A stretch of 64,000 nucleotides of DNA, from the NCBI GenBank assembly GCA_030374765.1, contig JARGXX010000099.1:186001-250000 (forward strand). Direction: 5' to 3'. Positions 1 through 64,000 of this stretch are shown here, in pieces (the first letter of the stretch is position 1; every line of letters begins with the position of its first letter). Below the pieces are notes generated by a model. The model saw only the letters and a list, made by a program, of their open reading frames with translations. It was not told the DNA's origin and made no database searches. The position numbers and the translations under genes are program-made. Source of the DNA: Agarophyton chilense (taxonomy: Eukaryota; Rhodophyta; Florideophyceae; Gracilariales; Gracilariaceae).

Positions 1-1019
1 GAGCACTTCGTTTTTAAGCTATCTTCGCTTTCTTTCTTTGACGACTTTCGAATGGCTTTTACATTCGGCAAGCCAATCAGCCTTTCAAGTTTGAATTCTA
101 CTTCATCTGTCCCTGCAACACCGCTTCCTTCACCACCAGCTTCCTGAACTTTATCAGTGTTGTGTCAAGAAGTTTACCCATCCTGAAACCAGAAAACAAT
201 TCCAATCCTTAACGACAGGATTCGTAGAATGTCATGTAAATTAGACATGGGTATTGCTCCATCGATATACACTGCAGAAGAACAGCGAGTTGTGTCCATT
301 GCAGTAGGTGATCTGGTCCGTTCAGCGCTTTCAACACTCTAAAAGCTGGGTGGTACTTTGTACATTATTTTCTAATATTTTTCTACTGTTTGAGACATGT
401 ATCTAGAAACCTATCGTCCCAACGACGTTCGACGAGTGCCACACCACGTTTCTCATTACCATATGCATTATCACAACACCTGTTTTCCTTGACAGAAGAG
501 CTTCAAATGAGTCTTGAGGACTAAGCGGGTTTCATTCCAGACTCATATATAGGATTTGTAGATGTCGCAGAAGTATAACGGACAAGGGCAAGAATTTCTT
601 CTTCGTTCCATCTCAAACCCTTTGCAGTTTTGTTGCGGGTGATGGCTTCATCATCTGTTTTAGCGACTGAGACACTCATATCACATAGGCAAGGCCAGTG
701 AAGGACTCGAGAACGTCAATTTTGGATAATAGATACAGTCTTGTTTTTGTTGGGGAGGACACATAAAAATCCAATTTCCAATGGGTTTGCAAGGAACTAA
801 CCGCTATGGCACAAACTGCACGCCCAAAGTCAGCCAAAAAACCCAGCCCAAAACAGTGTGTTTCTGCCCAAACATTTCGGAGCCCTTGAAGTTCACCATT
901 GGGACAAGGCCGTCTATTTACGGATTTACAGATGGAGAGGTTATTTTTGAGTATTAAATTGTTAATGTCTACTATATTAGAGTGTGCCTTAAGTTTGTAG
1001 AGTCTAGTCTCGATTAAAA
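1..1019. other. Left flank without a recognisable gene
   Basis: No long ORF or family resemblance on either strand. Similarity to element E2 stops near 1,020, inside the integrase, so this stretch is either a different repeat or the sequence that truncated E1a. A 58-codon ATG-to-TAA reading exists on the plus strand at about 781-957 but resembles nothing I know. Confidence 0.5.
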
Positions 1020-1632
1020 CGCTTTATGCGATATCTTCCATAAAGAGAGTGTCCGAAACAACTTCGAGAAACAATCTGTAATAAATAGTACAAATTTTCG
1101 TCCACATCCGGTGGTGAGTAGCGGGCTGAGAATGTCGATTGCGAAAACCTCGAGAGGAGCCCGTTCAGGGAAAAATCAACTTTATTGAGTGCTTGCAGAG
1201 CTTCAAGCGATTCATAGCACATACGGTGCCAACCGCACTGTTGCGTAGCAATCAATATCCATGGCTGGCCAGTAAAAGTTCCTTCCCGAAATGGGGTAGA
1301 GCTTCCGTCCATCGGCGTGTCCCATAATTCTGAATAATACGATAAATGCAATACTCTAGATTGTAGAGTATGCAAAACCACTACTTGTGGAGATGACTGT
1401 ATCGTCTTGAAGAGGTATCCAATTCTATTTATCTCGAAATGGAGTAGTGCACCACGTGTAATACGGGCGCATATCTTGGTACAGAAGGCGTTGCCTTGCT
1501 GTTATCTATCTTTTTTCTCCGGGGGCATCGGTACGAAATTACCCGGTTGGGGGGCGTCTAAGTTTCGTCAGCGAGGAGAGAAGTGTCCTTTTCGGCATCC
1601 AATATACATTCTTAAGGCCACGTGTCGTGTAT
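1020..1632 (-). pseudogene. E1a integrase N-terminal fragment
   Basis: The 1004-1381 frame aligns with the E2 integrase zinc-binding region; shared residues include VLHTLQSRVLHLS. The HHCC residues are only partly kept and the frame is broken. The catalytic DDE core is missing because the element is truncated. Confidence 0.7.
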
Positions 1633-3264
1633 CTAATCCGGATCCTCCGGTGGTCGGTCATCTACGGTGAAGCAAGTTATATCCTCTTCATCGGCATCCA
1701 GAGCTCCTCCACTCCTGGGTGGAAGTGATTTCGCGTCCACGTACAGGTTGTGCGTAACCTTCTTGTAGACAACTTCGAAGTCATTTTCCGCGAGGAGGAG
1801 TAAATTATACAACGCATTAACCAGCCTGACCGTTCGGAAACGGTTAAAAGCTATCGAAAGGAGGACTGAGCTTTGTATACACTGTCCACACAGCCCCTTT
1901 CTCTCTACGATGGCAGTAAAGTGCACACTCGTGAGATGGGGGCGGAGAGTAGAGAGGGCCCACAAAGTGTTGGGGCCCTTTTTCTCCGACATAGAGTAGT
2001 TGGGTTCGTGGACATTCAGCGAAAGTGACAAATGCCCAATTGGTTTCCGTTTTTCATCGGGATTCGTCTGATATAGGGGACAACGTACTTGGCAGTCGCT
2101 AGCGTCTGGGACACTGCAACCGGTAGTTCGGGTTTAAGAAATGATACGACCGGTGGTGATGTGACGGCCAAGAGAGTTCAATGATACCGTCTGGGCGGAC
2201 TTGAATTGTTCTAACTTTGGTTGTTGACCTTTCCTCAGAAGCACGTTTCAGAGCTCGGTGATGTACTTGCAGTTAGGTATAAATATTCGGTAGAAATTGA
2301 TTAATCCTAGAAAGGAACGTGGTTCTTTCTGGGTTATGAGCTCTACCGCTGGTCGAATTGGTTTCACTAGAGCTTCCTCGGCCTTAACTTGTCTAGAACG
2401 TAAAATGAAAACCGAATAGTTTGAAGTATCTGTGGAGACGTTGCCTATCCTGAGTTGAGTGTAGTTCCAGCTTCAAGTTGCGTGGACAAAGTATCCCTAG
2501 CATTGGGGAGGTATTCATCCAGATTATGTTTTAAACATTGATACCTTCCAGATAAACGAGGCATGTTTGCCACATAAAGAGGGCTAGTAGGGTATCAAGA
2601 GCACGCTGAAAGGTAATGGAATCATTGGCCAGACCAAAAGGCATCAGTTCGAAAAGGTAAAGTACCGAATGACAGACAAAATCAGTCTCTTTCTAGTTCT
2701 GTTCTGTGACGGGAACTTTACAGTATCTTCAATTGGAGTCCAAAGCCGAAAACACGTTAGCAGTGCTGAGTGACGCGATGTAATCCTCCATTCTTGTAAT
2801 CGGATACACGTCCTTGTGGGCTACCTCCAGTCGAAGGTAGTCTCTGCAGAAACTCCAGGACCCATCGAGTTTTTGAGTCAGTACAACTGCAGATGCCCAT
2901 GGCGACTGAGCCAGTTAGATCACTCCAGCTCGGAGCCTTTTGTCCATTGGAAGCAGTTCCTGTGCACAAGAGTTGAGAACTGCCCGACAAGGGTGTTGAG
3001 AACTCTGTCTAGCGTTCGGTAACAAATCTACCCGATGTTCCGTTGAAAATATGTCACCAAAAAGTCCATTCCGTATTGGTCTAAACTCTTGTGTCATTTC
3101 CCAAAGAGGTTCACGTTGCGATTACGGCACGTGGACAATGTTGAGTTCTCGAGTTATTTCATGGGGCTTATCCGGGCATAGTTCGTTCGAACGGAGTTTT
3201 TCCCTACTTTGGCAGATTTTCCGTTCAGACTATTTGGTGATTGAGTGAAATTGCCCTCCCCCTT
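1633..3264 (-). pseudogene. E1a reverse transcriptase-RNase H pseudogene
   Basis: RNase H is recognisable at 1633-2031: SLNVHEPNYSMSEK matches SLNVHERNYSVSEK of E2, and the tail ends in an acidic VDD-PEDPD segment as in E2. The RT core upstream (about 2,040-3,130) survives as short blocks in several frames. No intact YxDD catalytic frame can be read through. Confidence 0.75.
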
Positions 3265-4021
3265 CTAAGAGTGAACAAGATTGAGTACATCAGCAATGGG
3301 GTGAGGTATTATCGACAGAAAAACTTTGTTTTTCATGATTGATTTTGGTCTGGCGCAAAGATTGCGGACCAGAAAAAGGGCTTCTTTCAACGGCCCAATT
3401 CGAAAATCTTCATTCGCTACGGAGAGTTGATTTTTATCGTTAAGCGATGAGAGGGTTTGGTATACACGTACATCGTGTTGACGAGATTTGACACGCACTC
3501 AGACCTGGGACTGAGTTGAGATTCGTATCGACGCGGCCATGCGGAGTTTAGTAGATTTTGGAAAAGCGGGAGAAGTCTCCTGCATCGCAGGTAAGGATAC
3601 GAGCTTCTTCGGGGGGTGCCTTAACGAACGAAGGATGATTGGAAACAACGAATCTTCTTCTGTTTCTACACACCTTAAGCGGGGCCTTATCGCATCAACG
3701 AATCTGTCGGTATAGTCACATCCTAGTATTACAATGGGAGCCAAATCTCGGCATATGATGAAATCAATCTTTACCATGAAGGAGCCCAAGCAGAAGAAAA
3801 GGTCAATAATTCTGTGCTTTGATAAGAGGATGCGCTTGGAGTCAAGTTTTACGCCAAGGCGCAACTTGGACCGCAAAGGCAAAAGAAAGATCTACTCCAG
3901 GATGAAGTTTGGGCCACCACCTTTATCCGAAATAGTAAGAACTAGAACCATAAACTGGGCAGAGAGCAGCAAGCACATTGTAATTGCGCTTGGCCACAAC
4001 CATGACCTTTTCAATAAATAG
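3265..4021 (-). pseudogene. E1a protease region pseudogene
   Basis: Frames 3499-3882 and 3265-3498 are contiguous and in phase, separated by one stop where E2 has Trp. They match the E2 segment after the protease active site (ILGCDYTDRFVDAIRPRLR versus ILGCDFCDRFVDVIRPRLK). Protease and RT linker are in one frame here, so the frame change at the matching point of E2 is a lesion, not a programmed shift. The DTGA active-site stretch falls in a degraded segment near 3,900-4,020. Confidence 0.75.
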
Positions 4022-6269
4022 ATTATTTTTACTCATTTGTAAGGTCGACGCATAACACGAAAGTTCTGAAAGTCTACTTACGAAACGGCCTGTTTCCTTG
4101 TAATGATTGTGATCGGGGAGCCAGACGGGGACGCCTCGGGCCTCGATATTCTCTCTGTCGGGAACGCCTCTCCCAAAGAAGAGACTACCGTATTCAGATA
4201 TCCTGGACCTGTGCCACCTGTTAGGAGCCCTCTGAATCTTTAACTAATGGCATGGGGGAGCAAGTAGGTTTATCTTTATGAGTAGGACGGGGGTTGGTGG
4301 TCGGCCGTAACGGGTTGAGCAGCGTGATCCGTGGGTTTATATCCGGAGTATTCTGTGGAAAGTCCGTTTTCGCACGGAGATACGAAGCCATGGGAACGAT
4401 CTGCTTCTCTTGAAGGGCTATTGCCTCATAATTACCGATGACTCGGGCGAATTATCTCAACATAATAATACAGTCCGGTGACATTTACCGTGTTTGTAAC
4501 ATTTATGGCATATGGCCCTAGGGCGGCGGGGATACAAACCAGAACTACCATCCGTGAACTTCACCGCAGGGCGGGTATCCCTCCCTCCTGGACGACTCTG
4601 TCGATCAATCGAGTTCCCATAGGGAATACGAGTCCCTTGGAAACGGGTTGGAGCTGTGTTAAGCAGAGGGTGTTCCTGAGCCGTGCCATAGGAGAAATCC
4701 GTAGTGGATGGAATTCTGTTGTCGGGACATACAGGATATTGCTGAAAGCGAATGGGATATTATCAGAATCTTTTTGAGGGTGCCCTCTCGCGAGCAGTGA
4801 GAGAGATGGCTCATTCAGTTGCTTCATAAACGCCTTGGCGTAACGTGACTTCTTACCAGGGATACGAGCTTGAAGGGAATCTCCTTCCGTTTGCGCGGTC
4901 TGTACCAACTCCAAGTATGTGGTTCTTCTTCGATCCTGTCTGTATCGGGCCACCTGTGTACGGAATGCAGAATCCAATTCATTGGTGTTCATTGTGGCGC
5001 GCTCTCCAGCGCAGTAAACATTACTACAACAGAAAGAAAGCCTTACTAAGGCGTACCTTTTTTTCTGTTTTTGTTTCTCCGGGTTTCTGGTGGGTGTCAC
5101 AGAGAGCAAGAATATCCGACTGAATCGCTTGCTTAGTGTCATAAGACCTCAACAGGTATTGCACGGCTTTGGGCCAGAAGGTAGCACTTCCTTGGAAGGC
5201 TCTGAATGACTCTTTTACAGAGTTGTTATGAACCTCAGCGAGGCCAAGTAGAAAGTACGGTAGCGAAATTAACACTTGACTCTCATCCATACCAAGTACT
5301 TCGGCTTCCGCTACAAATCGCGGAAGAAAACCAAATACCAAGATGGGGTCGTCTCCAGAAAAAGAATGGTTGGGATAGGAAAGATGCATACGACATATGC
5401 AGTCTTTCACCTTACAAGTGCCGCGGGGTGCACGATATAATGAACAATTCTCCAGGCGATAATATATGTATGGTACCTGTTTTCTAAATAGAGGTTTGGT
5501 GCACTTCAATTCCCTCACCCAGTGTGCTTCCTTCTCTAAATACGGGTACGAGCTAGATCTTGGGTGACAGACAACTCTTGAGAACAAGACGGATACCTTC
5601 GATGACCGTCGTCAGATGTGACACCTAATAAATATGACCCATTCGAATGGTGAAAGTTCTATGATGACGGGAAGGAATGCGAACAATGGGAATCGTAGTT
5701 GTCTTGCTTGTTACGCTTTCGGAAGTTGTCATTTTTCTTCCTCTACTTCTCATTTTTCGAGACAACAATCGGCCCTCCTGGGACGCTACCCTCCATCAAG
5801 ATGGTTTTCTTTAACGTCTCTAACGTCTGTACACGAGAACTGACATTATTGGATCGGACTCCAACGTTTTTTACGTCACCTTCAGGACCACCGGAACATT
5901 TTACAGTTTGTTGAAATTCTTCCGTATGGGACGGGGGACTTCGAACAATTCCTCACAGAAGGGGCATCGAATATGACGCCCAGGACTTCAAACAATTCAA
6001 AGAGGGCAGTTTGAGCTTCGTCCATCTCAGCAAACTGCTTTCGCAGGTCCACATCATCATCAATATGAAAAACCCTGGCCCTTTGCATTGTATTTTCGAT
6101 TAACCTTGTGTGGGGGGCCAGTGAGAAACCTCTTCAGATAACGAACATCTACGGCTGTTGTCACACCGGGGACGGAAAGGCTCCGATTTAGGCCATGGTC
6201 GGCATCCGACAGAGGTTTTGGCATATTAGAACAATTCCACCGATGTCCGGGTATTCCAAATACATCCAC
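4022..6269 (-). pseudogene. E1a gag pseudogene
   Basis: Frames 4561-5142, 5024-5587 and 5882-6088 align with E2 gag: the YYRLEN-S-APRGT-KVKDCI segment, the SFSGDDPILV segment and an N-terminal helix with FHID-VRKQ-like residues. A zinc-knuckle half (ICHKCYKHG) is readable near 4,480-4,520. There the residue after CHKCY is Lys, where E2 has a stop. The frame changes several times, so it cannot encode a functional capsid. Confidence 0.75.
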
Positions 6270-6739
6270 GAAGGGCTATCAAACCACGAAATCGGGAACG
6301 AATGTTAAAGGAGAACGAACTGACACACGAAAGTCGAGACCACCTTGTATATCAAAAACTAATGATGAACTCAACACCTGCTATATCGGAAAACCGGTTC
6401 GTGATGCAAGGCCAGAAAACCGAGCGACATAAAGATGTTCGGTTTATTTCTCTCATGGGGGTGGCGGAAGAACGAGGCCTCTCCGAGATTGCACGACGGA
6501 GTCGTAGTGTAAGCCCTAGGAAAATTGGCACGACAAGCAGGAAGATAAGATAGGAAAGGCTAGATCCAAGGGTGTTGGTGCGAAGGGAATAGTCAGCCAC
6601 GAGGGTAGGGAAAAGGAAAGGGGTGGCACCCAGTAAGGCGAACGGGGTGTAAAGGGCGGGAGCCGAAGGAAACGAAATAGAAAAAACCCTATACACCGGT
6701 GAGAATAAGATAATTAAATAGTAAACGAGGCCAACGGCT

Positions 6740-6910
6740 GTATTACTTCCCTTGAATGTGCGAGGTGGGCAAGTCTACCGTGGGAAGCGTGGCCTGACCC
6801 CCAAAGATAGCAGTAGCATGCGAATGCGGATAAGACTTAAAGCCTCAAGAACCCGGTTGTAAAAGATTTACTGAGCCGCAGGCCACATCACCAAGCAACT
6901 ATATATATAT
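6740..6910 (-). repeat. LTR remnant related to the E2 LTR
   Basis: Blocks such as AAGTCTACCGT, AAGACTTA-AGCC, AAGAACCC-GGTTG and TTTACTGAG occur in the same order and spacing as in the E2 LTRs (22634-23427, 33616-34536), ending at ACTATATA. Neither LTR terminus is identifiable. The next bases to the right are coding sequence of a different element part. Confidence 0.65.
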
Positions 6911-6915
6911 ATATC
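6901..6915. repeat. (TA)n microsatellite at the E1a/E1b junction
   Basis: A short TA run sits exactly where LTR similarity stops and aORF similarity starts. The E2 LTR has ACTATATAG at the corresponding place, so a TA-rich microhomology joint is likely. Confidence 0.7.
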
Positions 6916-7022
6916 TTTCGCTTCCCCACGAGGATGAGAACCAATGGGCCATGTATTGGCGGGTCTCGCCGCTCCTTTTGGTTCCCACGACGTCTGTGGT
7001 GGCGTACCACTCTTTCTAACTC

Positions 7023-8150
7023 ATGGGCGATTGCAATGACCTAAGGTCGTGGCTGTCTTGGCAGGTACTTTTCGTTAACTTCGGCGTGATGTCCCTTATG
7101 GCCATCCTGGATACCGCGAAATACGGAATCCGTGGTAATGTCCGTTCGGAGGATTGGAGGGTATGGTACGACGAGAACATACCGGGTCGTCGAGGTCGCC
7201 TAATCCCGCTCCCGGACATCATGATCCGTTTCCTAAAGAACCTGGGCATCCAGGAGATCGTTTGTGGGACCCAGTTCGACGTCGAGGAGACTGAGGCCCT
7301 TTTGGATCATGTCCTACAGGTGGAGTGGGGCAAGACTCCCGGGTTCCTTTGGTATGACCACGATACCGACTCATTCACGCCGATTCCGCTACATCCGCAG
7401 GATCGGGACGAAGCTCTTGCCTATCCCGCCAAGCCTTTGAAAAATAAACAATCGGATATCCCGAGGCGTCATGTGCCCGACTATCATCCGAAGGCCATTG
7501 GCTTCGATCGCCTGTGCTTTGAGCCTGACGTGGAAGCGACGCCGTTGGTTCCTGCTGGGATGTCCCATGGGGAATCCTTCGGTGAAGATCCCTTCATGAT
7601 ACCCGTAGAGAGCGTTAATCCTCTGGTCGAGTCCGCTGTGGTGTTGCCGACCGCTTCCCCTCCTCCAGCTCCTCCGGGCGCTGCTCCTCAGGATGAGCTC
7701 TCTTATGAGCCGCCCGTCGCCCAAGTGAACATTCCTCCTGGCGAGATTACTGTCAAGGCCGAAAGTTCTGAAGGTGATGCGCTGGCTAAAATGTCCACTG
7801 GGGGCGTCGACATCGCTCCATCCTCTCCGTTGTCACACTTTACTGCTTCGGTCACGGCTGAAGCTGCAGATCTCCAACATGTCTGCCGTACCGTTGGTAT
7901 CACTGCCTCGATGGACATTGCGAAAGTCCTGAGAGGAGCTTGCTCCTGGGCACGTCGCTCGGCGCGCTACGCCGCGGTTGTCCAACAGGATCAGGATCTG
8001 AAGACCGCCATCGTCCATATCCTGCAGCAGAGTGGACGAGTGATGTCCCAGACGGTTACTGCCGACTTGGATCCCCGGTGTGGTCTAAATTTGAGCGACC
8101 AGGAGGCTTCCGATGGTGACGATAGTTCCTCCGATGAATCTCCGCCGTAG
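7023..8150 (+). CDS. aORF of E1b: accessory ORF antisense to gag-pol (unknown function)
   Basis: 375 codons from ATG to TAG, transcribed opposite to the neighbouring pol and converging on it. I recognise no known domain. It is homologous to the E2 aORF (23463-25400) and E3 aORF (36286-38445): an aromatic/hydrophobic helix ending in AILDTAKYG (E3: AILALEAARYG), then a LLDHVLQVEW motif (E2: LLDYIDQLDW) and RRHVPDYHPKAIGFD (E2: PRHIPEGHPIGFVD). A Pro-rich middle and an acidic Ser/Asp tail follow. In-frame similarity continues upstream to about 6,912 past a TAA at 7017-7019, so this ATG marks a truncated remainder, not the family start. Product role unknown. Related antisense 3' ORFs are known from plant Tat-lineage gypsy elements and, by analogy only, HTLV HBZ. 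Confidence 0.7.
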   Translation: MGDCNDLRSWLSWQVLFVNFGVMSLMAILDTAKYGIRGNVRSEDWRVWYDENIPGRRGRLIPLPDIMIRFLKNLGIQEIVCGTQFDVEETEALLDHVLQVEWGKTPGFLWYDHDTDSFTPIPLHPQDRDEALAYPAKPLKNKQSDIPRRHVPDYHPKAIGFDRLCFEPDVEATPLVPAGMSHGESFGEDPFMIPVESVNPLVESAVVLPTASPPPAPPGAAPQDELSYEPPVAQVNIPPGEITVKAESSEGDALAKMSTGGVDIAPSSPLSHFTASVTAEAADLQHVCRTVGITASMDIAKVLRGACSWARRSARYAAVVQQDQDLKTAIVHILQQSGRVMSQTVTADLDPRCGLNLSDQEASDGDDSSSDESPP

Positions 8151-8455
8151 AAGCGTGCTCGGCTCGCTGCGGCCGGTCCTTATCGTCCAGTTGGCTGCGC
8201 GAGTGACCCTGCTCCCGGTTTCGCTTCTGCAGGTTCCAATGAGCACGAAGGAGTTACTCCTGCGCTGCTCCAGTGAGTCCTGTTGGTGTTAGGCGCGCTT
8301 CCGCAAACATTGAGGTCATGGTATTTGTTAATCAAATGAGTAATGCTTGTGCTTTGCCAAGGTCGTTCTTGTATCTCAAAAGTGCGTGCCCCGGGACGGC
8401 GTCCAATTTGGAGATCGTTTCGAGTCTTCCCCATGTGTCGCCCTAGGACTGACTT

Positions 8456-9040
8456 TATTCTCTGATGCGGCAGCTAAGGCGAACCGGCGTGTCCGGAAAC
8501 GTTTCGAGAGGCGTTTTGGGATTCTTGGGGCCAATGGTTGCCCCCTCCTGAAGGCTGCGCTGCGTGTTGCCGATTTTGCGCCAAGAGCGGGCGATAAACT
8601 TTTCCGGAATGGTTTGAGGCTCTTTCTGAGTGTCTTTCTCAGGTTTGTAGCCGAACCAACGGACTTGATAGCGCATACTTTCATCTTCTCCCCGGCCGGC
8701 GGAGATGATGCGCTCAGTTACATATTACGTTTGATATTCATTCTCCGGCAGTAGAGTGTGGTCCAGAGGAGCGAATCCATCGGAGTCGGTTGGAAGAGAT
8801 GGGTCGTCGTAGTTGGAATTGACCATCGGGTCCATGGGGCTAGTCGGGTCCGCAGTAACTGCCTTAGGGGGTGTGGGGACTTGTGCGTCGACCTGAGGTC
8901 GTAGTGATTCTGTTGGGGCAGGGGACAACGACTTTGTTGATGCGGAGGAGCCGGGGGCTCCTGTCACCCGATTAATAGATACGGCCGGTGGTAGCGTGGT
9001 AGAGCGGGTCCTAAGGTTCGAATCCTTGACGGCGGCACTC
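8456..9040 (-). pseudogene. E1b pol C-terminus with chromodomain (broken)
   Basis: The segment RYQVRWFGYKPEKDT (8455-8676 frame) matches the chromodomain core YLVRWYGLGPEWDS of E2 and YTVRWYGWGPEGDT of E3. Upstream lies a Pro/Ser-rich linker (8725-8967) and, near 8,970-9,030, the AVSINRV stretch equivalent to ISRDRVVLAP of E2. A TAA at 8725 interrupts the frame just before the chromodomain. Chromodomains in chromoviruses direct integration to marked chromatin. Confidence 0.7.
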
Positions 9041-11200
9041 CCAGAGTACTTGGTGCAATGGGCTGGCGTTTACTGCGTAGTCCTACAGGTTGGAGCTACG
9101 GAAACGATGGCTTGAAGACCAATTGGTGGAAATAATATACCAGAGGGGATTATTTAGTATCCTAACGGTGTCTGCCTTACTCTAAGGGAGAATCGTCCCT
9201 CGAGCCAAGTAAATAGTACTGGCGAGGCGCTGGGATCTCCCCGGCACAGTAATGCTAATCTACTACACAAAATAAAATAAAATAATAATCTACATGAGTC
9301 CAGCTGAGGTCGACCAGTCCACGTGGCGTCTGTAAGATCCTTCAAGGCCCGGCGGATTACAGGGCTCAACCGTTATCGTCGCTCCTCCACAATAGGGACA
9401 AGATTCATAACAACATAACAACGCACAAGCGGTTAGATTTCCTAAAAGGGAGGGTACCACCTTCAAGAGAATTACACTTCATTCAACGTTTCCATACCAC
9501 CTTTACATGCATTCACTTATGCTCCATGTGTGTAAAAGGTAAAAAAAAGTTTGTTTATCGTCATTAAATGTTTTTAATAAATCTGTAACTTTTAAAAACC
9601 TGGATATTTTTCAAGTTTGGATCGTTTGAAAGCGACTGAACACTATTTACTTTCTTATACTTTCAAACCCATGGCGTTACATAAACTTTCCGAGCTTCGG
9701 AAAGTCGATAGAATTAAAAACGTTTGTTTAGTCCATATCGGTATTCCACTTATAAACTCGTTGTAGTATTGTGAGCTACGCCGATGAAGTAATTGTGCAA
9801 CGTGGTGGACCTATTTGGTTGCCTGCATGCGCCGTGTATTACAGTAGTTTATTTAGAAATTAGCTTAGCTTTTAGCTAATTTAGTATTATTAGATAAGAG
9901 TAAGTGGTTAGGGAGGCACACCACAAGTGTACCTCCTGGTGGCCACGTAGCGAGGAGCGCCAACGCACGTCGGGTGGCTGGTGAGATATATCTTCCTCAA
10001 GCATGGCCACCCCTGTCACTGTTGAAAAGACAAACAACTACTAGACTACTTTTACCCCTTTTGGTTTCTACAGTCGACAATAAAGGTAAGCTAGGTGTCC
10101 CTACGGGTTTCCGCACCCGCGAGTGCTCTGCACCGTCGTCCACCACCGTGTTCTTAGTGAGCCCGCCGTTCTTGTTGCACCAGTCAGTGGCTGGTGCTCC
10201 CATACCTTACAGGTATCATCAATCTCCTCCTCCTAGGTCGAACACATCCCGCGCTCCCTAGAGCCGTCAGGTCTTTCACTCCTCGCGACCATTTTGGTTT
10301 ATACCACACTCGTTGCAGTTACTGAAAACCTCTACAATGGAGAGCTTAACAATTAATCCAATAGCATTTTATATATATATATTTATCCTCTAATCGAATG
10401 TTTGTGGATCGAACAATTGTTCCCAAATGAGAAACAGAAAACACCCACATAAAAAAGTAATACAAAAAGAATTCAATAGATACATGAATCGCAGAGATAA
10501 AGTTTCCAACCGATTCATTGATTTTTCGATCATATAATTATAACTGGACCGTTCTGAGACAAAGACAAATATTCTGTTGTTTACTTTGTTGAATGAAGTT
10601 GCTCCGACGTGTTTCGTGTGTCACATCCTGTCACATTCTAAAGGCTCAAAAGAATAGTATTCTGATCGTCATTTTCATCCATGACATTATGCTTCTTTAA
10701 CTATTTTGGAAATTCATTAATAAAGTGAGAGCCTTTTTTAAGATAGAATAAGACTGCTTTTGCGAATTTTTTGTTGAACTTTGTTTTGATCACCACCTTT
10801 GACATTCGAAAACTTTAGAGTGCAAAATATCTGTTCAGCAGATATCTCGGAGTTTATCGTCACAAAAGTGGGGGTTTGATAGTTTTTGACTACAACTTCA
10901 ACATTTTTTCATATTTTTTCTACTGATTTTTCCAGGGACTCATTTACAACGTTTTCTAATATAACTGGGTACATGCGGCTGCATACTCTATTTTTGACCA
11001 AATGTTCGTAAGTAGTGGTTAGTGACATATTAGATCAACTGTGATAGAGCGAAGTAAAGGTGAGGTTGTTTACAAGGTGCATAAAATATTTATCTGTGTA
11101 GGAAGTTGATGCCAGATAAGAAAAGAGTGTTGATGACATTTTGGCGCAAAACTTGAGAAATATAGAAAAAGTTCACAAGATCTAGGGACGTTGTAATTAT
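9041..11200. other. AT-rich gene-free stretch with possible LTR fragments
   Basis: No protein family recognised. About 9,150-9,420 (with an AAATAAAATAAAATAATAAT tract) and 9,890-10,330 have LTR-like character: mixed GC with polyadenylation-like AATAAA motifs. I could not pair either with a partner copy. The rest (10,330-11,200) is plain AT-rich sequence. Confidence 0.4.
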
Positions 11201-11238
11201 GGTTTCATATGAAACCAATGGTCCTATAAAAAACAATG

Positions 11239-11293
11239 CCTACACGCCCGGAAGGGTGACCTCACATGAGGCCAGTTTGGCCTCATATGAGGC
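11239..11293. repeat. Left terminal inverted repeat of element A
   Basis: It contains ACACGCCCGGAAGGGTGAC followed by CCTCACATGAGGCC and then GGCCTCATATGAGGC. The duplicated palindrome suggests a compound or rearranged terminus. Confidence 0.6.
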
Positions 11294-11944
11294 AAGTTCT
11301 ATTTTCCAAAAAAGTTGCAAAAAAAGGTGATTGCCAAATTGCAGCGGTGTATTCTATTTTCTAAGTGAAGAAATAATTTTCTGATCATATTGCACCTGCT
11401 TTAAACGACATCCTTTAGACAGTTGTCTTCAGTAACAACAGTTCAGTGGTTTTACAACCGCTCGGAGACGGATAAACACAGAGTTCAAACCTGGCTGAGT
11501 TCAGTGTAACTCGAAACCTCCTACGGGAGCTCGAATAGTATTAAAACTTATTATAGTCTAGGAACGCATTTTCGTCCCCTTGAACAGCAGACAGAATAGG
11601 GTGACACCTGCTAAAGGGATATTTTCGCCTGAGACCGTAATATATCTAGCAATTTGAATAACGTGGACTGATTTGGTAGGGGGCTTAAGGGAATCTGAAC
11701 TATTGTTTTATACTTTTCAAAAACGCCTCTAAAAACCCTAAAAGCGCATATTGACACATGAACCTCAATGTTGGTGACTTAATAATGTTCAAAATGTGAG
11801 GAATGTCACGCAGATGATCCAAAAAAGAATCACTACCAGTTCCAAATTGACATATATAAACATCTATATCATTGTACTTTTTGCATTCGCAACAAACAAA
11901 TTTTGATTTGTTAGTAGTTTTGCAGAATTTTCATCGTCCTTGAT

Positions 11945-14012
11945 ATGTTTGAGACGTTAAAGATACATCTAATTTATTTCGTTTCCGATTGGTCTCCAAT
12001 TAATGAATTTCAGTACCAGCCATATATGGGTTTTCTATTTCATCTTTCTTCCTGCTTACATTTTCTTTTCATATTTCGAACATCATCCCAGTTGTTATGT
12101 AATAATCGGCCTGCGAGACCACAATAGGAATTATGTGGTGTAGGATTAAATAACCTCGAGTATGCAACCTTGTAGGGATTACTCGAATCAACAACGCACA
12201 TTGCCAGCAAAGAGGTATTCACTCCAAAAGACAATTCCTTTACTTCGAACTTCTTTTTCATATTCAGATAATCTTGACGTGACCTATTTTGCCTGTCAAG
12301 TCTTGAACAACAAAAAAGTACTCCTCGCAAACCTCTGGAATAGCAATAGAAAGCAAATTTTCTTTTCTATTCCATCCGTTGTGTTCCATCTTTCACGAGA
12401 AATAGGAGTTCCTGGTTGGCTACTGCCACACGTGCTGATGTAATATTTATTCTCATGCCCCACTCAGCGCAAAGATATCATCTTCCGATCTAATTGAGGC
12501 ACTTCCGCGACCATTGACACGTGCTGGCCTCGTGCCGTCATCGTAAGTTCGGAAAGATGTTTCATTGGAAACCTTCTGGTGGCTGTTTTTACAACCCCAA
12601 TAAATTGGATTCCTCTTTTAAAAGCTCTTCGGCTGTTTCAAGAGATGCAAAATATCAATCGGCACAAACAATTCGATCAGTTGCGAACCATTTTTCAACA
12701 GGTCTCATTAAAACAGCTGTTCCGTGAACATTTTCAGATTCAAAAGGCTGCAAATCTGGTTGAGTAGCTCCCATTGTGATTTTTATTTCGAGGATAATTA
12801 CACTCCTTCCACAAAACACTGTATTTTACTCACAACCATTTTCAGGCTTTCTCTCAAGAGCCGTGTTGTGTGGGAATTCAATTTCAATCCAGTTTCCTCG
12901 GAGTCCATACCAACGTGATATACTTCTTTCCACGCACAAGGTGTGTGACAGAGCTCCAAAAGCTTTTCGATGGTCATTTATAGCTTTCAAAAAGTCAGAA
13001 ACGCATCATTATCTAAATTCCTCTCATTTCTGGTCGTTTCCAGAGCAAGTGAAAACAATAAATTGCCGTATTATATCGAACCGATTGCGTGACATGATCT
13101 TTCCGAGGTGCGGAGAATCAATATTATTAGAAAAAGTGTCTTTAGACCAAATTGATCTTCTATTTGAAAATTCAAAGCGCGTCATCAACACCATCAAACC
13201 TAAAAAAGTCAAAATTTCACGCCCTACAGTCTGCCTTAAGCCTCTTCCTTCCAGCCGAGAGTTGGTAGATCGACCTTTTTTTCCAAATGAGCTTCAGGAA
13301 ACATTCACATGAATATAATCAATATGGAGAGAGTCTCGAAAGCCCATGAATTGCGGAGATAAAATCTTTAACAGATCCCGTTACTTTCCATTAATGCATT
13401 AACACTGGAACGTTTAGAGTCAAGGATAAAATTTCCGTTGTTTATTTGGTCGTCTGAACTTTCAAAAAGCTGTCTTTCGTGTCCCTGTATCTCACAGTAG
13501 AGTAGCCGACGGATTCAATTTGTGAATATCATTTCCATCTGTCACAGTATGCTGTTCTTCATTGTTCGAATCTTCGTTAGTAATAGCCGCACCACTTGTC
13601 TCCAAGTTCAAACTAGCGCCTTCTACAGCCGTTTCCCGGATCGTTACATGATCTTTTCCTTTCAAATTACGAATCTTCAGAGTACACACCTTCTCTTGAC
13701 CAGCTTGCGCGATGTTAATGGTGGCAAAAGTGTGTCTCATATATTTTTGAGAAAAATGTCCAATTCTGAAACAGTTCTGCTTACTAGTTTTGTTTTCCAT
13801 TTTGTGAAAAATAAGCGTTTACAATCGCTTTCTGATGTGACGAGCCGTGCGCGGGTGTTCGCTCTGTTTCCCACTATACGTCGAAAATCCATAGATGATG
13901 ACATTTTTGATAATTTATAAAGGAATGTAGTGAAAATGATGTTTTGAACAAGTTTTGGACGATAATTTGTGATATTTGAGGTTGACACCAGAGCAGAAGA
14001 GACAGTTGACAA
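11945..14012 (-). pseudogene. piggyBac-like transposase pseudogene (DDE_Tnp_1_7 type), element A
   Basis: Three blocks match element B in order. The N-terminal frame 13737-14012 has GNRANTRARLVTSESDCKR (B: GNRVNTRVHLVTSESDCRR). Frame 13492-13800 carries CTLKIRNLKGKDHVT. Frames 13024-13212 and 12040-12330 carry TRFEFSNRRSIWSKDTFS, MSRNRFDIIRQF and a C-terminal NMKKKFEVKEL-SFGVNT segment. MSRNRF-xx-I followed by a short helix is typical of piggyBac-family transposases just before the catalytic core. A frameshift near 13,750 separates the first two blocks, and the catalytic region cannot be read through. Confidence 0.75.
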
Positions 14013-14450
14013 CTTCTAAACACAAACTTTACCAAAACTGAAAACGTTTACAAAACTTATCGATGCTGTAATTTTTATCCCATCTGGGGGCAGTTGTTGT
14101 ATAAAAATATAGGAACTAGTGTTTTTTCGACGGGGGAGAGAGTGTAAAATTAATTATTATTTCAAAGTAGTTCTGTGTCATACACAGCTTTGAATCCTTT
14201 TTTGAGAGTACAACCACGGTTTTTCACCCAAAAAATACCTGTTTTATATTCTGAGATAGAAATTAGTCTGCTTACCTCTTAAATATATTTTTTATACTGT
14301 TTTGTTCCTTAAGTTGCATTCTTTCACATGGAAGCAGTTTCGTGAAGCGCATATTCTTTTGAATAGGTTATACCAAGTCTTTACTGTTTGAAGGTCAAAA
14401 CAGGAAAAAAATATCGTCAAAATAACTAAAAATCAGCACCTAAATATACA

Positions 14451-14496
14451 GTTTGGCCTCATGTGAGGCCAGCAGTCGTATAGACACGATCTAGTG
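14451..14496. repeat. Right terminal inverted repeat of element A
   Basis: GGCCTCATGTGAGGCC, then AGCAGTCGTATAGACAC; the reverse complement reads GTGTCTATACGACTGCT. The same order occurs at the left end of element B (60,091-60,133) and at the right end of the MITE-like copy (21,541-21,588). Confidence 0.7.
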
Positions 14497-14724
14497 TGTT
14501 GAAAAATGGGGCATTTAAGAAAAGAATTCAACGTTTTTTTCTAAATATTCCGAGGTTTTCTTCCCCAGTTGTATGCTGACACGCGTCGTTCACGGAGAAT
14601 TCGCGCTTGTTAGGAACGGCTCTGCGTCGGGAATGACGTTAAAATGTTTCCTCGGTAACTCTATAGACGATGGCACTCTTCGTACTCCATTCGCAGATAT
14701 CAAAAGACTTTCTGACCATCAAGT

Positions 14725-15156
14725 ATGCACTTCGCTGTGTGCGGCCTTCACCTCTCCGGTGGGTGCCTTAATTATCAATTGACCGGTCTCCAGGCCAACC
14801 TTGTTCGAGCAGCGAGATCTGCGCCTCGTTATACGATGCACGCCCTCTCTTCTATAGGATCTCCTACCAAACCTGGTATGATTTACCATCCGCTCGAAGG
14901 ACCTCTGTGCAATTCAATTTCTCTTGAAGTATGGGAAATACCAGACGAGAATCTCGGGGGCCTATTGAAGTTCGTACCGTCACCCCTCGGATTCGGTACG
15001 ATATTCCTGGATGACGATACAACGGTGAAAGGCTTCATCTGCGAGGGCTGGGCAGCAGATATCACAGCATGTCAACGAATGGGTATTGTGACGCAGGACA
15101 TAACTGAGCACGGCGGATGGCGCGAGTGGCTTCGCGCTCAAGATAGAACTAAATAG
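14725..15156 (+). CDS. Allophanate hydrolase C-terminal domain protein (solo or truncated)
   Basis: 143 codons, ATG to TAG. The translation matches the C-terminal domain of allophanate hydrolase (AtzF/DUR2 type): CGLHLSGGCLNYQLT at the start, VRAARSAPRYTMHAL, KPGMIYH, SLEVWEIP, PSPLGFGTIFL, KGFICEGWAAD and a final GGWREWL. In urea amidolysis the full enzyme hydrolyses allophanate to ammonia and CO2. Its N-terminal amidase half, with the Ser-Ser-Lys triad, is not seen upstream, where element A ends at 14,496. Either this is the 3' remnant of a gene cut by the transposon, or a free-standing copy of the domain. An out-of-frame 69-codon reading precedes it (14573-14782) and shows no amidase features. 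It ends 247 bp from the convergent acyltransferase gene. Confidence 0.7.
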   Translation: MHFAVCGLHLSGGCLNYQLTGLQANLVRAARSAPRYTMHALSSIGSPTKPGMIYHPLEGPLCNSISLEVWEIPDENLGGLLKFVPSPLGFGTIFLDDDTTVKGFICEGWAADITACQRMGIVTQDITEHGGWREWLRAQDRTK

Positions 15157-15403
15157 CGACGCAACACAAAGTTACCTTTCTGGGAAGTCCGAAGTCCTTG
15201 CTTCCCGGTCTTTTCTGTGTCTTCTAATGAGTGTTCCCAACAAACTCAGGTATCTCCAGTTGCAAACCTTATCCTGAGTAATAATAATGCACAGATTTAC
15301 AGATACACCGGTTATAATTCTGTTCTGCGTAACATGTGTGGGTGGTGCGCAGAAGATGTGCGCGTTGTCCCCAGTAAGGGCAGCCAATGCTCTCTAATAG
15401 ATT

Positions 15404-17008
15404 CTACGAAAAGTGCGATCTCAGCGTCTCCTTCATAGAAACAGGCATCAGTCTATCTGTCAATACGGCTGCTGCTAACAGAAGCCCGATGGCCATAACC
15501 CATCTTACGACTTCTCTGAAAGTTTTGCGAACGAATTTTGACGTTGCATTGCCTTCATCTCTTTCGGCTCGACGCCTTCTCGTCCAAGACTGTGTCACTC
15601 TTCCATTTGATTGACGTACAGTGAACGGACGTTCGAAAGCCAAAGTGTCTATTCCGCCGCCAGCCGCATTGGCCATAGCAACTATTTGCGGATATGCCAC
15701 ATCCATATCGGCAAGCACCGACGAACTTACAGAACGTGGTAGTTCTCCCTTCAACCTCCGTGAGATCACGTTTGCAAGAGCACGCTGTCGTGAATCGAGA
15801 AATTTAGGTGAAATTCGATGCCGCTTCAAGAAACCGTCCCAGTTCACACTTATCAGACCGGCTCTTTCGCAGATGAGCTTCTTGACACGATTCGCGAACT
15901 GTACATCGGTTTCACCGGGCTGGATGTTCTGCGGCTCCATGTAATATACATCGCAAACGACAGCCCAGCTGGTCATCAAGTCAATTAAGTGGCGAGGGAA
16001 ACTGGTTGTCTGAGAATTCCAAAACGGATCGCCGAAACGTCTTCGATATCTCATAGCAATCGGGTGCACTTCTACGCCGAGGGCAAAACTACCCTTCTTA
16101 AACATAATGCAGTACTCAGCATTCGTGCAGGTGCCCTCCGGAAACACCAACATTGGCTCTTTATCTCCATTAGTGACGTGTTCATGGAGCAATTGCGTCA
16201 CCACCCGACGGTCATTACCCTCTTCTCGATCAAACCAAACATGATCTTGCGCAGCCATGAGCAGATCCTGCAGCCATCCTGCCAGACCGCCGTGGCGCTG
16301 ACCAATGCAGCTGAAGTTATAGTCTTTGTGTAAAACGAAGAGGTCGATGAGAGAGGTGTGATTTGCGACGTAGATTTGGTTAGAACGCCGTTCAGGTCGC
16401 TTTCCATGGTAACGCACATAGCCAGACCACGACGCAACGACAACGGATGCAAGAAATCGAAGCAAAAACTTTCGTGTAGAGCGCTGGAAAACTTTAAAAG
16501 GAAGAATGTAGGAAACGCCCCATCCGACAAGAAAACAAAAGGCTCCAAGGATAATGATCCCAAGTCTTAACGGAAGAAACACACAATATCGCGCCCAAAC
16601 GCCGATTAACCAGAGCAGCGACTGATGAGGGGTCATTCGCCATCTTCCGGGTGGGATATTCCTCGTGAGGAAGTTCCAAGGGTGCGGAGGGTCTGCGGTA
16701 AAGCAGCGAGTGAGGGTATCATCCACGATTGACTCGATACCGTCGGAGATAAAGCCAGTAATGTCATCAAGTTGGAATGCATTTTGTCGGTGAGGAGAAG
16801 AGACGTACCCTGATGATTCAAGGAAAGAGTTTTGCCATGCATGCGGCCCAAACTCAAGCTCGGAGTTGATGCGTCGTATTCTCTGCGCGTCGGGATGTTC
16901 GTCTTCAAGTGGGGCGCGATGCTCTGGCTCGTATGCTATGCGTGTGATGACGGAAAGGCCCCACACGTATAGGCGACGGAGAAGTGAAATGTTACGGAAT
17001 TTGAGCAT
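15404..17008 (-). CDS. Glycerol-3-phosphate acyltransferase, GPAT3/4 (AGPAT9-like) type
   Basis: 534 aa, intronless, true ATG at 17008. Acyl-CoA-dependent acylation of glycerol-3-phosphate (possibly lysophosphatidate) at the ER membrane, the first step of phospholipid and triacylglycerol synthesis. Acyltransferase blocks are intact: NHTSLID (216-222, His217 and Asp222 forming the HX4D pair), VWFDREE (257-263), FPEGTCTN (289-296) and VHPIAMRYR (314-322). The stretch KKGSF-GVEVHPIA followed by FGDPFWNS and MTSWAVVCDVYYM-P is diagnostic for GPAT3/4 rather than plastid or mitochondrial GPATs. Hydrophobic segments lie at about 131-168 and 502-518. The animal enzymes are about 430-460 aa; the excess is an N-terminal part and a basic C-terminal tail with an extra membrane segment. 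It is divergent from the gene at 17,537. Confidence 0.93.
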   Translation of the reverse strand: MLKFRNISLLRRLYVWGLSVITRIAYEPEHRAPLEDEHPDAQRIRRINSELEFGPHAWQNSFLESSGYVSSPHRQNAFQLDDITGFISDGIESIVDDTLTRCFTADPPHPWNFLTRNIPPGRWRMTPHQSLLWLIGVWARYCVFLPLRLGIIILGAFCFLVGWGVSYILPFKVFQRSTRKFLLRFLASVVVASWSGYVRYHGKRPERRSNQIYVANHTSLIDLFVLHKDYNFSCIGQRHGGLAGWLQDLLMAAQDHVWFDREEGNDRRVVTQLLHEHVTNGDKEPMLVFPEGTCTNAEYCIMFKKGSFALGVEVHPIAMRYRRRFGDPFWNSQTTSFPRHLIDLMTSWAVVCDVYYMEPQNIQPGETDVQFANRVKKLICERAGLISVNWDGFLKRHRISPKFLDSRQRALANVISRRLKGELPRSVSSSVLADMDVAYPQIVAMANAAGGGIDTLAFERPFTVRQSNGRVTQSWTRRRRAERDEGNATSKFVRKTFREVVRWVMAIGLLLAAAVLTDRLMPVSMKETLRSHFS

Positions 17009-17536
17009 TATGGCTGAGCAGCAACGCGGGGCATGAGCGGGAGGGAAGATAAAAACGGTGGGACAGTTTCTAGGAGAATTTCATCAAGGGGAATGGGCGG
17101 GCGAATAGAGACAGGGCCAAAGTAGCGCGGGAATAAGCGGAGCACTGATGGGGGACTCGGTCGGCGGGAACGAGCCGGAGAAGATGAAGGCTGAGATGAG
17201 GGGCGGTTGCGGAGGGCAAGTGACGCATCTTGAGCAGGTGTTCCATCAAATGCTCTTCAGCATGTCCAGCATTCATTCGTACAGTATCTACTGGGCGGAA
17301 CAGCTTCTCGCTTCTTACACGGTGAACACGTGGCTGCTTTCCTTTTGGCTGCACACGTCACGTCGACTGTGTCAACCAGTCCGTCATCGACATTCAAGCA
17401 TGCCCCCAAGCAACCCAGGTTGTGCGACTTGCCTCTCCGCCATTTCTATCAGACCACCCCGCGTCCCTGCTCGTTAAAGCGGGCTTGCCGCGCCTCCCGC
17501 AATCATCCTGCTTCCTGTATATGGCACAAATTAACC
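17009..17536. promoter_or_regulatory. Shared (bidirectional) intergenic region between two divergent host genes
   Basis: 528 bp separate the two start codons and must contain both promoters and 5' leaders. I saw no clear TATA box. The part just upstream of 17,537 has no stop in the plus-strand gene's frame back to 17,330, but also no ATG, so it is most likely leader sequence. Confidence 0.5.
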
Positions 17537-20221
17537 ATGTCAGATACTGCTTCCCCTCCGTCGCTTTCCCCCCGTACATCCAATGTAGTTGATGGCGTTA
17601 CCGGTGTGCACGACGGCGGGCGTGAGGAGGGTGACGTCGAGCTCGCCATCGTCCGCCGCATTCGAAACAATTTCTCTGGGAACTCGCTCAAAAATGCTGC
17701 CATGCGTCTACGTGGACCCACCTCTCTGGCTACCACTTTCCAAGATCCTTTGTCCATGTTCAGAGAATCCATTGACGAAGATTCCATAGAAACAAACACC
17801 GACAATTCTGAGGAAAGCAGTAATCATGATCCTAGTTCTGAATCGCTGGCTCCCAGAGGTACAGCCGACGCAAAGGACGACTCTGCTCCATTCAGTGGTG
17901 TATCCACAGGGTCTGCATGGCGCGACGCTGTTGTAAAGGCCTGTGCAGACCTCTTGGGAAAGAGCATGGAACAATTGCAAATTGAGTATCACGCTTCTAC
18001 AAAGGCGCCCAACCCGTCTTCTGCTGCCTTTGCGAGCGGTTTCGAACCTACACCCAGAGACCTGGCGGACTATGTAATCATGTCCACCTTGAGAGCACAG
18101 GACACTCTCGCCATGCAAAATGCTACCTCATGGCTTTTTAATCTGATGGATAAAACTGGTTCCGGCTTCGTTCTGAGGGAGGAGTTTATGAAGTACACTC
18201 CTTTCATTGGACCAGTTGCAGATGCTGCGGTGGCCGGTTCTATCTTCGACGAGCTAATCAAAGACCAGGTTCGTCGCGCCCCAGAACTTGGCGATGAAGC
18301 TGATAAAAAACCGTTTTCGGTACGTAGAGAACGCTCTCAAGAGGGCCGCAAAGACAAGGTCATTTTCCGTTCAGAGTTAGTTGGTCGCAGTGGTGCACGA
18401 TGGAGGCGCCCTTCACCTGCTCCAGTACGCAGAGCCCGTGAAAAGGCAGGTAAAGAACTTAGAAGACTGTCCTCTGATACTCATCGTAGTGAGCTGCGCG
18501 TCGCAGGTGAGTCCACGAGCTCGTCCCCATCTGCCGAATTGTATCCGCTCGACTTGGCTCTCAGATTTGATACATGGAAGCGGTTTTTTGAAGCGATTCA
18601 AGACAAGTACGCATGTCATGATGATGACTGGTTGAGAGTAAAATCCGAACTTGGCATTGATCCAGGAGAGCTGCTTATAAAATCACAAGGTGCTCTTGAT
18701 CACAGCGACCTTTTCCCTACCCTGGGGAAACTCTATCTTAGCCAGAGGTATATCGTTTTTATGGCAGCTGTGGGCAAGAATCACTATGTCGTGAGGCTGG
18801 GTACCGTGGCCGCAATCGAAAAGGGTTCGATCCCGTTTATGATGCGAGACAGTATTGAAATCAAGCTAGAGACTGAGACTAGGGCTGCGCGCGATGGTCT
18901 GTTGACTCTCGTTGAAACCCCAGAAAGGGGAACCGCAGACAATCCATATACAAGTGCAGATGATCATGAGGAAGAAACTCTGTCTCAGTATGTGGGCAAA
19001 CTGACACGCCAATTCATGTCCAACAAAAAACCACTTGTCTTCAGTTTGCTTGAGTTCCGCGAGACAAGAAAACGAGACAATTGGATTCGATTGATCTTGG
19101 AAATGGTCGCCGCTCACAAGCTCCACATACATCTCGGCTTTGGTAGCACGGGGCGAGCAGTCCCATCCATACCACAGGATGATTCGGCAACAAAAAACGG
19201 TGAGATCAACGAGGAAGGACCTTCAAATGGTGGTGGTGACGCATCAGAACCTCCAAAATCCGGACCACCCAACTATTTACGTTCCCCTTTCCGACACGAA
19301 CCATCTCCCCCACTGTTTGCGGTTGCCGCTCATGCGAATATTGTTCGATATCGTGCATTAAGAAGAGTCACAGAAAAACGCGCGTCAGATAGTCTAATGG
19401 TTTTCTCCCGCCCAGACCAGAAGCACCAACTCATTAATTGGTATACAGAATCAGTGCGCGCTCATGAACGACAAAGTGGAAGGACATGGATTGGAAGAGC
19501 CCTCGCAGCCATCCGTGAGAATATGGAGGCAAATGATTGTCTTTATCAAGCGCAAGACGCCGAACCTTTCGACGCTGGACGACTTGGTGATGCAATTGGA
19601 AGGTTTGCCGAGCTTTGCTCTCCCTTGGCAAGAGTGGTCCAGTCGCTGAACTACTTGTTCCAATGGCGAAACCCGCCGGCGACAATCCTAGCGATATTGG
19701 TGTGTGTTACCATTGCGGCGAAGGGGTTGGTCAATTTTGTACCCGCAGCCTTGTTCTTCATCCAGGCGGCATGGGTCGTGGAGACAAAGTATAACTGGCT
19801 TGGTCTTGGAATGGGCCGACCCGAAAAGGAAGATGCCCGAAGGAGACGAGCCAATGTTTTGGAAATGGTTGCACAGATGCACGACGTACTTATGGCTGCC
19901 CAAAACGTCTTAAACAGCTTAAATAGGGAGCTAGGAAAGGTTCAAGCACTCTTTTTATGGAGTGGCGAGGATTGGCAAAGCTGGGTTGTTGTGCTTGCGT
20001 TGTGCTTCTCTGGATTTGTATTATTAATCGTGCCCGGTAGAACTCTCTTATTTTTACTGTTCTTCATGCTTTTCTTCAGACACTTTCTTCCTCCTTCAAA
20101 CCCGTGGTTAACATTCTGGCAGACAATTCCGTCCAGGATTGGTGATAGGAACTTCAAAAAGGAGGATGCTTCGAAAACTCTTTCAGGTAAACTCACTCGG
20201 CCAAACCAAAAAAGCCGGTGA
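17537..20221 (+). CDS. Membrane protein with EF-hand-like and GRAM-like regions and C-terminal hydrophobic hairpins
   Basis: 894 aa from the first in-frame ATG (17,537). The frame is open back to a GTG at 17,330, which is not a eukaryotic start. Order of features: acidic, Ser-rich N-terminus; a canonical EF-hand loop DKTGSGFVLREE near residue 204; a basic stretch (about 255-320); a GRAM/PH-like strand pattern GKLYLSQRYIVFMAAVGKNHYVV near 392; an acidic linker; then two long hydrophobic segments at about 711-748 and 815-851, with a short basic tail. GRAM domains bind membrane lipids, and EF loops usually bind calcium. The plan (GRAM-like plus C-terminal membrane segments) recalls plant DUF639 proteins, but I cannot confirm that family. 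An ER or contact-site membrane protein is plausible. It is divergent from the acyltransferase gene and 199 bp from the convergent Lin0512 gene. Confidence 0.8.
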   Translation: MSDTASPPSLSPRTSNVVDGVTGVHDGGREEGDVELAIVRRIRNNFSGNSLKNAAMRLRGPTSLATTFQDPLSMFRESIDEDSIETNTDNSEESSNHDPSSESLAPRGTADAKDDSAPFSGVSTGSAWRDAVVKACADLLGKSMEQLQIEYHASTKAPNPSSAAFASGFEPTPRDLADYVIMSTLRAQDTLAMQNATSWLFNLMDKTGSGFVLREEFMKYTPFIGPVADAAVAGSIFDELIKDQVRRAPELGDEADKKPFSVRRERSQEGRKDKVIFRSELVGRSGARWRRPSPAPVRRAREKAGKELRRLSSDTHRSELRVAGESTSSSPSAELYPLDLALRFDTWKRFFEAIQDKYACHDDDWLRVKSELGIDPGELLIKSQGALDHSDLFPTLGKLYLSQRYIVFMAAVGKNHYVVRLGTVAAIEKGSIPFMMRDSIEIKLETETRAARDGLLTLVETPERGTADNPYTSADDHEEETLSQYVGKLTRQFMSNKKPLVFSLLEFRETRKRDNWIRLILEMVAAHKLHIHLGFGSTGRAVPSIPQDDSATKNGEINEEGPSNGGGDASEPPKSGPPNYLRSPFRHEPSPPLFAVAAHANIVRYRALRRVTEKRASDSLMVFSRPDQKHQLINWYTESVRAHERQSGRTWIGRALAAIRENMEANDCLYQAQDAEPFDAGRLGDAIGRFAELCSPLARVVQSLNYLFQWRNPPATILAILVCVTIAAKGLVNFVPAALFFIQAAWVVETKYNWLGLGMGRPEKEDARRRRANVLEMVAQMHDVLMAAQNVLNSLNRELGKVQALFLWSGEDWQSWVVVLALCFSGFVLLIVPGRTLLFLLFFMLFFRHFLPPSNPWLTFWQTIPSRIGDRNFKKEDASKTLSGKLTRPNQKSR

Positions 20222-20420
20222 ACGAAATTTATTAATCTACTCTTTGTGTTCTGATTAGAATGGTTTGCCAAGAGAATGCATATATGTGAGATGGTCGTAT
20301 TTCTTTCCGAATGACGGATTTCCTGCTTGTATTGTGGATGGTCAGAAGTCTTGAAACCTCCATTCTTTCGGATGAAGAATTTCTCCATATGGTGTTTGCC
20401 TGATATGTAAGAATGAAATG

Positions 20421-21045
20421 TCAACAAAATACCGATACAGCAGCGATCACCACAATTGCACGATCGTCCCCCTCGCCATCGCCTTGCTCCTCAAGGACAA
20501 CGCCACTGGAACATTTGAGACCCCCAGTCTCTACATGAACGGTCACCGTTCCATATGGAAACTGAGTCTTTATTGAATCAAGGTCAATTTCATTTTGAAA
20601 TGGCGCCGGAACTCCAAGCTTCACGTGGATTTTCATTTTGCTGTAGTCCCCGCCAGGTAAAATTCGTGCCAGTCCAGGTAATGATGTGAATTCTATTGCG
20701 TCTGTCGTTCGGAAAAAGTTAGTTAACTCCAAGTCTGTCGAGCTTCTTTGAGCCGGGCAATAGAACATATGTTGACATACTTCTACATGCGCGAACAGCC
20801 GCTTTTGTGGCATTTTGTCCGTGAAGGTCTGTCCCCATTCCAATCTCGACCACCGAAACCTTCGGGGTATTTGAAGTGTTCATTCTTGGTTCTTGGAAGA
20901 CCTGGAGGCGAGTTGTACATGAATTTCGCTGTTTTCGGGAGCTGTACTTCGCTTCCGAAAACCCGTGCTTACAGTTTACCCGTATCATATGATTTCCAGA
21001 GGCGGTAAAGACATCAGCAGGCGTTAAGAATCCGCAGTGGGCCAT
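20421..21045 (-). CDS. Lin0512-family conserved protein, two exons
   Basis: Exon 1 is 21045-20781 (265 nt) and exon 2 is 20701-20421 (281 nt), giving 181 aa when spliced. The core shows the Lin0512 signature: VVEIGMGTDLHGQNATKAAVRAC, then across the splice AIEFTSLPGLARIL, a VGVP-type segment (VKLGVPAPF), FPYGTVTVHVETGGL and a terminal AIVVIAAVSV. Family members, mostly prokaryotic, are about 110-120 aa and have no established function. The first ~60 residues are an extension that could be a targeting sequence; an internal ATG at 20883 (MNTSNTPKV) would start right before the conserved domain. Its start lies about 150 bp from a MITE-like transposon copy. Confidence 0.85.
20702..20780 (-). other. 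79-nt spliceosomal intron of the Lin0512 gene
   Basis: Donor GTATGT, branch-site-like TTAACTAAC about 20 nt from the acceptor, acceptor CGACAG. Removing it joins A + AC into an Asn codon and brings AAVRACR into phase with AIEFTSLPG, exactly as the family pattern demands. Without splicing, the first frame runs on out of family similarity until its stop at 20719. Confidence 0.9.
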
Positions 21046-21189
21046 AACATAGATCGAGGCCGTTGAATCCTGGGAGGCGCGTAAGGGAGCTTCATCGTTC
21101 GGTATTAGAGCAAGACTACACTAACGAAATTTTGGTATCTCAAAAAGCGTTTTGCAAATAGCTGACAAACGATTGCAAAGATTAAACTT

Positions 21190-21588
21190 CAGACCTTTAG
21201 ACACTTGTCTATACGACCCACGCCACTGTTCGAAATTGATTATTTTTTTGGAAGATAGTTCTGTTTCATACACCGCTCCGAAACGATTTTTTAGAGTGCA
21301 ACCACTGTTTTTGCGCAGAAAAAATACGTTTTATATGTAAATATAGTAATTAGACTGCTAATCAGTTAAATATATAATTTATATATAGTTTTATTTCTTT
21401 TCTTTTCTTCTTTCACATAAAAAAAGTTTCAGGAAGCGTAGATTTCCTTTAAAAGGTTAAAAAAAAGTCTTTATGGCTTTGATGTCAGAACACGAAAACA
21501 ATTCGGTCAAAATAACAAAAAAACAGCGCAAAAAAATTCAGTTGGACCTCATATGAGGACAGTCGTCCAATAGATACATCCTAGTACC
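21190..21588. mobile_element. MITE-like non-autonomous relative of the piggyBac-like elements
   Basis: About 400 bp aligned along its length with 14,150-14,496 of element A (shared blocks: AGTTCTGT-TCATACAC, TTTTATAT, CACAT-AA-CAGTTTC-GGAAGCG, GTCAAAATAACTAAAA). It ends in GGACCTCATATGAGGACAG-TCGTCCAATAGATAC, a decayed TIR. The left end has TTGTCTATACGAC. There is no coding capacity. It lies about 150 bp upstream of the Lin0512 start codon, so it may contribute promoter sequence. Confidence 0.7.
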
Positions 21589-21876
21589 ATGTCTCTTACC
21601 GAGATTAAAAGTACTTCTGACAACAATAAATGAAATACTTTTTTTTATTATACGAAATATTATTCCATCATCAACTTTTAAACTAGAATTACCGCGCTTT
21701 TCTCCACACCACGCGGCCCAAAACTTCTAATAAACTTTGTTTCAACTTCTACTTCCTCACAAACTGCTATTTATAGCTTTAAACATCTAACTATGCCGAG
21801 AAGTAAGTTTTTATCAGAGGTAGAAAACACTCAAATCATAGCCCACCACTTTCGAGGCATGATTTATCAACCGATT

Positions 21877-22110
21877 TCAGAAAAACTGGGACGATACTGA
21901 AAGGTTTGTCCTTAAAAAGCGTACCCTTCTATCTTTTATTGTTTTTATTTTCTTTATTCTTTTTCCTCTCCTCCAATTCTGCCGCTCGAAACGTAGTTCT
22001 GGAATTAAAGCCCACGAGAGGCTCAATCCAACCAAAACATTAACATAGACTCTTACAGAGACCAAAATGACCCCCTGAAACTACGCCACGTGGTCTAGTA
22101 GAGAGTAAAG
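21877..22110 (-). pseudogene. Fragment of an E4/E5-type gag leader
   Basis: A Lys-rich stretch (QNWRRGKRIKKIKTIKDRR) and flanking bases GCGTACCCTTCT on the plus strand match the gag N-terminal region of E4 (about 51,040-51,120) and E5 (about 60,000-60,060). Only this short piece is present. Confidence 0.6.
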
Positions 22111-22628
22111 TCGCGGTCTGTAACAGTGCGATCCCTCCAAAACAGACTGGGAATAGCTTAAGGGCAACTATATGCGCCTAGCGTACGGCGATTTTCTGCT
22201 ACCGTCACACTTAGGGCAGCTCTTCCTTCACACTTGCACAACTGTCTTTTCTTCTTCCTATCCTTCACATAATAGAGTTTGCCCAATCTTTGTGCTTTTT
22301 GGTTTTTTTGTGCTTATAGCTCGCTTTTCTTGTTTTTCCGCGCCTTATTAGGGCTTTGGGCTCTTTCTTTTGCGCTGTTGCCGCAGATAATGCTCCTGGC
22401 TTTACCTTTCTTGCTTTTGTGCTCTTTTTGCCTCTATGCGCCTTGTCGGGGCTTGCTCGCTCGGACCAGCGCTGGGCGTTTTCTGCTTTGGCTGGCTTGA
22501 GGCGGCCCGTATTCCATTTTCATATGCCACTCAACGCGCTATCTTCATTTAATGAATTGCACAAGTTGGTGTTTTAGTCTCAATGCATACAGTTGCCAGA
22601 CATTTCTCTTGAGCGAGGTTGGTGGTAA
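22111..22628. other. T-rich unique sequence left of E2
   Basis: Plus strand pyrimidine/T-rich with short open frames and no recognised family. It is the left part of the locus that received E2; its continuation lies at 34,537-34,680. Confidence 0.4.
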
Positions 22629-22633
22629 GAGTG

Positions 22634-23427
22634 TGTAGTGCAACGCCAAGGGCGGCGAAAACACACGAAGATGTCCGAGTCTTCCTCCAAGGAGGGTAGC
22701 ACGGCGACGGAGCCTCTCCGGAGTGAACATGACTAAGTCGGGGTGTAAGGCCGAGGTTCACCGGCACGCCAAGCGGGGAGAGTGCGGGATGCTAGAAGGG
22801 AGCAGACCAGGTATGAGCTGTATTCCACGGGAGTGGGCAAGTGATAAAGGGGGGACCACCCAGTGGGGGCGATCGGGGGCATGGGCCACGAGAGCCAAAA
22901 AAAATATGTAGCAAACCCAATACTGGGGCGAGAACACGGCAGTGGTATGAAAGATATACACGCTAACAGCGGTGAGTCTCCTGTTGACGCAGGGTGGATA
23001 AGTCTACCGTTAGTAACGCGGCTTCACCTCCGTAGAGTGTGGAAGACTCGCGAAAGCGGAAAAAGACTTAGAGCCAAGAACCCTGGTTGGGGAGGTTTAC
23101 TGAGTGTCAGGGTGAGATCGCCCTGGCACTATATAGTGTAGAATACTGTAAAGAGCTCCCTAACCTACTGTAATAAAGCTAAATAAATAGAGAAATATCC
23201 AGCTATGCTGTGCCAACCTGTCCTGGGCCACCCGTGGTACACGTGGGTAAGTCACACCCGAATCGGGGCCACGGCGCACGGCCGCCGGTGCACTTCGCGT
23301 ACAACGCGTATACACCTGGCTACGCCAGCCCGCTAGTAGCGGTATTACTCATAGATCTCACAAGTATCGCCCGAGGCGGAAAAACAACCAAGTCCTGGAG
23401 AATGGCCCTCACGAGGGTTGCACTTTA
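22634..23427 (-). repeat. E2 3' LTR (794 bp)
   Basis: Terminal inverted bases TGTAGTGCAAC/GTTGCACTTTA; the last CA has become TA. A 12-bp palindrome CACTATATAGTG at 23127-23138 is the probable TATA core, and AATAAA-like motifs lie near 23,170. It lacks a 128-bp segment present in the other LTR. Confidence 0.93.
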
Positions 23428-23440
23428 TATCCCCCTCCTG
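23428..23440 (-). promoter_or_regulatory. E2 polypurine tract
   Basis: The minus strand reads CAGGAGGGGGATA immediately inside the 3' LTR, the expected plus-strand DNA primer site. Confidence 0.85.
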
Positions 23441-23462
23441 AGGCGCAAGTACGACATCCGCG

Positions 23463-25400
23463 ATGGTGGGCGACGCGCCGAGACGAATGCATAAGAGTGC
23501 AACCAGCTCGCTGGGATCCACTTCATCCGATGCCAACAAACGCAGTGCGGCAAAACTCCAGTCTCCTTGCAAAAACCGTTCTCAACGTTCCATCTCAACC
23601 GAATCCGCATCCTTGCGTGCCAGTCCTTCGATTCCTCGGCATCGTCTTTCGCTTCGCCGGTCTCCTCTTCCGGTCATCCGGCCTCTTCGCTCACCAATGA
23701 GCAACCAAAACAATCAACCCAACCGTCTCCCTGCGGGGTACTTCTCCGGCTCCCGGTCCGCTCCGCTTCCGCAAAGCGCGTCATCGGCTGCGCTGCAGGT
23801 TCCTATCGCGAACGCGGCTGCTGCTCCGTACGGAATGTTCCCCCCGAGAGGGTGGCCGCCATACGAAATGCTTGTCGGGCGCCATCCTCGGCATCATGCG
23901 TCCTTTCTCCGGCTTACGCCGTGGTTCCACCCGATTGCGGTGTTAAACGAAGCGCTCATAGCGATGTACACCGATGGAAACGGGATGCTTCCGGGCGATA
24001 TTCCGGCCGTGGCGACAACTTCGTTGGATTGGCGACGCCGCGTAGCGGTTCCGGTCCACGCTGTGGCGCGCCGGGGTAGTGAAACCTCGGCTTCCGCTCA
24101 TGCGGCCTTCGTCCTTCTTGGCCATCAACGGCTTCGCCGGGCTCCTTTCGAATATCCAATCCCCGATGGTCTCGGCACCGACATTCGGCTTTACCGCACT
24201 CAAGGTGAGATTGGTTACGTCGACCGCTGGGCGGGTTTGGAAACACTCTCGTGGAGGGGCATCCCGATAGCACGGCAAGAGGCCATGTGCTGGACGCGAC
24301 CGATTATCCGGGCAGAATTCCGCTACATGCGTCGACTTGCGCGGGCCAACTTCCTCGCCCTGATCCGCTTCGAGCGTCGAGCACGATCCAGATTCGGTTA
24401 TTTGGTCCCGTATCAGAACGTGGAGATCGAGCGACTTCGCGTGGCCGACCGACGGGGTCGCTATGTCCTCATTCCACCGTGGTGGTCGAACCTCGAGGCC
24501 TGCCGGGGCTGTTACATCGAGCTGCCACCAGTCATCACGTATTACGGTTCGTACCTCATCGAGGATCCCGAGTCCGGACTGTGGTCCGTGGTGATTACCG
24601 AATGGGTAGTCCGCGCGGCGGTGTTCATCCTCTGGGAGGTGTATGACCAGTACAGACTGTGGTTCCTCCCGTTCCGGTTGAGGTCCGCGATTCGCAGCCT
24701 GGACCTGAGCATCCCACTTGGTGGAGTAACCAACGCCGAAGAAGTGGGGGGTCTTCTCGATTACATCGACCAGTTGGACTGGACCAACGTTCCGATTGAA
24801 CAAAGCAGGCGCACCGTGGGTAGCCGGGGTCAGGACCTGTCACCAGGAAGGCGTACTCCCTTGGGAGGTGATTTCGTATACTTTGAGCCTTGGGATGGGC
24901 ACGAAATCACCGCGGAGGAAGCGAACGAACTCCGGTTTGCACCACGCCATATCCCCGAGGGGCATCCGATCGGTTTCGTGGACGCGGATGAATATTACCA
25001 CGTCTACGACGGCGACGATCCAATGGTGGACAACGAACCCTACGACGGGGAAGCGTACGCCGAGGCGGAGGTCGAGGGATCCGAAGGGGAAGGTACCTAT
25101 AACGCGGGGACGCCAGCCACGCCTTACGTGGATTTGGATAACCCCGCAGGGGCTGGGTCGGAGTACGCGGTAGCTGGACCACCTCCGGTTCCACCGGTGA
25201 ATCTCCCAAGTGGTGGGGCGTCCGCCCCAGGCGATGCGAGCTCCGCTCCGGCGGGTCAAGCAGCCGTGATCTCCCAGTTCCTGCGACAGGTGGGGCTGGG
25301 GACCAACGCAGCGAGTGGCGATGTTGCCGCGATGCGCGAGGCCTTGATCACCCGCCTCCAGGGAGGTAACCAACCCGGGGGCGGTGAGCCGAACCCGTGA
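23463..25400 (+). CDS. aORF of E2: 645-codon accessory ORF antisense to gag-pol
   Basis: Intact from ATG (36 bp inside the 3' LTR boundary) to TGA, 179 bp before the convergent pol stop. Basic, Ser/Pro-rich N-terminus (1-80); an Arg-rich middle with many WRR/RYMRR patches (about 180-330); RGRYVLIPPWW near 335, followed by an aromatic helix (LWSVVITEWVVRAAVFILWEVYDQY, only partly apolar); LLDYIDQLDW; PRHIPEGHPIGFVD; and an acidic then Pro/Gly/Ala-rich tail. The helix-to-HPIGF core is shared with E1b and E3. No known domain. The many Arg residues would suit nucleic-acid or chromatin binding, but that is speculation. Expression would need promoter activity in or near the 3' LTR. The large minus-strand frames inside it are shadows. 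Confidence 0.8.
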   Translation: MVGDAPRRMHKSATSSLGSTSSDANKRSAAKLQSPCKNRSQRSISTESASLRASPSIPRHRLSLRRSPLPVIRPLRSPMSNQNNQPNRLPAGYFSGSRSAPLPQSASSAALQVPIANAAAAPYGMFPPRGWPPYEMLVGRHPRHHASFLRLTPWFHPIAVLNEALIAMYTDGNGMLPGDIPAVATTSLDWRRRVAVPVHAVARRGSETSASAHAAFVLLGHQRLRRAPFEYPIPDGLGTDIRLYRTQGEIGYVDRWAGLETLSWRGIPIARQEAMCWTRPIIRAEFRYMRRLARANFLALIRFERRARSRFGYLVPYQNVEIERLRVADRRGRYVLIPPWWSNLEACRGCYIELPPVITYYGSYLIEDPESGLWSVVITEWVVRAAVFILWEVYDQYRLWFLPFRLRSAIRSLDLSIPLGGVTNAEEVGGLLDYIDQLDWTNVPIEQSRRTVGSRGQDLSPGRRTPLGGDFVYFEPWDGHEITAEEANELRFAPRHIPEGHPIGFVDADEYYHVYDGDDPMVDNEPYDGEAYAEAEVEGSEGEGTYNAGTPATPYVDLDNPAGAGSEYAVAGPPPVPPVNLPSGGASAPGDASSAPAGQAAVISQFLRQVGLGTNAASGDVAAMREALITRLQGGNQPGGGEPNP

Positions 25401-25579
25401 CGGGGCTCGCGATCCCGATGGGGAGTTTTCCCTTGTGACTTAGAGTAGTATCCCGAGTGCTCGGTATTCCATCGATAGCTTCGAATAAAAACCAAGTGAC
25501 TTGTATAACCCAAAACCTTCCTTCACTAGCCTGTTCTCAAGCAAACCTACTTCTCTTTTCTCTTCCACCGAGGTGGGTG

Positions 25580-28082
25580 TTATCCCACCTGGGCTTGAAC
25601 AACCGATGCCGGGATTCCCGTCCGCGTTCTGCGGTGAAATGACACCACCTTCGAACGTGGGAGATGTTCCATCGGCTCATCCGAATCCCATTCGGGCCCT
25701 AAACCGTACCAACGGACGAGGTATTGAATATAACCATCCGGATGGTATGAGTGCTCCACTATGTGGTCGACCACGAACTCCTTCTCGTAGACTTCCCGCC
25801 CTTGCGGTGTACGCGTCACCGGACCAAACCGGGGTACGTCCGCAGGTGCGTGTGGGCTACTGTGCCCTTCCCCCGAGGGGTCCATGGGTTGGCGTTGCCT
25901 TTCCATGCCCTGGGTAGGGGAACGAACCGGGTTCCGGGTTGCCTTGGCCGCTTGGCGGGTTGCTTCCGCCACGGCGTCATGACGAAGAGCGTCAGTTCGA
26001 CGGCTTCGGCCGGAGGCCTTCCCGTGAGGCAATTCTCCCAGTTTTTGGGTCGGAATGCTTTCCGAGAGTTCTCGTGCAGAGGCCACCCTTCGGGGGAACG
26101 CAGACTCATCCCAAGGCTGGGTTTCGCGGTCGCGTTCCGCGACTCTTCGGGGTGAAATCCGTCGCGACGGTGCTGGACTTGACGCGGGAGGCGGTTTCAT
26201 CACGTGGCGTTGTGCCTTGCCGGGTGAGCCGCCTTGGGCGTTGATTGGCGTATCTCCCGAGCCGGATGTCGTCTGGTCACATGACACGTTCGGCTGATGG
26301 CTGGGAGTACTCCGCGCCGTGCTGCGTTCCGCCTCCTCACGTGAGGGCGTGTGCAACGGCGCTGCCGGTATGTCTGCTCGCTTCGGCGACAAAGTACCGC
26401 GACGGGCGTGCAACTCCGGGTCAACCGTGCCTTCCTCACCAACGGGCGGCGAAGTGCGCGGCGAGGAACCCCTGCGGGGAGCGAGTTCGTCCTCAACTAT
26501 CCCTTTCGAGGGTTCAACTTCACTCGGCGACGAGGTGCTTCCGTCCTTGACGGGCACATTCTCCGTGGTGACCGGTGCGCCTTCGACAACGCTGTCGGGG
26601 TCAACCGAGACACTCGGAGTGCGTCCGCCACTGCGCGTGGGTTCTGAACCAGCATCAAGCGTGCTGGGTGTGAATCTCCAGTCTGCTACGGTGTGCTTGC
26701 CCGGCTTAGCCGGTGTGTCCTGCTGTACAGTACGAGGGACCACTTCTGATCGATTCGGCCTAGAGGGGCCTGCGAGGGCGTGCTCTAAGTTTTCCAGCGT
26801 AGCTGGTGTCGACGAACCGTGACCCATGGGCTGCGGGTCAACGCTCGACGGCATAGCCGGTCCAGTGTCGCGAGGGCGACCAGCATCCTGCGACGATTTC
26901 GGTTTCGCTTCGGCGAGAGGGTTTCCACTACAAGGTGCGTCCTGTCGAGTAGAGTCCCCGTGGGGAGTGCGATCAGACGCAGATGCAGTGGCGCTTCCCA
27001 TAGAGGGTTCAGCAACGGCTGTAGCGCGCAAATGCGGAGATGACACGTCGGTAGACGGGACGTCCGGATCACCGTTGTTCTTGCTGGTGTGTCCAGGAGT
27101 CTGTGCACCACGGTTGTCATGACGCGACGAAGCGGTTTCCATCTCTCGACGAGAGTTATGAGCCTCCTCCCCCTCCTGAGACGGAGCGGCATGGGGAGTG
27201 GTTGAAACGCCCAACGGGCGGGGGTAGACACCGCGCCGTGGCGTGAGAGAAGAGAGGCCATTCTGGCCTTGGTCCGATAAGATCGGCAAGTCAGAGAGTC
27301 CCCGGGTAGGGTGTGGTAACGCAGAAGGTCTGGAAACCACGGCAGTGGGCTGAGCCACTGTTGTGTGCCGAGCACCATCATCCTCAGAGAGGGATTGTTG
27401 ACCCATTTCGGTTACTTCCAACGTCGGTGGCGGGGCGAGTACAACGCGGTCGCGGGAGATCCGCTCATGAGCGTCGACAATTTCCACCACGATGGTGTCG
27501 TCTTTCACCGAAATGACCTTGTAAGGACCGTCCGCGACGGAAGAAAGCTTGTGCTTCTTTTCGTTTTCAGGGTTCCAGTACTCCTTACGGACGAAGAAGA
27601 AGTCACCGGCTTTGATTGGTGGGGCCTTACCGCGTACGCGAGAGTCGAAATCATGCTTGTAAGCGGCTTGGGCACGAGCCATCGAGCTTCGGGCGACCAG
27701 GATCAGCTTCGTAAGCCACTCTTTCCACCTGTGGCGATAATCCTTCACGGAAGGGAACGCATCCATCGTGGACTGGGGTTCTAACGCGACAGCGGGCGGA
27801 GGGCGGGACAAGACCAGTTCGAATGGAGTCAAGCCCGTAGTACGGTGTACCTGCGTATTGTACGCGAACGTCAAGGCGTCGGTATATAAATCCCATGTCT
27901 TTGGGTGGTCGGCCCCGTAAGAACGGAGAAACGCTAATAGCGTTCGGTTAAACCGCTCCACTTTCCCATTACACTGGGGGTGATAGGTCGTTGTGAACAG
28001 GTTCTTGATGTCAAGAATCCTGCACACGTCCTCGAAGAATCGCGATGCGAACTGTTTTCCGTTATCGGATAGAAGATTAACC
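25580..28082 (-). pseudogene. E2 integrase core, linker and chromodomain (frameshifted from RT frame)
   Basis: After the frameshift near 28,080 the integrase reads LLSDNGKQFASRFFEDV, TTTYHPQCNGKVERFNRT (catalytic D and E of the DDE triad) and a C-terminal GPYKVISVKDD segment. A Pro/Ser/Thr-rich, low-complexity linker of roughly 450 residues follows, then a chromodomain FVVDHIVEHSYHPDGYIQY-LVRWYGLGPEWDSDEP. Chromodomain fusion marks chromoviruses and is thought to steer integration to modified histones. It terminates 179 bp from the aORF stop. The frame is intact for 815 codons but lacks its own start. Confidence 0.88.
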
Positions 28083-30785
28083 GGGCGGGCTGTAGACGAA
28101 TACCCAATGGGTTACAAATGCTTGTGCAAACGTGAAAGCGGATATCTTCCGTAAAGGTACGGTCCGAACCAGTTTTGAGAAACGATCCGTGATAACGAGT
28201 AAAAACTTATGCCCACGTCGTGGGGTGAGGAGCTCGCCGAGGATGTCAATGGCGACAAACTCGAGAGGAGCCCGTGCCGGGAAGAGTTTCAACTTCGTTA
28301 AGTACTTGCGAAGTTTCACCCGATTCTTAGCACATTCGGTACAAAACCGCACCGTTGCGTAGCAATCCACCGCCAGGGCGGGCCAGTAGAAGTTCCTTCG
28401 CAAAGTGAGGTAGAGCTTCCGTCCACCGGCGTGTCCACCAAGTTTCGCATAGTGCGATAGATGCAAAACTCTAGACTGTAGAGTATGCGGCACCACGACT
28501 TGTGGGGATGACTGAACCGTCCTGACGAGGTATCCAAGATCGTTCACCTCGAAAGGGGGTTGTGCACCGCCATTAAGCCAGGCGCGAATCTTCGTACAGA
28601 AGGGGTCACCCTGCTGTTCTCTGACCATCTCCTCCGGGGGTATCGGCACAAAATCACCCGGCGGGGGTTTCTTTGAATCGTCCGAGACGAGCAATGCGTC
28701 AATATCATCGTCCGATTCCGGGCTTTCGTTCCATTTATCGTGTAACCAATCCGGGTCCCCCGGTGTTCCATCGTCTACGACGAAGCAAGGTATATCCTCG
28801 TCGTCGACGGCTAGAGCTTCCCCATTCGTGGGTAAACGCGAGAGCGCGTCCGCTTGCGCGTTCTGAGTGCCCTTCTTGTAGATCACTTCAAAGTCATATT
28901 CCGCGAGGCGGAGTCTCCAACGCATTAAGCGGCCTGACGGCTCCGAGATGGTCATGAGCCATCGTAGGGACGAGTGATCCGTGTAAACGGTAAAGTGCAC
29001 ACCCATGAGGTAGGGGCGGAGTGTAGAGAGGGCCCACACAACTGCGAGGCACTCCTTCTCCGACACGGAGTAGTTCCGCTCGTGGACATTGAGCGAGCGT
29101 GACCAGTACCCAATGGGTTTGCGTTCTCCTTCGGGAGTAGTTTGAAAGAGCGCACAGCCTACCTGGTAGTCGCTAGAGTCCGTGTCCACGGAAAACGGTA
29201 GTCCGGGTTTCGGTAACGATAGAATCGGAGCTGATGTGACAGCCTCCCTAAGGGAGTTAAAAGCATCCGTCTGGGCGGACGTAAAGGGGTCCAGTTTAGG
29301 TGGTTGACCTTTCCGCAGAAGCGCGTTCAAGGGGGCCGCGATGTCAGCGAAGTTAGGGATAAACCGTCGGTAGACGTTGACCAATCCTAGAAAGGAGCGC
29401 AGTTCCGTCTGGGTAGCGGGTTCTTTCGCCTTGCGAAGGGACCTCACTCGAGCTTCCTCGATCATTACACGTCCAGGACGGATAATGTGCCCGAGATACT
29501 TCACAGTATCGGTAAAGAACTCACATTTCCTCAGTTTGAGGGTTATTCCAGCATCACGTAGCGTGGTTATTATGTCCCTGACATGGGTGAGATGGTCATC
29601 CAGATTGTCTGAGAATACAATGATATCGTCCAAATAGACGAGGCAAGGACGCCACTTAAAGCGGGCCAACAAAATGTCGATAGCACGCTGAAAGGTAGCG
29701 GGAGCATTGGTTAGACCAAAAGGCATCCGTTTGAAACGGTAGAGTCCCGAGTGACAGACAAACGCAGTCTTATCTTGGTCCTCCTCCCTAACGGGAACCT
29801 GCCAATATCCCCAATTGGCGTCCAAAGCCGTGAACACGGTAGCAGTGCCGAGAGAGTCGATGTACTCATCCATTCGTGGGATCGGATACACGTCCTTGAC
29901 GGTAACATCATTCAAGCGACGGTAGTCGATGCAAAAGCGCCAGGACCCATCGGGTTTCGGAGCCAGTACCACTGGGGATGCCCACGGCGACTGAGCCGGT
30001 TCGATCACTCCAGCTCGGAGAATTTTGTCCACTTCGATCTGTTCCTCTTCTCGAGCCTTGGGGCCTGCCCTGTAAGGGTGTTGAGCCACCGGTCGGGTGT
30101 TCGGCAATAAATCTATCCGGTGTTCCGTTGTAATTATCTCACCAAGAGAGCCATCCCACATTGTGGTAAACTCCCGTAACATCTCACGCAGACTTCCACG
30201 GTGTGACTCCGGTACATGACCGAGGTCGAGTTTCTCGAGTTCTTTCACGGGGTCTACCCGGTCGTAACTCGTCGGAACGGGCTTCTTTTCTGTTTCGGCA
30301 GGTTGCGATTCCGAATCATTCGGTGATTGGACGGCAGCTTCCTCCCCCTCCTTAGAGTGAACGAGACCGAGGACTTCGGCAGCGGTCAGCCTAGTGGGGA
30401 CCATTGCGGTGGGGTGAGGCATTACCGATCCAATAACTTGGTTTTTCACCAGTGACTGGGGGGTGGGGGCCCAGATTGGCAACGAGCACGGTGAACGGCT
30501 TATCTGGGACAATCTGCGCGACTCCATTCGCCACGGCGAGTTGATATCCATCGTAAAGAGATGAGAGAGGCTGAATGACTCGTAAACCGTGTTTACGGGA
30601 AGTGACACGCACCCATACTTGGGACTTTGGCGGGATTCGGACAGACGCAGCCACGCGGAGCTTGGTAGACTTCCTAGAAGCGGGTGGAGGTTCCTGCGCG
30701 GCAGGGAGCGGTACGTGCTTCTTGGAGGCACGCCGCAGCGGACGACGGACAATTGGGACCGACGAGCCGTCTTCCATCTCAACAC
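28077..30785 (-). pseudogene. E2 reverse transcriptase, RNase H and integrase N-terminus
   Basis: Open for about 900 codons. RT motifs: WASPVVLAPKPDGSWRFCID, FTALDANWGYWQV, MPFGLTNAPATFQ and the catalytic YLDD (LVYLDDIIVFSDN). RNase H includes FSVDTDSSDYQVG, EKECLAVVWAL and YTDHSSLRWL. The integrase zinc-binding region has HYAKLGGHAGGRK ... C-TECAKNRV, and the first catalytic Asp is in FVAIDILGEL. The frame ends at VFVYSPPG, where a one-base indel moves the rest of integrase into the next frame. About 100 codons at the N-terminal end are out of frame with protease. Confidence 0.9.
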
Positions 30786-31287
30786 GCTTTAAGCGGGGCC
30801 TTATGACGTCAACGAATCTGTCACAGAAGTCACATCCCAAGATGATGGGGGCAGCCAATTTCCGGCATACAATAAAGTCGAGTTTCACCACGAAGGAGCC
30901 CAAGCGAACGATGAGAGCGACGGTTCCAACCGTTGGCAACGGGTTGTTATTCGTGTCCGCGTCGTCGGGCGCCACGCCAAGGCGGATCTGAGACCGCAAG
31001 GGCGGGGACAGCAGCGACTCCACGATGAAATTCGGACCAGCACCTGTGTCCAAAACAGTAAGGACTCGAACCATAAACTGGGTAGAAAGGCCAAGGTCGG
31101 CATGCACCTTGTAATTGCGCTTGGCCATTACTAAGACTCTATCCGGGATCCGGCGGTTAAGAACACGTGTCCATGGTCGATGTAGAACACCAAAGTGTTC
31201 AGATTCCACATCTGAGACGGCCTGTTTCCTCGTGAGGATTGTGACCGGGGAGCGAGGCGGAGACACCTCGGGCGTCGTCAACCTCAC
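30391..31287 (-). pseudogene. E2 aspartic protease region
   Basis: Contains VLTVLDTGAGPNFIVES, a retroviral-type DTGA active site, followed by IILGCDFCDRFVDVIRPRL. It processes Gag-Pol. It leaves frame at a C-rich run (plus strand G-run, about 30,460-30,471). E1a reads through the same point in one frame, so this is a mutation. Confidence 0.85.
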
Positions 31288-31325
31288 TGTTGGGGACGCC
31301 TCTCCCGAAGGGGAGACTCCCGAAA

Positions 31326-33455
31326 TCAGTTTTCCTGAGTCCCATCCGCCTGGGGCGGGGCCTCAGAATCCTGAACCACTAGCAATGGGGCGCCAGCGGC
31401 GGGGTTTGAAGGAACGGAGCGGTGGTCGGAAGCCTGCTCAGCAGGGTAAAGAAACCCATTGCGCGGTTTCGCCTCCGGAATACTCCGTGGAAAATCGATC
31501 TTCGCTCGAAGATACGACGTCATCGGAACAATCCGCTTTTCCACTGGGGTTAACGCCTCATAATTACCGATTACTCGGGCTACTTCCCTCATGGTGAGGA
31601 TACAGTCTGGTGAAATGTGACCGTGTTAGTAGCATATGTGGCATATGAGTCCCGGGCGTGAAGGCTGCAAACCGGAGCGAGCATCCGTGAACTTCACCAC
31701 TTGGCCGGTATCCTTCCATCCAGGGCGACTATGTCGGAGCGCACCGTTTGAATACGGTATGCGAGGTCCGTGAACACGGGGAGAGTCTGCGTACAGCAGG
31801 GGTCCATCCTGGGCCGTGTCATATGAGTCGTCCGTCGTAGACGGTAGTTCGGTTGTCGGGACCGAATGGATATCGCTTCGGGCGAAGTGTACGTTGTCGT
31901 ACTCCTGTTGGGGGCGCTCAATCGCAACCAGCGATAGAGATGGCGACTTCGTTTCCATCACCAACACCTTGGCGGTTCGCGACCTGTGTCCGGGGGCACG
32001 AGCTCTTAAAGCGTCACCTTCCGCTTGCGCGTGTTGGACCAACTCCAGATACGTGGTCTTCCTTCGGTCTTCCCGGTAACGGGCCACGAGTATTCGGATA
32101 GCGGGGTCCAGTCCATCAATGAACATGGTGCAGCGCTCTCCGGCGGAGTGTACGTTCCCACTACGGTGAAAAGCCTTGTTCAGGCGCACCGAGAATTCGG
32201 TTTCCGTTTCTCCAGACTTCTGGCGCGTATCGCGAAGAGCGAGAATGGCCGACTGAATCGCGTGATTAGTGGCGTAGGACCTGAAGAGGTGTTGTACTGC
32301 TTCTGGCCAGCAGGTTACCTCTCCTTCGGAGGCTCTAGACGAACCTCTTACAGAGTTGTATTGATCCTCGGCGAGGCCTTTCATAAAGTACGGGAGTGCA
32401 ATAAACGCCTGTCCTTCGGTCATACCGAGAATATCCGCTTCGGCGACGAACCTCGCAAGGAAATCCAACACCAAAATGGGGCCTTCTCCAGAAAAGCTCT
32501 GGTTCCTGAGGGACAGTTGCATACGCTTTATGCAATCCTTCACTCTACCCGTGCCACGGGGCGTGCGATCCAAAGAGGAGTTCTCTAGCCGATAGTATCG
32601 GTAAGAAACCAACTTCTTGTACAGGGGGTTGGTGCATTTCAGCTCCTTCAACCCGGAGTATTTCCTTCCCTTCTCGCGGGCGCGGATCACACCTTGGGTG
32701 GCAGACGACCGTTTAGAACGGGATGAACGCCTGCGATGGCCATCGTCAGAAGACGAATCTGACGAGTCCAACCCATTTGAATGGTGAGAGCCACGCGACG
32801 ACCCTGAGGAGTTCGACGAGTCCGAGTCATCGCTGTCACGCTTTCCACGCCGACGGCGGGTATCGTCCCTTTTCCTCTCGTGTTTCGCTTGGTGCGACAC
32901 AGCAACCGGCTTCTACGGGACGTCTTCCATCAAGATGGTTTGCTCTAACGTCTGGAGACGGGCGCTAACACGATTGAATCGGGTCTCGACACCTTCCACG
33001 TAAGCGGCGGAACCACCAAAACATTCCAACAGGGTGTTGACGTCCGCCCGCAACAAGCGGAGGTCGTCAACCACTTCCTTCATAGAAGAGCCACCACACC
33101 TGGAACGCAGGGCTTCGAACTCTTCCACGAAGACATTGTGCGCTTCCCGCATTATGCGGATCTGCTGCCTCACACTTGAGTTGGTGTCGATGTGGAACTC
33201 GTTTTTCTGGGCCTTTTCGTCGGCAGGAGCCGAGTCATCCACGGCAGGGGCCGGTCCAGCACCAGAATTGGGTCCATTCTTCGGCTTCTTAGGCGGTAGC
33301 TTGTTGTTCTTGGAGGAGTTCGACCCCTTACTCTTGCCTTTCGGAGCGGCTTGAGGTAACGGCTGGGGAACCCTTCCAGGGTCCGCAGGCACCACGTCAT
33401 TGACGGAACGGCTCCGCGTGATCGCGGGTTCCGCTTCCGACGGTAGTCGTGACAT
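31326..33455 (-). pseudogene. E2 gag pseudogene with CCHC zinc knuckle
   Basis: Start ATG at 33455 (MSRLPSEAEPAIT). Coiled-coil-like N-terminal part (RQQIRIMREAHNVFVEEFEAL ... ETRFNRVSARLQTLEQ), a Lys/Arg/Ser-rich hinge, a capsid-like segment (YYRLENSSLDRTPRGT, SFSGEGPILVLDFLARFVAEA), then a CX2CX4HX4C zinc knuckle at about 31,595-31,645. Two in-phase stops: TAG at 32913-32915 and TAA at 31626-31628. The latter falls inside the knuckle where E1a has Lys, so it is a point mutation. No other shift was found in gag. Confidence 0.88.
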
Positions 33456-33600
33456 GGTTGTAGCGTTGACCACTAAGAATAGGACAACAAAAGCTTCCAC
33501 CAAGTGGGTCCAAACCAAGAAATTAAAAAGCAGATCTCGACGAGAGAAGACAGCACAGCAATGTGAAAAACAACCAAACCAGGTCCCCCTAGCCTTATAA

Positions 33601-33612
33601 GTCGGGAGACCA
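33601..33612 (-). promoter_or_regulatory. E2 primer binding site
   Basis: The minus strand reads TGGTCTCCCGAC, three bases inside the 5' LTR, starting with the TGG that pairs with a tRNA CCA end. The match with the E3 site extends to 15 nt. The primer tRNA, ending GTCGGGAGACCA, could not be identified. Confidence 0.85.
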
Positions 33613-33615
33613 GTT

Positions 33616-34536
33616 TGTAGTGCAACGCCAAGGGCGGCGGAAACACACGAAGATGTCCGAGTCTTCCTCCAAGGAGGGTAGCACGGCGACGGAGCCTCTC
33701 CGGAGTGAACACGACTAAGTCGGGGTGTAAGGCCGAGGTTCACTGGCACCCCAAGCGGGGAGAGTGCAGGATGCTAGAAGGGAGCAGACCAGGTATGAGC
33801 TGTATTCCACGGGAGTGGGCAAGTATCGAGATCGAGTAATGCACCCACAGGAGTGGCGGTAAACCCGGTAAGCCGGCGCGCGGCACACGCGCGAGCAGCA
33901 CGAATAACCAACCACAAAGCAAAAGGGGGAGCTACCACGAGAGTGGGTAAGCGATAAAGGGGGGACCACCCAGTGGGGGCGATCGGGGGCATGGGCCACG
34001 GGAGCCAAAAAAATATGTAGCAAACCCAATACTGGGGCGAGAACACGGCAGTGGTATGAAAGATATACACGCTAACAGCGGTGAGTCTCCTGTTGACGCA
34101 GGGTGGATAAGTCTACCGTTAGTAACGCGGCTTCACCTCCGTAGAGTGTGGAAGACTCGCGAAAGCGGAAAAAGACTTAGAGCCAAGAACCCTGGTTGGG
34201 GAGGTTTACTGAGTGTCAGGGCGAGATCGCCCTGGCACTATATAGTGTAGAATACTGTAAAGAGCTCCCTAACCTAGTGTAATAAAGCTAAATGAATAGA
34301 GAAATATCCAGCTATGCTGTGCCAATCTGTCCTGGGCCACCCGTGGTACACGTGGGTAAGTCACACCGGAATCGGGGCCACGGCGCACGGCCACCGGTGC
34401 ACTTCGCGTACAACGCGTATACACCTGGCTACGCCAGCCCGCTAGTAGCGGTATTACTCATAGATCTCACAAGTATCGCCCGAGGCGGAAAAACAACCAA
34501 GTCCTGGAAAACGGCCCTCACGAGGGTTGCACTTCA
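33616..34536 (-). repeat. E2 5' LTR (921 bp)
   Basis: Same termini as the 3' LTR, ending in the expected CA. The palindromic TATA core CACTATATAGTG is at 34236-34247. A 128-bp segment (about 33,824-33,951) absent from the other LTR is flanked by direct repeats GAGTGGGCAAG and GAGTGGGTAAG. Confidence 0.93.
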
Positions 34537-34680
34537 GAGTGGAACGACCATGCTTTTGATTCAACAGCGAGTAAGATTGTAGCCCATGCGCTAGGGTAGT
34601 AGACCACATGTGCGAGCGTTGGAAATGCGCGTGTTGCAGCGACTCTATGACGAACAACTGGACCTCATGGCTCTTTTCTA
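34537..34680. other. 144-bp spacer between E2 and E3
   Basis: Starts with the E2 target duplication GAGTG and ends with the E3 duplication TTCTA. It is the only pre-insertion sequence left between the two elements. No gene recognised. Confidence 0.8.
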
Positions 34681-35289
34681 TGTCGTACAATCACCTCTGG
34701 GGTATGCTACTGTCTTGTCTCGGGAGCGTGGTGACGCTCAACCTTAGAAGGTAGAAGTAATAAACCTCGATGGTAACAGGGCACCGTGAAAACCCGCAGG
34801 CGCAAACGGCGAGGCAGCTAGCCTATACCGTGTAGGTGAACGATGGCAGGAGTCGACGCGCGGGAAAGCCTGTGTGGTAGTTGAGAAACGATGAACCAAA
34901 AGGTATAGTCGTGACCCAAGTGGTGCCTGTCTTTATCAGATTACGATGGGGGAGGTGCAGTTCCCTATATGCAGTGGACTGCACTCTCCAGATCACCCGG
35001 GAGGTGCCAGCAAGGCACGGTCTCTGACCTAGTGTCAGAGACCTGGCCAGCACTGGCTACAGTTCCAGGTGGCCACGCCACTACTGTACTAAAATAAATA
35101 TAATTACAATTACAAGTACTAACAATTACTCAACCAAAAGGTACATGTCAACACTACACGTGGCTGACAACACCTGGATGGTAGCTCGCCCGGAGCTGCA
35201 TGGCCGATGATCCCTCGCATCCATCACCTACAAGGTCAGTGTAGTATATTGACAACCTCAAAGGTCAGCCCTTCCGCCACTATATGACA
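34681..35289 (-). repeat. E3 3' LTR (609 bp)
   Basis: Contains eight exact ACC-N5-GGT sites (for example ACCTCGATGGT, ACCGTGTAGGT, ACCCAAGTGGT, ACCTACAAGGT, ACCTCAAAGGT) and several N4 or N6 variants, plus an AATAAATATAATTACAATTA tract. Confidence 0.95.
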
Positions 35290-35302
35290 GACCCCCTTCC
35301 TA
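35290..35302 (-). promoter_or_regulatory. E3 polypurine tract
   Basis: The minus strand reads TAGGAAGGGGGTC directly inside the 3' LTR; it resembles the E2 tract. Confidence 0.85.
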
Positions 35303-35537
35303 CCCGTGAGGCACGCCCCGTGTCTCCTTCCATCAAACCATAGATTTGTAGCGAGCGACAGCCGCGCGGGCATAGGAGTGGTGTCTGTGCGCGACGCGCA
35401 ATCCCTTGAGGTTCAGAACTCGGCGCAAGTATTGGTTGGGGAGGGCGCACAACGACGTCGCTGCACGAATTGAGCGACAACCATTCAGGTAGGGACTGTC
35501 AGGAGGGCGATGCAGTGTAACTAGCGCGCTCGCGGAC

Positions 35538-36307
35538 ACCTTTTCGGTAGTGGCCTTGTTTGCTTGCGATTCTGCTTCCGCATAGCCCCCTGTCTAACCA
35601 AGTTGGTATCTCACCCTTCCGGGTTACTCAAACGTCATTTTCCTCCTAGGTCCCTGCGCGCACCTTCCCGCCTGGTCGTTCCCACGGCTTGGCAACCCTT
35701 CAGGTATTGCTGCCCTTAATTGGCGGCGTCGCGACCGTAACCGTGCTGTCCGAATTACCCTGAAGGTTTCCTGGCTTCTCGACCTTTCAGGTTTCGTCTA
35801 CCTTGTCAGGATTGACTCGTGGCGCCGGTGAGGCCAGCGCCTGCGTCGATACAACCATTGAGGTGTTGGCGGGTCCGTGGTGGAAGCTTCCGGTTGTGAG
35901 ACCTTTTTGGTGTTGAGCGGCCCCGTCGGTAATTGCGCGACCTTTTTCCGGTTTTGCATTCCGGTCTACCCTCAAGGCGATGACAGGATCGCGCCGCCTC
36001 CGCGCACGCGTTCGAACCCATTCGGTGCCACGTCGGTGCACCTCGCGCTGCATCGTGGATCCGTCACCGATACCTCGAAGGGGTGGGTCCTCTCCACAAG
36101 CAGCACCAGCGCTCGAGAGACGTGAGATGCCGGTCACCATTGAGATTGAAGAAGTCGGTGATTCCGAGGGGATTGATACCCTTGCATTTATGCCTTTAAG
36201 GTCGGATTGGTCCCGCTCCACGATACCTCAAAGGTCTGGACCCACTCGCCACCGTACGCTGGCAACTGTTGCACCTTAAAAGTCGATGTCGGTACTACCG
36301 GAAAGGT
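35538..36307. promoter_or_regulatory. Array of ACC-N5-GGT palindromic sites in the E3 3' region
   Basis: Ten exact sites start at 35538, 35597, 35695, 35757, 35782, 35854, 35901, 36016, 36225 and 36297. At least six one-mismatch or spacer variants lie among them. About 0.2 would be expected by chance in this length. The five spacer bases vary but are often A/T-rich. The region has little coding potential, so the repetition is not protein-driven. A binding site for a dimeric protein is the simplest reading; its identity is unknown. Confidence 0.7.
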
Positions 36308-38445
36308 TGGATACGTTGGCCGTCTCCTCAGAACGGACCGAGGAGGCGCCACTTCAAAAGGATAAATACCCGCTGGTGTTCACCGCGGCGGTGGAGGTCG
36401 AGTCATCACCTCGTTCGTCGGGTCGAGCTACGGCCTTGCCAACCATGTCAGGTAGCGGCCCATCAAGTGGCCGTGGACGCGGTGGTATTACCAAGAGGGT
36501 GACACGCTGGACTTCTCGAACGCCTACCAACACTGGTTTTCGCAGCGTGCCTATCCCTGCGACACAGGTCTCCCCTGGGACTCCAGCTGACCAATACCAA
36601 CGCAGTGGTGGACTTCCTCCGACAACACAAACCAATTCGGCTCACAATCTCGCGTTCGGTGCCGCGAACCGGACGACGAGTCAGTATAGACCTTTTGGTA
36701 GTACCTTCGACCAGGTGACGAACAATGACCTGTTCAAGCACGATTGGCCTGTGGCGGTGGGGAATTCGTCATCGCCGGCAGCTCTTACCAGACCAAAATT
36801 GGATACCTACTTGGGTTTATCCCGTTGAGACTGCGAGCGCCTTCGCTCCGTTCCATTGCTTTTGAAGAAACGGGACCAAGAATCTCCACCTCGTCAGGGT
36901 CGACTGAAATGTTACCAGAGTCGGCAGCGTCATACACCTTTGAGGTATTTCATCCCGCCGATATATTCAAGCGACTTGGCGTATGTGCGCATCGAACCGG
37001 AGCTGGAATACTACCGTCGATTGGTGGCGCAAGTGTGCCAGTACCCGTCTATTCCAGAGACTTACCTTCCGGTTTCATCTGACTTGGTTTCCCTGAATCG
37101 GCCTTTCACCACTATCGATTGGGCTGACCGTAGTAGGTGGGGCGAGGATGCAGCGACGGAGAGTCGCGTTCGCACTCGCAACTCTTACACTCGCGTTATC
37201 CATATGTTTCATAACGTCGAGTACTTCTCACAACCTACGAAGGGCAGACGCGATTGATACGTGCTTCTACCAGAGTGGTGGGAGTGCTATGAGGTTCCTT
37301 TATCGCTAAGCGTGCCCACTCCGCCGGTTTTGGCGTACTTCGGGAGTCAGATTTCCCGGAACCTAGAGTGGTATTACCTCATTTGGTCGATTGCCCTCTC
37401 GGAGTGGACCGTGTTGGTTGCCATCCTGGCTCTGGAGGCCGCCCGTTACGGTGTCGATTGGGATAGTCGCAATCCCGACTCTGACATATACCGAGATGGT
37501 GTTCAACCTGTAGGTCGCACCTTCTTCATACCTCCGAGGGTTGCCCAGGATATTTTCCGATTTGGTTACGAGAACATCGTGGAGGGGACCGATTATACCG
37601 TGAAGGACTTGGACTCGTATCTCGAGCAGAGCAATAATTACCATTGGGAATCCCATCAAGGCTGGGAGGCTTTCGATCCCGCAACTTGGGAGACTGCGCC
37701 TCTCCACGCCCAATACTATCCCAGGGAGCCTTCTGTTTATGGAGCTCCCGCGAGCCCCGAACCTTATCACGGTATTGGGGAGACACCAGTTGGCCGTTAT
37801 GCTGGTCCCTTCCCGTCCGAGCCGTTACCTGAAGGTCGTAAGTCGCCTATCCCTACGGGTGTGACTCCTACTCAACCGAGCTCCCCGCGGGTTGCTGGTC
37901 CGGTTCGACCTCTGTTGGCGGGTATTTCTCGTCCTCCGCCTCAACCTATGATGGATTGTCCGGCCGTGGTCGGTTTTCTGGCTCGAATTCGCCATTCTTG
38001 CGTCACCAACTTTCAGAGGGCTGGGCCTACCTCTGTGGTTGCTGCATTAACGCTCCTTGAAGGTTTGCTGCCGCGCCATGCGCAATACATGAAGGCACTG
38101 AACCAACTTGGTGAGTTCCGGAATCAGTTCCAGTGGGACATGTACCAACTGGCCACCCGTCAGGTTGCCCATCTGGCAAGCGTCTCTGCTGCTGCGCCAT
38201 CTGATCCTTTGACGGATCTCCTTGTAGGTGCTAACTTGAACCCTGCGGTTTTGCACCCTGCTCCGGCGGTTCCTTTCGTTCATCCTCTGTTGGTTTCGAC
38301 TCCTCTCCCCAGTGGCGGGGCTACCGCTCCTTCGCTGCCTCTTAGGTCGATGGCTCCTAGCATTTCCGCGGGTTTTCCTCCATGGGTAGTCAATAAACCG
38401 GGTATTCCTGATTCCATTGCTCCTAAACCGACAGGCCCTTCTTAA
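36286..38445 (+). pseudogene. aORF of E3: accessory ORF antisense to gag-pol, with two in-frame TGA stops
   Basis: One continuous frame from ATG 36286 to TAA 38443-38445, interrupted only by TGA at 36826-36828 and 37255-37257. Similar-looking sequence continues in phase upstream to about 35,980 behind a TAA at 36277. The core matches E2 and E1b: YVLLPEWW (E2: YVLIPPWW), VPTPPVLAYFGS (E1b: VPTTSVVAYHS), WSIALSEWTVLVAILALEAARYG, then a Pro-rich tail and an amphipathic C-terminal part rich in Leu and Gln. The second TGA falls where E2 has Arg, consistent with CGA to TGA. It ends 159 bp from the convergent pol stop. Function unknown. Confidence 0.75.
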
Positions 38446-38604
38446 AGTAAATTGTTGTCTCTTCTTTTCTCCTCTACTGTTACATTTGGTTGTTCTTTTG
38501 TGTCCTCCCTTGTCCGTAATCTGACACGCATATGCGTCCACCATCTGCGGAAAACGACGTCTTTTCTCCCCTTCCTTAGGCCTGAATACCACGAAGGTCT
38601 AAGT

Positions 38605-40444
38605 TTAGCCTTCTGCAGGCATCGGCTCCTTGGGACGGCGCCAATACCTGATACGGAAGTGTGGGGGTAGTGTGGCTAGGGGCTCGAGGGTGTCCCCTTC
38701 TGGGCCCCAGCCGTACCACCTGACGGTGTACTTCAGACCATTGTAGGTTCGCGTGTGGCCCACCAGACGGTCAACGGGAAATTCCTCTGAGGTTTGGTCC
38801 TGGTCTTTCGGGGGAACGCTACCTCGAGGGTTCATATGTTCCGAATTGGGAGCTTCGTGTGTGGGAGCCGAGTCAGGAGCTCTCGCTGTTACCGTTTGGG
38901 GTTCAATTTCCGTCCCTGTTAGAAGGTTGTAATCCAGATCATCACGTTGACGGTCATCGTTCATCTCAATTGGGGTGGGGTCCTCCAATGGTCGAGTGCG
39001 CAGAGCTACAGCTCTGGGCTCTCGGGCTGAGGTGCCTCCCTCAATGCGATGTTGAACCGTTTCAGGTGCTACTGTAATACGGTCAAGTGATATCTTATTC
39101 GGCATTCCATCTTGTTCAACGGTAACGGTGTGGTCTGATGCGTTCAATACCTTATAAGGTCCCACTGATTTGGGTAGAAGCTTCGAATTGATATCTCGGT
39201 CAATAGCTTCATCGTCCGCTTCATCACCCGGTCGTAGTCTTTTACCTGAAGGTGGGTTGTCTATGTCTATGTAGACCTATTGTCCCGAAGATACAGAGAC
39301 CACTTTGGTTACCCTACGGTCGTAGTCGGCCTTGTACCGCTTCTGGACTGCAGTGAGGCGGCTCTCTGCATGTTTGCGAGCCCTCCTCAACCTCACAAGG
39401 GTATTCCGCTTGACCTGGGCAGGGGTCAGTGCGCCAGCTGCAGTGCTGGTGGTATGATCTCCCTGCACTACAATACCTGGGGGGGTGCCACGAAAGAACC
39501 AAATCAAAGGGAGTGGTCTGCGTTGACCGGTGTACCTGAAGGTTATAGGAGTAGGTGAGCGGTTGCACCAGCTCCTCCCACCCAGTTTGGTGCTCTTCCG
39601 TATAGTGTCGTAGCGTTGATACTAATGTGTGGTTAAAGCGCTCGACCTGTCCGTTCGTCTGCGGGTGGTAGGCAGTAGTGAAATAGTGCTTGATTCCCAA
39701 GAGGTTACAGACTGCTTCGAAGAATTTCGATGCCAGGTTTGAACCATTATCGGTAAGTAGGTACAGTGGTGCACCATACGGGTAGACCCAATTGTTGAGG
39801 AACGCAATCTCCAGCGTTGTTGACTTCGTCTCCTTTAAAGGTATCGCTCTCGTGAGCTTCGAGAACCTGTCGGTGATCACTAGAATGTGCTGATACCCGT
39901 TCTTGGTCTTGGGAAGTGGGCCTAGAAGGTCTATCGCAACAAACTCCAGCGGACCCGCTGCTGGAAACAGCTTGAGGTACTTTTGATGCTTTCGAATACC
40001 ACCGCAGGTACGAACACAGGATTCGCATTGACCTACAAAGTTATAGACATCATGGGCCATATGAGGCCATTAGAACCGTTGCCTCAAGGTGTAATACATC
40101 CTCGTGGGACCGGGGTGTCCGGATAGTCGCGGGTAGTGCGCGACATACAAGACTCTTTGGCGCAGTGCCTTCGGAACCACCTTTTGAGGGCTACCATCCC
40201 CGGTTGACCTTCTCACGATGTACCTATTGTGGTCCACATCGAATGGTGATCCTTTGAAACCAACTTGGTCAGCCAGGGTTCTGCAGTACGCATCCTGGGT
40301 CTGTTCTCGTAGAAATTCCTCTCGGGTTACGGGCATGACGTTTGTTTCCTCTAGTGTCAGTATCTGCGTTGCCATGTCGGTGCTCCGCAAAGCACCTTCT
40401 TCAAGTAAGTCCAAAACATCCTTCTTGGTGTTCGCCGGTACCAT
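38605..40444 (-). pseudogene. E3 integrase and chromodomain
   Basis: Zinc-binding part HYPRLSGHPGPTRM ... CESCVRTC; catalytic core with FVAIDLLGPLP, LLTDNGSNLASKFFE and TTAYHPQTNGQVERFNH, so all three DDE residues are present. C-terminal chromodomain FPVDRLVGHTRTYNG-LKYTVRWYGWGPEGDT. Broken by a stop at 40070 and frame changes near 39,310-39,170 and at about 40,444. Confidence 0.88.
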
Positions 40445-42063
40445 TTTGGTTTGATGACACCAAAAAGCAAGGGATATTATCGTCCACAGGTTCTGTCTCT
40501 AACCCTGAGGTGTTTAAGCGTGACATAGAGTCAGCTATGTTGTGCTTGATACCTGGACGGTTCTGTACGTCGTATTCAAACCCTGACAGTCTCAACCTCC
40601 AACTGGCAAGTCTACCAGACGCATCTGCGAGTCCGAGGATCCACCTTAAGGCGTCGTGGTCCGTGCGCAACGTAAAGCGCTCACCATACAGGTATGGACG
40701 GAGCATCAACATGCTCCACACTACTGCTAGACATTCCTTCTCGGTTACCATGTAGTTCTACTCCGCCTCATTCATAGCGCGGATCCAGTACCCTATAGGT
40801 AATTTGTCTCCGTTGTGCTGCTCCTGCATGAGACAACAACCAATTTGGGCATGGGATGCATCTGTATCCAGCGTGTACGGTAGACCTGTTTTCGGTATTG
40901 CTAAGATTGGCGGCGACAACAGCGCTCGTTTCAATTCCTCAAAGGTATCCCTTTCGTCATTCGATAGATTCTCAAACAGTTCAGGCTCACATTTCTGGAG
41001 CTTCTTGTTGAGGGGAGCCGCTATTTTCGCGAATCCCTTCACGAAGCGACGATAGACGTTACATAAACCTATAAAGGATCGTACTTCTGTCTGGAATCGT
41101 GGCAACTTGACCTCCTGTAAGGCTCTAATGTTGCTCGGCGCAACCTCTAGGGTACCAGGGCCTATGATGTGGCCCAGGTATTCAACCGTTCTGGTAAAGA
41201 AGACGCATTTGCGTAGCTTCAGCGTCACCCCCGTCTCAGCTAGGAGGGTTAGTACGGTGCGTACGTGTGCAAAATGCTCCTCTACCGATATGGAATAGAT
41301 GATTACATCATCGATGTATACCAAGGCAGTTGTCCATTTAACATTCGAAAGGATGATGTCTAGCGCCCTTTGAAAGGTGGCTGGAGCATTGCGCAACCCG
41401 AAAGGCATCCGCGTGAAGCGAAACAAACCTGCATGGCACGTGAAGGTCGTTTTGTCTCGATCTTCCTCACCTATGGGTACCTGCCAATAACCACAATTGG
41501 CATCCAACGTGGTAAGTATCTGCGCATCTCCCAAGGAGTCGATGCACTCATCCATTTTAGGTATCCGGTACGAATCCCTGATGGTCACGCTATTGAGCCT
41601 CTTGTAGTCTACACAAAACCTCATACGGTTATCCCCTTTCTTCTGAACCAGGACCATGGGACTAGCCCAATCTGAGTTGGATGGTTCAATTACACCTTCT
41701 TGGAGCATTCGCTCCACTTCTTTGAGTTCTACTTCTCTCGCCTTCGGACCTGCACGGTATAGTTGCTGATAAATCGGCTTCGAGTCAGGGAGGAGCTCGA
41801 TGCGATGCTGTGTCGGGAGGTTGGCTCAAGTTCCGAAGTACCGCCTCAGGTAAGACGCGGGAGTTCAGGACGTTTGGGCCGGCCCCCATATCCAACATGC
41901 AGGTGACCGGAACCGCAAGGCGATCGGAGAAACACATTGAAGCACATAATTTATAGTTATCGTACTTCATATGACAGACCGGAACTTGTTGTGACGTGTT
42001 ATCTTCCACCTTCAAGGTTCTAGGTATCGATTGGCCTTCCACTTGCAGGTTGGGTTCGGCCAT
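40401..42063 (-). pseudogene. E3 truncated protease, reverse transcriptase and RNase H
   Basis: The protease begins MAEPNLQVEG and reaches its active site MLDMGAGPNVL (DMGA instead of DTGA), but after NSRVLPEAVLRNL it jumps, out of phase, straight to the PTQHRIELLPD segment that precedes RT. About 300 residues present in E2 are missing (junction near 41,820). RT is well kept: WASPMVLVQKKGD, FTRMPFGLRNAPATFQ and catalytic YIDD. RNase H has LDTDASHAQIG, a stop at 40755-40757, then EKECLAVVWSM and LRTDHDALRW. Confidence 0.88.
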
Positions 42064-44090
42064 TACGCCAACCGTTCGGTGTTTTCCTCCTGTACGGGAG
42101 GGGTTGAGTCCAAGTTTGGTGTTTCCTCGATGGTATGGACCTGTACCGGTGTACGGGGTTGGAACCTATTTGGTGCTTGCGTTGAAGACCCATAGAGGCG
42201 TTGGTGATTCTGCATGCGAGCCTGACTGAACTGGTCTCTCATCCCTGGAGGTAACTTAGCGCAATTGTTTGCCAAATGGTCTGTCGCGAGACAGAACCAT
42301 CAAACGAGGCCTCCAGTTTGGGGGTCTCGCGTTACCATTGAGGGGGGCCTCGAAACCTGGTTGGTAGGAACAGTGGCATAGGATGTGGGTGGCGAGTGAT
42401 GGGAGCTCGCTCCCTGCATCCTATGCGTGCTCACCGCACTTATCGGCGATTGTACCGAGTTTGGTGTATGCGTTGACGACCAATTTCCTACCGTCGAAGG
42501 TTTCGAGAACCACCCCTGGGTCGCTACCAAGTGGATAGCGGTCCTTGTAGGTACTTCGTTGTGCGGGCTACCCTCTGAGGTTGTGGTGTCTTCAATTTCC
42601 AAGACAGACCTTTTCGATTTATCCTTCGAGGCTGAAGGCACGGCTGGTCTCTTTCCCAGCCGAAGGGTATCTCCAAGGCCCTGGGAGTATCAAGCCATCC
42701 CATTATATTCTACCTTTCTGTTAGTGGCCAGGTAGTTTCGTACCTGGGAACGGATCGCTTTGTCGGCATTGTCGGCAAATAGCGACTTTAACCTAGAGGT
42801 AGTGAACACATTACCACAACGGGTTGCCAGATTCCACAGCGCGAGCGAAAACTCCGATTCCGTTTGCCCAGACCTTTGATGGTAGGCGAGGACTTCCGAA
42901 TAAGCCTCTTGGATAACCTCATCGGTGGCGTATGTTTCCAGAAGGAAATTGACCACCTCTGGGTATGACTCCAACATCTCTGCGCCATCCTCATCCATCG
43001 CTAAGGTATTGCCGCAGAGCCTACCCTGCAGCAAGTAGTATGCTTGCCCTTTCAGGTAAAACTGAAATAGCCAAATAGCAGCGCCCTCGGAAAAACCATT
43101 TTGGTCACATGAAATCTTGAACTTCTGTAGAAACTCAATCATCGCAATAGGATCCGTACCTGTGAAGGTGGTGCCACCCATTTGGAAGCTGAGCTTCTTG
43201 TGGTGCTTAGTAATCTTCTGAGCAACCTCTTGGGTATATTCAGAAGACTTGTTAATCAACCGATAAGTCCTGTAGTCAACCACTTTGGTGAACATATCGT
43301 TCAACGGTTGGGACACCTCCAGGTCCATTTCGGTGTCCGTCTCACAGTCGGGCGACTCATTGTATCGCTTTCTATCCTTTCGGGTCTTTTTCGACTACTT
43401 CTTCGTCGACCTCTTCGTTTTCTTCTTCTTCTTACCTTTACGGTCATCATCCGACGATGAACTCGTATCGGAACTGGAGTCTGACGAGTCGGGGTCTGAA
43501 TCATCCTCTAGATTCTTTCCCCTCTTCGTCCTCCGCTTCTTCCCTTTTCGGTTTCTTCGTCGCTCATCCAACGAGTCGGACGAATCGTCCTTGGGACCAC
43601 CTCCATGGGTATCCTTTTGAACGAAACCAGTAATTGGTGGCAGATAAATGTCTTGAGGATCTACCTTCCTTGGGACCTCTTGTCTCTGCTTTGGACCTTG
43701 TAGATACTCACTATCAGTATGTAAGTGTTTGGAATGGGTGGAATGGCCCATTTGGAACCCTTGTGGTATGCGCTTTGCGATGTTCACCTGTGTAAGTCGG
43801 GATTCTGCGAATCCCTCGGAAACCCAAAGGTCCTGCACAGCGCGGTAAACATGCTCCCTAGCATCTGTAAAGAGATACTGTTTCACCATTTCAGGTATCC
43901 TGTCCGATAGCTTTTGAGCTGCTCGGTCAACCACATAACGGGTATATGCATCGACGTCCATTGAGGGCGAAACCATCCGTGTATCCGACTTCTCCTTTAG
44001 AGTTAATGCATCCTCGACCGCGAGGGTGACGAGCGCTTTCGCTCGTTTCTTCGAGCTAAGGCCATAGCTCCTCCGCTGCAACCTCAATTG
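42064..44090 (-). pseudogene. E3 gag pseudogene
   Basis: Single phase from about 44087 to 42063, interrupted by stops at 43395 and 42690 and one more near 42,300. It has an N-terminal part (VEDALTLKEKSDTRMVSPSMD), a strongly charged Lys/Asp/Ser hinge (43,400-43,560) and a capsid-like domain (YRLINKSSEYTQEVAQKI ... GTTFTGTDPIAMIEFLQKF). A zinc knuckle was not seen, although E2 has one. Its terminal TAA overlaps the ATG of the protease frame as TAATG. Confidence 0.82.
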
Positions 44091-44407
44091 GTAATTCCCT
44101 TTGAGGTTCCGTTACCATAGGCGGCAGACCATGTACCTTTACGGTTTTGTCCCGAGGGTGCTGAAGCAGCTTCTAGAGGCTCTCCAGAATCGGTTGAGCC
44201 GATGGGGCTCCTTTAAAACCTGTATGGCTTGGCGGGGCGCTTTCACCACGCGTATTCTTTTTAGGTCGTTCCATTTGTGACCAATCGAGGTATCCTGTAT
44301 TGCTTTGCGGGATTTCCTGAAACCAAATAGGTGTACGAGCGTTCAATCTTTCTCGGCATCTCGTGTGAACCGTGAGGGTAGGAAGAAACCCAAAAAAAAC
44401 TTTCTAA

Positions 44408-44419
44408 GTCGGGAGACCA
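44408..44419 (-). promoter_or_regulatory. E3 primer binding site
   Basis: The minus strand reads TGGTCTCCCGACTTA three bases inside the 5' LTR, identical over 15 nt to E2. Confidence 0.85.
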
Positions 44420-44422
44420 AAA

Positions 44423-45031
44423 TGTCGTTCAATCACCTCTGGGATATGCTACTGTCTTGTCTCTGGAGCGTGGTGACGCTCAACCTTAGAAGGTAGACGT
44501 AAAAAACCTCGATGGTAACAGGGCACCGTGAAAACCCGCAGGCGCAAACGGCGAGGCAGCTAGCCTATACCGTGTAGGTGAACGATGGCAGGAGTCGACG
44601 CGCGGGAAAGACTGTGTGGTAGTTGAGAAACGATGAACCAAAAGGTATAGTCGTGACCCAAGTGGTGCCTGTCTTTATCATATTACGATGGGGGAGGTGC
44701 AGTTCCCTATATGCAGTGGACTGCACTCTCCAGATCCTCTGGGAGGTGCCAGAAAGTCACGGTCTCTGACTTAGTGTCAGAGAACTGGCCAGAACTGGCT
44801 ACCGTGCTAGGTAGCCACGCTACTACTGAACTAAAATAAATATAATCACAATTACAAGTACTAACAATTACTCAACCAGAAGGTACATAACAACACCACA
44901 CGTGGCTGACAACACCTAGATGGTAGCTCGCCCGGAGCTGCATGGCCGAAGATCCCTCGCATCCATCACCTACAAGGTCAGTGTAGTATGTTGACAACCT
45001 CAAAGGTCAGCCCTTCCGCCACTATACGACA
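44423..45031 (-). repeat. E3 5' LTR (609 bp)
   Basis: Same length as its partner. Six of the eight exact ACC-N5-GGT sites are kept despite about 5% divergence; two are lost by substitution and one N6 site (ACCGTGCTAGGT) is present. Confidence 0.95.
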
Positions 45032-45036
45032 TTCTA

Positions 45037-46439
45037 CGACAGAAAAGGCATCGTAGCTATCATTTTTGGTTCCCGCCGGATAATTTGGAACTCTTTGTTC
45101 AAGATTTTCCTTTCTATTTCTTAAAAGATTGCTTGGCTTAACTGCGAGGAGCTCGTTAACATCGTAGGGAAAAAAATCGTATTATTATTTGTTGAATCAA
45201 TCCTTGAATACGCGCTTTTGGCTATCATTTTGCGAACACTTGGGCTAACCGAGTCTGTTCATGATACGAATATTTATTCATCTCGTCGTTCTGGTCCGGA
45301 TTGAAACATTACTTCGATCTTTTTAAACAATACTTATTTTATATTTATTGGAATTGATCAAGCTACTGACGACCATTTCTCGAATCTCCTTTACACCCTG
45401 TTCTTCGAAGTTGCCGACGAAGGAAGTCCACACAGTGTGATAAGCACATAAGGGGGCTTCATTTAAGGAGGTCAAAGCCGAGAACTTTCCGTACTCCAAA
45501 TTCACACTAGGTGCGTGAAGACAGGGAACCAAGGACGCCACTTACTCATGCCTCATTCTCGTTTTCGAAGGAGGCAGAGTTCCATTACGCTGAAGTATCG
45601 CGAAATATCTTATCGGTTTGTTCCTTTTCAGAATCTTTTCGACCTTTGCATCCAGGCGGCCATATGCAATGGCCTCGATCTTCTTGGTTTAAATGACTTT
45701 GGGATGTACTGACAGTTCTTTTCCAGAATTGCATGCTTCTTTAAAACCGAAAACGAGCTTTCGTCGCGTATTCGCGACTCCTTTGATGCTCAAAAGCATC
45801 TTCGACAATGGAATGTTACTCTCTGCAATGTCACCAGTGGTAACTGTCCGAATGTTTGGTTTAATATGTTCTTGCTCTTACATCCGGTGTATATTTTCTC
45901 ACTTTCGACGGAACCAACGGCGTGATCCACAGTATGGTAATCCGCACCGGCCATCAAATCATCCTCGATTGTGTTGAGGAGTATCCGTTGACGTGGTGCC
46001 AAAGGGCCCACGAGGGTTGCGTTGGCGATACTTCGACTTTGACGAGCATCCGCAAAGTGCGGAGGATCCATGTTCCCGATACTGAAAGACGCTCTAAGAA
46101 ACCTTGTCATCGAAATGGAAGGAACAATAGGAAAAAGCGTCGCAAGCTCGAGATCCAGCGCGAGAGGACTAAGAAGACTCGTGCATCGTAGCTTCATTGG
46201 TAGGTGAAGAATCCATATGATAAGGCATCTTCCTACATTAACGTCGTACAACGCTACAATAAAAGGTTTCGTGTGTTCCCTTCACAAAGCTCGCCTGCCC
46301 ACAGACATCAGCTCAAGCTTTATGGATCTGAATCCGCTCGACGAGAAAGCAACTTCAATCTACTACGTCTTCATTCGAGCTTTATTCTTTTTACCAACCA
46401 GTCTGATCATCCTTTAACTGCGTAGATGGACCGGTTTCT
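45037..46439. other. Unassigned sequence between E3 and E4
   Basis: AT-rich, with modest ORFs on both strands (for example a 153-codon minus-strand frame, 45790-46251) that resemble no family I know. Part may be the 3' untranslated end or LTR of E4, whose termini I could not find. Confidence 0.4.
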
Positions 46440-47450
46440 ATTTTGTAAAGAACTAACCTTCTCGCATAAACGGGTGTGGGAGATACATGTCCCATGGAGG
46501 ACAGAAGACCGTAGCGAGGGTGGTTGGCCCTCGTAACGATGCATGAGTCATAGTAGTATTACTTGAATGGCGGCCATTCGTGCGACAAGTTAGAGGCCGG
46601 TCCATATGCACCTTACACTTCGTCTCCGACATCATAGTATTTGACTTTTCCCTTGGTCACACGAAGAATACACGCTCTTTCGATTTGAATTGCGCGTGCT
46701 CCAGACTCGTCCATTAATTCTAATGCTCGATGAAGCGGCCTGCCACCCTGCAAGAGGGACATGGTTTCATTCGCAATCATCCTTGGTTTGATTCCGTACA
46801 TCAACTGGAATGGGGACGGAACGGTTCCCCTATCGCGGCGCCGGTAGCCATACAAATCGTGCGGTAGGGAGTCGGCCAGTCCAAGTTGGTACGGCCAACT
46901 GTCCTCTTAATGACCAGTTTGATAGTAGCCACCACACATCAGCTCTTCCGTTCGGCATAGGCGGGTACGAAAGTACGGTTTTCCACACGATCCCATGCTT
47001 CGTCTTCGTTGGCCCAATTGGCAGTATGATCTCCTTTGAAACAAAGACTATCACTGTGCTTGCAGTGGCGTTCCCAGTGGCCCCTGCAATAGACCATCCT
47101 TTAAGATGATCCACTGCGATGATAGCGAATCTCTTTCCATTCTTCGATGCGATGAGGGGACCTGCTAAGTCTATCGAAAACGTTTCGAACGATCCCGTTA
47201 CCGGATCACAAAGGTTCTTGTGGCAGTTCGGGAGCCTCTGTCCGTGTTGGCACCCATCAAAATATCGGACATAGTCCACCACATCCCTGTAGACGCCAGG
47301 ACCCCAGAACCCGTCCCGAACAAAGTTCCTCGTCGTCTAGGCATCCCAATGTACTATCTCGGCATCAAACATTCCTATGATCTGTCTGCGATCATCGATA
47401 AGTGGGACGGCGCGTAGCCCAGTGGTCTCTCTCCGAAAAAGCGCATCGTT
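46440..47450 (-). pseudogene. E4 integrase
   Basis: YFDGCQHGQRLPNC is the zinc-binding end. FSIDLAGPLIASKNGKRF carries the first catalytic Asp. PFQLMYGIKPRM and a C-terminal part down to about 46,440 (HPRYGLLSSMGHVS-TPVYARRL) close the protein. The middle of the core, with the second Asp and Glu, is degraded and the frame changes at least once. Confidence 0.78.
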
Positions 47451-49099
47451 TCACAGCATTAATCTATTCGTGTTTCTCTTGATTGATTTATTTCTTTTAC
47501 GGCCCTCATCCTGTTCTTGAACTCCGGCCAGGAACCTGGCAACATTAAGTAAGTACGGTCCGAATCCCGAAAGCTCAAGGTCCGCCCACGAAATTGTAGC
47601 GATGACCTCTTCTTGTAACTCTCCTTCAATAGTTTCTGCCGTCGGCGAAAGTCCAGTCATGCCGTACAGGTAATCCGCCGCGCCATTTAATATCTTCGAG
47701 CGATGCTTAATATCGAAGTTGTACTCAGCCATCAAGTCCATCCATCGGGCCAATCTCCTATGGACATTCTTCTTCTTCAACCCGTACTTCAGAGGCTGAT
47801 GATCTGTCAGCACAGTGAATGGATATAAGAGAGAAGATACACTCTGACCTTATTCAAAGCGAATACCACTGCGAGGGCTTCTTGTTCACTCGCATAATAG
47901 CGTCTTTCTAATTCCGTCATTATACGCGAAGCGTAATGTAGGGGATGTAATTTCCCATCCTTCTTCTTCTGAGAGAGAAGAATTCTTAATGCTACTGATG
48001 ATGCACCGGTTTCCACTAAGAATGGATCATCAAAGTCAGAGAAGGCCAGAAGGTGAGGCGTCGTAAGTTTATCCTTCAGATGTTCAAAGTCAATCTGCAC
48101 TCACCTCGTCTATTCAAACCTTTTCTTGGCGGAGGTGGCGGCGTGAAACACCGCGGAGCTCCTTGCAAAGTTCTTGATAGAGCGGCGATAATATCCCGCC
48201 AACACAAGGAAACTCCTCAACTCCGTGACGTTGGTAGGCACGGAAGCAATAATAACCTCCTTAATCTTGTCCGTGTCCACCTTAATTCCGTCAACAATAG
48301 TGATTTTTCCAAACAACTTTATCTCTGATTGTGCGAAACTGCACTTGGTGACCTTAACATTCAAGTTGGCTTCCAAAATTTGTTCGAAAACTGTCCAAAA
48401 ATGACGGAAGTGTTCCATGGTCGTCTTCAAGAAGATCACCACATCATCCACATATACCACTGCGAATAGAAGATCCTGAAGGACTCCATCCATCATTCTC
48501 AGGAACGTCTAGGGGGCGTTCATCAATCCAAACGGCATCACTTCGAACTTGTGTTTTCCATAGCGGCATGTAAACGTCGTCACCTCCTTGAAATTCTTCG
48601 CCGTGCGGACTTGCCAGTACCTGGTGTAGATTTCCAGAGTTGTGAATATGTTCGATCCAGCGAGGTCGTCCAAAATCATCTCAATATTCGCTAACTTCCA
48701 CCAGGTTTGCTTCCTCACCCTGTTCAACTGACGGCAATAAATACAGAATCGTGGCCTACGGTCCTTTTTCATAGCTACGACTATTGGAAATGGCCAAGCT
48801 GAGCTTAAAGGTGTGATTACTTCAGCTTCAAGCAGTTCGTGAACTTCATTACACACAATTGCGTTGTGCGTCGTTGGCATCCTGCGCACTCTGGAATGGA
48901 TCGGAGTGTAGTCCGATACCTCGAAATAGTGCCCCAACGGAACATCAGCCGCCTTTACGTCAGTAATATCCCAGATGGTAATGTTGATCTCTTTCAAGGC
49001 ATTCGTCAGGTCCTCTTGTGCTTCCCGAGGCACGTGGTTCATCTTCGACGCCAGGAGAGCAGAATGATTCCCCTCCTTATCAACATCGGAGATACCCAC
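47451..49099 (-). pseudogene. E4 reverse transcriptase and RNase H
   Basis: RRPRFCIYCRQLNRV, ILDDLAGSNIFTTLEI, YGKHKFEVMPFGLMNAP and catalytic YVDD (AVVYVDDVVIF). RNase H: YYASEQEALAVVFAL and LTDHQPLKYGL. In-phase stop near 48,509, another near 48,105, and a frameshift near 47,810. Confidence 0.85.
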
Positions 49100-49358
49100 G
49101 TTGCGATCGAAGGCCTGTTAGTTTGATTCATACATCTCCTTGTTCACTATAGCCAATACCAAGTCTGGCTCAACGTCAGATTCATCCCCGGACACGAAAG
49201 GTGATGAAGATGACGCTTTAACAGACCTCCCAGCGTTGCACGTCGGACTTTTCAGAAGATGTGAGGTCCTTGCTATCTGCACGAGCGCCATTTTTAACAG
49301 GGGGTTAGTTATAGAATGGTAACAGAACCTCTTCTGCTGCGACTGTAAGAGTAACCTG

Positions 49359-49829
49359 CTAATTAATAAAATCTAGTCGCGCCTGCAAATAATCCAGCGT
49401 CGGGCTACCAACAATGGCATCAAACGAAGTATTCTGGACGACACGGAAGTCCAAGGGGATGCTCATCGCACCAAAAGAGACCGGTACATCTTTGACACAC
49501 CCTATCACATGTGCGAAAGTCCCATCGGTGATAGTGACTTTCTTTGACGTGGCCAGGGGCGAAAAAGCAAACTGTTCACACAACTCAAGAGAGAGTAGAT
49601 TCGGAACAGCTTGAGTGCCAAAAATGTCGCAAGTTCCCGTTCCATACAGCTTCTCCGACAAAAATTTCAAACGATGAGGGAGGCTAGAGGCTGCCAAGAC
49701 AGACACATGGCTCTTAGGCAGACACCCAGCCTGTAAACGCTTCGGAAGCTTCTTAGAATCTTCAGCATAGCCACGGAGTAGCTGTTCAAGGGTGACCCCG
49801 CACGATGCGGAACCCAGATCGGCTATCAA
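49359..49829 (-). pseudogene. E4 aspartic protease
   Basis: Begins IADLGSASC, the DxGS active site of retropepsins, and later has FDAIVGSPTLDYLQARLDF, the ILG-like strand near the C-terminus. It sits between gag and RT as expected. It has lost its link to RT by a frame break around 49,100-49,360. Confidence 0.78.
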
Positions 49830-51169
49830 GTTATACTTCCCGACGTACTCTTGAAGGCCCCGGAAGGGTTCTTTACCTTACGGGACTTCGTAGACTTACA
49901 CCTCGATTTTTGTATTGAAGCCGCTCGAGGTTTGCCTTGATTCTTGTTCACCAGAACGTCAATATCCATGACATTCGTGCGAGGCTGCTTCGGAAGGGCT
50001 TGGCCCTCGGCGCTTCTCTTCGCTGCACCCACAACATCAACCAAAGCCGACTTTTTTATACAACTGCAACATGATTGGAGTCAGTATTAGATTGGAGTTT
50101 CATCTCTACCTGCAACCCTGATCTCGTTTCATCGAACTCAACAGAACGAGAATCACTCCTCTTAGGTTTAGACCAACAAGTAGGCTGCGAATAACTCATT
50201 TTTTCGCAACGGGAACACTTCCTGGCACGAAACGGATTCGAGTACAATGGCTTGCACCATGTCCCCTTTTCTTACAAAAACTGCACGTCCAGTTCCTGTC
50301 CCCCGTTGCTGTGGTACCACTGTCAAACTTCGTCTTCACCAGAAGGTGCAGCTCTGAAAAGTCGTTCGTCAACTGCTCGATCTGACTTTGGAGCTGCTGC
50401 GTAGTCTCGGAACGCGCATTTGGCCTTGGTAAAATAATCTTCACACCGAGTGCCACGGGGGATGAGGAATCAGCTCCAGAAACATAAGGCGTTCGACAAA
50501 GAGGACGCTCCATAATGGCCTTTTTCAGGGACTGATAGTCAGATTGAGCCCTGTACATGACGAACTGAGTCATGTAAGTAATAGAGGCTACCGCATTCCA
50601 AAGCCAACCGAAAGAAGCGTTATCGCTGAATCCTGCACGCTGGTGAAGCGCGTTCAATTCGGCCGAAGAGGATAATAGATTCTGAAGGTCTAGGCGGCCA
50701 GAGACTGCATCGTAGAAATCGTCTTCTGGCTGGCTTTTCTGCTTGAATTCCGCCATAATCAGCTTCTTTACAGCGGTTTAGTTCAATGCTTCCTTTTTTA
50801 ACGAACCTGACTCTGCAAATTTTCTATATTTGAATTCGAATTTAGAGCCCGATAGGTTACAGAGAAGTGATACGGCCTTCTCTTCGTCTGTCTTTCCGCG
50901 CATGGCGACATTGTGTACTCAAAGAAGAAACGCTTGACCTCCGCTTTTTCGGTACCGTCGAACATAGCGCAAGTAGTATTAACGTCGGACATCTTCTTTT
51001 TTGAAGACCTTGAATGCGGTACAATTAAAGGCTTGTCCCTGGCATGCGTACCCTTCTGTATACTTTTTATTGTCCTTTTCTTTTTTCTTTTACCCCTCCC
51101 CCAATTCTGACGCTCGAGTTTCTGATATTTCTGCTCGCGTGGGGCTGCCTCCGCGCCACACGTGGACAC
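49830..51169 (-). pseudogene. E4 gag
   Basis: Lys-rich N-terminal stretch (GRGKRKKKRTIKS), a helical capsid-like region (LQNLLSSSAELNALHQRAGFSDNASFGWLW) and a complete CCHC zinc knuckle CSFCKKRGHGASHC near 50,250-50,295. Split over three frames by stops or shifts near 50,050, 50,190 and 50,770. Confidence 0.8.
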
Positions 51170-51910
51170 AGTCTCATACTGAGGCCCACAGTCACCTCAC
51201 AACCATGATGCAGTTATTTATGCCCCTAAAGAAACGTCAACAGAACAAAGAAAAACAATCACAATCACAAGATATCCAATTGCACAAAACGAGCTAAACG
51301 TTAAGATGTTATACTGAGTCTTTTTTTACGTCAAAAGTACCAAAAATGAACGATCTTAAAAGTAAGGTTCGGTATTCATATAACGCTAAAACACAAAATC
51401 AATTCTAAAGAATGAGCGAAGGAGAAACTATAGCAGAAGGCTACATAGTACGAAAATATATCTTTTTGGATGACAAAAACTCAAACCTTGATGGTCTTGA
51501 TGCTATGGTCGCTTACTATCAATTCTTCAAAAAAGAGCCAAAAAAGCATCTTGCGGAGATCCAGGAAAGAAATTCTATCAACGTTTGGTCGGCTTGATTT
51601 TGGTATGGTGCAGACATTATTGTTGGTTTTAAATAGACACTGGTTGCAAAACTTTATATTGAAACCCTTAGTAAGAATTTTTTTATCTTTTTGCTGTAGC
51701 CGCTGTTAGCGTACATTGAATATTTATGCACTATATGGATAATCCTCATCGCGCATTTACAAAAAAAAACAGGTAAACGAAAGTAAGGTAGAGATTTTGG
51801 ACTGTCCATCTAAAAGCCTAAACATAAACATTATTGAGAATGTCTACTTTTGACTGGGTAAGAATTTGTACGCGTACTGTGAAGTCTGATTACGGAATGG
51901 GTGTCCCGCG
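51170..51910. other. AT-rich intergenic stretch
   Basis: Contains one 61-codon plus-strand ORF (51412-51597), acidic at the start (MSEGETIAEGYIVRKYIFL), without recognised relatives. Nothing else seen. Confidence 0.35.
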
Positions 51911-52537
51911 TGTAGTATCCGCTCTAACGGAGAGAGCAGACACCTGCGAAAGCGTTCGGACTGCCGATGGGTCGCTTGTCGCGAAGGAAAAGGGGTGGTA
52001 GAGCTACAACACCAGCGAGCTCGAAGTGGGGTGTAAGGCCACTACTCGCCAGCGAGGGTGAACAGTGCAACTGTAAAACGTTGATGGAACGTAGGTACGA
52101 GATGGCTCGTGAAGTGGTTGGGGGCTGACTATCTATTATAGCTCGTACGGATCTCCGGTTAAGGAATCCTAAGCGAGGAAGAGAATAGTCATGATGCCCA
52201 TGTTGTCTCCTTCACTTGGAGTCGGTGCTCATCTCTGGTACACTATATACTGTGTGCCAGGGTGAGTGCCCAAATAAATATATAAATAATACCCAGTGGT
52301 CAGCCACTTAGCCTAACCACTGCATGGGTATGGTCCCTAATGGACGTTTAGCTACAAAGGGTAGTAAAGCCCTTCACGTGGATCTCCACTACATGCGCCG
52401 TTGCCAATATGGCATTCCCCTAGGAAGGGTCGTAACTATGCGCGCGCCGTGGTAAGCCACTCGACCCATGACACCACGTGTTCCACTAAGACATTCTGCC
52501 TCTAGGCATTCTATGCGGGATGCCGCTTCATATCACA
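51911..52537 (+). repeat. Solo-LTR-like repeat, copy 1
   Basis: Starts TGTAGTATCCGC and ends TTCATATCACA, with a TATA-like CACTATATACTGTG and AAATAAATATATAAATAAT in the middle. It matches 56,351-56,914 in inverted orientation over its length (shared blocks: ATCCGCTCTA, GAGCAGACACCT, GGATCTCCGGTTAAGGAATCC, GGAGTCGG). No flanking duplication and no internal element next to it. Confidence 0.7.
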
Positions 52538-53340
52538 ATGCTGATGATAAAACTCACTCATGAGTTCCAACCGCGACTTTGCGAAAAACCAACCTATCGG
52601 ATTCCCCGACATAGTAGAATACTACATTCTGCTTTTGTATAATTGATGTATGGAGATTTGGAACGGAAATTTGGAAGTCCTGGCTCCCTGCATTGCACAT
52701 CTGTATGATTTAAACGTTTGATAAATGCCTTATGGTAGCTTAATTGTTCGTTGTATGGTAATCGTCGTTCAGGGTAGGCTGTGTGGCGTTTTACCAGGCG
52801 GGTCGCGTGCCTGGTATTTGAAGTGCCATTTTGGAAACGTAGGATATCGTCGCAGTGCGCAGAGCAAAATAACAGGGAAAAGATGTCGGCCATAAGGGAC
52901 CCGTGCACCTCTCTGGCCACTGTTTCTCGCACTCTCCGCGAGCGGGCGCGCACGTTGTTAGTTTCATTGTATACCTATAGAATACTGTTGCTGAGATCTT
53001 TGTTAGTCAGATAAATAAGTTGGTAACTTACGGAACTCTTTTAACACACTCCCAGTTTGAAGAAATGTAGGAGCCAAACAAGTAAAAGTTAACAATACGA
53101 TAAATATGATAACAGAAATGAAAAGACTATGAGGAGGACTGGGGATATTCTCTAATAGGACGTAAGATATTCATAATCAATTCTCCAAACAAGATCGACA
53201 TAATATGACCGTTAAACGAATAGGAGCGGACCCGAAATTAGCGTCGGTGTCTAATGACACTTACGAGTTCGGATGTCATTCTTCACCTTTGTAACGGTGA
53301 AACAACGGTCCCAAATCGGGAGAACCACGCAGCGGGAGGG
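52538..53340. other. Sequence without recognised gene
   Basis: A 119-codon minus-strand frame (52594-52953) exists with no family resemblance and unremarkable composition. Treated as chance. Confidence 0.35.
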
Positions 53341-54560
53341 AGTCTCCTGTCCTAAGTATTACAAACGTTAACACACTTTTTAAGAACGGCACAGATTCGA
53401 TCACGTTATAGTTCGATAAGTCGCGAAAATCTATTGCGTAGCGCGACAATCTGAAGCGGTCTTCATCTGTGGGATGTGCTTATCCGGTGGCAAACCAGTT
53501 GCCACAATAGAGTTGAGCTTTTCGAATCCATGTTAATTGATCTTTGTTTAACTATCGGCGATTTTTGACCAGCCGAAAATCCATTAGAACGACCGCAGTT
53601 TGTGTGATTCAAATGAGTTGCCCAATCTAAAAACGGTTGGCCTTTGTATGAAGTTTCTTTGCTCATATAGGGTAGATAATATAGAGTAAAGCCGCAAAGA
53701 GTTCACCAGTAGAGTAGGATATGGGTGTTTAGTCGATCCATATTCACGAAGAGAATATGGGATTATCTGCGAAAAATGTATTTTTACGTTCTCCAATTAG
53801 AGCAGCTGCTAGTGTTTCTGCTCCAGCAGAATAGAAAAAATCAAGAGTTTCTTTGGATGAGTGCCAGTCTATCACATGAAATATGTTTGCCTTCTGATCA
53901 AGAAGAAGTAGGCCGGAAACTAGCCCAGACTAAGCATAAGAAGTGGACCCGGTTGCAGCATCTCTCAAACCAATATGTTCGATAATTGAATTATTCGCGA
54001 TCCGGACCGAGAGAGCCTTGTAGTGGAGCAAGGGTTTAAGAATCATCAAGTGCCGCCAGGCTCTGTTAAACAACTGACAGCTGCTTATTATGAGTCGGAA
54101 AAGTTGCTGTTGCAATTTTATCGAAACAATTGAGGCCTAATATAGCAATCCATTTCCAATAAAGTTGAGGTTTCCCGTGAGACTCTGAAAACCTCAAATT
54201 TCAATGTATGTGTATGACGAGTTTTCATGCTTCTTACGGACTGGGAACACATCAATTGGGTGCACTTGGTTCAATAATTTGTCTACGGGCACCGTCCTGG
54301 AGTAATCTGGTTGTTGAGAGATGAACAGACGGTTGAATACCATATCTTTCGCGAAGGAGAAACGTTCAACGTCAAACTCTGCAGATAAGGAACTATAGAA
54401 TGTACCGAGTTCTCCCTCGGAACCGGCAAATAGCGTGTGGTCCACAACTTTTGCCGAAATAAGTACGAGACTTTCGATTTGCCCCAGTAAGAAGAGCTGG
54501 GGGAGCCCGGGTACGTTCAAAAATTTATAGTTCAAGTGCAGTGCTCCACACATAGGAACT
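53340..54560 (-). pseudogene. Ty1/copia pol remnant (RT end and RNase H), minus strand
   Basis: 54194-54553 reads KVVDHTLFAGSEGELGTFYSSLSAEFDV, the copia segment following the catalytic YVDD (VVDDLLLAGSD type), then a strand typical of copia RT. Further left, RNase H-like pieces appear (IFHVIDWHSSKETLDFFYSAGAETLAAALIGE). Frequent stops. Upstream RT, integrase and gag are missing. Confidence 0.65.
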
Positions 54561-54949
54561 ATTATCCTCCAGAATCGAGGAGACAGTACGCTGGAACAAA
54601 GATTTTTCAGACCTCGTCAATCGATACGCTCCAGCTACGTGGCGGTCTCATGTATACGTCGCGTTTGATAGCGCTCGCTTCGAAATATGAAAACTTTTGT
54701 TAATGGCTGAAATGCGAAACTTGAACAACATGGTCATGGTAAGGAGAATCAAAAGGGTTGGGAATTGTGTGGTGGCTGAGTTCGAGTAGAAGGACTTTTT
54801 GTCCTTATCCTTTTTAACATGCTGTAGAGTACTACATTTCAGTTTGAGTGTGCAGCTTTTGCCGTGGTGCTTAATAACGATAAAATGGTGAGACGAGATG
54901 GGGATAGCGTTTGGGAGTCTCCATTAAAGGGATACGTAATTCTAAACAT

Positions 54950-57916
54950 ATGCCACCCTATCAAAACAACATCAGTACATAGCTACATCGTCATGGTGCT
55001 CATAGTATATGACATAAGCCAATATGTCAAAACTCACTTCATCGACGACCGTAAGGACATTACCAACTACTCCAACGAAACACTGCATCACATACCCAAT
55101 CAAATAGAACACCCAATACACGAGTTTCTGAGCGAAAACGCAAAGCAATACAACTCAAACATTATTAAAACAATCTATAACAGAAACCCTATAAGGCATC
55201 ACCTCATGATACCGCACCAACCCCAAAATTTGCATTGAAGAATGACTAAATCGCACCATCACGAACTCTGTACGCGACTTACAGAACACAGCAAGCCTCG
55301 ATGAAACACACTGAGAAGACGACGCACGAGACACCATGTTTAAGTACAACCTAATGCAATACACAGAATAAGACAAATCACCCTACTAGCTCTGGTACAA
55401 AACCACCCCACAATTTCAAAGGATGAACACCTTCGATCAGCTAGGAACACTTCCAATATATACACATCGCAAAATACTGGAACAATACGCAGAACTCCGG
55501 AAGATACATGTGTGCCAACTCACTCAATAAAACGGTACTCAATCTTCACACAAAAAATACCAGCAAGTTAGAACAATAGACTTACATTATTTCCATGAAG
55601 AACAAGACCTAAAAAAACTACAACAATGGCGTACAAAGCCAAAGCCATTCTAGAGAAACAAATACCAACGTACATCAAAATAACCACCCCACACCCAGCC
55701 AACCTGACACGAGCTATAAAATAGTCCGATGCATACCTCTGGAAAAATGCCCAAAATAACGAACTACGCAGCATCAGATAGGTCTCAGCCGAATTCCTAA
55801 CACCGCCAAATTCATTCCTCTCAAGGATGATGATATATCGCTACAAACGTTTTGCAGAAGACAATGTCACAGAAGAGAAAGCGCGATGCAACTTAAGAGG
55901 AGATTTTATGAAACCTGGACTACATTTTAATCCCAAGCACACCATTACCTATACAGATGACCGCACAACACAACAAAATCTTATCGCTATACACTTTCCC
56001 ATGCATTTCCCTTTTCAAAACTTCGATATCGAGTCGGCACATTTGCATAAAACCTACCAAGACAAGATTCCAATCTACGTGAAATATATGCCAAACTTCA
56101 AAGAAACCTAGCACACAAAACCGCATTCGGAAAACTCGAAGGCAAGCTCTATGAATAACAACCAGCGGCCTACTAATACCACCACGAACACGAGATATTT
56201 CTCACATCACTCAGTTTCAAAACCTTGGAACACGACCGAAGCCTAATCATACCAACAACGGCAATTGTAGTATTCTACATAGTCGGAATGCCGATGGAAT
56301 TTTTTTTGGCTAAGTATCATGATACTCATAAGTGAGTGCAACGGCTAGGATGAAGTTATGAAGCGGCACCCCGCAGATAGCCCGTGAGGTGGTGTGTTAC
56401 ACATGGGAACTCGGTCTGCAACGGCGCATCGAACTCGACCCTTTGTAGGGAAATACCGGATTGGCAACGGCGCATATTGTGGGTAGCCACGTGGCAACCA
56501 GGCCTATCCTTCGTCGTCGGACGCTCATTTAGAGCTAGTTATCCCGTACTGTAGAGGGGTTAATTGGCTAACCAAGTTTATATCTAGATATTATTATGTG
56601 CGGCGGTCACCCCTGTGCACAGTATATATGGGACAGAGGGGAGCGCCGACTCCAAAGTAAAGGAGACACCAACGGGTTCACAACTGACTTGTTCCTTGTT
56701 AAGGATTCCTTAACCGGAGATCCGGAGAAGCTACAACAAGTAGTTGTCCGTTCCATAGTACCAACCACCCTCATTGGTGATTGGGGCCTTACAACCCCCC
56801 ATTCTAGCTCGCTAGTGTTGTGCTCTACCACATCTTCCCCTTAGCCGCAAGCACCCATTTGGCAGTCCCGAAACTGTCGTAGGTGTCTGCTCTATCCGTA
56901 GAGCGGATACGACAGCAACGTATTACATCCTAGTCAGCATCACCATTTATGACTTCCTGGTATTAGCCTCCGGTCAAAACCTTATATATGAACTGTACCA
57001 GAACCTCCAACCCATGTACAACGTCAAGCATCTAGGACCCACCACACAGTTCCTAACGTGTACGATAACACGTACTTCACAATGAAGTCAAATATCCCAG
57101 CCAGATGCGATCAACTCCATATTACAACAAAATAAAACTAATCATTGCAGCCTCACGCTTTCGACTCACAACAACCTTAAACAACTAAACAACCAACCCA
57201 ACACAGCCCTACTTACAGCCACCCAAGCAGCCCAATGGCCCTTCTATGGGGAAAAATACGGCTTATCAACGACACAACCAGACTTTATATCATTTACACA
57301 GCCAACAGCTTTGCAAAACACATTTCTGAACCGCAAGAGCATCATCATCAGGCACGCACCCAACACCATTCTACGATACATTTGAGACACAAACACGTAC
57401 GAACTCTACGACGAAACTAACACCCCGATGAAACCTATGCTTAATACACTCAGCAAATCTAATTCCAAAAACACGAAGAAACGCAATTCCATCACGGATA
57501 CGATACACTAAATATAGGACACCTCGATCTCATGGATCTCCGAAAGGCAAACCATTGTAGCCTTCTTTCGTACATAGGCAGAATACATAGAAACCATAGC
57601 AGCCCCAAGATACTTAATCTGGATAAAGAAACTTCTTAGATTTGCGAACCCAACACTCACAAACAAAACACCTCATTACATCGACAACATGCAAACTATT
57701 CTAATTGCGGAGAACCAAGCGCCGACGAAACAACGAAAATATATCGACCGTAACTATCAATACCTGCAACATCATGTCGCACAAAACCCATTATACATAC
57801 AACGCAGACTCAAAGAAAAAATGTTAGAAGACATCCTTACCAAACTTCTTTACCCCGACTGCTGCCAAGAGCTACGAGCACAAATACGCGTAACATTAAA
57901 ACCCCAAGAACTTTGA
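54950..57916 (+). pseudogene. Ty1/copia pol remnant (integrase, RT, RNase H), plus strand
   Basis: Integrase: YDISQYVKTHFIDDRKDIT, LSENAKQYNSNIIKTIYNR and IRHHLMIPHQPQN (copia pattern SDNAKEY ... GIRHHLTVPHSPQQNG). RT: FNPKHTITYTDDRTTQQNLIAIHF, FDIESAHLHKTYQDKIPIYVK, then after an inserted LTR YDFLVLASGQ, MYNVKHLGPTTQFL and SQPDAINSILQQ. RNase H end: DNMQTILIAENQAPTKQRKYID and MLEDILTKLLY. Many stops. The sense strand is conspicuously poor in G (about 7-10% in sampled stretches). The LTR-like repeat at 56,351-56,914 splits the RT close to its YxDD box. Confidence 0.8.
56351..56914 (-). repeat. Solo-LTR-like repeat, copy 2 (inverted), inside the copia RT
   Basis: The reverse complement starts TGTCGTATCCGC and follows copy 1 (51,911-52,537) block by block. 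Its base composition is ordinary, unlike the G-poor copia sequence on both sides, so it inserted after, or escaped, whatever shaped the copia element. It carries two GCAACGGCGCAT motifs. Confidence 0.7.
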
Positions 57917-58289
57917 GATATAGCCACAAAGGACTGTCAAACACCAACCCTTGAACTATTGTTGCATCGCAAAAACCTAAGCCTAAGGGCAGAAGTTTAG
58001 TTATTTTGACCAGATCTTTTTCATGTGTTGATTTCGAAGGAGTACAGTGTCTACATCAATTTTTCCAAAAAAATGTTTCCATCAAATTTATTTCCCATGA
58101 AAGAGTTAGCTAAGATGAGTATAATGAAAAAAACATATCTTGAACTACTTTGTAGCCTAACTACTATTTTAGATTTACAAAAAGCACCAAAATAAAATCA
58201 ATTTGGAGTATTTTCTCGAGTCGTGTAGTTCGCTTCCCGACAAGAGTAATTTGGAACTGCTTTTTCGAAATCCCTGAATCAAATCCCCT
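57917..58289. other. AT-rich spacer
   Basis: Nothing recognisable between the copia RNase H end and E5. Confidence 0.4.
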
Positions 58290-58299
58290 AAACGAACAC

Positions 58300-59425
58300 G
58301 AGGTTTCTTTTCTTGATTCGGGTTCCCGAGAGGAATTGAACGACGTTCAACAAATAGGGCTCAAACCCCGAGAGTTTGAGATCGTCCTACGAGATGGTTG
58401 CGACCACTTTGCTAGGCATCCCATCTTCAATCCATTGACTCGCTTTTCCATCCACGGGGATCTTCGAGAGATAATCTTCGGCTGCGTAAGCAGCTACTGG
58501 GCGGTACTTGACCTCGAAGTCGTACTCTACCAGAAGGTTTAACTAACAAGGCAATCTTCCGTTAAGATCTTTCTTCTTGAAGGCATACAGTAGTGCCTTA
58601 TGATCAGTGATCACGGTGAAAGGTATGTCCGACAGAAGATACATCTGGAACTTCTTCAAGGCAAACATAACTGCAAGAGCCTCTTGCTTGCACGCGGTGT
58701 ACTTCTTCTCTGCTTCCGTCATCGTTTTGGAAGTGTATTGGACGTGAGAATTTTTTACATTCTTTTTTTTTTGGGCCAGAACCACTCCAAGTGTGACCGA
58801 GGATGCGTCAGTCTACAAGACGGATGACAATTCGAATTTGGAGAACGCCAGCACAGGCGGCGTAGTCGGCTTCCTCTTCATGTCCTCAAAGGCGACTTGC
58901 ATCTCCGGAGTCCGCTGGAACCCTTTCTTGGTCGAGGTGGAGGCATGAAACGTCGCTTAGCTTTCGGAGAAGTTCTTGATGAAGCGCCAATGCTAGCCTG
59001 CCCATCCCAGGAAGCTTTTCAACTCCATGGTGTTTCTCGACAAAAAAGCGTCCACAATGTCCGTTTTATTCTCTCTATCTAGTTTAATGCCTTCTCTATT
59101 GATCATATGACCAATTAGTTTAGTCTCAGACTGTACGAAGCCACACTTGGTCACATTGACTTTCAGGTTTGGGGCATAAATCCTCTCGAACACCTTCCGA
59201 CAATGGTGGAGATGCTCGTCAAGGTTCTTCGAGAAGATGAAGACATCGTCGACATACATCACTGCGAACGTCAGCTCACGAAAGACACCGTCCATCATCC
59301 CCTGGAACGTTGACGGGGCCTTCATTAATCCAAAAGGGCATTACTTCAAACTTGTATGTGCCGTAACGGCAAGTGAACGTCATCATTTCTCTGCAAATAT
59401 CTGACATCCGAACTTTCCAGTACCG
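58300..59425 (-). pseudogene. E5 reverse transcriptase (from mid-palm) and RNase H
   Basis: TFTCRYGTYKFEVMPF, APSTFQGMMDGVF, catalytic YVDD (AVMYVDDVFIFSKN), KSFLGWAG, then RNase H YTACKQEALAVMFALKK and VITDHKALLYAFKK. Several in-phase stops. Confidence 0.82.
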
Positions 59426-60055
59426 TTTTTACAAGTCCAGCGAGTCAGCAAAGAAAGTCTTTCGTTCAACCGCATACTCATGGTATGCTTTCATACACAC
59501 CTCGACGTCGTGTAGAGAATGATATATAAAGAAACAAGGCATACGCGGGATAAACATAACAGCGTTGCCGAGAAATAAAAAAGAGGCGTTGTCGATAAAT
59601 CCAGTGCTGATGTACAATGAGTCCACATGTGTTAAAGAGCCCATGACATCCCTTAAGTCTAATGTAACATCGACCGATAAGTGTAACACCTTTAACGGCG
59701 TCTTCGTTTTCATAAATATTTCTAAAAGATTTATCCACACGAAAATGTAATCAACGGCCTTTCTGGTCAAGGTATCTTCACCCACATAATTCTTATTGAA
59801 GAAATATAAGAAGGTTTCTTCTGGATGAAACAGGATTTGTAAAACTATATCTTCCTCACACTTTACTTGCAAAACAGAATTTTTTTGTACGCAAAAAAGA
59901 CACGCCCGACGGTTTCTGACGAATCAATGGTTAAAACAACACCAGAAACTGCTGATGACGACGACATCGTTACTTTTTCGAACATTGGATGCGGTACCAT
60001 GAAAGCTTGCTTCTCTTTGCAAGCGTACCCTTTTTTGTTTTTTTTCTTTTTCTTC
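59426..60055 (-). pseudogene. E5 gag fragment
   Basis: A Lys-rich start (EKKKKKNKKGYACKEKQAF), then a helical region with DVMGSLTHVDSLYISTGFIDNASFLFLGNA (E4: ELNALHQRAGFSDNASFGWLWNA). The frame runs through YAVERKTFFADSLDL, where gag similarity ends and RT begins. Confidence 0.7.
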
Positions 60056-60060
60056 TCCCA

Positions 60061-60083
60061 CTGTGGCGCGAGAGGCGCCACAG
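60061..60083. repeat. Perfect hairpin left of element B
   Basis: CTGTGGCGC-GAGAG-GCGCCACAG, 9-bp arms and a 5-nt loop, 8 bp outside the transposon terminus. It may be part of an extended terminus or of the E5 leader. Confidence 0.7.
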
Positions 60084-60090
60084 GTGTACA

Positions 60091-60133
60091 TACTAGTGTC
60101 TATACGACCACTGGCCTCCTATGAGGCCAAAAT
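60091..60133. repeat. Left terminal inverted repeat of element B
   Basis: Contains TACTAGTGTCTATACGACC followed by the palindrome GGCCTCCTATGAGGCC (one mismatch). Confidence 0.75.
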
Positions 60134-60193
60134 TACAACATCGATAATTTTTTGAAAACTTTGTCAAATTTCTCAAAATTTTGGGCCTGAACG

Positions 60194-62301
60194 TTGTCAA
60201 CAATCTCTTCTTCTCTGGAGTCAACCCTAAAGATCACGAACAATCGTCCACAACCTGTAAGCAACATCAGTTTTACTCCGGTCTTTCATCATTTATCCAA
60301 TATGTCATCATCTATGGATCCTCGACGTGTAGTGGGAAACAGAGTAAACACCCGCGTGCATCTCGTCACATCAGAGAGCGACTGTAGGCGCTTCTCTCGC
60401 ACGCAATGGAAGACGAAACTTTTCACCTGAAGTGTTACAAAAGTGGACGTTGTTGTCAAAAATAATCGTAAACACAATTTTATCCCCATAAACTTCGAGC
60501 TACCTAGTCGCGAGAACGATTGCACTCTCAAAATTTGCATTTTGAAAGCCGGGGATTATATCACGGTTCAGGAAACTGCTGAAGAAGCCATCAATTCGAA
60601 CGTGGGGATGAATTGTGCTTCTTTTTCTAACGAAATGTTGAACAATGAAGAGCAGCCTAATGTCACGGGTGGCGATGGAAGTCACACAATAAATCCTTCG
60701 AGCACTCCTATTGTGACAAGCGGTGACACGCAAGGCCGCTTTGTGGAAGTTCATTCGACGAAATGAAAAACGGAAACTGTATCCTTGACTATGAATGGCC
60801 CAGTGTAAATGCATCAATGGAAAGTCACAGGACCTGTTGGAGATATTACCTCCGCCATTTACGTACCCTCGGGGCTCCCTCCCTACGATTTATTCATGTG
60901 GATGTTCCCTGTAGCTCATTTGGAAAAAATAATCCGATCTACCAGCTCTTGAGTGGAAGTTGAAGACTTAAAACAGACTACAAGAGGCGAAAATTTTAAG
61001 GTTTTCGGGTTGATGGTGTTAATTACACGCTTTGAGTTTTCAAATAGAAGACCAATTCGGTCTGAAGACACTTTTTCTAAATATATTGAATCTCCGCAGC
61101 TCGAAAAGATCATGTCACGCAATCAGCTCGAACATATAAGATAATTTATCGTTTTCAGAGGTTCTAAAAATGATCAAAAATTAGAAGAATGCAAGTGGCA
61201 ATGCGTTTTTGAGTTTATGAAAGCTATAAATGACCATCGAAAAGCTTTCGTAACTCCGTCACACTCTTTGTGCGTGGGCGAATGTTTGTCACGTAGGAAT
61301 GGACTCGGACGGGGGGGGGGGGGGGGCGGAGGCGGGGACTGGATTGAAATTGGACTTCTACAGTAAATTGATCTTGATAGGAAACCTGAAAATTTTTTCT
61401 GAATTGAAGAAAGTGTTGTGGAAGGAGTGGGATGATTCTCAAAATAAAAATCACGATGGGAGCTATGCAACCAGGTATACATCCTTTTTAATCGGAACAT
61501 GCGCATGGCGCAGCTGTTTTAATGAAACTTGTAGAAAATTGGATAGCAACTGATCAAATTCTTGGTGCCGATTCATATTTTTTTATCTGTTGAAATAGCC
61601 AAAGATCTTTTCAAAAGAGAAATGAGATTTATCGGGGTTGTAAAAACAGCCATCAAAAGGTTTCCTATGAAATATCTTTCCAAACTTACGATGACGGCAC
61701 CAGACCTGCACGTGTCAATAGTCGCAAAACTGCCGGAACTGGATCGAAAGATGATATATGTGCTCTGGGTGGACCGTGAGGGAAGATATTTCATCAGCAC
61801 TTGTAGTAGCAACCAACTGGGAACTCCCATCTCTCGTCAAAGATGGAAAAAAAAAATTGATGGAATAGCAAAGAGAATTCCGCTTTCTATTGCTATTCAA
61901 GAGGTTCGCGAGGATTAATATTCTTGTTGTTCAAAAATTATAGGCATAATGGGTCGTGTCAAGATGATCTGAATATAAAGAAGAAGTTAGAGGGGAAAGA
62001 ATGGTCTTTTAGAGTAAATAATCCTCTAATGGGAATGTTGGTGGTTGATGCTTGAAATCTTTTAAAGGGGGAATACAGAAACACATTGATCCTTACACCG
62101 CAAAAATTATATTGTAATCTTGCAGACGGGCTAATAGATAACAAAGAGGATGCTATTCGAACTATGGAAAGTAAATGGAAGGAGGATGATGAAATTGAAA
62201 ACACATATATTGCTGGTACCGGCATTCATTTAATGGATACCAATCGGAAACGAAAGAAATTAGATATATCGTTGACCTCTCAAACATATCTAGGGCAATG
62301 A
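60194..62301 (+). pseudogene. piggyBac-like transposase pseudogene (DDE_Tnp_1_7 type), element B
   Basis: N-terminal frames 60194-60430 and 60443-60766 are in the same phase, split by one TGA. The 60953-61144 frame has TRFEFSNRRPIRSEDTFS and MSRNQ, the pre-catalytic segment of the family. Frame 61562-61918 has the late core: FIGVVKTAIKRFPMKYLS, VLWVDREGRYFISTCSSNQLGTPI (compare GVVKTA-K-FP-YL and W-DR-R-FI-TCG-T-GTP in protist piggyBac-like proteins). The C-terminal piece lies near 61,960-62,300. The region expected to hold the first catalytic Asp residues (about 61,200-61,560) is scrambled and holds the G16 run. Confidence 0.78.
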
Positions 62302-62931
62302 AAAATGTGCGGAACTACTTAAAAATTCAAAGTTGTTTGTTCATAATACATAAAGTACAATGATATGGATGTTTATATATGCCACAGTGGAACAAGTAGT
62401 GATTGTTCCATAGATCAACTTTTTGACATTTACCGCATTTGAAGCAACATTTTGTCAGCAACATTGATGGTCGTGTGTCAACGTGCGTGTTCATGGCGTT
62501 TTAGAGGCATTATCTAAAAGCATAAAACATAAGTTCAAATTACCGTAAGCCCCGTGCTAATTAAATTCGCCTTTTTTACCTGTTAGGTAAATAAAGGAGT
62601 TTGACAAAACTATTGCTTTAGTATCATTTTCGTTATTGTGTCTGTGATTGAAGAAAAAGCAAATTTCTTAGACCAAAATAATTTATAGAATTAGTCGAAC
62701 TCTTGTAGAGGTTTTTGAGTTACACTGATCTCAGCGAGATTTGAAACCTGTGTTTATCAGTCTCCGAGCGATCGTGAAGCTACTGAGCTGTTGGTACTGA
62801 AGAAAACTGTCTTAAGAATGTACTTTAAAGCAGGAGGAACATGGTTGGAAAATTAGTTTTTTACTTAGAAAATAGAATACGCCGCTGCAGTGTGGAAACC
62901 AGCGATTTTTACTAATGTTTTGGAAAATAGA

Positions 62932-62976
62932 ACTGGCCTCGTATGAGGCCAATCCTCCGGGCGTGTAGACACTAGG
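62932..62976. repeat. Right terminal inverted repeat of element B
   Basis: TGGCCTCGTATGAGGCCA followed by ATCCTCCGGGCGTGTAGACAC and TAGG, the inverted counterpart of the left end. Confidence 0.75.
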
Positions 62977-62982
62977 ATCTCC

Positions 62983-63017
62983 GGCCACGTGTGGTGCGCA
63001 GTGCACCACACGTGGCC
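62983..63017. repeat. Perfect 15-bp-arm hairpin right of element B
   Basis: GGCCACGTGTGGTGC-GCAGT-GCACCACACGTGGCC, six bases beyond the terminus, containing the CACGTG E-box-like core on both arms. It mirrors the hairpin on the left side at a similar distance. Confidence 0.8.
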
Positions 63018-64000
63018 CACACTTACACAGAATTTACAAATAGAGTATGACAAGAGACGAGCAAAATGCGAGGAGTCGACACATGGTACACAAACAGTAT
63101 CACAAAGTTTTAAACAGAATCAGAAGTGATGGTAAAATGGTCAAACTTGATGGATACAGTGTGTGATGTGGCAAGAATGGTGTCTTGAATAATTGTGAGC
63201 AATGTGTGAGCTTGTTGCAGAATAAGCGCCACAAAATGTTTGCGTTGCAAATCAGGGATCTACTAAGGGAAAGGCGTTGAATGCAGGCTACGTTGTTCAT
63301 GTATCGCTTCACGCGTGGCGACGTTGTGTTTTGCAGGTTGCATATTCCGCTGCGGCTGGCGGCGGGGACAAGAAGGGGGACGCACAGACATGCGCAGAAA
63401 AAGGAAGTGGATGGTGATCGTCGGCGTACGCTCGCGATAAAGCAATGGGTGGTGTGAAGAGGAATGATGAGGATGGTGATTTGGCGACAGTGGCGGCTGT
63501 GAGGGCGTTATGATACAGGGGGGTTGTACTGTAGCACACGTGGTTGTGTGGTAGGGATATTTCTCTGTTGGAAGTAGTATAGCACTGGATTGTACTGTAT
63601 ATACCCGGGGTGCTTGGGACTGACTATTGGTGGGGCTGGAGCGATATGAAGCGATAATGGAGGCGTCATCATACAGCATGTGAGATTGGAATGGTGAATG
63701 GCGATTGGCGATGGGCGATGGGAGATGGGCAGAATGAGGACACGAGTGACGTTGATATGTGAGAGAAGCTCGACGGACAAGAGAGAGAAATAAAGGCGCG
63801 ACGGGGGGGGGGGGTGTTTATGTGAAGGCGGGCGAGGTGAGAGCGGGGTGTGAGATGGCGGTTTGGGCATGGCGGAGTGTTTGGTTGGAGGGGGTGTTTA
63901 GATGACGGCATTGGTGTTGCGAAATGGGGGGGTTACAGGTGAAGATATGAGAGCAGGGGTTGGGGTTAGCGATGAACGTGGCTCATCGGGGGTGGGGCTG
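63018..64000. other. Purine-rich right end without recognised gene
   Basis: From about 63,350 the plus strand is G/A-rich with GATGGGCGATGGGAGATGGGC-like near-repeats (about 63,700-63,735) and a G-run at about 63,804. Open minus-strand frames here are Pro/Ser/His-rich translations of this biased sequence and are not called as genes. Confidence 0.45.

Follow-up and report, generated by a model that had tools for sequence, protein, structure and literature searches.

Why should a retrotransposon carry one short symmetric word along its whole length, in its LTRs, its non-coding DNA and its genes alike? The element E3 of the red alga Agarophyton chilense does so with the interrupted palindrome ACC-N5-GGT. 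It lies in a 64,000-nucleotide stretch of contig JARGXX010000099.1 (positions 186,001 to 250,000), called the window here. Is the abundance of the word the result of base composition or codon usage? Or is it a site that is read, and if so, in DNA or in RNA, and by what?

E3 is a Ty3-type LTR retrotransposon, with a pair of LTRs around a gag-pol that contains reverse transcriptase (RT) and RNase H (Table 1). RT appears to come before integrase, an order read from the ORFs, the integrase part having had no domain scan. An antisense ORF (aORF) occupies the plus strand, opposite in orientation to gag-pol on the minus strand, and is placed between pol and the downstream LTR, which fits the plan called aORF-3R. 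The ORFs remaining of it in the window copy are 36286-36828 and 37261-38445, and in other copies it is open for up to 875 aa (L057:55-2682). At least 40 other copies of the E3 LTR, the best-scoring among 918 candidates, are 94-95% identical.

Table 1. Features of the window referred to in the text (coordinates within the window)
Feature	Position	Strand	Remark
E3 LTR, downstream relative to gag-pol	34681..35290		11 dyads ACC-N4..7-GGT, 8 of them N5
E3 non-coding DNA, LTR to aORF, 490 bp	35291..35780		6 dyads, 5 of them N5
E3 antisense aORF, broken in window copy	35818..38445	+	start approximate, set by homology
E3 gag-pol remnants	38605..44087	-	ORFs, partly Pfam
Chromodomain-like end of E3 gag-pol	38605-39165	-	Pfam score below cut-off
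E3 integrase-like part	39314-40060	-	named by reading the ORF, no domain scan
E3 RT/RNase H	40758-41717	-	RVT_1 111 bits, RT_RNaseH_2 59.8 bits
E3 gag-like	42690-43328 and 43395-44087	-	
E3 second LTR	44422..45031		10 dyads, 6 of them N5
E2 element	22599..34310		ends approximate
E2 antisense aORF, open, 645 aa	23463..25400	+	ORF list
E1 aORF remnant, 375 aa, window copy L066	7023..8150	+	little CC-N3..5-GG in L066 itself
E4-type element remnant, contrast	45032..52000		dyad excess not marked

There are 59 exact ACC-N5-GGT sites in E3 (34681-45031), compared with a mean of 3.3 in dinucleotide shuffles and 6.9 in trinucleotide shuffles. In the 1000 dinucleotide shuffles the means lay at 3.3-3.5, and none had more than 11 N5 sites; for the 500 trinucleotide shuffles this maximum was 15. 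A preliminary description of this DNA had put the sites at about 45, and the signal is therefore stronger than was claimed. The eight and six N5 sites that it gave for the two LTRs are the numbers counted here, all 14 of its gag-pol coordinates are in our list, and the variants that it called frequent, N4 and N6, occur 24 and 34 times. The other spacings are represented by 1 (N3), 12 (N7) and 5 (N8) sites. Among 106,496 dyads tested in E3, ACC-N5-GGT ranks first, and genome-wide there are 2609 N5 site pairs versus 236 for the reversed pattern. One further locus, G000:C1:118449-120161, has N5 sites at a higher density than E3. The N4 to N7 dyads of E3 add up to 129, including 33 in the aORF region (35781-38445) and 69 on the gag-pol side (38446-44421), at a density of 11.5-18 per kb across LTR, non-coding and coding DNA.

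Seven E3 ORFs hold 62 coding dyads, compared with a mean of 18.5 and a maximum of 27 in 300 synonymous-codon shuffles. Codon preference is excluded for E3 because the coding dyads exceed all of these shuffles, as the preliminary description had argued, and the spread over coding and non-coding DNA that it had reported is seen throughout, beyond codon effects. Longer repeats, tandem or dispersed, were ruled out as carriers of the motif: Tandem Repeats Finder returned 0 arrays in E3, and the surroundings of 52 N5 sites are as dissimilar as random (best match 15.3 versus 15.2 of 35).

Tolerance of one mismatch in the E3 word is graded by position, with base 1 loose, base 2 accepting A and base 3 strict. 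Pairing stops at the core. Flanking pairs next to it are avoided, 9 being found versus 30.7 expected, which is below all 20,000 permutations. Inner covariation is absent in E3 (29 versus 33.2 of 119), and strand bias at the loop centres is weak (P = 0.006, uncorrected). Two other ideas about the site were set aside. That the flank rule is an avoidance of the sites of other families is unsupported, because stem-4 hairpins are not depleted overall in E3 (32/20, 24/24 and 25/24 for loops 3-5). The MADS-box-like motif CC-W6-GG was dropped as the E3 site, since every spacing from 4 to 7 occurs, with N5 the best.

Are the sites kept among copies of E3? Measured against the window copy, identity is 0.939 in the arms, 0.913 in orphan ACC/GGT words and 0.900 in the rest. 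Since the E3 copies are young, private and shared variants were compared. With a majority arm label, shared variants were found in 12 of 372 arm columns, 19 of 358 orphan-word columns and 190 of 2953 background columns; for spacer, flank and mixed columns the figures were 22 of 332, 11 of 120 and 4 of 12. With an inclusive arm label and the LTRs included, they are rarer in the arms than in the rest (odds ratio 0.62, P = 0.044); the corresponding values are P = 0.073 against orphan words and P = 0.076 against background. Conservation, to which the preliminary description had looked as a check, is suggestive only: the deficit of shared variants in the arms is there, but it is weak. Polymorphic sites mostly differ from non-carriers by single substitutions (the three or fewer commonest types per site).

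The preliminary description had taken E2 to be at chance level. This does not hold, as E2 has 12 ACC-N5-GGT versus 4.1 in shuffles, together with a large excess of other palindromes: 31 each of CGC-N4-GCG and CGC-N5-GCG versus 4.9, and 85 stem-4 loop-3 hairpins versus 24. The E2 code consists of 4-5 bp stems with loops of 3-5 and C:G common at the stem base, and it covers LTRs and genes both. E5 has stems of about 4 bp with a loop of 4. There is turnover of sites, in that 12 of 118 E2 hairpins are kept exactly in E5. Synonymous-codon shuffles are exceeded in E2 and E5 as they are in E3. The code of E1 is CC-N3..5-GG, found in relatives elsewhere in the genome, and here too pairing just outside the core is avoided (76 versus 109.5, below all 20,000 permutations). 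The locus L071, 4.1 kb upstream of L068, was excluded from the E1 counts; dyad excess was not found in it. Each of these four aORF-carrying Ty3-type families keeps short symmetric sites densely along its length, and the earlier guess that each aORF family has its own motif is supported by distinct codes in E1, E2, E3 and E5.

For contrast, 1.5 kb of intact E4-type pol gave z values of 0.7 (stem-4, loops 3-5) and 0.2 (CC-N3..9-GG), whereas equal-sized pieces of E2 and E5 gave 5.4-10.3 by the first measure and 4.0-6.5 by the second. By the same two measures z was 1.7 and 1.6 for a host piece, and 1.8 and 1.3 for one of E3, which scores low since its word is captured by neither. Dyad excess over synonymous shuffles was not found in two host genes. 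The association of aORFs with dyads is one of four families with, versus one, the E4-type, taken as without. Elsewhere in the window, 3-bp palindromes with loops of 3-7 are mildly over-represented in general (z 1.6-2.8 in 9000-22000 and 1.2-3.8 in 1-9000). At the locus L074, stem-4 palindromes with loops of 8-10 are in excess (33 versus 18).

The antisense aORFs of the four families are related: 46% over 227 aa between E2 and E5, 26% over 281 aa between E1 and E3, and 35% over 92 aa between E2 and E3. The two closer pairs each have one type of code: in E2 and E5 the arms may vary as long as they pair, whereas in E1 and E3 a short CC core is fixed. As the pol of E2 is likewise related to that of E5, this parallel may reflect nothing more than element kinship. 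Searches for distant relatives of the aORF gave at least six proteins in all (about 8000 candidates sharing the most words scored per search). A Pfam scan at E up to 1 found no family for seven of eight aORF proteins, and the eighth, P0005, has a weak match, below cut-off, to a family other than VANC. The E2 protein is basic at its N-terminus (+13, residues 1-80) and acidic at residues 481-560 (-20); its fold model from a five-sequence alignment was uninformative (pLDDT 34).

Do the sites act in DNA or in RNA? The arms of E2 and E5 covary as Watson-Crick pairs without wobble. The inner pair of CGx-N5 in E2 is Watson-Crick in 85 of 135 cases versus 34.2 expected, and that of CCx-N4 in E5 in 49 of 85 versus 21.9. 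Pairing in E2 is cooperative, the second inner pair of CC-N8-GG being formed in 40 of 58 versus 15.9, and C:G is the commonest closing pair of its triloops (76 of 169). Wobble is not in excess inside E2 stems (G.T 58 versus 54.8, A.C 48 versus 49), nor is G.T or A.C inside E5 stems, and there is no strand bias at the loop centres of E2 or E5. RNA folding of short windows improves on that of shuffles to some degree in E5 (-1.0 and -1.7 kcal for the two strands) and also in E3 (-0.8 and -1.1). In E2 the gain per 60 nt is -0.3 and -0.6 kcal, which lies within two standard errors, and E1 has none. That wobble is not in excess in E2 and E5, and that neither E2 nor E1 gains significantly in folding, suggests that the sites act in DNA.

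The reading that we favour, with a probability of somewhat under one half (about 0.45), is that these are dense, family-specific sites of two-fold symmetry which would act in DNA, equally on both strands, and be read by a family-specific protein. The most likely candidate for this reader is the antisense aORF product of the same element. This product may coat its own copies and relatives with the same code, and so keep up or regulate their activity, and a change in its specificity would drive the change of code between families. The reading is drawn from sequence and builds on what is seen directly: that there is an excess, that it takes a different form in each family, that codons do not account for it (E2, E3, E5), that the arms pair by Watson-Crick rules only (E2, E5) and that pairing in the flanks is avoided (E3, E1). 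More tentatively, the system could be a self-recognition code of a new type. A fast-evolving, antisense-encoded protein would read mirror-symmetric words whose arms are paired over a fixed length and unpaired one step further, and with its own word at about 10 or more sites per kb through the genes, it might be the element in its entirety, rather than a promoter or terminus, that serves as the address label. A dimer on double-stranded DNA poorly explains E2 and E5 arms of nearly any sequence provided that they are paired. The unpaired bases just outside the core are not easily explained by it either, and a spacing of 4-7 is wide for a rigid dimer.

The alternative that survives best, itself unlikely, is that selection acts on a tiny DNA hairpin with a stem length fixed per family, which would form in the single-stranded cDNA of reverse transcription or be extruded from supercoiled DNA. 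Folding, not sequence, would then matter, and the inner pairs that covary with any base, their cooperativity, the C:G closing pairs of the E2 triloops, the variable loop lengths and the avoidance of pairing beyond the core in E3 and E1 would all be expected. However, the cores of E1 (2-3 bp) and E3 (3 bp) are of fixed sequence and too weak to fold alone, and E3 has no inner covariation. We give still less credence to a host DNA-binding factor that reads the sites, either for silencing or recruited by the element, as Su(Hw) is on gypsy. The sequence-specific, graded motif of E3 speaks for such a factor, but four different codes would call for several host factors, and nothing seen ties one to aORF families alone.

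RNA hairpins scattered along the element as packaging signals, to be bound by Gag or some other RNA-binding protein, are disfavoured. The loops are in the hairpin range, the coverage of the whole element is as expected for genomic RNA, and the folding gains of E5 and E3 partly speak for them; against them stand the absence of wobble excess, the small gain in E2, which is the richest in hairpins, and the loop centres with little or no strand bias. A mutational process such as template switching in reverse transcription, which would write inverted repeats without selection, is less probable again. Arms of arbitrary sequence in strict Watson-Crick pairing, like those of E2 and E5, are what copying would produce. 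The process is unlikely for E3, where one fixed word is repeated and polymorphic sites are mostly one substitution away from non-carriers, and random copying would not produce the avoidance of flank pairing. Chance, codon usage or base composition is refuted, since dinucleotide, trinucleotide and synonymous-codon shuffles all fail to give the excess.

If the favoured reading, a family-specific aORF protein on its own dyads, is true, it shows that binding sites can fill a protein-coding sequence to saturation by way of codon choice. Any mechanism is sharply constrained by the fixed-length rule, paired inside and unpaired outside. The family-specific code also makes aORF function directly testable, as binding of each aORF protein to its own dyads.

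A comparable dyad code was not found in the literature searched, which is no proof of absence. The Drosophila element gypsy, like E3, carries repeated protein-binding sites (predicted ones here) in a Ty3-type element. Its sites for Su(Hw), a single host zinc-finger protein, form one compact non-coding cluster, unlike the saturation of the whole element seen here. In single-stranded RNA viruses, dispersed packaging signals are many short hairpins that share a feature and are spread across coding sequence. The likeness lies in this spread of many short elements; the difference is that wobble is not in excess here and RNA folding energy is little changed in E2. The plant aORF-3R elements Grande, RIRE2 and Retand have an ORF in the same place and orientation, between pol and the downstream LTR and antisense to gag-pol, and some of these products are reported to be nuclear (PMC7264820). 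What antisense aORFs do in LTR retrotransposons is given there as unknown, and the sections on these elements do not mention a dyad code (PMC7264820); the likeness is one of position and orientation.

The closest parallel is that of VANC and the VANDAL transposons of Arabidopsis, which the preliminary description had named as a precedent. There, as here, a short motif is found at high density in its own family, related families have different motifs, and the element encodes a protein family, of which the aORF would be the putative counterpart (PMC5735166). This logic stands, while the form does not. In the published account of these motifs, they are 8-9 bp long and one-way, those of VANC21 lying in one orientation, in tandem repeats and mainly in non-coding DNA (PMC5735166), whereas the dyads are symmetric, dispersed, found in coding DNA too and, in E3, free of tandem arrays. 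VANDAL elements are DNA transposons with VANC anti-silencing (PMC5735166), and the elements here are red algal LTR retrotransposons known from their sequence alone. By this analogy the dyad system is VANC-like in logic, not a member. If the aORF protein binds the dyads of its own family, this would be a further case of transposon-encoded self-recognition alongside VANC, differently organised, and found in a red alga and in an element class other than that of VANDAL.

The Ty3-type LTR element E3 contains 59 exact copies of ACC-N5-GGT; the preliminary description had counted about 45, which was too low, yet the excess it reported stands. Dinucleotide shuffles of E3 (1000) gave means of 3.3-3.5 and an N5 maximum of 11, and trinucleotide shuffles (500) means of 6.9-7.1 and an N5 maximum of 15. 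The spacings N3, N4, N6, N7 and N8 are present 1, 24, 34, 12 and 5 times, so that the N4 and N6 variants are indeed frequent. Among 106,496 dyads (64 x 64 triplet pairs, 26 spacings) ACC-N5-GGT ranked top in E3 (z = 19), the runners-up being mostly the same word shifted, extended or respaced. The E3 dyads (ACC-N4..7-GGT) lie in coding and non-coding DNA alike, as had been claimed, at densities per kb of 18 and 16 (the two LTRs), 12.2 (the non-coding part), 12.4 (the region of the antisense ORF, aORF) and 11.5 (the gag-pol side), and the gaps between them vary slightly less than random placement would give (coefficient of variation 0.73 versus 0.89, P = 0.011). Codon preference was correctly discounted as the cause, since seven E3 ORFs hold 62 dyads against a synonymous shuffle mean of 18.5 and maximum of 27 (n = 300). 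Every E3 copy taken around the aORF (30/30) has 32-61 dyads per ~4.2 kb, compared with 5-7 when shuffled. The E3 observation is real, and four element families here share such an excess.

Coordinates of the features discussed (window positions unless a contig is named)
Feature	Position	Strand	Description
E3	34681-45031	gag-pol -, antisense ORF +	Ty3-type LTR element; antisense ORF between pol end and downstream LTR
E2	22599-34310		retroelement, ends approximate
E2 aORF	23463-25400	+	
E1 aORF remnant	7023-8150	+	
E4-type remnant	45032-52000		
Host ORF	17330-20221		963 aa
N5-rich locus	C1:118449-120161		19 N5 sites in 1.7 kb
Partial repeat of its N5 spacing	C1:137436-137854		19 kb from that locus, upstream of an E3 copy
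aORF of that E3 copy	C1:141113-142291		
E4-type RT matches	C49:4097-24244		four matches on a single contig

E3 sites with one mismatch at the first base are found at 1.3 to 2.5 times expectation, and those with A at the second base at 2.8 and 1.7 times; third-base mismatches show no excess. The E3 dyad thus reads like a sequence-specific site. The centre of the N5 spacer is G or T rather than A or C in 38/53 (P = 0.006, uncorrected), which may reflect a bias between the strands.

E2 had been described as at chance level, which proved wrong. It is crowded with short palindromes, with stems of 4-5 bp and loops of 3-5: stem 4 is present 85, 61 and 47 times at loops 3, 4 and 5 (24, 23 and 23 expected), and stem 5 with loop 3 is present 36 times (7 expected). 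At the stem base C:G is more common than any other pair, and this code is E2's own and largely base-unspecific. E5, a further Ty3-type family of this genome whose pol is 67-70% identical to that of E2, has 72-79 palindromes of stem 4, loop 4 against 22-25 expected in five copies of this single family (L061-L065). The E1 relatives L068, a locus around the aORF, and L070, assigned to E1 by adjacency to L068 only, contain CC-N3-GG 133 times, CC-N4-GG 142 times and CC-N5-GG 89 times, each against 59. Two others (L067, L069) have a like excess at N3 and N4, and the E1 copy of the window (L066) has little at N3..5. The CC..GG excess lies at N3-5 in E1, N4-6 in E3, N5-9 in E2 and N5-10 in E5; the suggestion that each aORF family might have its own motif is borne out in form and spacing.

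Is such an excess found in other DNA? Host DNA (9000-22000) has a mild CC..GG excess (42 at N4 and 40 at N5 versus 29), 3-bp palindromes with loops 3-7 are in mild general excess (z 1.6-2.8 there, 1.2-3.8 at 1-9000), and two host genes show no dyad excess under synonymous shuffles. For stem-4 loop-3..5 and CC-N3..9-GG, respectively, z is 5.4-10.3 and 4.0-6.5 in E2 and E5 pieces of 1.5 kb, 1.7 and 1.6 in a host piece, and 0.7 and 0.2 in a locus with intact E4-type pol (L074, 1.5 kb), which has an excess at another loop range (stem-4 loop-8..10, 33 versus 18). The E3 piece reaches only 1.8 and 1.3 because neither measure is tuned to ACC..GGT. The host ORF has weak GRAM, DUF639 and reticulon/Pex24-like matches, below Pfam cut-offs. 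The E4-type RT matches on contig C49 follow an exact 6523-base step, the spacing that head-to-tail copies of a related element would give.

The arms of the E2 and E5 dyads can be nearly any sequence, but are complementary. Watson-Crick x pairs are present in 85/135 E2 CGx-N5-x'CG and 49/85 E5 CCx-N4-x'GG (34.2 and 21.9 expected from margins), and pairing in E2 CC-N8-GG is cooperative, the second inner pair, where the first is paired, being present in 40/58 versus 15.9. G.T and A.C pairs show no excess in these arms, 5-bp stems included, and the inner pairs of E3 dyads do not covary (29/119 versus 33.2). Just outside the E3 core pairing is avoided (9/119 versus 30.7, below all 20,000 permutations, minimum 14), as it is in E1 (L068, L070, L072; CC-N4..6-GG; 76/428 versus 109.5, permutation minimum 79). 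There is no avoidance at E1 N3 (63/209 versus 57.7) or in other DNA (9000-22000 plus 53000-64000; 52/178 versus 45.6), and none that is clear for E3 ACC..GGT at spacings 9-20 (12/61 versus 15.3). The E2 N9 first outer pair (17/124 versus 28.3) and the E5 N8 second outer pair (1/25 versus 6.1) point in the same direction; other E2 and E5 classes lack it. A simple dimer leaves this fixed-length pairing rule unaccounted for, which keeps a DNA hairpin as a less likely candidate for the selected object.

Watson-Crick pairing without wobble, near symmetry of the strands in E2 and E5, and the failure of E2 and E1 RNAs to fold significantly better than shuffled sequence speak for a code acting in DNA rather than RNA, although E5 and E3 RNAs do gain 0.8-1.7 kcal per 60 nt, which counts against this. 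The coverage of the LTRs speaks for marking of the entire element. The best reading is a selected, family-specific DNA code, for which we infer a binder and a purpose.

Variants were compared across 30 E3 LTR loci and 30 E3 aORF-region loci. Those private to 1-2 copies are no different in frequency in E3 arms from elsewhere, and those shared by 4 or more are rarer: 19 shared/560 private against 255/4642 outside the arms (odds ratio 0.62, P = 0.044). The proposed conservation of sites is suggested by this comparison; against ACC and GGT outside dyads alone, P is 0.073. Of 114 dyad positions in the E3 aORF alignment, at least 20 copies share 56, between 5 and 19 copies share another 11, and 47 are confined to 1-4; at the 11, the commonest non-carrier types are mostly one substitution away. 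E5 exactly retains 12/118 E2 hairpins, and 30/118 have an E5 hairpin centre within 3 nt (17.6 expected), so density is maintained while most positions are replaced.

The aORFs of E1, E2, E3 and E5 form one diverging protein family. Identity is 46% over 227 aa for E2/E5, 26% over 281 aa for E1/E3 and 35% over 92 aa for E2/E3; E1 and E2 are barely alike (E = 0.004 and 0.009). Within each of the two closer pairs the code is of one type: the arms are free but paired in E2/E5, and the CC cores are short, fixed and bordered by unpaired bases in E1/E3. On this ground the aORF product is the first candidate reader, although E2/E5 pol kinship gives the same grouping. No Pfam domain was found in these proteins, and AlphaFold produced no usable model. 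The E2 protein has a basic N-terminal part and a later acidic stretch, a layout that would fit a nuclear regulator and proves nothing; that of the E3 copy L057 lacks the contrast. Six aORF relatives were among ~8000 candidates scored per search of a protein database of 5.8 billion, the four named being from Agarophyton chilense (twice), Gracilariopsis chorda and Gracilaria domingensis, the first two species checked as gracilarialean red algae; an alga of this group is thus the most probable host. The E2 family looks recently active, since its aORF copies outside the window are 91-96% identical and several lack stops (68 scored of 2000 candidates).

Pairs of the form ACCN5GGT-N15..45-ACCN5GGT number 2609 across the 79.8 Mb genome, against 236 for the reversed pattern. 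Among the first of these places, all from one contig, is the N5-rich locus on C1; it has about twice the E3 density and may be another, perhaps non-autonomous, family using the E3 code.

Plant elements have ORFs of unknown function (PMC7264820) that the aORF matches in position and orientation. The nearest known logic is that of VANC/VANDAL, put forward earlier as a precedent, where the element codes for a protein that binds a motif which has built up within the element's family (PMC5735166); accumulation within the family is shared, with a putative binder here. The precedent differs in form. The VANDAL motifs, as that paper describes them, are tandem, in one orientation and mainly non-coding, whereas the sites here are dyads, dispersed and also in coding DNA, and so we do not class them as a VANC system.
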